Shown: one piece after another, positions 1-64,000 of the stretch
How the letters are laid out: every line of letters starts with the position of its first letter
How positions within the stretch are numbered: the stretch's first letter is position 1
DNA from: Uloborus plumipes
Lineage: Eukaryota; Arthropoda; Arachnida; Araneae; Uloboridae
Direction: 5' to 3'
Length of the DNA stretch: 64,000 bases
Assembly (NCBI GenBank): GCA_038373865.1
Contig: JAXGGA010005588.1
Location: 1-64,000 of the forward strand
The notes under the pieces: model-generated
The model's input: the letters and a program-made list of their open reading frames with translations, nothing else
Told to the model about the DNA's origin: nothing
The model's database searches: none
Made by a program: the position numbers and the translations under genes

Positions 1-1331
1 AAAAAATATGGAGTAAAAGGAAGAAATATCGCAGTCTTAAATTTCTACAAATAATATGTATTGTAACAGTGGAATAGTCGTCTCAACTGGATCTTTTCCA
101 ATTTTGTAATACATTTTATTTTCATTTTCACCTACATATCAATTTTTATTTAAAACATTATATAACTTCCTAGCTATAATGTATCACTATCTAATTACCT
201 CTTTAGTATTGACTGATTGCACAGACATAATCCTTAATTTAAGTTTTTAATACATGCATGTTTGTGTTTGCACCATAAGTTTCTGAAACAAAGTTTTGAA
301 ACCAAAGGAGGAAATTTAATTCATTTTAACTCTTATTTTTTAAACTTATATCCAATTTAATTTCCAACTGCACTTTCATAACTTGAAAATGATCATTGCA
401 ATTAAGGCAATGTTATTCAGTGTTGATATCTTCTTGCTGATGAAAGCGTTCCAAAAAGGGATTATTTTTATTCTCTCCCTCATTAAAAATATAAAAAAAA
501 GAAACTTCTTTTTGTTTCTCTTAGTTGCAAACAATACAATGTGATTTATTTTATTGGCTCTTTATTTTCATGAAGTCTAAAAAATTAGTTTTGAAAAGAA
601 GATTCTGCATTGAATTCGAAAAAAAAAAGATATAAGTGATACCAATTGTTCAATTTTATAACATACAGAAAAATATTATCTTTTAAAAGGTTCATTTTAC
701 AAATTATTTCAAGTGACATAAACATTTGTTCTTTGGCAGTTCAGGGTAGGAATCTGAATTAACTAGCATACGAATTTGAACAATCATTTTCCAACAAAGC
801 TAACTTGAAGAAAACAAAATATTTTACATTTTTGCATACACATACGAAAATAACAACTGAATGCGTACCAATAAAATACGGAAATGTTTGTTTCTGAGAC
901 ATATGGTTGTCGTTTTAATTCCACGAATGAGTAAGAATCAGCATTTTTATTTATTTACTTTGAAAGTTCAACGCGTTCTAAACCACGATATGACCTCCAA
1001 AACAATTATTTAGGTTAAATTATTTAAACATACTTTAGTATTTACAAATCGAGGTAAACTTTTTAACATTTCCATAAACCCTGATAAGTTCCCGCTGATT
1101 TAAATAAGAATTTTCGTTTGGAATTTAGATTCAAACATGGCGCCTTTTACCCATTCGCAGAATAGAGAGACTGTGAACATTCCATGAATTAATATTTTTT
1201 TCAAGCTGCCATTAAAAGCTGTTTTCAAGTTAGAACGATTACATAGTTTTTAGAATACAATTCTGAAATTAAGTACTTACTTATATCTCATTATGATGTT
1301 TTCCTTTCACAACAAAACCGTTGTCAGCTTA
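1..1331. other. AT-rich non-coding sequence
   Basis: No gene, RNA or repeat boundary was recognised. The sequence is AT-rich with short A and T runs and no long open frame. Confidence 0.5.
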
Positions 1332-1388
1332 TTACTTGGTCTTGCCTTGCTTGGCGCCGCCGCCGGCCTTGAAGAATGTCGAGGTCAA
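1332..1388 (-). CDS. possible 3'-terminal exon of an unidentified gene
   Basis: A short GC-rich stretch stands out from its AT-rich surroundings. On the minus strand a CAG that could be a splice acceptor (1389-1391) is followed by 18 codons and TAA (1332-1334). The encoded tail is basic and Gly/Lys-rich, ending AGGGAKQGKTK. The base composition and codon choice (GCC, GGC, AAG, ACC) are unlike the random frames nearby, so a real terminal exon is possible. I do not recognise the protein, and no upstream exon was identified. It could also be a retrocopy remnant or chance. Confidence 0.25.
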   Translation of the reverse strand: MTSTFFKAGGGAKQGKTK

Positions 1389-1795
1389 CTGCGCATGCGT
1401 GAATTGAGAATCGGTAGCAAAGAGCGAAAGTTTCCGTTTTGAAGGAAACAGAAATTTTTCGTCAAAAAATGAAGGAAAATGTACTGTATAATGACCCGAC
1501 TTTTCTGAGAGTGTACACAATTTACATTTTTATAAACGATGTGCTTCATACACAGAGAATTAATAAACTGCTTTGTTGTGTCACACAAGGTTAAATCTAT
1601 TCATTTTGTATGAAAACATTTTTAGTTATAACCAAGATTGAATCATAATTATTCATCACATGCACGCATTTTTTATGAAACAGAAAATTTTCTAAATGTT
1701 AACAGGAAAAAAAATAATCATAGCCGGGGCAATAGATATGGCAGAAATTTATTTTTATTCCCCATTGCGTGTGAAGAAATTGCGCAAAAACTATA
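1389..1795. other. non-coding, nothing recognised
   Basis: AT-rich sequence between the possible exon and the TIR element. The short open frames on both strands resemble nothing known to me. Confidence 0.45.
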
Positions 1796-3479
1796 GGGTG
1801 AGTTCTGGTAAGTGCGTCCACGGGGTAAGTGCGTCCACTGGGAATTATATGAACACTGTCTTGAAATGGCTTCTGCAACACATCGACTATGTTAGATAAC
1901 TGTCTAATGATAATTTCAATAGGTATAATTCAGGCCTAGATTCAATAGACGAAACACAATCAGGGATAACTTAAATGTCTTCAAAAGAACTCTTAAGTAA
2001 AGATTGAGAAGGTTTTGTTTCAGTTTCTCTTGTAGTCATACTAAGCAATTGAAGCCAAGAAATGCAAGTTGTTTCTTTTAAGTAATAGCTACTAATAACA
2101 TACATGGGGTATTCTGATCAAATACTCTAACTAAAATTTGTTTATATGACGGTACGCACTTTCCCTTTCTTTAAAGTAAGGTGGGGGTAAGTGCGTACCA
2201 TTATGATGGGGCAAGTGCGTACCACTATCATGAGGCATATGCGTACTATTATGCGGAGTAAGTGCGTACCATTATGATGAGGCAAGTGTGTACCATTACG
2301 TGAAAAATTCGACTCTCGTAATTCACCTTTAATTTTGCTTATAACTCTTTTATAAACCGATTATAAATCCGACGTTATTTCCATCAAGTATTTATATTAA
2401 CATTGAATGCGGCATAAGATTTCAATTTTATTCATTACCTCTGAAATATATTGGCTTTTAGATATCAGTTAGTAAATTTTTCGTTGAAAATAGCGATCAT
2501 AAGCTATACTTAATTTAAACCAGAATGACAAATGAAGCAATGAAATTAAGTGAAACCATCAATAAGGAACCAACTGATTCAAAAAACGAAGTTGGAGTAA
2601 TGAATAAATTATATTTAAAAAAATTAAGAACACCTTGTGAAAAACTATTTCAATGTACAAGAAAAAAAAAGTACAAGTATCATATCATGATCAATTATTT
2701 TCTTTTTTTGCTCTTTATTTTGTGTTTTTTCTTACTGCTGCTGATTCTAATAAGAAAAATATTTTAAAACCGTATTTATTCAAAAAAAAAAAAAATGAAT
2801 GTTCACTCAGGTCACCTAACGATCTACCATACAAATAGAATTAAAGAAAATCACAGGGGTACGCACTTACAACAGAGCTATTGGACGCACATGTCTCATC
2901 TTACATTTAAGAAGGGGTAAGTGCGAACCCTGGCTTAAACACAGACTGATTAATGTATTTAACCAAAATAAACTATGTAGACTATGAGTGATTATTACTA
3001 AATAAAAACAACTTACATTTGCTCACTTGGTCTTATTAAAAGGACAGAGGAAGAATCACAGACACAACTCTCTCAATCTTCAAATCACAGTTGTTCGCAA
3101 GACACGTGGAATATCACTGATTGCGTTTCATCCATGCAAGCAAGTGCTGATCTCTAGTATTAGGAATTATCCCAAGGCAACTACCTAACATATTTAATAT
3201 GTGCCAGAAGTTTTTTACTGCTCATATTCACATAATTTAAGGTGGACGCACTTACCCCGCTAGGTAGGGAAAGTGCGTACCTTAGAATAGGTGTCATAAA
3301 CCAGGTCACAAAACCTATGCTTATGATTTATTTGACATATTATATGCTTGAAAATCTTAGCAAAGGATCTGGAAAGAAAACTAAAAAAAAATTGTGAGTG
3401 TACAAGATTTTTCAACAGAGCAGCATCCCTGAGAACATGAACTTTGCAAAAAAGGGTACGCACTTACCAGAACTCACCC
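1796..3479. mobile_element. non-autonomous DNA transposon, TA target duplication, GTAAGTGCGTACC subterminal repeats
   Basis: The ends are inverted repeats: GGGTGAGTTCTGGTAAGTGC at 1796 matches the complement of the end at 3460-3479. TA dinucleotides flank both ends (1794-1795 and 3480-3481), fitting a TA target-site duplication. Inside, about a dozen variants of GTAAGTGCGTACC occur in both orientations, for example at about 1808, 1826, 2150, 2187, 2208, 2256, 2858, 2915, 3243, 3267 and 3453. Such repeats look like transposase-binding sites. No transposase is encoded; the short frames inside match nothing I know. Superfamily is not assigned, although a TA duplication is usual for Tc1/mariner/pogo-type elements. 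Confidence 0.75.
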
Positions 3480-3481
3480 TA

Positions 3482-7883
<4,402 letters not shown>

Positions 7884-8075
7884 TGCAAGTTATAATTCCA
7901 CTGTTCATGAGGCACTAATACGCAAGGGTACTGCAGACACGTGTCTGGGCGTTACAAGGAACGCCTTAAGCTCCCAATTTTTCGCGTCGAAAAAGGCGTT
8001 CCTTGTAACTCCGAAACACGTGTATGAAGTATCCCTACATATTAGTGCCTCATGAACGTTGGAATTATAACTTGC
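7884..8075. repeat. small imperfect palindrome related to the 36.6-kb palindrome
   Basis: Two arms of roughly 85-90 bp are inverted around a loop of about 25 bp. The outer ends read GCAAGTTATAATTCCA and its complement. Each arm contains ACACGTGT next to a GGCGTTCCTTGTAAC hairpin, a motif block shared with the palindrome at 36572-37158 (ACACGTGT next to GGGGCTCCTTGTAGCCCC). That suggests the terminal repeat of one retroelement group inserted in inverted orientation. No coding sequence. Confidence 0.65.
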
Positions 8076-8110
8076 GGCCTTTCGTATGTTTTCTTTTCTC
8101 CAACAAGTAA

Positions 8111-8888
8111 CTAGCCGACCCGGCGAACTCTGTTCTGCCTTAAAGGCAATAAATAAGCAAATTTTTGAATTTATTAAGTTTTTTTCATTAGAAAATACAA
8201 AAAAAAAATTAAGTACTTACATTAAACATCCATTATTGTTTCTGTATTTACAACCTATTTTACTGCGCTCCAGAAGCTGTCAGAACATGTGCTTTATGTC
8301 GCCCGGCGACAGAGGCTCAAAAAAGTCTTAGTTAAAAACATAATTTCTTCGGACTGCTTATCAACTGACTGCTCCATCCAAACAAACTTTTGTATATGTA
8401 ATAGTAGTAAGAAGAACAGCCACTTAAATTCAGTCCAGGAGCTATCCCACCAAACGCTTTCCACCTCTCAGCCTCAGAAGTATAAAAACTCTTAAGTGAC
8501 AATTGTTTCTGACAGCTTATCACATATAAATTTCAAGGGAAGTAACGCGTTTGTTTATAATTTACTTCACAAAAAAGTCAAATAACACTGAACGCGCCGC
8601 TAACTTACAACCTGTTTACTACGCTCCGGAAGCTGCCAGAACGTGTGCTTTATGTCGCTCAGCCATGGAGGTGTCAAAAAAGGCTTAGTAAAAAGGCTTA
8701 GTCAATAAGACATTTTAGCTAAATAGATTATTTGCAATAAAAAATATATTGCGATCCTAAATTGAGATAAAAACTATACTATCATTTAAGTTGGACCAAA
8801 CTGAAACTGCGTGCAAAATTTGGTTAAAATCGGTTCAGTAGCTGAGGAGTGGCCACAAACACAGGGACACGTAATTTTTATATATTAA
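8111..8888. repeat. interspersed repeat with internal direct duplication
   Basis: The left end reads CTAGCCGACCCGGCGAAC. The right end is a conserved-looking block containing AAAATCGGTTCAGTAGCTGA and closing with TATATTAAGATA. Such ends recur in many arthropod interspersed repeats. Inside, 8249-8333 and 8605-8690 are diverged direct copies sharing TTACAACCT, TGTGCTTTATGTCGC and AAAAAGTCTTAGT-like blocks. No intact protein is present and the class is uncertain (a retroelement 3' tail or a Helitron-like element). Confidence 0.5.
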
Positions 8889-10617
8889 GATAATAATAAT
8901 ATGAATATGAATATGAGTAATACAGTTCTCATTTTAGTACCCAATTGCAGCTAATCCTTAATTCTCTCTTTCTCTTCTCTGCTAGGAAATGTTTATCTAA
9001 AATACTTATACTGATATACATTTAAAAAATATAGTTATTGTTATTTATTGACATCAATCCATTGTTCACTTCTTTGATTGGCATTGGCCCAGCATTGCCA
9101 ACTATTCATGATTTTGAAAAGATTGTTGGATGTATACATATATATTTAGCATTTAACATTGTCACCAGCTGAGCTGCAACATTGAGGGAATTGTCTTTTT
9201 TTTTTTCAATTAAAGATTGTCATAATCCTATTATTTTGAAACATTCCTAGAAAAGGCTAGCTAGACTTTCTAACTGATTTTTCCCTTTTGATAAATTATT
9301 GGTAAAATGTATCAAATTTACTTTCAAGTGATTTTTCATTTTGTTCATAAAATTCAAGTTAAAGGATGTATGAGCTAAAACTTATATAAAAAACAAAAGT
9401 AATGAATCATATTATAATAAGACACATGAAAACAAGTGAGAATAATTATATGATAGCGATCATAGTTAAAATTCTCGCTATTTGAAAAAAAAAAAAAAAA
9501 AAACGTAAACACAATTCGTGAGTTGTTTTAAGTGAAGAAAAAAATATTCATAACTTCTAACGTTCTTATAATTATTAAGCTACATATATGTCTTCTATAA
9601 TGTATTGGCTGTAAATATCTTATTTTAATTCTATGAAATAATAATTTCAAAACATCAAGATTTTCTAACAACCATTAGTATTTTAAGTAACATCTTCATT
9701 TTTAGGAAAAATACGAATCATTCATTTTAAGGCAAAAAACAAAAAGTTTCATTTCTCCATGATACACTAAAACAGAGACTAATCATTTATTTTCAAAATT
9801 TGGATATTTTCCATGCTCACGATGGCAGAAGAAAACAGTACTCTACTTGGAGCAATTTCAAAACTTGTTTCAATCTCTTAAATTACGGAAAATGTGAAAT
9901 TCCAGAGCTTCTCGGTAATTTAGCTCATGTTATTCACGAAAAGAATTTTAAGCAACGAAACACATCAGCTGCGTTTTACACTTTAAGAAGATCAAACTTT
10001 TTTTAAAATAAGCCATACGTTTTCTGTAAAGAGCTTTCGCATTTTAAACAAAACTGAAATGTTTTAATAATCGCTACCAGCTGTTATTTTTATCATCACA
10101 TTCTCTTAAAACTAGCTCTCAAATTCGTTTTTATTGGAGTAATATTTTTGCCCATGACTTAACAGAAAAATAAATTATTTTTTATAATTCTTTGCAATTT
10201 ATTCTACCTTAAATTTTTGTAATTGTTTCTGGTTTAAGACGGGTTTAGATACAAAAGCAATTTTATAGTATAATGATTTCGAAGAAAGTTTGAGGGGCTT
10301 ATGCAAGCACAATCGTGCTGCTGGTTTTCAATCGATGAAGCATACTGTCAAAACTTAACTTAAACTAAAGTGAGTGCAACGGCATATTGTAAAGCGCACG
10401 ACTCAGATAGGGAGATAACATTATTATGTTTGCTTTATAAATCACAAAACAATGCGGGGTTGTTTTTTTTTTCAAATTAATTACAGAAACTTAGATAAGA
10501 CGTTTTAATTAAACTTTTACGATCACTGACTTTTTTTTCTCTAAAAAATGCAATATTTATCCACATGATAAAGTATAAAGAGGATACAAGTGTATACAAA
10601 TGTGATGTAAGCTATAA
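8889..10617. other. non-coding, nothing recognised
   Basis: AT-rich sequence with an A-run at about 9485. No supported gene or repeat boundary. Confidence 0.45.
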
Positions 10618-12140
10618 TCTATATATATAAAGATGACGGTGTTCGTTTGTCTGTTTGTACGTTTGTAACCGCTGGCCAGAAGCCCCCACAGCACCTACGG
10701 ACCTGAAACTTGGCTCAAAAATTCGAACGTACCCCGCCCTCGTGCACCTCGAAGCCCAAATTTTTAATTTCGAATTAGTTATTTTTAAATTAATTAATTA
10801 GTCTCATTTTTGGTGTATCCACCATAATTGAGGGAGGAAAACCTTCCCCCACCACAAAACATTATATATCGTTGGAGAGGGGGTTTTTTTTCTGAAAAAG
10901 AAAAGTTTTAGCACGTTTCTGTCCGTTAATTAGGATAGGAGATATTAATTAATCAAATTTAGTCAATTTTCAAGGCTTAACTATGTACGCTCAACTATGG
11001 TACTAGGTCCATTTTCCTGATCAGCTGCTCTTTTGTCCTTGAAGTTACTTTGTGGTTAAAATTGTGCGTATAGATTTAAGCCTTGAAAATTTATTCAATT
11101 TGAATGCTTAATATCTCTTATTTCTTTCTTAATTTTCTGTCTTTTTGATTTATTTGGCGAATTGATTTAAACTTTAACATGACTTTAAGTGGAGTTTAAA
11201 AGATGGAGCGCATTTGAACTAAAGGATATAATAATTTTAGTTCAGAGGGGTCGGAGGGAATTTAAATTTATTCAGTTGAATTCCTCAAAATTTGGTGTTA
11301 CCAAAAATGTCAGAATGGAACTATTATTGTTAAAAAAATAGCGATGGCTATCAGCTACTCTTCGTATTTGGCGTGGTAAAGTTTGGCAACAATAGTGATA
11401 TTTACCAAACCTCCCAGCCAGTGAAACACTTCTTTCTCCAAATTAAAGAAAAAGAAAACGCTCTGTGAAGGAACAGTAGTTGTTTGCAGTCTAAAAAGTA
11501 TTTTATTGCATGTTTAAAACATGTATATAATGCCGCCAAACCTAAATTTTTAATAGTTCCATTCTGACATTTTCGGTAACACCGCTATGAAGTTACTCTT
11601 CGTATTTGGCGTCGTAAAGTTTGGCAACAATCTGGAAATTTACCAAACCTGCCAGCCAGGGAAATCTTGCTTATTTGAGGGTTACTGTTATAGATTGTAT
11701 TCACTTCAAAGAGATGGTGCGAAAGACATTATATTTCTTGCCTTTTAATGTTCACATTAAAATCATGGAAGAATGGTTGAGGCTGAGCTACCTGACACAA
11801 TCGGTTCCCTATGTTAATAAATTTAAATTTGGCGACCAATTTTACATTGAAATTACGGTTAAATCGGTGGATTATGTTAAAGTTCAAGGGCAAAATTGCT
11901 GTGTTCGTTGAGAGTTTTCGAAAATCTTGCCACTACAGTTATCTCAAAAGTTCCATTGAAACGTTTATTTGGCGAATTGATTTAAACTTTAATATGACTT
12001 TTAGTGGAATTCAAAAGGTTGGGGAGCACATTTGAATCAAATATAATAATTTTACTTTAGAGGGTTAGAGTGAATTAAACTTATTTAGTTAACTTCCTTT
12101 ACATTTGTTGCACGGGCATCGCCGTGCGGATATAGGAGTA
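10618..12140 (+). mobile_element. Helitron-like element, probably non-autonomous
   Basis: The left end TCTATATATATAAAGATGACGG fits the TC start of many Helitrons. Near the right end is a 6-bp-stem hairpin, GCACGGGCATCGCCGTGC (12110-12127), of the type found just before Helitron 3' ends. The terminal CTRR is not clear here, so the right edge is approximate. Inside, 11154-11292 and 11971-12108 are direct copies (both start ATTTGGCGAATTGATTTAAA), so the element holds an internal duplication or two overlapping insertions. No Rep/helicase coding sequence is visible. Confidence 0.5.
11294..11583. mobile_element. MITE nested in the Helitron-like element
   Basis: It has 33-bp terminal inverted repeats beginning GGTGTTACC and ending GGTAACACC, with one mismatch noted. 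It is 290 bp long and non-coding. A stretch of about 75 bp inside (from about 11354, CTACTCTTCGTATTTGGCGT) recurs as a direct copy just outside the right end (from about 11594). Confidence 0.65.
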
Positions 12141-13490
12141 ATAAATATCTATAACACTCACTATTATTATTTATAAATATTTGTTATTATTTTAATTATT
12201 CATTATTATTACTGTTATTTATTTATCTCTTTATCTATATATATTTATCTTTTTTATTTATTTGTTCTTTTTTGAGTGTTTAATTTGTTTTATTTGACAA
12301 ATGAAGCTTTAACATTTAAAGCTGTAAGTATAACTTTTCATCATGAAACAGCGATTGCTTCGAATGTGTCTTAATACCATGTTTACTTAAAAATGTGATC
12401 CTCAAAAGAGAGGGGGAGCTAAAAGTAAAAGAAAACAGTATGAAAGGATAACTACCGAAGCCTTTTGTTGAAGAAAAAGGAAGGTTTTTGAACTGTGCTT
12501 TTTCTTTTATTTTTCTGTTTAAAAAAATCTTTCATTTTATGTTTTTGCATCGATACATTTTTAAGAATTTGTTTCTCTGCCTTTACTTCCACAACATACA
12601 CAGTGGTTTGGTAAATACTTAGAGTGGAGAATACATGTGTAAACGCACAAAGACACATACGGATCTGTATGTTTCAGAAATGCTTTAGTTTGATTAGTTT
12701 TCAATAACGATTACGATATTACTTTATTTGAATTTTTAATATGTCGTTCAAGAAACGTATCAGCAAAACATTTCATTATTACGAATAATTTGAGCTGGGA
12801 ACCATGTGTAAACTTAACTTGAGGCATTTTTATCATTTTTTTATTAAATCTGTTATTTGTTTTATCATGCAAAATTCTGGGATTGATATTTTAACTAATT
12901 TCCCGATGATGTAGAGACTCTCTGTTCAGAATTGGATGCCGATGAAATGAAATAAATTTCTTTTGTAGGACATAAAGTTGAAACCAAAAACTATATTCTA
13001 CACAAAAGAAATATTGTATTCGTTTCATATCATTTGAAAGTTAGTAAAATACTGCCCCAGATAGTTTTTGTTCGAACTATGAGTGTCAGTTAGAACGGTT
13101 AAAATAAATGTTTTTAAAGGACTCTGTCTGAAACTATTCAATGGTGTTTACATCAACTAATAGAGTTTATCAATTGATTAATTGGCGTCGATAATCAATT
13201 TTTAATTCAACAAAATAAGCGCCGCCTTTTAAAACCTAATAATATTGTTATGTGTTCAGTTTATTTGGTGCCGTAAATCCATCTTGACGAGCTCGACATA
13301 GTTAGAACTCTACCCTATAAGTACCGAATAGTGCTTATGCTTAAAAACTTTGCAAAAGCCTTGCAGAAAATTAGAATTACAATTTAGGGATATAACTGGC
13401 AAAAACTAATTTTAAAAAGTTCATTATTATATGTAATACATATTACGGATTAGCGAGCTTTCAAAGTAAATGTTGGAACAGGGAAGATTT
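12141..13490. other. non-coding, nothing recognised
   Basis: About 1.3 kb of AT-rich DNA without a recognisable gene or element boundary. Confidence 0.45.
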
Positions 13491-13492
13491 TA

Positions 13493-14377
13493 CATGGTGT
13501 GTATTTTAAGTAATGAGAATAAGTCCACAAAAAATAATTTATTAGAGATATCGCTACAAATATTTAGTAGTCTTCAAAATATGCTCCTTGAGCACCTTCA
13601 CACTTCTACAGGAGACATTTCTACGCTTCGTGCGCCCCCTGGAAGTCACCAACTGAAGCATCCTTCAAAGCATGCGTGCAAGCCCTTTTGCCATCATCTA
13701 CGGTCCCGTGGTGGCGCCTTTTGGGGACGGTTTTCACTTTAGGGAAGAGGAGAAGGTCTGCTGGGGGGAGGGGGTCAAGGTCGGGGCTGTAGGGAGACTG
13801 TGGAAGATCTTTTGAAACGGCCTCATGGTTTTGCTTTTGAACGTCCGTTAAAGCTTTTAGCACGAGTTTGTCGCAAATCTTCCTCATCCCAAGATCCTCA
13901 CCGATGATTTTGTGCATAACTATTTTATCCATTCCTAACTGTTCTCCGATCATGCGAACACTTAAACGCAGGTCTGTGTTCAGCAAATTTCGCACACGTT
14001 GCTCGTTTTCTGCGGTTCTTGATGTTGACGTTTGACCTGCACGGGGTTTGTCCTCCACGCTCCCCCGGCCTTCTTTAAACATTTCGTGCCATCTAAAACT
14101 TCAGCTTGCAATAAGCTTTCCCTGCCATAAGCTTGCTGAATCATTTCCACGCAAAATTTGATTTCAATGCTTTGTCTTATTTTGAGCTTGCACACACTTT
14201 TTTTAAAAACGTCTACGCCATGCGTGATAACGCCTCAACTAAAGCCAGCAGGCGACTGCCGAGTGGAGCGTTATCAAGGTCGAAGGCCACACTACCGACT
14301 ACAACCGGTCGGAGCGCCCTGTGGTGCACACCCGCTTCTGAACAAAAATATTCTCATTACTTAAAATACAAACCTTG
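13493..14377 (-). mobile_element. internally deleted mariner element
   Basis: Terminal inverted repeats share TGTATTTTAAGTAATGAG; the outer bases are CATGG on the left and CAAGG on the complemented right end. TA dinucleotides at 13491-13492 and 14378-14379 form the expected target duplication. At 885 bp it is shorter than the usual ~1.3 kb of mariner elements, which agrees with the gap seen in its transposase. Confidence 0.88.
13621..14195 (-). pseudogene. mariner transposase remnant
   Basis: Mariner transposases are DD34D cut-and-paste enzymes with an N-terminal paired helix-turn-helix. Two overlapping frames on the minus strand carry pieces of one protein. The upstream piece (14195 to about 14050) has IKFCVEMIQQAYG and the start of the DNA-binding domain. 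The downstream piece (14082-13621) has KEGRGSVEDKPRAGQ, the HTH region VRMIGEQLGM and the EDLGMRKICDKLV block. The sequence then jumps from the linker straight to PYSPDLDP, the region of the third catalytic Asp. The segment with the first two catalytic Asp residues is missing. A frameshift near the N terminus adds to the damage. Non-functional. Confidence 0.88.
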
Positions 14378-14379
14378 TA

Positions 14380-15164
14380 ATAAAGTAGAGTTTGAAAATT
14401 GTCACTTCCTCTTTTTTTTTTTTTTTTTTTAGCCAATTATTCCAAATAAAAATAACAGAATTGCTTGATCTCAAACATTAAATGCTATAACCAAGTTAAT
14501 CTGAAAACATATTTAGACCTATTTTTTTGCTTTGAAGTACGTTTCTTTAGTTTATTACAGAAATAAAATGATAATAGCAGAAAATATACTATTGAGTACG
14601 CTTTTCATAATGAAAGCGAATTAAGATGCTTGGCTTGACAACCATGGAAAAACTCCCACTGAAGCTTTCCATTTTTTAAAAGAAACTTGTCAACATATTG
14701 CACTTTTTAGTCCACATTAAAGTGTTTATATTTTACTTCTAAATGACACTAAATAAATTTGCAACTCTAATCTTTAAGGTAGCAAAATTATACTTTTATT
14801 TACTTCAAGTCTAACATATGAAGCGTGCTGGATAGCAAATATACGCAATTTAAATGCAATATATTTGCATCACTTCCTGAAATATTTTCCTTACTGTTTA
14901 CCACATATTCCTTCTTTTTATAGATCTTGCGTGGGTGTCTTCAGAGAGAAAGCAATTTCTTATTTAAAGCTGAAAAGTACTGTTGAAACATACAATGTGT
15001 GACATGAACTGGAATAAATGTTACATGGCATTTGAGAAAATCTTTTTTGGTGTAACATGTTGAATAGATTTGAAAGTTACTTTAAAGTAACTTATTTCTT
15101 TTCGACGGTGCAAAACAAACATTTTTTTACCAAAAAGAACATCGGACTACACTTTTAAAAAAAG
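14380..15164. other. non-coding, nothing recognised
   Basis: It begins with a poly-T run (about 14412-14430) and continues as AT-rich sequence without a supported gene. Confidence 0.45.
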
Positions 15165-15556
15165 ATGGTGTTTTAACAGTAAAATACAGCTAATTTTTCA
15201 GCAGTTCTACAGTAATAAACCAAAATAATTGCTAATTTTACAGTAGTAAACTACAATCACTAGTTTATAGTAATAAACTAAAATTACTAGTTTCACAATT
15301 TATTACAGTACATTTTACAGTTTTAAAGTAGAACTTCTGCCGCTAGTATTATAATGTTATTTTTACAGTATAATACAGCTAATTTTGGGATAAAATTGCT
15401 AATTTTACAGTAATAAACTGAAAAATTGCTAGTTTTGCAGCAATAAACTGTAAAATAGCTTGTTTTACAGTTTATTACTGTGCTTTTACAGTTTTAAATT
15501 GGAACCTCGGCTGACAGTATTACACTGTAAAAACAACAGTTTTTTTACAGTGTAAC
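15165..15556. repeat. palindrome-rich minisatellite / MITE-like repeat
   Basis: Variants of TTTTACAGTAATAAACTG and its complement alternate with GCTAATTTTACAG across about 390 bp. The right edge is a hairpin, ACACTGTAAAAA facing TTTTTACAGTGT, with a CAACAG loop (15520-15555). ACACTGTAAAA ends are typical of widespread MITEs. No coding potential. Confidence 0.6.
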
Positions 15557-17725
15557 TGACCTGTGCTTAGCATTCGCACCTAACAGAAGAAATACAAATA
15601 CACGTCTTTTTAAGTATTTTTTGTAATAAGAGCAAAAATAGAATTGTTGTTGGAAAGATGAAATAGAATTCTGCTATCGAAAAGAACCCATAAAACAACA
15701 TTCTTCTGCACGGATTCTGACTTACGCCATTCCCATTAAATGAACGGCACTCCATCTAACGTCGCCGTTGCAGATTAGTTTTCAAGTGCCATTCATTGAA
15801 GCAATGTGTAATAAAAAATAAAAATGAAAAAAAAAAGGTTTATTGAACAAAATAAGAATAAAACAATATTTAGACCATGAATGTTATTTTTTGCTTGTGA
15901 CCGTCATCATTAGCTCTAAAATCAAGGAAAAATCATACAGTTTGATCAAAGAATAAGCAAGATCTGTGGTAACATAAAACAGGTTGGAGAAAAAGTTGGA
16001 GAAAAACTATGTTATTTCATGTTTTTATGACTTCGAGGTAAGAAGGAGACAGCTCCTCTTTTGCTAGTTTTGTATCTGAAAAATATTATCCTACTGCGTT
16101 CAAGATCGAGACATATCCAAATAGTCCATAATTTAATTATGCTGAAAATTTGTTTATTTAAATTTCACAAACTTTTTAACAATCCTTATAGTGATTTAAG
16201 TATTTTCGATATTGCTATGTATGCAAGCCGATCTTATGCTTCTAAAGTTATAATTTATTCTTATCGCTTTACTTCTGTTTCTGCTTTTTGTTTTAATTGC
16301 TATGGCTTTTCTATCAAGAGCGAAATTTGGAAATAAATAAAATTATTTCACATGATATTGATGGAAATAAATTTTAACTGGTGACCTTTAAAAGAATAAA
16401 TATAGATAAGTATTTTTAATCACATAACTCACTATGTTTTCTTAATAGAACCTAATAGCATTTGGATTATAAGTATTAGGAGCCGAACCGTCATTCGGGC
16501 AATCGGGGACGGGGGTGTCAATTGACCACTTCTCTTCCCATCTTTACTCTAGAAAATCAATGTATTTTCAGTTTTTGCAGTAAGAACGGGCAGCCCTAGT
16601 ACAAACATGTGCGTTAGACATCGGTAACACTATATTTTACAATAAGTTTTCATTGAAATCGGTAAATTTGTTTCACAATGCTAAACTATTTAATAACAAT
16701 CAATATTATAAGAAACGCATTGAAAATCAATTTATTTTTTGGTAACACTTATATATCTGACCCTTTACGATTTTTATACTTTAATAAATTCCTACATTTA
16801 GAATGATAACATGTTATCGTTCGTGAAAATCTATGGTTCCAAATATAAGAAAATAAAGTTTTACTATTCCACCGACGTACTGTTTAGGTTGGGTCTACTT
16901 AACTAGAAAAAATTTAGTTGGTAAAACAAAGTGAAAAATATCGAAAATCACTAAACTTTCCGAAAATCTGGCATTACGGCATTTGTCTTGTTTTTTCTTC
17001 CTGAGATTGAGTCGCTTTAAGTTACAACAACAACGAATCTCGCATTATCGGATTATATGTCTTACTCTATTATACGATGGACACCACCAGAACGTGGCAA
17101 ATAATTTACACCTGAGCTTGAGCTTCACTGAATCCATCCCCCCCCCCCGACCCAGTGTTGGTTACAGAATCCGCTTATGTTCTAAAATATACATATGCAA
17201 AACTAATCGATTTTTATCTTTGTACTCATATTAAAGTGCTTGTTTGAAACTGTTCATTTCATAATCAGGACGACTAAATATCTTTGAAAATATTCTTGAA
17301 AATGTGTTTTTACAAAACTTTATTGCCCTTGCCGCAACTCAAGATATAATCCAAGTAACGCTGTCTTTTTTAATGGTTTTTCAGCTACTTTTGACAGTAT
17401 TTGACATTAAAGCAATATATTTAACCATTACAAAAAAGAAATTGAAAATGTCATAAAAATTTCAACTTTCTGAAAATTTATCGTACTTGCCGCAACTCTC
17501 TTGCGGTCATGTATCTTTTAGATTTTTTGTAAGCTTTACATATACCAAAAGGCAACTTCTCCTCATTATCGCGAATTAAAAACCAAAGTGTGATTTTATT
17601 TTGTTCCACCCTAACGGACATACATAATTACGTAGATATAGATGTCTCAAGAAATAACTAGGGATGAGCAAAATGGATGTTTCAGATACCTATACACTCG
17701 TTGGTACATATGCCAGTGAGAAAAC
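15557..17725. other. non-coding, nothing recognised
   Basis: About 2.2 kb of AT-rich DNA. A short C-run (about 17141-17149) is the only compositional oddity. No gene supported. Confidence 0.45.
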
Positions 17726-18261
17726 TAAGGTCAAGCGGGGTAATTGTGAAAACGGGGTAATTCAGAAGAAACGACATTAGCGCTTCTGTAAGCAATGGAG
17801 AAACCCCCAAATAACACTAGCAACTGTAAGTTCTTATCTTCATTATTAGGTTAGGGATGTTTTTCCATTGATGTCGCAACATTGTACCTGCCATTTAATT
17901 ACTTATCCTAACCCTTCTCACCAAAGTTGTCAAACAGTTTTTTGCAGTATTCAATTTCCATCCTGTTTGGACTGATAAAATTGTGGTAAGTTATTGTTTT
18001 CATTATATTTGCCTTCAGTTATTAAGCCTTTAAAAGGAATCCACTGGAGTTTTGCTGTCTTTTATTTTTAGCACCCTGCAGGATGGTGTTCATAATTACC
18101 CCGTATTTTTCTAGGTAGGGGTAGTTATTAAAATTTTTTTCAAAATAGTTTTTCTCCACTTCAAGTCAAATTTTATGATCCAGATAGTTATTTTGACCAT
18201 TTAACTGAGCCGACGTTTTGTAATGATTAATATAAACTTGTCTTTACGTTTGAACGTCCAA

Positions 18262-18761
18262 ATGCCTCGCACTTATGTGAAAAAGAAGCCACTTCCACAA
18301 TACACGAGTGAAGACTTATTGAGGGCTGTGAATGATATTACAAATGGGAATATGATATACAGAAAAGCAGTGGACACCTACGCCATCCTTCTGGGTGTTT
18401 TGCACAACAGAGTTGCAGGTAAAGTCAAAATTGATAGGATGGGAGCCGGTCGCCCAACGGACATACCAACTGATGTAGAGCTAAGTTTAGCAAAATATCT
18501 AATTGCTAGGTCTCGTATGGGGTTTTCTTGTGACAAGGAAGAGTTGAAAAGCCATATTCAAGAATTGCTTTGGCTAATCTGTTGCTCGTCTGTTTCAAAG
18601 ATGGAAAGCGAGGTGATGACTGGAACCTTAGTTTCAACAAGAAGTTCTGTCAAGAACTAAACGAGCCTACTTTCCCGTACATCGACATCGGCATTCTAGC
18701 ATCTGATCATTATTCTCCTGATCATCTGAGACTAAACATTATGTCAAACATACCTTTTTAG
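18262..18761 (+). pseudogene. pogo-type (Psq/CENP-B HTH) transposase remnant
   Basis: The frame from ATG 18262 begins MPRTYVKKKPLPQYTSEDLL and continues into a Pipsqueak-type helix-turn-helix (about residues 14-60), then a GAGRPTDIPTDVELSLAKYL segment. That order is typical of pogo/Tigger transposases. At about 18570 the coding continues in another frame with VCFKDGKRGDDWNLSFNKKF, matching the CENP-B-type HTH that follows in this family, so there is a frameshift. Similarity fades after about 18670, and no DDE catalytic domain is visible before the satellites. Decayed and non-functional; the family call rests on recognised motifs. Confidence 0.75.
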
Positions 18762-19369
18762 CACTTAAAGCTGATTTCTAAAAGCAAAATATACCCCTCT
18801 CATCAGATGAAATAGAGACATAAAAAGTAAATAAATGAATAAATGAAGTTTTGTCGCACCTTTTAAAGAATGTAACTGTTACAGTTCTTCCGCAGAAAAA
18901 TTCCTCAATCGTTTTCAAAAAAAAAAAAAAAAAATTAAAAGTACAAAGTACATCAAAACACATTTTATCAAAGAAAGGAAAAAAAACTCGTCCGTCGATA
19001 AAATGTCTCGATTTTCACTTTTAAACCGTTGCCAGTTGTTAAATATAAATAAAGAATAAAATGCCCTCGTGAATGAAACACTTTTGTTACAAAAAAAATC
19101 GTCTGCCAAAAAAAAAAAATAATAGTAATAAATACAATAACACAAATGAATAAATAAGCAAAAAATCGTCTGCACAGTCAGTCATTTTTTTCTGAGCCTG
19201 CAGTTCCGCCATGTTTGTGGAGTCGGAGTCGGAATCAGAGTCCTCACAGAAGATTATTCAGAAAAGTACTTTACAGACATTATTTATCAAAACCATTTTT
19301 TTTACAAAGTTAGTTTGAAGGAAATCCGACTTTAAGTTCCAGGATCAACATTCAACTTAAATTCCCCGT

Positions 19370-20397
19370 AGGCGCTAATGTTAAATTTTTTCTGAACGGT
19401 TCAATATTGAACGAAAAATGGTTCAAACCAAAAAGCGAAATAAGGGAATGAACCTCTCCGAGATCTTTCAAACAAAAAAAAGTTTATTCCATTCGGATGG
19501 TTCACTCAGAAGTTATTAGGTGGGGAAAGGTTGCTTGAACGGTTCAATGTTGAACGAAAAATGTTCAAATTGAAAATTTAAATACTGTAATGAAGTATCC
19601 TTGCTGAGATCCTTCGAACAAAAAAAAAAGTTTATTTAAATCGGACTCAAAAATTATTAGGGGTGACAGCTTGCTTGAGCGGTTCAATGTTGAACGAAAA
19701 ATTGTTCAATTCGGAAATGTAAATACGGGAATGAAGTATCCTTGATAAGATCTTTCGAACAAAAAAAAGTTTGTTGAAATCGGACTGTTCACTCAAAAGT
19801 TAGCATCGCGGGACAGGTTGTTTGAACGGTTCAAAGTTGAACCAAAAATTGTTCAAATCGAAAAATCAAATATGGAATGAGTTGTACTCGCCGAAATCTT
19901 TCCAACAAAAAAAAGTTTGTTCAAATCGGAATGTTCATTCAAAAGTTATTAGGGGGAAAAGGTTGCTTGAACGGTTCAATGTTGAACAAAAATTGTTCAA
20001 CTCGAAAAATCAAATATGGGAATGAGTTATAATCGCTGAGATCTATCCAACAAAAAAAAGTTTGTTCAAATCGGAATGTTCATTCAAAAGTTATTAGGGG
20101 GGAAAGGTTGCTTGAACGGTTCAATGTTGAACAAAAAATTGTTCAAATCGAAAATGTAGATACAGGAATGAAGTATCCTTGAAAAGATCTTTCGAACAAA
20201 AAAAAGTTTGTTCCAATCGGACTGTTGACTCAAAAGTTAGCATCGCGGGACAGGTTGTTTGAACGGCTCAAAGTTGAACTAAAAATTGTTCAAATCGAAA
20301 AATCAAATATGGGAATGAGCTGTACTCGCCGAGATCTTTCCAACAAAAAAAAGTTTGTCCAAATCGGAATATTCATTCAAAAGTTATTAGGGGGGGA
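19370..20397. repeat. ~145-bp satellite array, about seven units
   Basis: Units recur roughly every 137-147 bp. Each has GGTTCAATGTTGAACGAAAA, ATTGTTCAAATCGAAAA, a GATCTTTC.AACAAAAAAAAGTTTGTT block and TCAAAAGTTATTAGGGG. Occurrences of the first block lie near 19400, 19540, 19680, 19827, 19973, 20117 and 20263. Units are diverged in places (GTTGAACC, GTTGAACT). Two more units follow the 19-bp minisatellite at 21181-21506. Short open frames here are by-products of the repeat. Confidence 0.88.
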
Positions 20398-20445
20398 CAG
20401 ACAGACCGACCGACAGACCGACACACAGACCGACACACAAATTCC
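20398..20445. repeat. (GACAGACC/GACC)n microsatellite
   Basis: Imperfect GACAGACCGACC units at the end of the satellite array. The same composition recurs at 21507-21562, each time followed by AAATTCCCCATCTCAATACC. Confidence 0.9.
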
Positions 20446-20513
20446 CCATCTCAATACCCTACTTTTAAATTTTTAATTTTTCGATATTCATTTTACCTTT
20501 TTATTTTTTTAAC

Positions 20514-21180
20514 TTGGCGATATTTTTTGGGCTTGGCGATATTTTTTGGACTTGGCGATATTTTTTGGGCTTGGCGATATTTTTTGGACTTGGCGATATT
20601 TTTTGGGCTTGGCGATATTTTTTGGACTTGGCGATATTTTTTGGGCTTGGCGATATTTTTTGGACTTGGCGATATTTTTTGGACTTGGCGATATTTTTTG
20701 GACTTGGCGATATTTTTTGGACTTGGCGATATTTTTTGGACTTGGCGATATTTTTTGGGCTTGGCGATATTTTTGGACTTGGCGATATTTTTTGGACTAG
20801 GCGATATTTTTTGGACTTGGCGATATTTTTTGGACTTGGCGATATTTTTTGGACTTGGCGATATTTTTTGGGCTTGGCGATATTTTTTGGACTTGGCGAT
20901 ATTTTTTGGGCTTGGCGATATTTTTTGGACTTGGCGATATTTTTTAGGCTTGGCGATATTTTTTGGACTTGGCGATATTTTTTGGACTTGGCGATATTTT
21001 TTGGACTTGGCGATATTTTTTGGGCTTGGCGATATTTTTGGACTTGGCGATATTTTTTGGACTTGGCGATATTTTTTGGACTTGGCGATATTTTTTGGAC
21101 TTGGCGATATTTTTTGGACTTGGCGATATTTTTTGGACTTGGCGATATTTTTTAGGCTTGGCGATATTTTTTGGGCTCGT
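20514..21180 (+). repeat. 19-bp minisatellite, about 35 copies
   Basis: The unit is ACTTGGCGATATTTTTTGG, with common variants GGCTTGGCG and occasional 18-bp units lacking one T. Because 19 is not a multiple of 3, the frame shifts by one each unit, giving long open frames in all three plus-strand frames with a 19-residue period (GLAIFFGLGDIFW, DLAIFF). They should not be called genes. A short second block with the same unit lies at 21649-21722. Confidence 0.95.
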
Positions 21181-21506
21181 TTAAGTTGGACTGTTCACTC
21201 AAAAGTTATTAGGGGTGAGAGCTTGTTTGAACGGTTCAATGTTGAACGAAAAATTGTTCAAATCGAAAATGTAGATACGGGAATGAAGTATCCTTGAAAA
21301 GATCTTTCGAACAAAAAAAAGTTTGTTCAAATCGGACTGTTCATTCAAAAGTTAGTATCGCGGGACCGGTTGTTTGAACGGCTCAAAGTTGTACCAAAAA
21401 TTGTTCAAATCAAAAAATCAAATATGGGAATGAGCTGTACTCGCCGAGATCTTTCCAACAAAAAAAAGTTCGTCCAAATCGGAATGTTCATTCAAAAGTT
21501 ATTAGG
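21181..21506. repeat. two further ~145-bp satellite units
   Basis: They resume the repeat of 19370-20397 after the 19-bp array, with the same GTTCAATGTTGAACGAAAAA and AAAAGTTATTAGGGG blocks. Confidence 0.88.
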
Positions 21507-21725
21507 GGGGGGACAGACAGACCGACAGACCGACAGACCGACCGACCGACAGACCGACACACAAATTCCCCATCTCAATACCCTACTTTCAAATTTTTAA
21601 TTTTTCGATATTTATTTCATTTTTTTGTTTCTTTTTGACTTTTTTTTACTTGGCGATATTTTTTGAACTTGGCGATATTTTTTGGACTTGGCGATATTTT
21701 TTGGACTTGGCGACATTTTTTAGAT
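21507..21725. repeat. second (GACC/GACA)n tract, linker and short 19-bp array
   Basis: It repeats the order seen at 20398-20514: microsatellite, AAATTCCCCATCTCAATACC linker, TTTTTAATTTTTCGATATT, then copies of the 19-bp unit (about four here). This shows a higher-order unit made of satellite, microsatellite, linker and minisatellite. Confidence 0.88.
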
Positions 21726-22174
21726 GCATTAAGCCAATTTTAATGCTTTTTTCGTCTCTTTTATTTTTAACGGGAAAGTAGGCTAAAAAGAGGTATTCGA
21801 ACATTCCTCTAATAAATCCTGAACTCCTACGAAAATCTAGAAAGACAGCCAGATACCCCTTTCTGGTATATCATTTTTATAATGAAGTCAAGGAATTCAC
21901 TGAAAAGCCAGGGGGAAAAGCATGTTCATATTTACCCCATTATATTATGGGGGTATATTATGGGGTATTTATGAACAATTGGGGTAATTAAAAACAAGGG
22001 TTTTAAAAAAAATTCCATCAGTCAAAAAATTAAAAAAAAAAGATTGCGCAGTGTAGCAGAAGAGTTAATAGTTGTTTCTGATGAGTGTCCAGATTTTTAA
22101 ATAGGACCAGCTCCAGGGAGCAATTTGCGTGCGAAAGTGTAAAAATTTGTTCATAATTACTCCTACTGACCCTA

Positions 22175-23269
22175 CTTAATATTCATTTGGAGACAAGTAA
22201 AAGGACATTTTTGGTCGTAATTTCAGGAAAAAATTTTCATGATAACAATACTTACTTGCTTTACTATGTAAAAGGAATGACTAAAGTTATTTATTGAATC
22301 ACTTAAATAATCAACGAAACATTCTTACCTTAAAGTCTCACTAATTACTTGTTTTAACCATCTATTTTCAAACTTTCTTTCTGTTATTTTAAGTTTTGCT
22401 TTTGCTTTGCAACTTTTGATTGGCGTTGAGAATATACACTCTCCGTCTTTCATACGACCCGATCCATCTTCCATGGCTGGCAGTTTGATTGCTTTGGACA
22501 TTCTTATTTATTCCTCATCCATCAATGTATCACTAAACTATCCCAAAAATTTACAGCAGAACTTAGAAAATATTCAACCTTGTGCATTAAGTATTATTCA
22601 TTCGAACCAGACGAAACACTCAAAGAAATACGAACCCGTGAAATCTTGAGGCACGAGATCAGAAAAAGATTAATTATTCCTTTGAAATAGGCATTGGAAA
22701 AATGCATTCAGATAAAAATTCTTCTAACACTAAAACAAAATTACTAGCGGTTTTAATAAAGTTAATTTAACTTGGGGGGGGGGGGTTATATCGCTGTGTA
22801 ACTATAGCCTTTTGGGAAATACACTTAGCATCAATAAATATGAAAGCCTAGAAGCAATTAGATGTGAATATCAAAATTTAAAATTTGAAGCTAACTAGCA
22901 CAAATGGCAATAGAAACTCCAATCTGTTTGGAATCAAGAGATAATATCAATATTCCTGACAGGTGCAACGATACAGCTTTGTTTAAAAAAACTATTGAAT
23001 GAAAACAAAAATGCTCATGGTTTAAATTGTGCAAGTGTTATACGCAATATTTAAAAATTCCATAAACCATGTGCTACTCATTGCATCATATGCTCAGCAT
23101 GCGTCCAAATTAAAATTAGTTGTGTCTTAACATATCGTCGCATCAGAGGAACAATAGGACATCTTAGAAACAACGGTGAGATATCGTACTTTTATTCTTC
23201 GGTGACAAGACACAAATGCTTCTTTAACGAATATTGAAATAAAATTAAACAGTTTACCTAATTTTAAAA
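22175..23269. other. non-coding, nothing recognised
   Basis: AT-rich with a G-run at about 22774-22783. No supported gene. Confidence 0.45.
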
Positions 23270-23271
23270 TA

Positions 23272-23445
23272 CAGTCGACGCGTTATAACGACCACACGTT
23301 ATAAAGACCATTCCATTACAATGACCAGTGGAAAAAGCCCCAACTTGATTCCCGAAACACAAATATTCCACCTGTTATAGCGACCACCCGTTATAAAGAC
23401 CTATTTCTTTGGAACGGAGATGGTCTTTATATCGAGCGTCGACTT
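23272..23445. mobile_element. Tigger/pogo-type MITE
   Basis: 174 bp flanked by TA (23270-23271 and 23446-23447). The left end CAGTCGACGCGTTATAACG and the right end, complemented AAGTCGACGCTCGATATAA, are inverted repeats. GTTATAACGACC-type ends are characteristic of Tigger/pogo non-autonomous elements. Internal copies of GTTATA(A)NGACC occur (about 23302, 23390). No coding sequence. Confidence 0.78.
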
Positions 23446-23447
23446 TA

Positions 23448-25394
23448 TTGACTTAAGTCTAAGAATACACTAGTTTTGATTTTTTTTTTTTTTTTTGAAA
23501 AAGTCTGGCCTTTCTGAAGTTAACGAAGGCGAGATCTGTGTCAATTGCAAGTCGTGTAAAATACAATAATATATGTGTAAAGTGCTTTATATTATTTTTT
23601 AAATTTATTTGCTCCATTAATCCATAAAATTGCTTTAAAAAAGTTAGTTATTATTCGCAAAATCAGGTATGCAAATAATATTTCTTAATTATTTCAGATA
23701 ATAATTGAACAAATTAAATATTTATTGAAAAAATTAATTATTAAAGGTTTCTGAACTAATTTATTTCGTTCATTAAAAAGTGTATTGTGTCTCGTGAAGC
23801 TAATTTGGCTAATTCAGAACTGTATTGCCAAAACTATTTAACTTATTTTTACAACTAATCAGTTGTCTGAAAAACCAAGTATGCAAGTATCTTCCAGAGG
23901 AAATAATTTAGAATATATAGTGCTCTAATGCATATACGTATTAAATAAATAATATATTTCATTTTAATTGCTAAGTAATTTTATAATTCAAAATACTTAT
24001 TGAATAATAATGTACCAAATCAACAGTTAAATTAAGTAAATCGTTTAAAAAGTCAAACTTTTAAAGACTCCGGTAATATAATTTTTCCTTAAAAAAATAT
24101 GTATTTATAATGTGATACTATTTAAGAATATGGGCTACAGTATTTTTCCTTTTTGAACGGATGCATGAAGCATTGATACCAATCATTTGTACAGTATAAT
24201 CAAATAAACTTTTAAGATAATCCATCACCTGCAGGATTTTAATATAACACGCATTCAACACAAGCTTAAGGGAAAATCTTTATAAATTAATTCATACTTC
24301 GCAGTTCCAGCAAAAGAGCCTTGAAAGTTAATTGGAAATTATAATGCAACCATCAAATCAATCATCCGTATAAATTCTGCATTTGAAGCTTGATTAAATT
24401 TACATTGCTGTTTTCGCTGCATATTTCAGACATATAAATTAAATTCCATTTCAATCAACAGCAGGTGACATAATGTAGTAACAGAAATGGAGCTAAATTT
24501 CTGCATATTATTAAGAATGTGGTCTTTCCTAGAAAATTGTAGTAACGCAGCTAAGGTAAGCTTATTTGCAGTATTAATTAGAAGTGAAAAGGTTTTCAAC
24601 AAGATCACAAATGATGTCTTAAAACAAATTAAAAATGAATTTCTGTATAAGTTTATGTTACTTTTTACAATAAAATTAGTTAAACGGTTTATAAATACTC
24701 TGCAGCAAACATATAAAAGCATAACTCGCTGTAGGATATTTATTCAAAATTTAAAAACAGTAACTAAAGTAAAGCAACAAAAAAGTAACAAACTCTTTGA
24801 GGTCATCAAGAAAAAATACAAGAAATTAAAAAGAAAAATATTTCTCTCACTGCTTATGTTTCAGATGAGAACTAAGTATTTTCAAAAATGCATCAAAATC
24901 TTCAGTAACATAAAAAAACTCTTTTACTTTATTTCTAGTCTTGAAAATTTTTTTAATTAAAAAAACTTTTTTTTCCAAAATTTGGAAATTCAAACCGAAG
25001 GCAAACCACTTGCCAATTACTTGTAATAAACTTCATTTTTTCTTCCTCTCTTTTTTCTTAATACTCATTGTAATTTCAACTTTTTTGGAAATAAACAGCT
25101 TATCAAATATTCGATTTGACGACATTTTCTTCAGCTTTGAATTTTTCAAAAAATATTTTAATACGTAAAAAACTTCTGTATATGAAGCTATGGGTGTTCT
25201 AAGGCTTGCACGGAGAGTGAGAATTTTTGTCAACGCTGATTTCACGGTCACAATAATGGAAAACGTTGGAAATTTTGGAATTGAAACGTCCACTCCCAAA
25301 TTGATTAGTGTATTAAGAAGCCACGAATGACGGAACTTTTGTTTGTAAAAAAAATGTTTTCTGACGCATTCGAAGCTCTGACTTCACGTCACTT
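23448..25394. other. AT-rich non-coding sequence
   Basis: Frames of up to 157 codons occur on the plus strand (24487-24960), with an overlapping minus-strand frame. They are Lys/Ile/Phe-rich, as expected from AT-rich DNA, and resemble no known family. Confidence 0.45.
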
Positions 25395-25690
25395 CACTCT
25401 CCAGGGTCCTCCGTATCTGCCACAACTCGTGGTTTAACCGGAATGAGGCCCTGAAGAGCACTATGTTCTTTTGATCCAGAACAAAGGCCGAGCCAATCCC
25501 TGGTCCGGTACCCCCAGAGGTATCGTTTCACTTGGAGCACTTTGTGACCACGACCCTTATTTTACGTCTCCCAGGAACCATTAGTAACGACGGTGGATCT
25601 TTGATCGGCAGGGACCCTCGGGTTGCGACTCCGACGCCTTACCGATCGGGCTACTACGGCCCTCATAGCGGCCGTCTTTCCGCAGTGCTT
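25395..25690 (-). repeat. candidate tRNA-like SINE
   Basis: A GC-richer island. On the minus strand 25661-25592 begins GGCCGTAGTAGCCCGATCGG, resembling an A-box region, and has a B-box-like CCGATCAAAGATCC about 50 nt later. The fold and boxes are degenerate, so this is a SINE candidate and not a tRNA gene. Edges are uncertain. Confidence 0.35.
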
Positions 25691-25940
25691 TTTTTTATTT
25701 TCTTTCTAGTAATACTTTACAAGTTGTATTTAACAAGTTGTACTTAACAAGTTGTTTAGTGCTTCAAATGCTATCTAGCCCTGTGATGATACATTATACA
25801 AGTTAATTAAAGATCATCCACTCTCATGTTGCCATTAGTCTTTAATAATAATGTTGTTCTGTAGTTCTTGTTTCGTGCCAGCTGTGCTGGCAATTTGCGG
25901 TGTGATGCTTCGTTTTTACAAATGTACCGTAATTTAGTGT

Positions 25941-26146
25941 AAATTCCGACTTCCACAGTGCACACATGTCATAAAGACCCGTTTATAGGGCAGGCAACCA
26001 TTCACAGCACAACAGATTGGACAAAGGATGCACACAAAGGACAAGAACGAGAGAGAGGAAGTACATCCATACCCGAGGCGGAATTCGAACCCGGAACCAC
26101 ACCATCCAGTCAGACTTATCAGTAGGAAGGACAAAAGAGGCCGGAC
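25941..26146 (-). repeat. tRNA-derived SINE (copy 1)
   Basis: Read on the minus strand it contains a clear B box, GGGTTCGAATTCC (plus-strand 26080-26092), followed by a body with CTCTCTC, CTTGTCCTTTGTGTG, TTGTTGTGCTGTGAATGG, CCCTATAAACGGG and CACTGTGGAAGTCG. The same body follows the B box of the copy at 32562, so this is one dispersed SINE family. The A-box end is less clear. Transcription would be by RNA polymerase III from the internal promoter. Confidence 0.75.
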
Positions 26147-26173
26147 GTTATAATGATCTTCTTTACAAATGAA

Positions 26174-26416
26174 GGGCCAGGGGAAAAAAAGATGAAAGTC
26201 ACTTTTTCGTCAATTTTGAGATATTAGCGCTATCTAGGGGCTATGAAGGACTAGTATCCTCTGGTAGAACAACAAGGGGGAAAGAAGATGAGAAGCGACC
26301 GAAATGAGCATGAAAACTCGAAAAACTACATAAGGAGCTACGAGAAATCAAACTTTGTTCTTCTTTTTTCTCGAAATCGCTTTTTGGTCACTTTCATCTT
26401 TTTGCCCCCTGGCCCT
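26174..26416. mobile_element. short MITE
   Basis: Terminal inverted repeats: left GGGCCAGGGGAAAAAAAGAT, right ATCTTTTTGCCCCCTGGCCC, continuing inward (GAAAGTCACTTTTTCG facing CGCTTTTTGGTCACTTTC). About 243 bp, non-coding. The target duplication is not clear. Confidence 0.65.
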
Positions 26417-26417
26417 T

Positions 26418-28107
26418 TAAATGCTTAACGTCTGCAATATTTGCCCCATGCCAATCTTTCCGAAGCCAGTTTTGGATTTTCAATAGTCTACTCTCCTCAA
26501 GGAAAAGTCGGTGTTAAATTTCGAACCTTCTTAAGTTCTCACGTTCTCAGTGGCTACATATTAATGGAAGGCTCTACTGTCTCATTTTAATGGCCCTCAC
26601 TCATCTTAGGAGCACTATTTTTGAACTACTCTGTATTACCCACGAATTGGTTTTTATTTATTTATTTATTTCCTTGTTTTTTTGGATTTGTTATACACAT
26701 TACAAGTCTTTAAAAACCATGGTTTTAGTACACTGAAATGTAACATCTACTAAATTAAGGGACAGAAGAAACACTACAAGCAATTTCATTTTAATTTTAC
26801 TGCTTTCCTCATAAGCAGCGATATTAGCAGTTCCGATGAGACAAAATATGTGGTTCAAAACCTTTCGAATATTTTAGCACCCGAACATTAGCATTCTATT
26901 ATTAACGATCTTCCATCATCAGTTCTTAGAGTTCAGTAGATGCACTTGAAAATTTATGAAGTTTGTTGAGCCTCATTTATCAGAACAGAATATCCATACT
27001 TTAAACGCCTTGTTAAGTTAATTACTTGGAGGAAGGATCAAACTAAAAGCATCAGCCATTGCAAACTCTAAGAGAAAGTGTATCCTCTCATCTTTCAATG
27101 AAATGAGATAAGATCATCATTTAGGCTCGTTATAATCAAAAATTAAATTTTGTGGTAAAAGAATGGTTTGCACCAGGTTTAATTTAGGCTGCCTGTAATT
27201 TATCTTGCTCTAAATTGTAAAATGTTTAATTCCTTCTCACTGCTACTAATTTATAAAGAAACGTCTATTAACTATTTTAATTTGTTGCAAAACAATCAAA
27301 CCAAAAAAAAGAGAAGAATTCGTCATATTAAGCAGAAAAATACATTGCATAAATAAAATAATGTCTCAAAGTTTAAAATTAAGAGAAAATTCATGGTTTT
27401 TGAATGAAAAGTACGTGCTTATTAGCAAGAGTTTTGTTATTATTACTGATAAAATGTATTGCATTAATTGAACCGTTTATTTCAAAAATCAGTCAACAGA
27501 CAAATTTGTTGTTTTGAGAAAAACGAAAAAAACTGTTTAACAACGAACTGCTTTTTATTTAGGTGTTGATTTTTTTAGGCTTAAAGTAGACCTCATTTGG
27601 ATACTTTACCGACAAAAAAATATTTTCTTACGTCTTTTCTTCAGTACAAAAAAAATTATTAAAACTTTGGTAGTTGACTGCTTTTTGCAATAAACTAATC
27701 GTTCACGCGTATTTTCAGAGCTTTGCTCTCAATTTTTGTAATATCTTGTAGTAAAAATGAGAATGTTAGGGAAAAACATTATATTTTTATTTATCATCTA
27801 CTAATTATATTATTATGTAAGGTATTTTTTGTCATATTTTGGTTCCTGGAGAGATAGCTATTCGTTATGGTAAACAATTTCGACTATGTTTTCACTATTA
27901 GTAGTTGGCCAATTCAAAATGCTGGTGTAGAAATTTTCATATCCAATTAGATATTGTTTGAGATTGTTTAGATCTCAAATTTTCTTTACATTAATAGGAA
28001 CCTATAATGATAACGACAAAATAAAAAAGTTAAACTAAAATATGAACGAGAGTTGATAAGGTTGAGAATAAGATGTAAGTTTATATCAAGGAAAAAGAAA
28101 TTCTCAC
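26418..28107. other. non-coding, nothing recognised
   Basis: AT-rich. It may contain an intron of the decayed transposase-like gene to the right, because that gene's coding similarity stops at a GTGAG donor at 28107. No exon could be recognised here. Confidence 0.4.
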
Positions 28108-29647
28108 CTTTCCTGAAGGATATGCCATTTCAGTAGGCAATTCTGGTATATTTTGTGTTTTTAGAAGTGAAAATGTAGACTCAATGAATCCATCAATATG
28201 TGGCTTTACCACCACTCTCCCATGACTTCTGTTATTGTAAATGAACTGCTTATAAGTTGATATTTTGAAAATATCTTTTTCATCCTTAGGAATACCTCTT
28301 CCTGAGGTTTCATCTGAGTGGGTTATTTTTTTATAATACCGTGGCCACCACGTTTTGAAATTAAAAATATCTTTCGGTGTAACTCTATGGATGGTAAAAC
28401 GACTTGTTTTACTAGCCTTTAAAATAAGTTACTATACTCATCTGGAGTATAAATTCTATCATCCCTTCTTTGACTCTTTTTATAGATCCAAAGTCTCTGT
28501 CACATGGGGAGAATGAATGTTCACGAACAGGAAAGTTGTGAATGATTTCATCAAAACGTCCTTTGTCACAAAGATTCATTAGAAATCTTACAACCGTATG
28601 GTTTTTATTTTGGCCTGATGGTCCGTCACTAAAAAGGATGAGCTTTTTTATAGTTACAGGTATCTCGGTTTGTATGTAGTGTAGTAAAAAACTACATACC
28701 TCATTTGGGCTTTTATTACCTTCTCCTTCATGATAAAGGTAAATTTTTGATTTACTACTTTTTAAATCATGAATACTGAAAACGTTTACCCATAGTTGTC
28801 TCATATAAAAAATTTCCTGGACAGGAATATTCGGGAGAGGCAAGTTTTGCATGTAATCAAAGCATAGGGCTGAAGTTTCATTATCCTCATTCTTGGATGC
28901 TTCTTTTAAATTAGCATAAAATTTTGTAGCCCTCCTTTTATGTACCATTAGCTCTGCAGCTGGCTCACGTTTAGTATAGTCGTCTAGAGTTTGGTCTTTT
29001 AGGTTTACCTTTAGGCTTTCGCATTGACTACAAACATCTACTTGCGGTCTACCGAAGGAGTACCCAAAGTTTTCACGAAAATATAAATAATAGAAGTTAT
29101 ACTTGACAACATCTTTTAGATTAGGATGGTCATTAATGAATAATTCATGCATTTTCGTAATATTTAAACGGGAATCAAGGTATTTTCTGCGTTTTTCCCA
29201 GTAGTGGGACTCTTTAACTTCAAATTTAGAGATTTGCTCATGAATAAGCGCGCAAATGTGACCCGAAATGGCATTGCCACTTTTGTTTTGACCTCTCTCG
29301 TCTTTAGGGGTTGTATTGGTACATAATAACTGACATATTCTCCCTAATCTGTTGTGCGAAATTCCATGAATTTTCATAAAAACATTTTTGCAAACATGTT
29401 TCAATTTCCCACTGATTTTTAAATTGTATTTGTAAGAATAATTTCTTTTAAAGGCTTTTCTTTCAGAATTTTCCACACTTGATGTTTTCTCTTCAGCATG
29501 GTTTTGATTTTTCGTTCTACGCATAACTTCACTAATTTCTATTAGGGTTTGAATGTATGTATCTTGTGAATTTTTGTTTTCAAGTTTGTGGAAATAACCC
29601 CAAGTTTCATTTGTTACATATTCATTCATGTTTAAATAGCATTTCAT
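28108..29647 (-). pseudogene. decayed transposase-like gene, unassigned family
   Basis: A 411-codon frame (29647-28412) starts at ATG. It contains KHVCKNVFMKIHGISHNRLG, DERGQNKSGN, a CSQCESL pair of Cys, CFDYMQNLPLPNIP, LFSDGPSGQNKNHTVV and HSFSPCDRDFGSIKR. This pattern fits a protein family I recall as multicopy and uncharacterised in arthropods and cnidarians, probably transposase-derived. Asp in DYMQ, SDGPSGQN and DRDFG are candidate catalytic acids. After GSIK the true frame shifts by one (loss near an A-run at about 28488), giving DRIYTPDEYSN. A second shift near 28420 leads to KASKTSRFTIHRVTPKDIFN, which runs to KPHIDGFIESTF and a GTGAGAA donor at 28107. Two frameshifts make it a pseudogene; later exons were not found. 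Confidence 0.65.
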
Positions 29648-31287
29648 TTTGCAATTACATGTTAAAAATATTTAAGCCCTATTAGCATTTCATGGTAACA
29701 TATCACTGGTATATTGATATAGAGCTCCATGCTTTTTGCCAGAGTTTGTTGACTTTAAAGCCCATTATCTCAAAATCAGGTTTTTGCGGGTTAACTCCTT
29801 TTTGCATAACACCATCCATTTTTAACCTATAGTGTATTATTTCGACAAAAAAACAGTGTGCGAGTGATATATTTTAAAATAGGGTGTATCCAAAAAAAAC
29901 TTTTTTTCACATAAAATTTCCTGTAGTTCGACGGGATAAACAGTAATAAATCCTTGTCCTCGTCTTGATTAGAAGAATTGGGGTTAGAATCTTGATTTTT
30001 CAAACAGTTTCCTTCAAATAAGTTTGAATTGGAACAACAGCACTAAGTGTTCCGATTCACCCCGCAAATTTTTTTCCTATGACATTTTTCAGAATTCTTC
30101 ATTTTTATGACACAATTTATAAAAAATGTAAATTCTAATGGGGTATTCTGTTGTTCAGATACATGTATTATTGAAACATACCACTCTTAGTTTTTAAATA
30201 TAAGAAGGTTTGTTCTTGCATATGAAGTTTTGCGGTCTATGAAAATGTGATGTTTTCTAGCATTCCACGAACAGCCCTCCTTAGAAGCCAGTACCGTTGC
30301 CAGATTGAAAAAAGTAATTTTTTCCTACTTTCTATGATCTTACCTTTCTAAAAAAAAAAATTCATGGCGAAAAATACCCAATAGTATCTTTATGAAGAAT
30401 TTCTTCGTACGGTCGGGAAGTTTTGTTCCGATTGACCCCGCTGTTCCTATACACCCCATTTTACGGTATTAATTTTAGTATAAACACAATTTTTTGTTAA
30501 TTTGAGTTAATATCTTGAGTTGCTGGTCATTCATTATACAAAATTTGTTCATTTCTATTTTTATTTCAAAAAAAAATAGGAATCACTACTTCTATTAGGG
30601 ATAAAGACTTGCTGCATTTTACTTAATAAACAACTAGTTACTTAATATTATGAAAGACTTTATATATCCTTAGATTGTGTGCGAATTTTTATTGCTGTGG
30701 GTCAATAGTTTCGGTCATCTCTAGAGCCATTCACTATTAATGGATCGCTAATTTTATGGGCGCTTTTTTTCTCTTTTTTACCATATATTTTTCCAATGGG
30801 AAAAATGGTTCTTGGTTACATTAGTGCCGAAAAGTTACCATATGATATCTTAAATTGATTTTTGGCCCTATTGGAATGAAGAATTGCAATTTTTTATTTA
30901 AAAAAAAGGAAAAGGATAATAAAAATATGGTAAAATGTACTCATTTTGTATAGTGAACGCTCTCAGATTTAACTGAAGCATTGGTCCACTCCACTTCATT
31001 AACAAAATGCACGCATTCTGACTAGACCATATGAAAGCTTTTAGGTTCTATTAGAACTAAAGTTAATAATTTATTTTCAATAAAAAAAGTATTAAAAAAG
31101 AAAAAAAATAACATATATTGTGTAATGAAAGGCCTCAAAGGTAACTAAATATATTTACGTAGAGCAACCAAGGTTTACACACACTCTAAAGATACTACAT
31201 GGCAACCGTTTGGCCCTATTAGAACAAATAATTCTTATTTCTCATTCTTTGAGAAAATGATTAAAATTGTCGAACTTTTATAATAAA
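29648..31287. other. non-coding, with two GTTCCGATTNACCCCGC repeats
   Basis: No gene was seen. GTTCCGATTCACCCCGC (about 30048-30064) and GTTCCGATTGACCCCGC (about 30426-30442, followed by TGTTCCTATACACCCC) are direct repeats upstream of the transposase-like pseudogene. They may be subterminal sites of the same transposon, but no matching opposite end was found. Confidence 0.4.
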
Positions 31288-32095
31288 CTAGCTGCCAGGG
31301 CAGCTAGATTAGCTTCCTGCGGCATGTTGATGCATAACATCTCCCCTCTCTAACTTTTACCTCATTCTGAAGTTATATTATTTGATATAATTTAATGTTC
31401 ATTCGATTTCAAGACATACCACGCACGTGGCCCGGCGTTGCACGGGCACTTCGTGCCCTGAAAGTAGTGAGAAAAAAATTTAAAGAAACTACTCCCCGCC
31501 AAGGCGGCTCGCTTACAGGCGCTTCACGCCTTTACTTTTTTCCTATATAAAAAAAATCATTCGAATTATTGAGATGCTTCACGCCTTCAAGATGGTGAGG
31601 AAAGTTTCAGTAAGTTCAGCTCGCTCAAAGGAAAAAAGCAGACATAGATACTCAGTTTTTAATATAAGTAGATGGCTCTTCAACAAATAAATGTTTCAAA
31701 ATATTACCAGTAGCTAGAGATAAAAATTCTACGTAAGTGGCCCGCTTATGAGTTTCGTGTTTGATTTAGTTAAGCCTTCATTCAAAATTCTCATTATCAT
31801 TGTTATTATTGTTTCATAGCAACGACGGTTTACAAGAATGGATTTCATATTTAATCATTTATTAGGCTTAATCGCTTTAAACTTGACTACTTATTAATTG
31901 ATATCTTCGCTAATTAAAATCGTATAATTATATCAATTGAAACTAATGAAGACTGAAAAATTACCTATCTATCGGTACCTGGTTCGACTTTCATGTCATT
32001 GGCGTTCAGGAGAAAGAAGCGTGACATAGAAAGAAAGATAGTTAGAAAGAAAGATAGTTAGAAAGATACTCAGTTTTTAATATAAGTAGATGACC
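31288..32095. repeat. Helitron-like end and interspersed repeat fragments
   Basis: On the minus strand 31305-31288 reads GCTGCCCTGGCAGCTAGT, a hairpin followed by CTAG, like a Helitron 3' end. At 31430-31465 a second GC-rich hairpin block occurs (CCCGGCGTTGCACGGGC and GGGCACTTCGTGCCC). GATACTCAGTTTTTAATATAAGTAGATG-type ends are repeated directly at about 31650-31673 and 32060-32086. Several broken insertions overlap here and were not separated. Confidence 0.4.
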
Positions 32096-32561
32096 CCAGA
32101 GGCATCTGAGAACACTAACTTAGATCAAAAAATGTTGTACTCATACTAACAGTAACCTAAGGCAATTTTGCCGCACTATTAGAAATTTGATAGCCGCAAT
32201 GTATTTTATACCTGAAAAAGGTTTGTTTACACGAGATGCTTCCTGGTTTTGGATTCCACTAAAAGAACCGTCGATCAACTATAGGCAGTTCAAACTCTTT
32301 TTTTGCTTACCAGTGAATCTACAAAGACTACTTGAGACCAAAATACTGTTGGTCCCTTGATCATTTAAAGATGACTTTGCTTGATGAACATACACAGCAC
32401 CATTATCATTTTCACTTTCTCTTCTCTATTCATCATTTTCTGGAGAAAAGGAGCTTTCTTCGTCCTACGTAGCGCATTTTGCTCAATATTGTGCCCTAGC
32501 CCATATTGTAGGGTTCTCCAACTGGATTTTCATTTCTAATGACATCCATCTGTGTAGAGTC

Positions 32562-32775
32562 GACCCTGCCGGCCACCTTGTCTAGTGGTCATAGAAGTCT
32601 AACCGAGATGGAGTGGTCCCGGAATCGAATCCCAGCTTGAGCATGAATGTACTATCTCTCTCCTGTCCTTGTCCTTTCTTTGCGTGAATGTGTTGTTGTG
32701 CTGTGAAAGGTTACCTACCCTATAAACTGGCCCCTATGACCTGCCTGTACTATGGAAGTCGAACTGCGCACCAGA
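32562..32775 (+). repeat. tRNA-derived SINE (copy 2)
   Basis: An A-box-like CTTGTCTAGTGGTCATAG (from about 32577) and a B box GGAATCGAATCCC (32621-32633) are followed by a body that matches copy 1 at 25941-26146 in the opposite orientation (CTTGTCCTTTCTTTGCGTG, TTGTTGTGCTGTGAAAGG, CCCTATAAACTGG, CTATGGAAGTCG). Confidence 0.78.
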
Positions 32776-35358
32776 TCATGATACAGTTGAAAAAGTGGAG
32801 CAGCGCACCCCGAATTTGCCAGCCTATCTGGTACAAAACAGCAACAAGAGTTGTTCCTTGTGTTGCTTCACAATGAACCTTAAATTATGATTGCTGATCA
32901 CCTTCTTGAGTATCCAAAGCGTCACTACTCTACAGTTTTTCTACTCGTTATTGGAGGACTGAAGTACTCTTGCCTAATAATTTTTATCTATGTGCTTTAA
33001 ATAGCGTATTTTGCTATTTTTTCTGTCAAGAATAAATGTTTCTGAGCCCACTCAGACCAACTGAAATGTTTTTCTCCCTTAAAAAATAAAAGGAAACACG
33101 TTTCTCATAAAATATTCTGTACTATAACAAAAGAAACTTGTAGAACTCCTAATAACTGAAGAAAGTGAGCTTTATACCCTTTTTAATTTATTTTTTATTA
33201 AAATAGAGATTTTTTTCATCGAAATCGGGGTTAAATTTTAAATAAGTATATTTTAAATAATTTATAGGCTAAGCGTACATGAGAAGTTAAAAGACTAATT
33301 TTTGTATACTGCAAAGTGGTTTAATTATGATCTAACTAAAATTATATCTTTTTATGCAAAAGTCTGAAAAAGTAGACGCCTTTTGACTTTTTAAAACACA
33401 AAATGATATTCCTGAATATTTTTAGCTCTGCATGTTTCTTGAATTTTTGAACATTTTTAAAATTCAAATAAACCATTTATTAAACTTTATAAACCCTACC
33501 TTCCACATTCAAAATTCTTCGTGTAAAAGATATGCATTGCGACCTATTTTTTAATTTTAGAAAACGGAATTCTTACTTTTCCTGCTTATTCTTTAAAGCT
33601 TAAATATGGCATCATTATATTGTCTGAACTCGCTCTTTCGCTTTTCTTATTTTTAATTCGCGTTAGAAAATATTAAAATACTTATTAGCTTTGGTTGAGA
33701 AACTTTTATTCTGCAGTTTCTTATAATACTTCAGGTAAGTTCGTAATAATGAACAAAAAATATTCGAATACATTTCTGAGGTAAAGCAATTTTCCAATAT
33801 TTCTAAGTGTCTGGACCGAAACATTTCTCTCTCTTATTTTGATCTTACTTATTAGGTACGTACAAAAGAAAAATTAAAATAAAAAAACTGCATAGTAAAA
33901 TATTGGAATTAAATGAAAATTCTAAAAGAAACAGTAATGCGTTTTATGTACTTGACTGCTTGTTTTTTTTCAAAAAGTCTTAACATATATTACTTTTTCG
34001 CTTCAAGTGGGAAATATGCTCTGTCTATGCGTTAAAAAAGAAGCATTTTCGTGCAAAACTAAATATTTTAATTTAATTTAGGAAACACAATTATTATATA
34101 GTTCAAATTCTAATTCTCAATCCTAAAATTAAAATTGTATTTTTTTTTTTTTAAATTTTGTATTGAGAACCGTAGACGTCAGAATGAAGTGTACATTTTT
34201 ATGAAAAATTACTTGGAAATCATTTCTTCACTTTGTGGATTTTATCTAAGCAAAAAAGTACGAAACTATTAAAAATCATTTTGAGCTGTTAAATATTTTT
34301 AAAAATTTCGTGAACTATTCGATACGCAATATTCGTTAAACGGTAATTTTTGTAATGCCTAAAGAAGTTAAAACCAAACAATTTCTATGAAATCTAAAAG
34401 GATTACACAAAATAATGATAGGTAACTTTCCTAAATTGGCTTACATGTGTAAAATATTAACCAACATTGTGAGCATTTAAATTTTATGAACTCAAACTGT
34501 GGTTCAACCCGTAAATTTCAGTAAATCATGTTAGTTATGCTTTGACTAGTTTTAAAGATTTCAAGCTAAAAAATGTGTCAGTTATCTTAAGTATAATTTT
34601 AATGATATACATATCATTAAAATTACACGAATGAAAAAAGAAGGAAAAGCAAAAAGCAATATTTCGCATTTTTCTCTTATAAAATAAAAAAGTGTTTGTT
34701 AAAGAGTTTATGAAATAAAACTAATCAATTAATAATTTTTAATTACGTTTTCTTATCGCTCATCCACAAGGTAAACAAATTAAATAGGAACTTTATGAAA
34801 TATCCTTAATTGATGGCTTTATAAAGAGTTCATTTTCCTGCTAAATTCATGAAGAAAAACCATTATCTATTAAACGCAGTGAATAAAAATGTTAATTTAA
34901 AATTACTTTAGGCATTAGCATTAAAAATGGGACGTTAGCGGTATCGAAATTTTGAAAATAAACTTCACATTGAAAGGAGGGCACAATTATGTCATTGAGG
35001 CTATCAGGAAGAGAAGCAATTTCAGAAAGACGGAAAAACTAATAATAAAGTTACTGAAGAGTATGTGTTGATAGAAAAATGCAAAGGTATGGAATAATGG
35101 ATTTCAAATTCTTGGAAATAAAAAAAAATCTTCTTTCCTTCTTTCCTATTAAAATTCGTATTAAAATTAAATTGTGCAGGTTAATAAAATTTTTCGAAAG
35201 ACATAATACTATAACTATCCAAATATTAGTGAATATTATTAAAATCCCATATGATAGCTTTTTTATGTGCTCCAAAGCTACAAATTGATTTTTTTTCTTG
35301 AGAAGTTCTATGTTTATTTATAGAAATTAACTTCTTTAAAATAATACACACCCAAACG

Positions 35359-35390
<32 letters not shown>

Positions 35391-36571
35391 CATATAAATT
35401 GTGCGTTAGCTTGTGCGTATGTGTGTAACTGGTCCTTTAATCATAATGTTAACTTTATGAATATTTTTGCAGAAATGAAACTTGCTATGACTGCTGCTTT
35501 TGCTTCTTGTTTTACATTATGACGTTCTTGCTGCATAATTGAAGTTAACGAAAATTGTTGCTTCTCAAACTTTCTTTCTGTGTATGTGTGTGTGTGTGTA
35601 CTTTACTCTGACGGACCGAAATCCGGAAGTATCGACAATTGCTGTTAAGCATCAGCATTCACACATGACTGAATAACACGAAAAGCTGAATATTTTCGTT
35701 GAAGCACCGGTGAATGTTGGCATTCTCTATCTTCGTTTTTTTTCTGCATTTGTGTGTATGACTTTGTTACTAAATTTATCTCACTCTCATTGAAATTTTA
35801 ATTATTTCAAGAAGCTGATTCTAGAAACGGAACGTTTGGTACGCGTTCCGTAGTAAATTCTTTTGCACTTAAGTCAATACGTCAGAGCTAGTAACAGACT
35901 TTTTTTTTTAATTTTTATAAGCGTAACTGAAATGCAACGTTTGCAGCAAAAAAAGAAAATGAAAAGTATTCAATCTAAGCAGCGCTATAGCTCTATAACG
36001 CGTTGAAAAGATCTCAAAAAATAATACTCTAGTTCCTTTGTCCCCCGTTTTCGAGCGCTTTCATTGAAGAATACCAAGTTTCCAAAAATGTCTTTACGAG
36101 AAGAATTCACAGAACAAAGAAAAGATGATAAAATATTTTAGTGGCAGGAAAACATTTTTTCCTGAGTTTGGAAAAGAAAACGTGGCTATATATTTAAAGG
36201 TCATTCTCCTCTTTTTTTTTCTCCCATTATAATAGGAATATTTTTATCGGACACTCAGAAAATGTGTAAAGATATTCATTCTATGCACTACACTAAAGCT
36301 ATGACTCCCAACTTTTCTTGCTTGCAAATTCTTACCCAAGTTCGGAAGAAATCGACGAACCTTTTGAGCCGTAGTCAGTTTTAGGAAAGAAAACAATAAA
36401 ATTTGGGAGATAATTTTAACATTGTGTCTATGTAGTGCAATATTTCATTACAAACTAGAGGTTCTGTATTGCGTTAAAGCCACCTTTAATGTCTTTATTC
36501 ATTTTCTTTAATTTAGCTAGAAAGTATTCTAAAAACTAAAACGAAGAAAATAAATACCTTTGTGCGAAAGA
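32776..36571. other. non-coding, minor microsatellites only
   Basis: About 3.8 kb without a recognised gene. It contains (CATA)n at about 35361-35392 and (TG)n at about 35580-35599. Open frames on both strands are short and AT-driven. Confidence 0.45.
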
Positions 36572-36618
36572 TGTAGAGTTTAAATCCAACGTTTAAATGC
36601 ACAAATTTACAGGTATAC

Positions 36619-36664
36619 TGTAAACACGTGTTTCGGGGCTACAAGGAGCCCCTTTTTCAATACA
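36619..36664 (-). ncRNA. mirror copy of the hammerhead-like motif
   Basis: It is the reverse-complement partner of 37066-37111 in the left arm of the palindrome: CGGGGCTACAAGGAGCCCC and ACACGTGTTTC on the plus strand. One base differs near the cleavage side (TGTAAACACG). Confidence 0.4.
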
Positions 36665-37065
36665 AGAAGTGTGAGCTTTAGGATGAAGAATCATCCGATA
36701 AAAGCAACACATTCGAACAAAAGATAGTATAAATAGCAAAAACTGGAAATAAACAAAACAAACAAGACAATGCTTAGAGCCGAAATTTATTACATGAAAC
36801 CATCAAGAAAAAACCGTTAAGAAATAAATTTCCAAAAGATCCGATAGATCTTAAACATTCATTTTTTGACAATGTTTAAGATCTATCGGATCTTTTGGAA
36901 ATTTATTTCTTAACGGTTTTTTCTTGATGGTTTCATGTAATAAATTTCGGCTCTAAGCATTGTCTTGTTTGTTTTGTTTATTTCCAGTTTTTGCTATTTA
37001 TACTATCTTTTGTTCGAATGTGTTGCTTTTATCGGATGATTCTTCATCCTAAAGCTCACACTTCT

Positions 37066-37111
37066 TGTATTGAAAAAGGGGCTCCTTGTAGCCCCGAAAC
37101 ACGTGTCTACA
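37066..37111 (+). ncRNA. hammerhead-ribozyme-like motif, degenerate core
   Basis: Stem I TGTA (37066-37069) pairs with TACA (37108-37111). The first core is TTGAAAAA, where CUGANGA is expected. Stem II GGGGCT/AGCCCC has a CCTTGT loop. Then come GAAA (37096-37099), a very short stem III within CACGTG, and a GUC cleavage triplet (37105-37107). Short stem III is typical of PLE hammerheads. The weakened first core may have lost activity. The mirror copy lies in the left arm. Confidence 0.45.
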
Positions 37112-37158
37112 GTATACCTGTAAATTTGTGCATTTAAACGTTGGATTTAAACTCTACA

Positions 37159-38636
37159 CTAAAACGTAGTTGCAAAACAACTAAATACCAGCACTGATAA
37201 AAACTGACTTTAAATAAATGCAAAATTATTTTAACCAACCGATTCTAAAAAACGTACAAACGTACGTTAGCTAAAAAAAAGCTTTTATAGTTTTATTTGT
37301 GGAATTTTTTTTTAATTAGGCGATATTCTTAATATGTTTCCGTATTTCTGCTTCAGGGAAGGAGGGGAAATGCGAGATGATAGTCAAAATGATTTGATTA
37401 CCGCAAGTATTTTATCTTCGCCTACACAGTTTACATGAATCTGATTCAGAACTGTGTTAACACTGAATACATTATAAAATTACATTTGCTCAACACTATT
37501 AGTGCTTGGATGTGAAGGAGTTGGCTATTGCAGCAATTTAAAAACGAAATTCATATTATTGTTTTTAAAAAATGTTTTTAGCTACAAATAATACTAGTCG
37601 AAGAGAGTATCACTTACATCACTTTTTCATTGTTCTATTCCTTCAGCCAACTTGTTGACATGTTTACTTCAAGATAAATATTAAAATAAAAGCACTTTTT
37701 TTTTTTTATTATTGAATTAAAGGTCAAGTTAAGACCCCAGCAGATAGATATTAAGGATACTTCATTCGCCCTAAAAGTAATTTTTGATCTGAATTATTTT
37801 TTTTAATTTCATTTTTGTGGTAAAAAGCTTGCAGTATCCAAATTAGATATTTTGTTCCTTGCTTACTGTCTAGCTGCATCGATTGAATATTACTCAAAAT
37901 CGCTGCCAACGAGAGCATACTGTTACCGAATCAGCTTCGTTAGATCATAAATATTCTTATGCATCATTAATTGACATCTCAAAGCATTGAAAATTCTGAA
38001 TCGTTAGCAATTGACGCATATTTCCATCGTAAAGTACCATTATCGAGAATTCACACTGCCCTAATAGCATGTAGTCTGACAGTTCTTAAAGTTATTATAG
38101 AATGATTCTTTTTAACGTTTTTTAAAAATCGTCATTTGCAGTACTACAGGAACATTATAGATTTTTTCTTAGCAATTAATTTGAAATTTTCCTCTTAGAA
38201 AAATATTTGATATCTAACGTTCGTTTTCAGAGCAATTATTAAAAAATAATAATAATTACTGTAAAATATGGGAGTCAAATGAAACCACTTTGAGGTTCAT
38301 GGCCCAGAATCTTTCTACTTTATAGCTTAATTAGCACCAAATTTCACGCATTCACCAGAAGATCTTAGGAGATAAACAATAATAAGATCCATGTAAAAAT
38401 ATAAGTACAAATTGTGTTTTTCAGAAGTTTGAACACAAAAAATTCAATTTTACTTCTTAGACGCACGGATCCCTAATAACGCCAAGTCTGAAAAATCTTC
38501 AAATAGTACTCTAACTAAAAAGCATTGAAAAATTCTTTATTATAACGGGATTTGATATTCTAAAAAAAATCAAAACTCCGTACTTACTTGAACCGAAAGG
38601 TGAAATATCCATTGTCACATTTTGGGCACTGATCAA
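37159..38636. other. non-coding, nothing recognised
   Basis: AT-rich sequence with no supported gene. Confidence 0.45.
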
Positions 38637-39136
38637 TAACACAGGTCTGCAAAAATACACTTTTTAAAAATTGTTTTGATTTAGCTAACTGATCTTTATG
38701 TACTCTTTTGCGATGATTTCAAAAATGGTATTGGTTTTTTTCTATCACGTAAGGCTTGCCTACAAAATAAAGTTGAAGTTTTTGAAAAAAGTACAAAAAA
38801 TCGGATAGTTTTGTTTTTTTTTATTTTAACGTAAAGTAAAAGCAGAAAAAAAATCACACCTAGCTAAAAGGAGCATAAAAGTGATGGATATGTGTTGCAA
38901 AGTTATTATAAGTCTTTGAGAAGGAATAAGGCAAGTTAGGTCCATGAGGAACACGGCGAATAGCCGAACATACACTGGCGGAAAAAAAAATCCCAACACC
39001 AAGAAAAAATTACTGTAGAGTAATGAAATTTGGGTAATGCAATTGTCTAGTTAACATGCTTAATTGATTAAATGTACAAGATCACTGGCTAATTTAAGCT
39101 GAAGAAAATGCTGTGCAAATGTGAAATTATGTTAAT

Positions 39137-40157
39137 TTAATAGAGGGTGTAACCTTCAGAATTTTGAAGGCAAGCCTGCAAGCGTGCATGCATTATGTCA
39201 TACAGATGCCGAATGTCACTTTGTGGTATGGAGTGCCATGCTTGTTGCACTTGTTGTGTCAATACTAGGACCGTCATTGCTGACTGTGGATGATGCTCGA
39301 GGTGCCGTCCAATGATATCCCATCCGTTATCAATTCGAGACAGATCAGGTGATTTTTCAGGTCATGGTAACATGTCAGCACTCTGTAGAGCACATCGCGT
39401 TACAGCAGCGATGTGAGGGCAAGCATTATCCTGTTGGAAAACTCCCCCTTGAATGCTACTCATTAAGGGCTGTACTACTGGTTAAATTACCAGACTGACG
39501 ACAAATTTTCAATCAGTGAGTTTGGGATAACCACAAGAGTGCCCCTACTGTCGTAGGAAATTGCTCCAGAGACCGCGACTCCAGGTGTGGGTCCCGTGTG
39601 TCTAGGCCGTACCGCTTGGATGCAGGCGGTCCCCTGGCTCCCTTCTGACTAATATACAGCCACCACTGGCACTAAGGCAGAATCTGTTTTCATCAAAAAT
39701 TACAACAGATCTCCACTCCGACCTCCAGTAAGCTCTGTCTTGACACCACTGCCGTCGGAAACGGCAATGATTTGCAGTCAACGGAATACCGGCTACAGGC
39801 TGCCTGGCTCGGAGCTGTCCTTGAAGTAAACAATTTTTTACCGTTCCTTGGGTCACGACGGTACCAACTGCAGCTCGAATGTCAGCCGCAGATGCAGTAC
39901 GATGCGCCACAGCCGTACGCAAGATTCGGCGATCTTCCTTCTTAGTCGTGCCACGTGGCAGCTCGGAACTCGATCTTCTTGAGGTAGTACCATCCCTTGA
40001 CCATAGCTTCCAATAATCATGCATGATGGAAACATTCCCCTCCAAGTCTTTCTGCAATATCGCGAAATGAAAATCCACCTTCTCGTAGCCAAATTGTACG
40101 ACCTCGTTTAAACTCGGTGAGCTGTTGATAATGGCTTCTTCGTCTTCTTAAAGGCAT
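39137..40157 (-). pseudogene. Tc1-like transposase, broken
   Basis: It starts at ATG 40157 (MPLRRRRSHYQQLTEFKRGR) and ends with LQNSEGYTLY and TAA 39137-39139. This is nearly the whole DD34E transposase: N-terminal HTH (FRDIAERLG), the second HTH (TASAADIRAAVG), first Asp in VVIFDENRF, second Asp in FQQDNACPH, and the third site in SPDLSRIDNGW. The third catalytic residue, normally Glu in PIE, is Asp here. Frameshifts occur near 40045 and 39608. In-frame stops are at 39482-39484 (TAA) and 39362-39364 (TGA where Trp is expected). It is non-functional, although the terminal repeats could still be mobilised by a related enzyme. Confidence 0.92.
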
Positions 40158-40278
40158 TCCTGACTAACATGAACGCAATTCGTCAAATTTCACGGAAAAA
40201 TAATACTCACGAGCTTCACAACACGCTTTTAAAACAAGCCTTATTTGCATGTTCTGAGTGACGCCAGCTGCGCCACAC

Positions 40279-40670
40279 TTAAGGCCGATTCAGATTGCGA
40301 GCGACGCGAACGAACGAAGCGTTTTTCGCTCGCTGGTCAAAAATTCCGATCATTCATACTAGATGCGAGCGAAAGTCACGTGATGGTATTCACCCACTAA
40401 GGATAAAGCGCGCCCAACTCGCGAGAGCCAATGAAATCGAATGTCCACTCGGTCAAAACAGAGCAAAGATGGCGCCTTCCCTCTAACTGGCTGTCGCTCT
40501 CGATGACAAGTTTTGTTCGCCTTTCGCACGCGAAAATATCTAGCATGCTAGATCGCTCGCGACAGGCGAATTTTCGCCGCGTTGTCATGGGAACGCATTC
40601 CGAAAACCTGTTTCGAGGGGAAAAGTTCGCTTCGCGAAAGCGTTTCGCTCGCTATGTGAATCGCGCTTTA
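40279..40670. mobile_element. TIR element nested in the Tc1 element
   Basis: A GC-rich island inside the Tc1 5' non-coding region. The left end AAGGCCGATTCAGATTGCGAGCG and the complemented right end AAAGCGCGATTCACATAGCGAG are imperfect inverted repeats. The interior has more GCGAAAGCG/CGCTCGC repeats in both orientations. It is non-coding, about 390 bp; no clear target duplication, so the edges are approximate. Confidence 0.55.
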
Positions 40671-41404
40671 TGCGCGAAGCGCGAAATTTCAATCGATGTC
40701 ATCTTTCAGTTGTATAAACACGCCTACCAAATTTCGTTTATGCAACACAAGACTTTCTTGGTGTTGGGATTTTTTTTCCGCCAGTGTATGTTGGTTGGGT
40801 ATGAATTTTTTTTTCTGTTTTTCAAATTTAAACCTTGCACTAAATAACAAAAACTCCAATCATCACTGTGATTTTCAGGCTCTCTCCACATCATGGGCAA
40901 TCCGAAACGAAGTGATTTTTTCTTACCTTGAAACAATTATCTCAGTTCCTCCAAACACACAGAATACACTATACGGGGAGCCCAAGATTTATCTTGGTCA
41001 CCTAGTTCAACACCAAATTGAGCAAAATACAATTTCTTAACAAAATTAGAAATGTTCCTTTGTTACTTTTTGACCGTTAAGACCCACAAATGTAACAGAA
41101 ATAGTAAAGACAGTTGACTTATCCTCTAGTAGTCATTTGTTCAAAAAGAGTACAAAACTGTTAGATATGTATACCACAGTGGCTATAGCTCCACAGATTG
41201 CAATCAAGGTCACTGTTCACTACATTCTTTATAAAGAGGCCTAGTGGACAGTAAGAATAGGAAGGAATCAAACTGAGTGGGAATTGTCTTGTTTTAGTAG
41301 GAAATAGATTGTCCCAGTTTAGATTTATTGTCTTATTCAAATAAATAAATAAAATACTAGTTAAGGATTCCGGGCTGTTGTGCCGTGGTCTAAATGGCTT
41401 TAAT

Positions 41405-41448
41405 CCATACGTTTCGATCGCAACTGCGGCGGTCATCTTCAGTGGGTG
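41405..41448 (-). ncRNA. hammerhead-like motif in the PLE 3' region
   Basis: On the minus strand: CCA, then CTGAAGA (a perfect CUGANGA core), stem II GACCGC/GCGATC with one mismatch, GAAA, then C-GUA as a minimal stem III and cleavage triplet, and TGG pairing with CCA as stem I. Canonical PLEs are known to carry hammerheads with very short stem III. An extra U follows the first core, so activity is uncertain. Confidence 0.55.
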
Positions 41449-41521
41449 TCGTTGATTAATTTGGCGACTGATGCGAAATTTCGAACTGCTGCAAGATTTT
41501 AAATTGAAAACGCAGCGCCTT

Positions 41522-42155
41522 CTACCTTCCGGCTCGAGATTGACAGATGACTGGATGCCAAAGCTTGTTAACTTTTACTTCTTCCTCCTTCTTGTTAAAA
41601 TTATTTGGGTGTTTGAAAATTTCAATCTCCTCTCTATTCAATCTGGGGAAATAATTTGAAGTCCGTGAAATTATTTTGGCCTCTTTGAATTTTATATCAT
41701 GTATTCCATTACTGAAAGTGTGCTCTGCGATAGTCGACTTTTCAGTCTGACCCAGCCGGCAATTTCTCTGATGCTCTTTGATTCTTGTATTAACGCTCCG
41801 TTTTGTCGTCCCGATATAAACTAATCCACAGGAACAGGAGATCTTATAAACTCCTGCGGCGGACAACGGATCTCTAGCATCTTTCACTGAACGCAGCAGG
41901 TCGCTGACTCTATTGGAGGGCTTAAAAACCGTCTTAATATTATGTCGACGTAAAAGTCTTTCAATTCGGTCTGTGACGTCCTCAACGTAGGGAAGGTAGG
42001 CTATGGACTTGACCGGTTCTTCTTCGGGCATCTTTCTTTCTTTCTTGGGGTGGAAAGCTCTCTTAATTTCTTGTTTAGAAAATCCATTGGCTTGGAAAAC
42101 ATTAGTAAGGTGGGCCAGCTCATTTTCAAAAGCAGACGGTTCGCAGATTCTACAA
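41522..42155 (-). pseudogene. PLE C-terminal GIY-YIG endonuclease fragment
   Basis: The coding sequence enters at the inverted-repeat breakpoint with CEPSAFENELAHLTNVFQANG, the end of the RT-side region, and continues through KAFHPKK-type linker sequence. Next come KPSNRVSDLLRS, then the endonuclease: AGVYKISCSCGLVYIGTTKR, with the GIY-YIG halves VYK and YIG, Arg in NTRIKEHQ, and STIAEHTFSNGH-like His residues. It ends in TAG at 41522. The whole RT core is missing, so it is a 5'-truncated fragment. The domain order (endonuclease last) separates it from the Naiad copies at 48-59 kb. Confidence 0.88.
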
Positions 42156-42501
42156 GTTAATACAAGAATCAAAGAGCATCAGAGAAATTGCCGGCTGGGT
42201 CAGACTGAAAAGTCGACTATCGCAGAGCACACTTTCAGTAATGGAATACATGATATAAAATTCAAAGAGGCCAAAATAATTTCACGGACTTCAAATTATT
42301 TCCCCAGATTGAATAGAGAGGAGATTGAAATTTTCAAACACCCAAATAATTTTAACAAGAAGGAGGAAGAAGTAAAAGTTAACAAGCTTTGGCATCCAGT
42401 CATCTGTCAATCTCGAGCCGGAAGGTAGAAGGCGCTGCGTTTTCAATTTAAAATCTTGCAGCAGTTCGAAATTTCGCATCAGTCGCCAAATTAATCAACG
42501 A

Positions 42502-42545
42502 CACCCACTGAAGATGACCGCCGCAGTTGCGATCGAAACGTATGG
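42502..42545 (+). ncRNA. mirror copy of the PLE hammerhead-like motif
   Basis: The same motif in the right arm of the palindrome, read on the plus strand: CACTGAAGATGACCGC, then GCGATCGAAACGTATGG. Confidence 0.55.
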
Positions 42546-42916
42546 ATTAAAGCCATTTAGACCACGGCACAACAGCCCGGAATCCTTAACTAGTATTTAC
42601 TCCGGCCGTGAAAGCCTTCATTCTTAAATAAATAAAACTTATTTTTTTTCAAGAAACGTGCTCACATTGTTTAATAACATGTTCACCATGTAAGCTCTAT
42701 TGTTCAGATTAAGCTTAACACATATATAAGTCGTACTATTGAAAAATCTTGCCGATATTGAACCTGAAAACCCGAAAAATAAGCATATTTCAAGCGAAAT
42801 TTGTGACTTATCTGAGGGTGATGGAATTTTTTCACTATTTTTTCCGTAATCAGTACATAAAATAATGTTCAAATAATTGTTAAATTTGCAAAAATTTTTT
42901 CAGCGCAGACCTGTGT

Positions 42917-45900
42917 AATTAGTTTATGTTTATTTTAAACTAATGGGATATAACGTTATTGGTGTTTAGAATATCGTCGATGCACTGTTGCCCTATAAGG
43001 GTCCCAAGGATAACCAAAAAGGTTCTACAATGAAACGAAGAGGAGCGAAAGATATTAGTTTGGGTTGTCGACTAATAAGGCATAAAGAAGACTGTCAGGT
43101 TGAAATTCCATCCCTATCCATGGCGTCCCCGGATTTGAACTTCTCTCGTCATCGGGTCCTCATCAAAGAAGAAAAATATATTTATTCGGTGATCTTGCTG
43201 GTAAAATGCGCTTGATATAAGTGCAAACATGCCTGTCGAAGCACAATTGTAAGTGATAGTAGGAGCAATGGATTCCAACTAAATCTTGAGTTCTTCGTAT
43301 GTCTTCAGCAATTAACCAGTCCAAGTTCAGTCGTCTCTGACTTGACAGCTTTTTTCTTAACACTGTTGTATTTTAACATATTCCTGTTAAAGTCATCTAA
43401 TAGTAAAACCTGTTTGATCCAAACAACAAGATATTCGCCGATCAAACCAACCGGCATCTTTGAGCTGAATTACATGTCCTCCTTCAAATGGTCGACACCT
43501 GCGCACATTGTATAGCACCTGTATGTGAGATACAGTTAATGTTAGACAGGATGAAGTTTTCAAAGAATTTATGATCAAGAATCAAAATTTGTCTCCCCTA
43601 ATTTTCTGACAGTTGCGTGCTCAAAGTGTACAGCAAGATAGCATGTGCGCTACAAGGTCTCATACAGAAGAATTTAAAATGAAATTTCAAAGCTCTTTGA
43701 CTATTTCAACAACAAAATCTGGGGTAAACCGTTTTCGCAGTAGTTATCAACGGCTCTTATGAAGGTGCTTTGAAAAATGGTGTCAGCTTTCTAATTAGTT
43801 TCGCTTATGTTCTCTTTTATTTGATAGGTAATTCGTTTCATTTAATTCTCAATTCTACGTATGACCATGTTGTCTCTGAAATGAATTCGTAATAATGAAA
43901 CTACTGCAAAAATCATACTAGTTTGAGTAATAGTTTTGGAAAAATATGCTATGAAAGTGCAGATAAATATATGAGAGTGAAATAATCCTTTTTTCAAGAA
44001 AACTGATTGAGACTTCTATAGTGGAGTATATTGAAGATAGCAGAATAAAACATTCTTCTGAGAAAACAACATCATTATAAACACACTATTATGTATAGTA
44101 CCAGTGGGGTTCAGATGTGCAAAGGTATTTTTCATTCTAGGATGTCTAGACATTTTCTAAACAAATTCGTAAAAGGAAGAGCTCTTTTCATTTCAGTATG
44201 TTTTCTACTAAGGTGTTTAGAAATGCTGAACTAAAGTTGTTCCGAGCTACTTCACTTTTTGATTAATATTTAAACTCATTCTACAATTTGTGATAATTAC
44301 TTATTATGAAAGACATTTTTATTTATTTCCTTGCAGGAAAATTTAACTTTCATTGCAATAATATTTCCTCACATTTTTCCTTAAATTCGGAAAACTTTCT
44401 CTTAGAGTTTTTCAACTGACATTAGAGTAAAAAAAAAGAAATAATATTAATTCTGCACTTTCACTTAACTCGACAAAATTTTTCATATTACATTCATTTT
44501 CGTGAAGAAGTGTGTTCCTAAGTCCTACAAATTTTAAATTCAAAATAGAAAAGAACACGTGAAAAAAAACGATGCGCATTACATTTTACAAAATCGACAA
44601 GATACTTAATATTTCCAATGATGATATTTATAGTTTTTATCATTTGTACAAGTTAAGACGATTTAACTGATATTTAACACTCACAAATGCTTTGAAGATT
44701 TTTTCTGCCAGAAATATTAGAGAAAAGCTTTTTTATTTTAATGCAAATGCTTCGAAACATCAATCATTTGTTACAGCAGTGACAGATTTCCGATAAAACT
44801 AATGGTCCCTAATGAGTTTCTTTTCAAATGTTTCTTCATTTAACGAATTAGGTCATTGCAGACAGCGACATTCTTTCAATTAGGGTGTGAGTTATATCAG
44901 GTAATTAACGACTGCTTTAGTACTTTGAGAATTTCATGAAGTCTGAAAGCTCTGATTTCAACCGATTTAAAGTGACGCGTTTTTTGAAAAACTCAAATTA
45001 AATGTCCCATTCAGCTAACTATAAAACAGAATTGTGCACAAAAAGAAAGATGTTGCTCTGTGATCTTTGTACCAAAAGTAGTAAAACATATTCAGTTATT
45101 GTCCGTGAGATTCATGTTGAAACGGAAAGATAGTATACACAAAAGTTTTTTTTTTTTTTTTTAAGATAATGATAAGCATTACCAGTGGTGAAGTTGGAAA
45201 AAGGTTTTGAGGAAACGCAACTCTTTCATTGAGTAAATGTCATTGTTGAAGTTTTTTTTATTTTATTTTTATTTATTTATGTATTATTTTATTTTTAGTT
45301 TTATTTATTTTATTTATTTATTTATTTATTTTTGACGAAACAATTCATTTTGGGTTATTAAGCCAGCTTTAGTTTTAAATATACAGACTTTTTAAGTGGT
45401 TTTGAAACAGTTTTACAGCAGATTTGCATTGTTTTGAAAACAAATTCAATTAAATATTGCTGTTCAAAGCCGTTCTCCCATGTCCCACTTCAGTTCTTCC
45501 ACAGAGGGAGTATTATTGTCAATTATTATAAATAAGTTTGTATAGTTTACATTCTGACAAGTATATGAACATCAGAGAAAAAAACAAATATATTGATACG
45601 CATTTTTATTTCATACGGTTAAATTGAGCCCTAATACTACATTTTTCATCACCTATTTCTGCAACTTTCTATTGCACCTGCACAGAATAAGAAAATATGT
45701 CACTTGAAACCTGAATTCAAACGCTAGGAAAAGCTATCGGAACATGTCCGCAATAATCCAGTTAGATGGTAGCCAAGCTCCAAAACAAAACGTTCGAAGC
45801 AAGTTCTATTTCCGATATGCAGAACAGTTATATTGATTGTTAAAAGTAGCAGGTTCTCGTTAAAGCTCTCCAGGCTATTGTTCAGGAGAGTTTGTTATTA

Positions 45901-47869
45901 AAGAAGCAAAAAAACTTTGTTTAAATATTTTATTCATTAAAGCAGTGATGTATTAGATATTAGATAACTCGTTGATTCCTCGTTGGAAAATACTTGGGAA
46001 ACAACTACCAAAACATGCATTAACCCCTAACAGACCGTATGAATTAAGTTTTATCTTACATTTCTCCCACAGTTTATGCAACAAGAGATGTTTTTTTCCT
46101 TCTTTTTTCAGTAATGGTGAAAAATAAAAGATAAAAATTGCCTGATTCAAACTGATTCTTTGATTATCATACTGCAACGATTGTTAAAATGCAATTGTGT
46201 CAGATGATACTTTCTGCTCAGAGTACTGGTTCTTTTAAGTAATTTAAATATTATCGCTTTACTCACAATTAAAGAGACTTTACTCAGATTCAATTAAATA
46301 TGCCATGCACGAGTACCAATAATAAATTTGCAGTTCAATTTACACAGTTACAATAATTTGTTGACAAGCCATTTTTTTCCTCAAACTTAACATTTTTTTA
46401 CATGTTAAAATATTTCGCATTTTTCCTCAAATAAATATTAGAAAATATTTTCTTGAAAACATGACTCTGAGAAATCATGCACTTATTTACTTATTTTCTA
46501 ACTGAAAAAGTTCCTCTGTTTATCATTATTTTTTGTGACATTGTTTTTGTAAAAGAATACTTGGACTGACTTTCTTTCTTTTGCGAAGAATTTTCTATGT
46601 GATCCTATTCCTTTTAGAGCTCTACCTGCTTTACAACTCCGACTTTATTTTGTTGCCTCCATAAGTAAGACATAGTTACTTTAAACTAAACTATTCAAAG
46701 TGCTTTAATAGTAGAGTTGAAATAAAATACGAAGTTTAAAAATGATCGTTACTGAAATTTTTAAACTTTTTATTTCATTCTAAACTTTAAACCTCTACAA
46801 CCCTTTTCAATGTCTAGTACACTTATATGTCATAGATACTTAGGTGTTAGATAGTACATTTTATACAATTGAAAATTTTCAAAATTCAATACTTGACTAA
46901 AAATTACGTTTCGACCGGTATTGCATCTACTTTGATCATTTTTGGCAAGCATCATAATGTTCATAGGGGAAAATGGCGCGGCACATGATTTTTTTTTTCT
47001 TTGAAACAAATATGTTTAATTTCATAGAGATGAAAATGTTCCTATGACCAAATAGTCTTTTCATTGTGCTATGAGACAGTTTTTTTCTCATTTATTTATT
47101 TATTAATATTTCTTTACCATATACTTTTTCCTTTTCTTCAATTGTTCACACGTACCCATGTGTACACCCTACATACCCATGTGTACATTTTTTTTAAACT
47201 TGTGTAATATCCTACACTAATATTAACAGCAGGGGGAGACTACGGAAGCTGTTGATATGCTCTCCAGATGTTTCTTTCACAAGTCCATCAACATCTACCT
47301 CAGGACTAATTCGCAAAAAAAAATATTTCTGATCCAGTAAACACATTTAAACAATCATAAATATATGTTAATATTCATACAATTATTTGCATATTTGCAA
47401 GAACTGAACTTGGTTTACTAATTTGAAATATGTTTTTTATGTAAAGAAGACAATGATGAAACTGTATATAAAAGCTGCGGAAAGAAAGTTTTCACCACAG
47501 AAACTCTAAATGGATCATTGCAATAAATTTTTTGCAAAGAAGTAGGACTGATACTGCTATCACTTGAGAATGTTTCAAGATGCTTTGCCTCCATTTGTTT
47601 TAGTAAAACATACCATGTTCAGTTCTCACATATGCCCCGTGTTCTTATTCGTCCTCTTTTCCGCCACATGCATGTGCCATTGAAATATTGACGAGTGTCT
47701 CAATAACAGTTCAAGCCTATTCTTTTATAAAAAAAAATAGCTAATACTTCATCGTCATAAATGAGGAATTACCTTTTCAGGCATAACTCATGTAAATTTT
47801 CTTATTTAACATAACTCATATATTTTTTTACCTTTTACACTTTTAATCAATAACTCTTGTCAATATCAA
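42917..47869. other. non-coding, nothing firmly recognised
   Basis: About 5 kb of AT-rich DNA. It holds (TTTA)n at about 45260-45340 and poly-T at about 45146. A GC-richer patch at 43000-43220 has a B-box-like AAGTTCAAATCCGGGG on the minus strand but no convincing SINE. No gene supported. Confidence 0.45.
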
Positions 47870-47892
47870 ATATATATATATATATATATATA
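47870..47892. repeat. (TA)n, left flank of the Naiad array
   Basis: TA dinucleotides run directly into the 3' end of the leftmost copy (complement CACCTAAATA). A matching (TA)n lies at 59275-59294, so the array sits inside a TA microsatellite. Confidence 0.9.
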
Positions 47893-48358
47893 TTTAGGTG
47901 TTTTTATATGAGGTCCGCCCTCGGGCGTGCACGAAGTCAGTGTAAATAACAACAATTAAAAAATATTTGAAAAACGTCTAGAAAAAGTTTTGAAAAAACG
48001 TTAAAGATTCAAAATGCAATACGACAATTTTTCATAAACAACTAGAATTTCAAAAAATATCTGGGTAAGTTACTGCTTCGTCTACGGAGAGCGGGAGCAG
48101 TTGGTGAAAATAATAATTTGCAGGTTTCTGAAGAGGTCAGCTGCACACGAGTTAGCATAACAAGAAAGGATTTTAAGTTTTGAGAGGTCCAAAAGGACGA
48201 AAAAGTGAAATACTACTGCCAACTCATGAATACAACCAACCCCCCCGCTCTGACCTGCAAATAAAAGAAAGACAGATCACTTACCCAGTATTAGAAAAAA
48301 GAAGCAACACCATTATTCGTATTCCTCTTGCTCAATCCTTTTCCGTACCAAGTCGATG

Positions 48359-48441
48359 CGGTTCGCAGAGCTCGCTTCCATGCAACACCTCCCTCAAAAC
48401 GGGTTTAAGTACAGCATATCATCAGAGTTGAAAGGAAACCG
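48359..48441 (-). promoter_or_regulatory. SECIS-like hairpin, copy A
   Basis: It begins 32 nt past the TAA stop. Same sequence as 58648-58730, where the fold is described. Confidence 0.7.
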
Positions 48442-48472
48442 TTGCCAAAACGTAGTTGTTTGGGTGAAAAAA

Positions 48473-50908
48473 TTATCGATTCTGCCGAAAAGATTTATTA
48501 AACAAATTAAGGTAGTAAAAGATAAACTCTGCAGGATAGTTGTTTTGGTAATATAGACCAGCAATGAATTTGTAAACCTGTTTGTTAAAATGTTTCTTAT
48601 CGTTACAGATCTTGAAAAATCTGCAGAGTTGGCCGATTATGATATTTATAAAAATTTTTTTATTTAAATTACTAAACCAATGAGGCATGCACTTTGCATG
48701 AAAGTTGAAATGTTCTTTTTTATCGTAAAGATCTGTTGAAAGTTGAGAATCTCTAATTTTAAAGGAAATATCTAAAAAGTTCGCAGAATCAATTTCTTCA
48801 TTGGCCTTGTTTAGTTGTAGTGTTTGTGGGTAAACAAGTTTAAATTCTTCTTCCATATTTTTATTAAAGACGAGGATATCGTCGATATACCTGAAAATGC
48901 TGATCCTTTTATTATATTTAACAGTATAGTTAAATTCATAGTAAAAAAGATATAAGTTAGCAGCTGTGCTGGAGTAATTTGTACCCATGCCAATTCCATG
49001 TATTTGTTTAAAAGTGAAATTATTAAAAGTGACAAAATTGTTGAAAATGCAATAATGGCAAAGACTGTCGAAAAAACTTCTATCGATACCAAGTTCCACT
49101 CCGATATAAAAAGAATCGTAAATTTTCATGAGAGTAACGTATAAGTCTTCTAGTGGAATGTTGCAAAATAGATTCTCAAAATCAAAAGTATATATTGATG
49201 TGGGTGATGAATTCATTTTACTCTTGATTTCATAGCTATTATCGATGCACCAGAAATAGCTCGAGAGCTTATATTTGTTTTTCAAAAAGGTGTAAATTTG
49301 CTTCAACATAGATTGAAGTTTGACGTTAATGCTTTTTCCGAAACTGTTTGTGGTTGAACAAATAAATCTAAATTTGATCGGGGATTTGTGAAACTTGGGA
49401 GTCATAAAGATAAATGGTGTAGACTGAAAATTTGAAATTGAAAAATTAAATGCGAACCTCGATTTGCAAAGTTTTTTAAAAGCAATAAACTGCTTTAAGA
49501 CGATTTCAGTGCTAAGGTTAGACTTACTATAATAAAAAGATGAATTAAGTTCTTGTAAGCTTGTACTTATATAAAATTGTTTTCATATGATACCGTAGTT
49601 ATTTGCTGCTTTATCAATGGGAACAAAAATGAAAAGATCTTTTAATTTCTGTATATATTCAACATCATGTTTGTCAAGTTTTTGATACTGATATTCATTA
49701 CTGTTTATTTTTGCAGTTAAGAAGGTTTTAAATTCAATGATAACATTGTCCTTCCATTCTTGAAAGGCTTCAAACGGCGTTGAATTTGCGTAAGCAGTAT
49801 TTTTTATGAAATTGTCCAAGTTCTGTATGAAAATCCTAACTACCTTATTAAAATTACATTTGGTGTTTAACCTGAATTTCGTTCCGAAATTCATGAGATT
49901 TTTAACGTTTGCATTTTTTATAATGTTTAAATTGCCAGTGATTACGTGTTTATGAACAGGATCAGAAAAACTATTAAAATCATTTTCCATACATTTACAA
50001 GGAATATTGCTTGGTGTGTTAGAAAAAGCTATCTCACGGTAGTTAAAAATCCCTTTGCAGAAAGGTTTTGGATATTTAAAAGCTGCAATAATATTTTTAT
50101 TCTGTACGGGAAAAAAGGTAGTTGAATTGTTTAGAATTTTACTAAAAGGAATGCTTTCGAAACTTTTCTGTTGAAATAATATTGGAAAATAGATATTATT
50201 CCTTAATGGCAATTCAGCTTTAATACGATAATTAATGAGATCAAAAATTAAGTCCTTACATTGCTTATTTACAAACTTGTATTTCGAACAACTTGTTTTT
50301 AATTTCTTCAGAGTGGAAGTTTTTAATTTAAAAATACTGTTTTTAATTTGACCGACGTTAAAATGGTTTATAAAATTGCTTTCTGTTTCTTTGCACCATT
50401 GCGTTAAATTGATGTTGTTTATGCGTTTGCTGTTTTTGTGAGAGCCTCTATGCCCCCTATTAATTACGGATTTGCTGTTGAAATTTCGAAGTAATTTGAA
50501 GACATTGATAATATCGTTTGTATTTAAAAAATTAAGATTTGTATTAAGACCGTAAGGATATAAGGTTTTATGCTTAAAAATGAAATTATTTTCAGCTTTG
50601 AGTCGTTCGTCAGTGTCTTCTATTAAAGCTAGTATATCAATTTTTATATTATCAAAGGAATGTAAACGAAAATGATTAATTTCAAATGATGGATGGACAG
50701 CTTTATTAATTTGAGAACGATGTAGGTTTATTCTTAGGTGTAGTTCATTGGAAGTTTGTCCGATGTAGCATTGCATACAGGTCAAACAAGTAATTTTGTA
50801 TATGACATTGTTATGTTTGCAAAAAGGGATTTGGCCGTTCGGCGAGACATCGACAAAATCTCCACTAACTACACAAGTTTTACAATTTCTTTTTTTACAC
50901 TTAGCCAT
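48473..50908 (-). CDS. Naiad endonuclease/reverse transcriptase, UGA-recoded (copy A)
   Basis: It is identical in layout to the plus-strand copy at 56181-58616, which is described in full. ATG is at 50906-50908, the in-frame TGA (codon 442) at 49583-49585 and the TAA stop at 48473-48475. The frame is open on both sides of the TGA. Sequence agrees with copy D at the base near the TGA where copy B differs. A conventional gene finder would split it into a 5' endonuclease frame and a 3' RT frame. Confidence 0.85.
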
Positions 50909-51621
50909 GGGAAAAAATGTGTAATATTTTTTTGAAAAATTATTTTTGTAGGCTTTATGCCTAATATGCAAAAACGAAATTACACCAACGATGTAAACGC
51001 ACGAAAGCGGGACGCCGAGAAGTCAATACAAGACATAAGCGCAAAATGCAGCATTTTTTGCATTGTATTATACATATGGGTGAAATGTGAAAATAAGATA
51101 TTCTACATTCAATCAGCGCATAATTGCAGCTAGAGCATTAAATGCATTCTAAATATTTAGGTGTTTTTATATGAGGTCCGCCCTCGGGCGTGCACGAAGT
51201 CAGTGTAAATAACAACAATTAAAAAATATTTGAAAAACGTCTAGAAAAAGTTTTGAAAAAACGTTAAAGATTCAAAATGCAATACGACAATTTTTCATAA
51301 ACAACTAGAATTTCAAAAAATATCTGGGTAAGTTACTGCTTCGTCTACGGAGAGCGGGAGCAGTTGGTGAAAATAATAATTTGCAGGTTTCTGAAGAGGT
51401 CAGCTGCACACGAGTTAGCATAACAAGAAAGGATTTTAAGTTTTGAGAGGTCCAAAAGGACGAAAAAGTGAAATACTACTGCCAACTCATGAATACAACC
51501 AACCCCCCCGCTCTGACCTGCAAATAAAAGAAAGACAGATCACTTACCCAGTATTAGAAAAAAGAAGCAACACCATTATTCGTATTCCTCTTGCTCAATC
51601 CTTTTCCGTACCAAGTCGATG

Positions 51622-51704
51622 CGGTTCGCAGAGCTCGCTTCCATGCAACACCTCCCTCAAAACGGGTTTAAGTACAGCATATCATCAGAGTTGAAAGGAA
51701 ACCG
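51622..51704 (-). promoter_or_regulatory. SECIS-like hairpin, copy B
   Basis: Same position relative to the stop and same sequence as the other copies; the fold is described at 58648-58730. Confidence 0.7.
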
Positions 51705-51735
51705 TTGCCAAAACGTAGTTGTTTGGGTGAAAAAA

Positions 51736-54171
51736 TTATCGATTCTGCCGAAAAGATTTATTAAACAAATTAAGGTAGTAAAAGATAAACTCTGCAGGAT
51801 AGTTGTTTTGGTAATATAGACCAGCAATGAATTTGTAAACCTGTTTGTTAAAATGTTTCTTATCGTTACAGATCTTGAAAAATCTGCAGAGTTGGCCGAT
51901 TATGATATTTATAAAAATTTTTTTATTTAAATTACTAAACCAATGAGGCATGCACTTTGCATGAAAGTTGAAATGTTCTTTTTTATCGTAAAGATCTGTT
52001 GAAAGTTGAGAATCTCTAATTTTAAAGGAAATATCTAAAAAGTTCGCAGAATCAATTTCTTCATTGGCCTTGTTTAGTTGTAGTGTTTGTGGGTAAACAA
52101 GTTTAAATTCTTCTTCCATATTTTTATTAAAGACGAGGATATCGTCGATATACCTGAAAATGCTGATCCTTTTATTATATTTAACAGTATAGTTAAATTC
52201 ATAGTAAAAAAGATATAAGTTAGCAGCTGTGCTGGAGTAATTTGTACCCATGCCAATTCCATGTATTTGTTTAAAAGTGAAATTATTAAAAGTGACAAAA
52301 TTGTTGAAAATGCAATAATGGCAAAGACTGTCGAAAAAACTTCTATCGATACCAAGTTCCACTCCGATATAAAAAGAATCGTAAATTTTCATGAGAGTAA
52401 CGTATAAGTCTTCTAGTGGAATGTTGCAAAATAGATTCTCAAAATCAAAAGTATATATTGATGTGGGTGATGAATTCATTTTACTCTTGATTTCATAGCT
52501 ATTATCGATGCACCAGAAATAGCTCGAGAGCTTATATTTGTTTTTCAAAAAGGTGTAAATTTGCTTCAACATAGATTGAAGTTTGACGTTAATGCTTTTT
52601 CCGAAACTGTTTGTGGTTGAACAAATAAATCTAAATTTGATCGGGGATTTGTGAAACTTGGGAGTCATAAAGATAAATGGTGTAGACTGAAAATTTGAAA
52701 TTGAAAAATTAAATGCGAACCTCGATTTGCAAAGTTTTTTAAAAGCAATAAACTGCTTTAAGACGATTTCAGTGCTAAGGTTAGACTTACTATAATAAAA
52801 AGATGAATTAAGTTCTTGTAAGCTTGTACTTAAATAAAATTGTTTTCATATGATACCGTAGTTATTTGCTGCTTTATCAATGGGAACAAAAATGAAAAGA
52901 TCTTTTAATTTCTGTATATATTCAACATCATGTTTGTCAAGTTTTTGATACTGATATTCATTACTGTTTATTTTTGCAGTTAAGAAGGTTTTAAATTCAA
53001 TGATAACATTGTCCTTCCATTCTTGAAAGGCTTCAAACGGCGTTGAATTTGCGTAAGCAGTATTTTTTATGAAATTGTCCAAGTTCTGTATGAAAATCCT
53101 AACTACCTTATTAAAATTACATTTGGTGTTTAACCTGAATTTCGTTCCGAAATTCATGAGATTTTTAACGTTTGCATTTTTTATAATGTTTAAATTGCCA
53201 GTGATTACGTGTTTATGAACAGGATCAGAAAAACTATTAAAATCATTTTCCATACATTTACAAGGAATATTGCTTGGTGTGTTAGAAAAAGCTATCTCAC
53301 GGTAGTTAAAAATCCCTTTGCAGAAAGGTTTTGGATATTTAAAAGCTGCAATAATATTTTTATTCTGTACGGGAAAAAAGGTAGTTGAATTGTTTAGAAT
53401 TTTACTAAAAGGAATGCTTTCGAAACTTTTCTGTTGAAATAATATTGGAAAATAGATATTATTCCTTAATGGCAATTCAGCTTTAATACGATAATTAATG
53501 AGATCAAAAATTAAGTCCTTACATTGCTTATTTACAAACTTGTATTTCGAACAACTTGTTTTTAATTTCTTCAGAGTGGAAGTTTTTAATTTAAAAATAC
53601 TGTTTTTAATTTGACCGACGTTAAAATGGTTTATAAAATTGCTTTCTGTTTCTTTGCACCATTGCGTTAAATTGATGTTGTTTATGCGTTTGCTGTTTTT
53701 GTGAGAGCCTCTATGCCCCCTATTAATTACGGATTTGCTGTTGAAATTTCGAAGTAATTTGAAGACATTGATAATATCGTTTGTATTTAAAAAATTAAGA
53801 TTTGTATTAAGACCGTAAGGATATAAGGTTTTATGCTTAAAAATGAAATTATTTTCAGCTTTGAGTCGTTCGTCAGTGTCTTCTATTAAAGCTAGTATAT
53901 CAATTTTTATATTATCAAAGGAATGTAAACGAAAATGATTAATTTCAAATGATGGATGGACAGCTTTATTAATTTGAGAACGATGTAGGTTTATTCTTAG
54001 GTGTAGTTCATTGGAAGTTTGTCCGATGTAGCATTGCATACAGGTCAAACAAGTAATTTTGTATATGACATTGTTATGTTTGCAAAAAGGGATTTGGCCG
54101 TTCGGCGAGACATCGACAAAATCTCCACTAACTACACAAGTTTTACAATTTCTTTTTTTACACTTAGCCAT
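51736..54171 (-). CDS. Naiad endonuclease/reverse transcriptase, UGA-recoded (copy B)
   Basis: ATG is at 54169-54171, TGA (codon 442) at 52846-52848, TAA at 51736-51738. Domains are as in the copy at 56181-58616. One substitution was noticed: codon 447, five codons after the TGA, is TTA (Leu) in place of ATA (Ile). Both parts of the frame remain open. Confidence 0.85.
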
Positions 54172-54418
54172 GGGAAAAAATGTGTAATATTTTTTTGAAA
54201 AATTATTTTTGTAGGCTTTATGCCTAATATGCAAAAACGAAATTACACCAACGATGTAAACGCACGAAAGCGGGACGCCGAGAAGTCAATACAAGACATA
54301 AGCGCAAAATGCAGCATTTTTTGCATTGTATTATACATATGGGTGAAATGTGAAAATAAGATATTCTACATTCAATCAGCGCATAATTGCAGCTAGAGCA
54401 TTAAATGCATTCTAAATA

Positions 54419-54458
54419 TTTAGGTGTTTTTATATGAGGTCCGCCCTCGGATCCCAAG
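54419..54458 (-). mobile_element. inversion junction: 3'-end fragment of a minus copy plus filler
   Basis: 54419-54450 repeats the extreme 3' end of the unit in minus orientation (TTTAGGTG through CCGCCCTCGG), then stops abruptly. ATCCCAAG (54451-54458) matches neither side exactly and joins to plus-strand RT sequence. This is the centre of the inverted array. Confidence 0.75.
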
Positions 54459-55353
54459 ATTTATTTGTTCAACCACAAACAGTTTCGGAAAAAGCATTAA
54501 CGTCAAACTTCAATCTATGTTGAAGCAAATTTACACCTTTTTGAAAAACAAATATAAGCTCTCGAGCTATTTCTGGTGCATCGATAATAGCTATGAAATC
54601 AAGAGTAAAATGAATTCATCACCCACATCAATATATACTTTTGATTTTGAGAATCTATTTTGCAACATTCCACTAGAAGACTTATACGTTACTCTCATGA
54701 AAATTTACGATTCTTTTTATATCGGAGTGGAACTTGGTATCGATAGAAGTTTTTTCGACAGTCTTTGCCATTATTGCATTTTCAACAATTTTGTCACTTT
54801 TAATAATTTCACTTTTAAACAAATACATGGAATTGGCATGGGTACAAATTACTCCAGCACAGCTGCTAACTTATATCTTTTTTACTATGAATTTAACTAT
54901 ACTGTTAAATATAATAAAAGGATCAGCATTTTCAGGTATATCGACGATATCCTCGTCTTTAATAAAAATATGGAAGAAGAATTTAAACTTGTTTACCCAC
55001 AAACACTACAACTAAACAAGGCCAATGAAGAAATTGATTCTGCGAACTTTTTAGATATTTCCTTTAAAATTAGAGATTCTCAACTTTCAACAGATCTTTA
55101 CGATAAAAAAGAACATTTCAACTTTCATGCAAAGTGCATGCCTCATTGGTTTAGTAATTTAAATAAAAAAATTTTTATAAATATCATAATCGGCCAACTC
55201 TGCAGATTTTTCAAGATCTGTAACGATAAGAAACATTTTAACAAACAGGTTTACAAATTCATTGCTGGTCTATATTACCAAAACAACTATCCTGCAGAGT
55301 TTATCTTTTACTACCTTAATTTGTTTAATAAATCTTTTCGGCAGAATCGATAA
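54459..55353 (+). pseudogene. Naiad reverse transcriptase fragment (copy C)
   Basis: Coding starts at RFICSTTNSFGKS (about residue 514 of the full protein) and ends at the same TAA (55351-55353). It retains RT motifs A (TFDFENLF), B (HGIGMGTNYSS) and C (YIDD). It lacks the endonuclease, the CKC linker and the UGA codon. The upstream frame is junction sequence, so it is unlikely to make a functional protein. Confidence 0.88.
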
Positions 55354-55384
55354 TTTTTTCACCCAAACAACTACGTTTTGGCAA

Positions 55385-55467
55385 CGGTTTCCTTTCAACT
55401 CTGATGATATGCTGTACTTAAACCCGTTTTGAGGGAGGTGTTGCATGGAAGCGAGCTCTGCGAACCG
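55385..55467 (+). promoter_or_regulatory. SECIS-like hairpin, copy C
   Basis: Retained after the truncated coding region. Same sequence as 58648-58730. Confidence 0.65.
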
Positions 55468-56180
55468 CATCGACTTGGTACGGAAAAGGATTGAGCAAGA
55501 GGAATACGAATAATGGTGTTGCTTCTTTTTTCTAATACTGGGTAAGTGATCTGTCTTTCTTTTATTTGCAGGTCAGAGCGGGGGGGTTGGTTGTATTCAT
55601 GAGTTGGCAGTAGTATTTCACTTTTTCGTCCTTTTGGACCTCTCAAAACTTAAAATCCTTTCTTGTTATGCTAACTCGTGTGCAGCTGACCTCTTCAGAA
55701 ACCTGCAAATTATTATTTTCACCAACTGCTCCCGCTCTCCGTAGACGAAGCAGTAACTTACCCAGATATTTTTTGAAATTCTAGTTGTTTATGAAAAATT
55801 GTCGTATTGCATTTTGAATCTTTAACGTTTTTTCAAAACTTTTTCTAGACGTTTTTCAAATATTTTTTAATTGTTGTTATTTACACTGACTTCGTGCACG
55901 CCCGAGGGCGGACCTCATATAAAAACACCTAAATATTTAGAATGCATTTAATGCTCTAGCTGCAATTATGCGCTGATTGAATGTAGAATATCTTATTTTC
56001 ACATTTCACCCATATGTATAATACAATGCAAAAAATGCTGCATTTTGCGCTTATGTCTTGTATTGACTTCTCGGCGTCCCGCTTTCGTGCGTTTACATCG
56101 TTGGTGTAATTTCGTTTTTGCATATTAGGCATAAAGCCTACAAAAATAATTTTTCAAAAAAATATTACACATTTTTTCCC

Positions 56181-58616
56181 ATGGCTAAGTGTAAAAAAAG
56201 AAATTGTAAAACTTGTGTAGTTAGTGGAGATTTTGTCGATGTCTCGCCGAACGGCCAAATCCCTTTTTGCAAACATAACAATGTCATATACAAAATTACT
56301 TGTTTGACCTGTATGCAATGCTACATCGGACAAACTTCCAATGAACTACACCTAAGAATAAACCTACATCGTTCTCAAATTAATAAAGCTGTCCATCCAT
56401 CATTTGAAATTAATCATTTTCGTTTACATTCCTTTGATAATATAAAAATTGATATACTAGCTTTAATAGAAGACACTGACGAACGACTCAAAGCTGAAAA
56501 TAATTTCATTTTTAAGCATAAAACCTTATATCCTTACGGTCTTAATACAAATCTTAATTTTTTAAATACAAACGATATTATCAATGTCTTCAAATTACTT
56601 CGAAATTTCAACAGCAAATCCGTAATTAATAGGGGGCATAGAGGCTCTCACAAAAACAGCAAACGCATAAACAACATCAATTTAACGCAATGGTGCAAAG
56701 AAACAGAAAGCAATTTTATAAACCATTTTAACGTCGGTCAAATTAAAAACAGTATTTTTAAATTAAAAACTTCCACTCTGAAGAAATTAAAAACAAGTTG
56801 TTCGAAATACAAGTTTGTAAATAAGCAATGTAAGGACTTAATTTTTGATCTCATTAATTATCGTATTAAAGCTGAATTGCCATTAAGGAATAATATCTAT
56901 TTTCCAATATTATTTCAACAGAAAAGTTTCGAAAGCATTCCTTTTAGTAAAATTCTAAACAATTCAACTACCTTTTTTCCCGTACAGAATAAAAATATTA
57001 TTGCAGCTTTTAAATATCCAAAACCTTTCTGCAAAGGGATTTTTAACTACCGTGAGATAGCTTTTTCTAACACACCAAGCAATATTCCTTGTAAATGTAT
57101 GGAAAATGATTTTAATAGTTTTTCTGATCCTGTTCATAAACACGTAATCACTGGCAATTTAAACATTATAAAAAATGCAAACGTTAAAAATCTCATGAAT
57201 TTCGGAACGAAATTCAGGTTAAACACCAAATGTAATTTTAATAAGGTAGTTAGGATTTTCATACAGAACTTGGACAATTTCATAAAAAATACTGCTTACG
57301 CAAATTCAACGCCGTTTGAAGCCTTTCAAGAATGGAAGGACAATGTTATCATTGAATTTAAAACCTTCTTAACTGCAAAAATAAACAGTAATGAATATCA
57401 GTATCAAAAACTTGACAAACATGATGTTGAATATATACAGAAATTAAAAGATCTTTTCATTTTTGTTCCCATTGATAAAGCAGCAAATAACTACGGTATC
57501 ATATGAAAACAATTTTATATAAGTACAAGCTTACAAGAACTTAATTCATCTTTTTATTATAGTAAGTCTAACCTTAGCACTGAAATCGTCTTAAAGCAGT
57601 TTATTGCTTTTAAAAAACTTTGCAAATCGAGGTTCGCATTTAATTTTTCAATTTCAAATTTTCAGTCTACACCATTTATCTTTATGACTCCCAAGTTTCA
57701 CAAATCCCCGATCAAATTTAGATTTATTTGTTCAACCACAAACAGTTTCGGAAAAAGCATTAACGTCAAACTTCAATCTATGTTGAAGCAAATTTACACC
57801 TTTTTGAAAAACAAATATAAGCTCTCGAGCTATTTCTGGTGCATCGATAATAGCTATGAAATCAAGAGTAAAATGAATTCATCACCCACATCAATATATA
57901 CTTTTGATTTTGAGAATCTATTTTGCAACATTCCACTAGAAGACTTATACGTTACTCTCATGAAAATTTACGATTCTTTTTATATCGGAGTGGAACTTGG
58001 TATCGATAGAAGTTTTTTCGACAGTCTTTGCCATTATTGCATTTTCAACAATTTTGTCACTTTTAATAATTTCACTTTTAAACAAATACATGGAATTGGC
58101 ATGGGTACAAATTACTCCAGCACAGCTGCTAACTTATATCTTTTTTACTATGAATTTAACTATACTGTTAAATATAATAAAAGGATCAGCATTTTCAGGT
58201 ATATCGACGATATCCTCGTCTTTAATAAAAATATGGAAGAAGAATTTAAACTTGTTTACCCACAAACACTACAACTAAACAAGGCCAATGAAGAAATTGA
58301 TTCTGCGAACTTTTTAGATATTTCCTTTAAAATTAGAGATTCTCAACTTTCAACAGATCTTTACGATAAAAAAGAACATTTCAACTTTCATGCAAAGTGC
58401 ATGCCTCATTGGTTTAGTAATTTAAATAAAAAAATTTTTATAAATATCATAATCGGCCAACTCTGCAGATTTTTCAAGATCTGTAACGATAAGAAACATT
58501 TTAACAAACAGGTTTACAAATTCATTGCTGGTCTATATTACCAAAACAACTATCCTGCAGAGTTTATCTTTTACTACCTTAATTTGTTTAATAAATCTTT
58601 TCGGCAGAATCGATAA
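56181..58616 (+). CDS. Naiad endonuclease/reverse transcriptase selenoprotein (copy D)
   Basis: One 812-codon frame (811 residues), read through TGA at 57504-57506 (codon 442), to TAA 58614-58616. I chose ATG 56181; an upstream TTG at 56118 is in frame, but no earlier ATG follows the in-frame stops. In order: Cys cluster C4, C9, C12, C30; GIY-YIG endonuclease with VIY (35-37), YIG (48-50), R59 and H63; a basic linker; the CKC motif (304-306) followed by HKHVITGNLNII; VPIDKAANNYGII then UGA and KQFY; RT with motif A DFENLF (from D576), motif B HGIGMGT (638-644) and motif C YIDD (674-677). No domain follows the RT. This permuted order defines Naiad PLEs, and several spider and clam Naiads encode selenocysteine. 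The UGA sits where related proteins are expected to have Cys (II-C-KK-Y). The alternative is a true stop, giving two proteins. Confidence 0.85.
57504..57506 (+). other. in-frame UGA, probable selenocysteine codon 442
   Basis: The frames before (from 56181) and after (to 58616) are the same frame. The 59 codons between the TGA and the next ATG (57684) contain no other stop and encode plausible RT N-terminal sequence. Equivalent codons are at 49583-49585 (copy A) and 52846-52848 (copy B). Confidence 0.8.
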
Positions 58617-58647
58617 TTTTTTCACCCAAACAACTACGTTTTGGCAA

Positions 58648-58730
58648 CGGTTTCCTTTCAACTCTGATGATATGCTGTACTTAAACCCGTTTTGAGGGAG
58701 GTGTTGCATGGAAGCGAGCTCTGCGAACCG
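58648..58730 (+). promoter_or_regulatory. SECIS-like hairpin, copy D
   Basis: Lower helix CGGTT (58648-58652) pairs with AACCG (58726-58730). CTC (58662-58664) pairs with GAG (58716-58718). After a small internal loop comes the core ATGA (58667-58670) opposite GGAA (58710-58713), giving the tandem G.A/A.G pairs of the SECIS quartet. Helix II is TATGC-T-GTACTT against AGGTGT-T-GCATG-type pairing (58671-58682 with 58699-58710, one U.U mismatch and several G.U pairs). The 16-nt apical loop opens with AAA (58683-58685). ATGA-to-AA spacing is 12 nt, in the canonical range. It lies 32 nt after the stop codon, in the 3' UTR, as expected for a eukaryotic SECIS. Confidence 0.72.
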
Positions 58731-59274
58731 CATCGACTTGGTACGGAAAAGGATTGAGCAAGAGGAATACGAATAATGGTGTTGCTTCTTTTTTCTAATA
58801 CTGGGTAAGTGATCTGTCTTTCTTTTATTTGCAGGTCAGAGCGGGGGGGTTGGTTGTATTCATGAGTTGGCAGTAGTATTTCACTTTTTCGTCCTTTTGG
58901 ACCTCTCAAAACTTAAAATCCTTTCTTGTTATGCTAACTCGTGTGCAGCTGACCTCTTCAGAAACCTGCAAATTATTATTTTCACCAACTGCTCCCGCTC
59001 TCCGTAGACGAAGCAGTAACTTACCCAGATATTTTTTGAAATTCTAGTTGTTTATGAAAAATTGTCGTATTGCATTTTGAATCTTTAACGTTTTTTCAAA
59101 ACTTTTTCTAGACGTTTTTCAAATATTTTTTAATTGTTGTTATTTACACTGACTTCGTGCACGCCCGAGGGCGGACCTCATATAAAAACACCTAAATATT
59201 TAGAATGCATTTAATGCTCTAGCTGCAATTATGCGCTGATTGAATGTAGAATATCTTATTTTCACATTTCACCC

Positions 59275-59299
59275 ATATATATATATATATATATTTATT

Positions 59300-59342
<43 letters not shown>

Positions 59343-59347
59343 GCGTG
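59275..59347. repeat. (TA)n then (TG)n microsatellite, right flank of the array
   Basis: TA repeat (59275-59294), a short TTTATTTA spacer, then TG repeats to about 59347 with two GC interruptions. Confidence 0.95.
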
Positions 59348-59735
59348 TGTGGCGCTTGGTTCTAAAAAGGCCTAAGTCAAAAATGTTAGTTTCGAGAAAA
59401 AGGCGGTGAAAGATATTTGAGATTTTTTAGAATGCTATAACTTTCTTATATTAAGATTCCCATTATTATTTTTTGGTATTTGTTTATTGTTAGTGTAAAG
59501 AAACATTATTTTATCATATGAAATTTTTTATGTATTATATTATATAAATTATATATTATATATTAAAAATATATAATATATATAATAATTTATATAATAT
59601 ATAATATATATATTATTATATATTATATAGACATTGGCCTTTGTAGAATTAGAGTTTTATTAAATTGGAAACTTTTGATGTAAATAACACAGAATGTGAA
59701 AAAATTGACATTGGCCCTTTTAAAACCAAGCCACA
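59348..59735. mobile_element. MITE-like TIR element with AT-rich core
   Basis: The left end TGTGGCGCTTGGTTCTAAAA and complemented right end TGTGGCTTGGTTTTAAAAGG are imperfect inverted repeats, continuing to GGCC.AA.GTC. The core contains a long TATATTATA palindrome-rich block (about 59510-59630). It abuts the TG microsatellite. Non-coding. Confidence 0.6.
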
Positions 59736-61048
59736 GATATATTCCAAGAAAATGAAAGACATATTTCTCTTTTCGTAAATAGTTCTCTCACAAATAAATC
59801 CTGTTACTAAAGCCTAATATAATTTTGCGTATGAAGCAGCTTTGCATCGATTTATTATTTTGACAGAAACAATTTGCTTCAATCAAATTTTCTCATTAGA
59901 AAGAATTATCTCATCACCTATTAGTTTTTGCAGTGGTCCTTCATTTATCGAAGCTCTCAACCTTTTTTTTTAGCTCTTATGTCATAAAATTATTTTAAAA
60001 CTTTTAATCATAAATTATGGTAATTAATTTACCATATGTGCAATAGTGTTAAATTTTGCGAATGCTTTTAGAATACTAGGCAGGTTTGCGGAGCTAAAGT
60101 TTTTTCTTCCTTAAAAAAGGAAATTAAAACGGTCAATTTCTTTTAACTTTGTTACTTACTTAATTGTTTCTTTGAACTTTTTACGGAACTTTCAAAATAT
60201 AAAAATTTTAGACTTTGAGAAAAATTTTCTTGCTTAAAAGATACCACTTTTACTCTAGCTCTAAGTGATAATGTGAAATAAAAATTCCTTAGTACCCTGC
60301 TTGAAAATTGCAACAGATGTATACCAACGAACGAAAAAAAATTGTCCGCATATTCTTTTAAAAAACTAGAGAGCAAAATTTATGCTTAAAATTTAATCGA
60401 ACTAACTGACAAAAAAAAATCTCGGAAAATATTTTCCAACACTCTGTATTTTTAAGTGAGCTTAACATGCATATGTGTTATTTAAAATCACTTGGTTAAT
60501 TAGCTTATTTTTTTTAAGAAAAAACAATGTTGTCTGGCATTAAATATATAATCTTAAATAATGCTACATGATTTACATTATATGATTCCTAAAAATTAAT
60601 GATATCTTAAACATGAACTTCTGTAGAATTTCTGGGGAAACTTTTAGTTTCTTCTTTCGAAAAAGTTTGTCAAAATGGATGAATCAAGATTACCAGAGCT
60701 GAAATATTAGAAAACATTAAAAACAAAGAAGGAGACACTATTCCATTAAGGTCAAGTGAAGGGAAAGTATTCTCTTGTTTTCCTGAAATCTTATTTCCAT
60801 ATATATAACTTTTGCTGTTTGCGCAAGTTTAAAAAAGAAAAAATAATTCTTTCAAGCGCCTTGGGCACCTTGCTTCTTTCAAGATATGCAACATTTCCTT
60901 TCTTTATTGCCCCGAAGTCAATGGCCACCTACATTTTGCCTATTCTATTTTTATGATTTTTTTTCTATTCTAGACATTCTTTTGAATATTTCCATGTTTC
61001 TATGCAGTCTAATAAGAAATGATTCTGAAATTTATTTTTACATGAAAT
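59736..61048. other. non-coding, nothing recognised
   Basis: AT-rich sequence without a supported gene or element end. Confidence 0.45.
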
Positions 61049-61197
61049 CATATACAAAGCTTACTTAAAAGGATCTTCCTTTAATACATCAGAAAATTCA
61101 AAATTCAATACATCATTTTTCTCATATACAAAGCTTGCTTAAAAGGATCTTCCTTTAATACATTAGAAAATTCAAAACTCAACATATCATTTTTTCT
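61049..61197. repeat. 74-bp tandem duplication
   Basis: Two adjacent units start CATATACAAAGCTT and contain AAAAGGATCTTCCTTTAATA (61049-61122 and 61123-61197), with a few differences between them. Confidence 0.9.
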
Positions 61198-63006
61198 CAT
61201 AATTATATTCAAGAACAATTAATTTTGATTTTTAAAGAGTATACTTTAAGTACATATATGTGCCTAAAGGCAGCATAAAAATTCTTCCATTGTGCTTTGT
61301 TGAAATTAACGCATATTTATTGCCCTTGCAGTCAAAATTTGACAAATTGTGTGCAATGGCTTTTCCAATCTATTTTATTCAATTCAACCCGATAGCATTT
61401 TTCTGCTTTCTTTTAGACAGCGGTAAAATTCTCTCTTTCAAATTTATAATTTGATCAAGGAGAAATTTAAATCGCGGTAGGAGTTTTTGTTCGAAGATAT
61501 AAAAATATGCCTTAAAATGAAATAAAAGAACCAAACCTAATTTAAACAATCAAAAATAAAGTCAATATGAGGTTCATTCTCACACGTGATTGTAATGAAT
61601 GTTCTACCAAATTTCGTGACTCTAATAATAAAGGGTAAAAATAAGATAAAACGTCTAAAAATGCGGAACATTAGATAAAGTCAAAGCCAGTAATCCAAAG
61701 TTCACCAAAAATGCATGAAAGTAAGGGGAAATAAAACATGGAAAAAATTAAAATAGTATTTAAAAGTTTTTTTTTTTATTTGTAAAAATTCGCAAAAAAG
61801 TATTTACAAGCAATGCTGTAGTTTTTTATTTTAGATAAAGTAAACATTAGTTTTATTCTTAACTTAACAACTTATCAAAAAAAAATAAGTCTTTAGAAGT
61901 ACTTCTTTACCTATAAAAATTGATGATATGAAAACTTTTAAATTTTGGCATATTACCCCAACTTTGGGGTAAGATACCGTATAGAAAAACGATATTAATA
62001 TCAATACACAGCTCTATTAGATTAATTCCAGTTTATTTATATAAAATGCATTAATGAGAAAATTTTTACAGTAATTTCGAAATTTTATCAAATAAAAAAT
62101 ATGTTTTTCATCTTTTTCTTTAAATGTACAAATGTTAAGTATTAGCTGTTCAAACACACAAACGGAAACATATATTCACAAATACTGAAATCAATTTTTT
62201 ACTTCAGATAACTTTTTTTGTTTAACTATCGTAGTAAAATATACTACTTTAAACCCTCTATAATACAATAAATTAATATTTACACAGGAACCTTTTTTAC
62301 TGTAAGGATTATATTTCAAATTATTTCGTTTTGAAAAGTTAAAAATTCTTTTACAAATATTTTCATTTAGGCAGAGAGCGATCTAGAAGAGAACAAAGCA
62401 TATGACTTCAGTCTATGAACTAGTACAAATTAGGGCCAACGATTTTTTTTTTTTTTGTATTAGTTTAATTCAACAAAAAATATATCTTGTTTTAGTTTTG
62501 TCTCGCAAAAGTAGAAACTAACAGAATGTACCAGATTTTGTCGCTATTAGATTTTTTTAACATCACCACTCTACACTTGCAATTGAGCTGAATTGCATCT
62601 AAACTGACCCGGTTTGTAGCAAGTAATAAAGTTTCCCGTGAATGATTACAGTATAAAGATTTTTAAATACCTGCAATGAACCGGGATGTCTAACAATGTG
62701 AATGTGCTGATGGAAAATTCAGTCAGAGTAGAACATTTACATCACTTTGTCGCATTGCCCTTTTGATATATAACTATATTCAGCATAAAAGATGTAGAAA
62801 TTTCAAATTTTCAAAAACGATCAATTATTAAAAGGAATTTTAATCAAAAAACATCTATTACCCACATTTCTCAAATCTTCACTCAAATATCATAAAATTT
62901 TATTACCCTCAACCCTTTTAAGTGTAGGATTTCTTTGAATTAATTATTTCATTGTTTTTCAATTGCCTAATTTATACGAATTCATTGTTTCAAGCGATTT
63001 TATAAA
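61198..63006. other. non-coding; one GGGGTAA hairpin
   Basis: No gene seen. TTACCCCAACTTTGGGGTAA (about 61955-61974) is a perfect 8-bp-stem hairpin resembling the GGGGTAA motifs of the transposons at 1.8 and 17.7 kb, but with no associated element ends. Confidence 0.45.
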
Positions 63007-63015
63007 GAAAGTAAG

Positions 63016-63210
63016 GCACAGGACATTTCCGCCGCAACGTAGGACATTTCCGCCGCAAAATTTATCTCTATCTTTCCCCTCATGAGACATCTCCGCCGCG
63101 TATCTTTCCGCCATGTCTGTACAACAGGACAAATCTGCCGATTGAGCTGGTAGAGTGCATTATTTGGCAAAGTAAAATTGGAGAAGTTTAAATTGATTCA
63201 CACTGCATTG

Positions 63211-63242
<32 letters not shown>

Positions 63243-63483
63243 CTTTGCGATTTCCCCCGTAGGTAGTTCGGGAATAAATTCCGTTTTTTATATTAGGTCT
63301 TTGCCGCCAAAAGAAGATGTGTCGCCAGGATTGAAAAATTTAAACCAGTAACCACTTTCTAACTCTTGGAAATGGTGCGGCGGATTTGTCCTGTACAAGG
63401 CAGAGGGGGGATAAGAGTTGCGGCGAAAATGTGTCATGCGGGGAAGAAGGCGATAAAATTTGCGGCGGAAATGTCCTGTTCTG
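63016..63483. mobile_element. MITE with 9-bp target duplication, MULE-like
   Basis: The inverted ends share ACAGGACATTTCCGCCGCA. GAAAGTAAG flanks both sides (63007-63015 and 63484-63492), a 9-bp target duplication as in Mutator-like elements. The AGGACATTTCCGCC motif recurs inside in both orientations (about 63040, 63090, 63125, 63375, 63430). A poly-T run lies at about 63210-63238. No transposase is encoded. Confidence 0.75.
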
Positions 63484-63492
63484 GAAAGTAAG

Positions 63493-64000
63493 ATTTTAAG
63501 CAAGGCCTTATTTTAATAACTTATATAATTCTTCATTAGTGATATTTTAAATACAAACTAATATCAAATACATTTAGTGCATCTGTAACATTATTTTTGT
63601 AATCATTTGTGGGTTAGAAAACAGTAAGACAAATCTGAAATAATAATTGTAACTTTCTGATGCTAAAATAGCAAATAACTATATTGCTATGCTTAATGGA
63701 ATGTATTTAGATCAAAATTTCAGATTGCTCTTTCATTCTATCAGCCCTGCGGGAATTTTTCCCTTGCTGATGCAGTTTAAATGCAACTTAACATATTTGT
63801 TCAAATCTATCGTAGACAGTTGCAAGGTAGAATTTTGGTACCTGCTTCAACTCGGGAAAAAATCTTTCCGTCTTTTTTAGGAGAACTTTTCTCGAAACGA
63901 TTAAACTTTTACTTGGTACGAAAGAACTGTCTACTATTTACACACATAAAACTAACAGCTCTACTTCGGATGAAGTAAAAGGTTTTTCTTTAGTCTAAGC
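63493..64000. other. non-coding, nothing recognised
   Basis: AT-rich end of the window with two short overlapping frames of no recognisable similarity. Confidence 0.4.

Follow-up and report, generated by a model that had tools for sequence, protein, structure and literature searches.

Organization of the locus

The window, meaning the whole 64,000-nucleotide stretch of Uloborus plumipes DNA that was analysed, contains an array of closely similar retroelement copies. The reference copy used throughout lies on the plus strand and carries a long reading frame for an endonuclease (EN) and a reverse transcriptase (RT), interrupted by a single TGA and followed by a hairpin resembling a SECIS element. 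The features are as follows.

47887–59287, both strands: entire inverted/tandem array, delimited by self-BLAST (minus strand from 54450 to 47887, plus strand from 54457 to about 59287)
48376–48422, minus strand: SECIS-like hairpin of the second full copy (motif scan)
48473–51022, minus strand: reading frame of the second full copy, TGA at 49583–49585
51639–51685, minus strand: SECIS-like hairpin of the third full copy (motif scan)
51736–54285, minus strand: reading frame of the third full copy, TGA at 52846–52848
54457–55939, plus strand: 5'-truncated copy in tandem ahead of the full plus-strand copy (pseudo-LTR arrangement)
55404–55450, plus strand: SECIS-like hairpin of the truncated copy (motif scan)
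56181–58616, plus strand: EN-RT open reading frame, 811 residues if the TGA is read through, N-terminus MAKC
56181–57503, plus strand: N-terminal Cys cluster, GIY-YIG endonuclease part and CxC (C304, C306), from Pfam PF01541 and Cys columns
57504–57506, plus strand: in-frame TGA, codon 442, proposed selenocysteine (frame and alignment column 442)
57507–58613, plus strand: reverse transcriptase part with YIDD, from Pfam PF00078
58667–58713, plus strand: form-2 SECIS-like hairpin, from motif and pairing (Rfam SECIS_1 at 58662–58725, below the gathering score)

Self-comparison resolves the minus strand of the array into two tandem copies with a period of 3263, running from 54450 down to 47887, and the plus strand into the truncated copy from 54457 followed by the full copy to about 59287. 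The plus-strand and minus-strand arrays diverge, pointing apart. The truncated copy begins at RT residue 514 and so is without the TGA site. TA repeats border the array on the left and TA/TG repeats on the right, an observation from one locus only. The array is one compound insertion, and its mirrored arrangement may be an assembly artefact.

The copies are 99.9–100% alike. One minus-strand copy differs from the plus-strand copy at 2 positions over 3217 nt; the other differs at 56, all from aligned offset 3133 onward, where the comparison runs into flanking DNA. The preliminary description had emphasized that three full copies keep the TGA layout. The TGA is indeed present in all three, but because they are near-identical they count as one amplified unit and a single observation of the TGA, which is weaker evidence than had been implied.

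Reading frame and domains

The frame at 56181–58616 contains exactly two stops, the TGA at codon 442 (57504–57506) and the terminal TAA at codon 812 (58614–58616). Pfam domains above cut-off lie on both sides of the TGA, with GIY-YIG (PF01541, E 8e-6) upstream and RVT_1 (PF00078, E 1.5e-8) downstream. The 369 codons after the TGA are open, which has a probability of about 1e-13 by chance at the base composition of the ORF, and the alternative frames over the same RT stretch contain 13 and 44 stops. These results bear out the earlier observation that the TGA interrupts the EN frame while the RT frame continues open beyond it. The permuted domain order proposed for the element, with GIY-YIG N-terminal and RVT_1 after it, is likewise found along 56181–58616, although EN and RT share one ORF only if the UGA is read.

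A GT...AG pair at 57496–57523, noticed by eye, would excise the TGA as an intron but spans 28 nt, which is too short. AlphaFold2 models of the full protein from a single sequence (pLDDT 32.7) and of the RT part from six sequences (pLDDT 46.0, pTM 0.31) were too poor for a fold search, and a strand-turn-strand near residue 442 in the RT-part model was left out of the evidence. Searching solved structures with the whole protein sequence gave nothing up to E 1. The RT alignment gave four weak matches, led by a maturase RT (E 0.097), and these were not used as evidence.

Relatives with cysteine at column 442

Relatives were found with a nucleotide pattern encoding D-K-A-x-N-(5)-C-K-x-[FY]-Y, which itself demands the Cys. 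In genome contigs this pattern gave 10 loci, five of which are real relatives by tblastn: L001 (E 1e-63), L009 (3e-61), L002 (3e-57), L008 (8e-46), and L003 (1e-10). The other loci, L004–L007 and L010, look like chance by tblastn. The same pattern gave 0 loci in viral contigs, where a version with the Cys codon changed to TGA returned one locus, L011, whose best match (E 6.5) is not meaningful. Protein-based scans of viral contigs, genome contigs, plasmids, and phages, in which no Cys was imposed, detected no relatives.

All five relatives share the DKAxNN...C-K-x-[FY]-Y motif with the element, and all five have a Cys codon at column 442 where the element has UGA, a 5/5 count to be read with the Cys demanded by the search pattern. 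Identity to the element is 25–32% for four of them and 22% for the L003 piece. Homology runs on both sides of the in-frame UGA, as seen by tblastn and in the alignment. So biased a search shows that the Cys form is real and spread over diverged lineages, and no more.

L001, L002, and L009 are full length, whereas L008 and L003 are partial. The full-length relatives are single uninterrupted frames of 934, 1013, and 967 codons, respectively, and align to element residues 3–795, 1–808, and 30–808. They share Cys columns 4, 9, 12, 30, 41, 44, 304, 306, and 768 with the element, and the MAKC at its N-terminus matches MTKC in L002 and MVKC in L009. In L002 and L009, Pfam detects GIY-YIG above cut-off and RVT_1 only below its own; it gives no match on L001. 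The contigs of the five relatives carry archaeal or bacterial MAG labels, in one case that of a mussel symbiont, and are probably eukaryotic contamination.

Two arrangements within the relatives are recorded separately. On the minus strand of L008 (1169–3808), a Naiad-like RT is in frame with a ubiquitin carboxyl-terminal hydrolase (PF00443, E 5.6e-27), a possible RT-deubiquitinase fusion in a Penelope-like element (PLE) judging from the frame. On the plus strand of L009 (214–870), a 218-residue frame upstream of the Naiad-like ORF resembles, by eye, a LINE ORF1 coiled coil.

A SECIS-like hairpin behind the reading frame

The hairpin at 58667–58713 starts 50 nt beyond the terminal TAA. It reads ATGA, TATGCTGTACTT, AAA, a CCC-GTTTTGA-GGG mini-stem, AGGTGTTGCATG, and GA. 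Its helix strands pair at 12 positions with one U-U mismatch, and with them go the AAA, the CCC/GGG mini-stem, and a GGAA. A strict search of the window on both strands, requiring ATGA, a helix of 11 or more positions with no more than one mismatch, AA, and GA, gave four matches, all inside the four element copies. A looser scan of both strands gave 11, consisting of the four element copies at -11.3 kcal/mol and 7 others at -0.8 to -6.7.

Simulations were used to gauge how often such hairpins arise by chance. An order-1 simulation of 4 Mb of single strand gave 19 strict matches, 3 of them at a dG of -11.3 or lower, and 2 Mb with the composition of the 3' region gave 5 strict matches, none at -11.3. 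In 40 Mb simulated at order 2 there were 256 strict matches, with 24 at -11.3 or lower and 17 of those also having a mini-stem. Scaled to the 674 nt that follow the ORF, the chance expectation is about 0.004 strict matches, 0.0004 at -11.3 or lower, and 0.0003 with the mini-stem as well, under scan rules that were modelled on the known SECIS consensus and set after the hairpin had been seen.

The Rfam SECIS_1 model aligns over its full length (positions 1–64 of 64) at 58662–58725 and outscored the one other match in a scan of 204 nt. It reaches 15.8 bits, whereas the gathering score is 35, with E 1.8 over 4227 families; the gathering score is a library cut-off and not itself a defining feature of a SECIS. 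Two wider Rfam scans, one of the whole window and a lax one of 47000–60500, did not return SECIS_1. The hairpin region is no more stable than shuffled sequence (z 0.42; 133 of 200 shuffles fold at least as well), and the longer stretch 58640–58740 has a competing fold. The SECIS architecture, by its consensus, is present in the 3' UTR in motif and pairing, not in fold stability.

L001, L002, and L009 contain no SECIS-like hairpin on either strand at a helix of at least 10, as expected of Cys-coding forms. L008 gave one weak match on the strand opposite to the RT. A strong, form-2-like hairpin (-15.5 kcal/mol) occurs at position 4708 on the minus strand of the L003 contig, from the mussel-symbiont MAG; it was rejected as a SECIS of the PLE because it lies upstream of the PLE fragment rather than behind it, and its surroundings showed no clear selenoprotein frame. 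In the spider element, an intron-like GTAAGT...TTTGCAG of only 30 nt lies at 58805–58834, behind the SECIS-like hairpin.

Probable assignment to Naiad elements

Naiads are PLEs with an N-terminal EN, defined further by a CxC linker, a CCHH motif in the EN, an IFD in the RT, copies with pseudo-LTRs, absence of a hammerhead ribozyme, an insertion bias toward microsatellites, and a position in the RT tree distinct from Chlamys. Craig, Yushenova, Rodriguez, and Arkhipova (2021, Mol Biol Evol 38:5005–5020) reportedly described selenocysteine-containing Naiads in spiders and clams, with multiple selenocysteines per protein. The CxC of the present element corresponds to C304/C306, common to L001, L002, and L009, and its tandem and inverted copies have pseudo-LTRs, in keeping with that definition. 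No hammerhead ribozyme matched at the Rfam gathering score in the window, and none was among the six lax matches in 47000–60500. Taken together, the order of the domains, the CxC in the linker, and the tandem and inverted copies support assignment of the element as a Naiad-type PLE.

Two published accounts of PLEs describe comparable arrangements: PMC11167929 has copies in tandem with pseudo-LTRs, and PMC8969392 has inverted pseudo-LTRs in addition to tandem copies and pseudo-LTRs. Canonical Penelope/Poseidon elements, such as the Anolis element of PMC11167929, resemble the spider element in joining a GIY-YIG EN and a telomerase-like RT in one ORF and in forming tandem pseudo-LTR copies. They differ in that their EN is C-terminal, whereas that of the spider element is N-terminal.

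The selenocysteine Naiads share with the element the EN-CxC-RT order, tandem and inverted copies, microsatellite flanks (in the element, at its one locus), and a UGA that in the element is proposed to encode selenocysteine, but reportedly have multiple selenocysteines per protein where the element would have one. A literature search found no link between Naiad PLEs and selenocysteine, turning up a paper on PLEs and Naiad whose main text makes no mention of selenocysteine; this is a weak result since the 2021 work of Craig et al. lay outside its coverage. Selenocysteine Naiads are already reported, and the element would add a single-selenocysteine example together with a candidate SECIS hairpin.

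Proposed decoding of the internal UGA

The element is very probably a Naiad-type PLE that encodes an EN-RT with one selenocysteine, UGA 442 being read as Sec. The proposal that Sec442 replaces a Cys gains strength from the SECIS-like hairpin behind the ORF, which is missing from three Cys-coding relatives, and from the Cys of the five relatives recovered by the biased search. In the proposed mechanism, the element mRNA would end in the pseudo-LTR region and carry its own SECIS, the hairpin at 58667–58713. Host SBP2, EFsec, and Sec-tRNA would then recode the UGA, which lies about 1.16 kb ahead of the hairpin, and Sec442 would take the place of the motif cysteine in N-N-x-x-x-x-C-K-x-[FY]-Y, just before the RT core. 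Without recoding, the product would end after the EN-CxC part. We infer the recoding itself, the dependence on host machinery, and the function of Sec442.

The TGA could instead have arisen as a Cys-to-stop mutation in one copy, followed by local tandem or inverted multiplication or by assembly duplication, leaving a dead element. The clustering and near-identity of the copies mean that one mutation would suffice for all three. This history is nevertheless unlikely, because the 811 codons contain no other stop and because only 10 of the 348 single changes in the ORF that can create a nonsense codon (2.9%) turn a conserved Cys codon into TGA, a count in which one of the ten conserved-Cys columns, 442, depends on the Cys-imposing search. 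A SECIS-like hairpin would be unexpected behind such a mutated frame and would add a further coincidence.

Since the codon sits between the EN and linker and the RT core, an EN-CxC protein and a separate RT might also be produced, either by ordinary readthrough, a standard tRNA decoding the UGA, or by initiation at an internal site. Both routes are quite improbable. The first in-frame ATG past the TGA is only at residue 502, and re-initiation there is unlikely to be of much help, as it would not restore the C-K motif. Ordinary readthrough sits poorly with the weak local fold after the UGA (-4.4 kcal/mol over 81 nt), and neither route explains the SECIS-like hairpin. It is scarcely credible that another genetic code reads UGA as Trp or some other residue. 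Nothing beyond the open frame speaks for it, whereas Trp is encoded by TGG four times in the ORF, the frame has just one TGA, and the relatives have Cys rather than Trp at column 442, where the search demanded Cys.

If UGA 442 is read as selenocysteine, the codon might also act as a switch comparable to Gag-Pol, a suggestion offered very tentatively. Most ribosomes would release the EN-CxC part, and a selenium-dependent minority would yield full EN-RT, so that retrotransposition would be gated by the selenium status of the host. The single-Sec element would also represent a first step toward the multi-Sec Naiads of spiders and clams, possibly in another host lineage.

The Sec pathway has been lost in many insects. 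A Sec-dependent element would be mobile only in hosts with this pathway, which would place a testable restriction on how far it spreads and is transferred horizontally. Standard annotation would report the EN-RT gene as two. With its own SECIS alongside, a single Cys-to-Sec change would also offer a way to ask what role the Cys plays in a telomerase-related RT.

Remainder of the window

Across the window, no Rfam family reached its gathering score and no tRNA was found. Neither these searches nor Pfam on 3 frames outside the array revealed a host gene or RNA. Several repeats and transposon remnants were noted. A 443-bp perfect inverted repeat occupies 41352–42598, and the frames 41522–42178 (minus strand) and 42000–42428 (plus strand) have in common a stretch that by eye resembles GIY-YIG and may be a fragment of a canonical PLE; Pfam on one of these two frames gave no match. 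A near-perfect palindrome of about 589 bp (98%) lies at 36572–37158. On the minus strand, a 419-residue frame at 28412–29671 has a sub-threshold match to DUF7869, and transposon remnants occur at 13621–14100 (mariner-like by eye) and 39602–40147 (Tc3-type HTH, PF01498). A dense tandem-repeat block at 19393–21721 accounts for long spurious frames on both strands.
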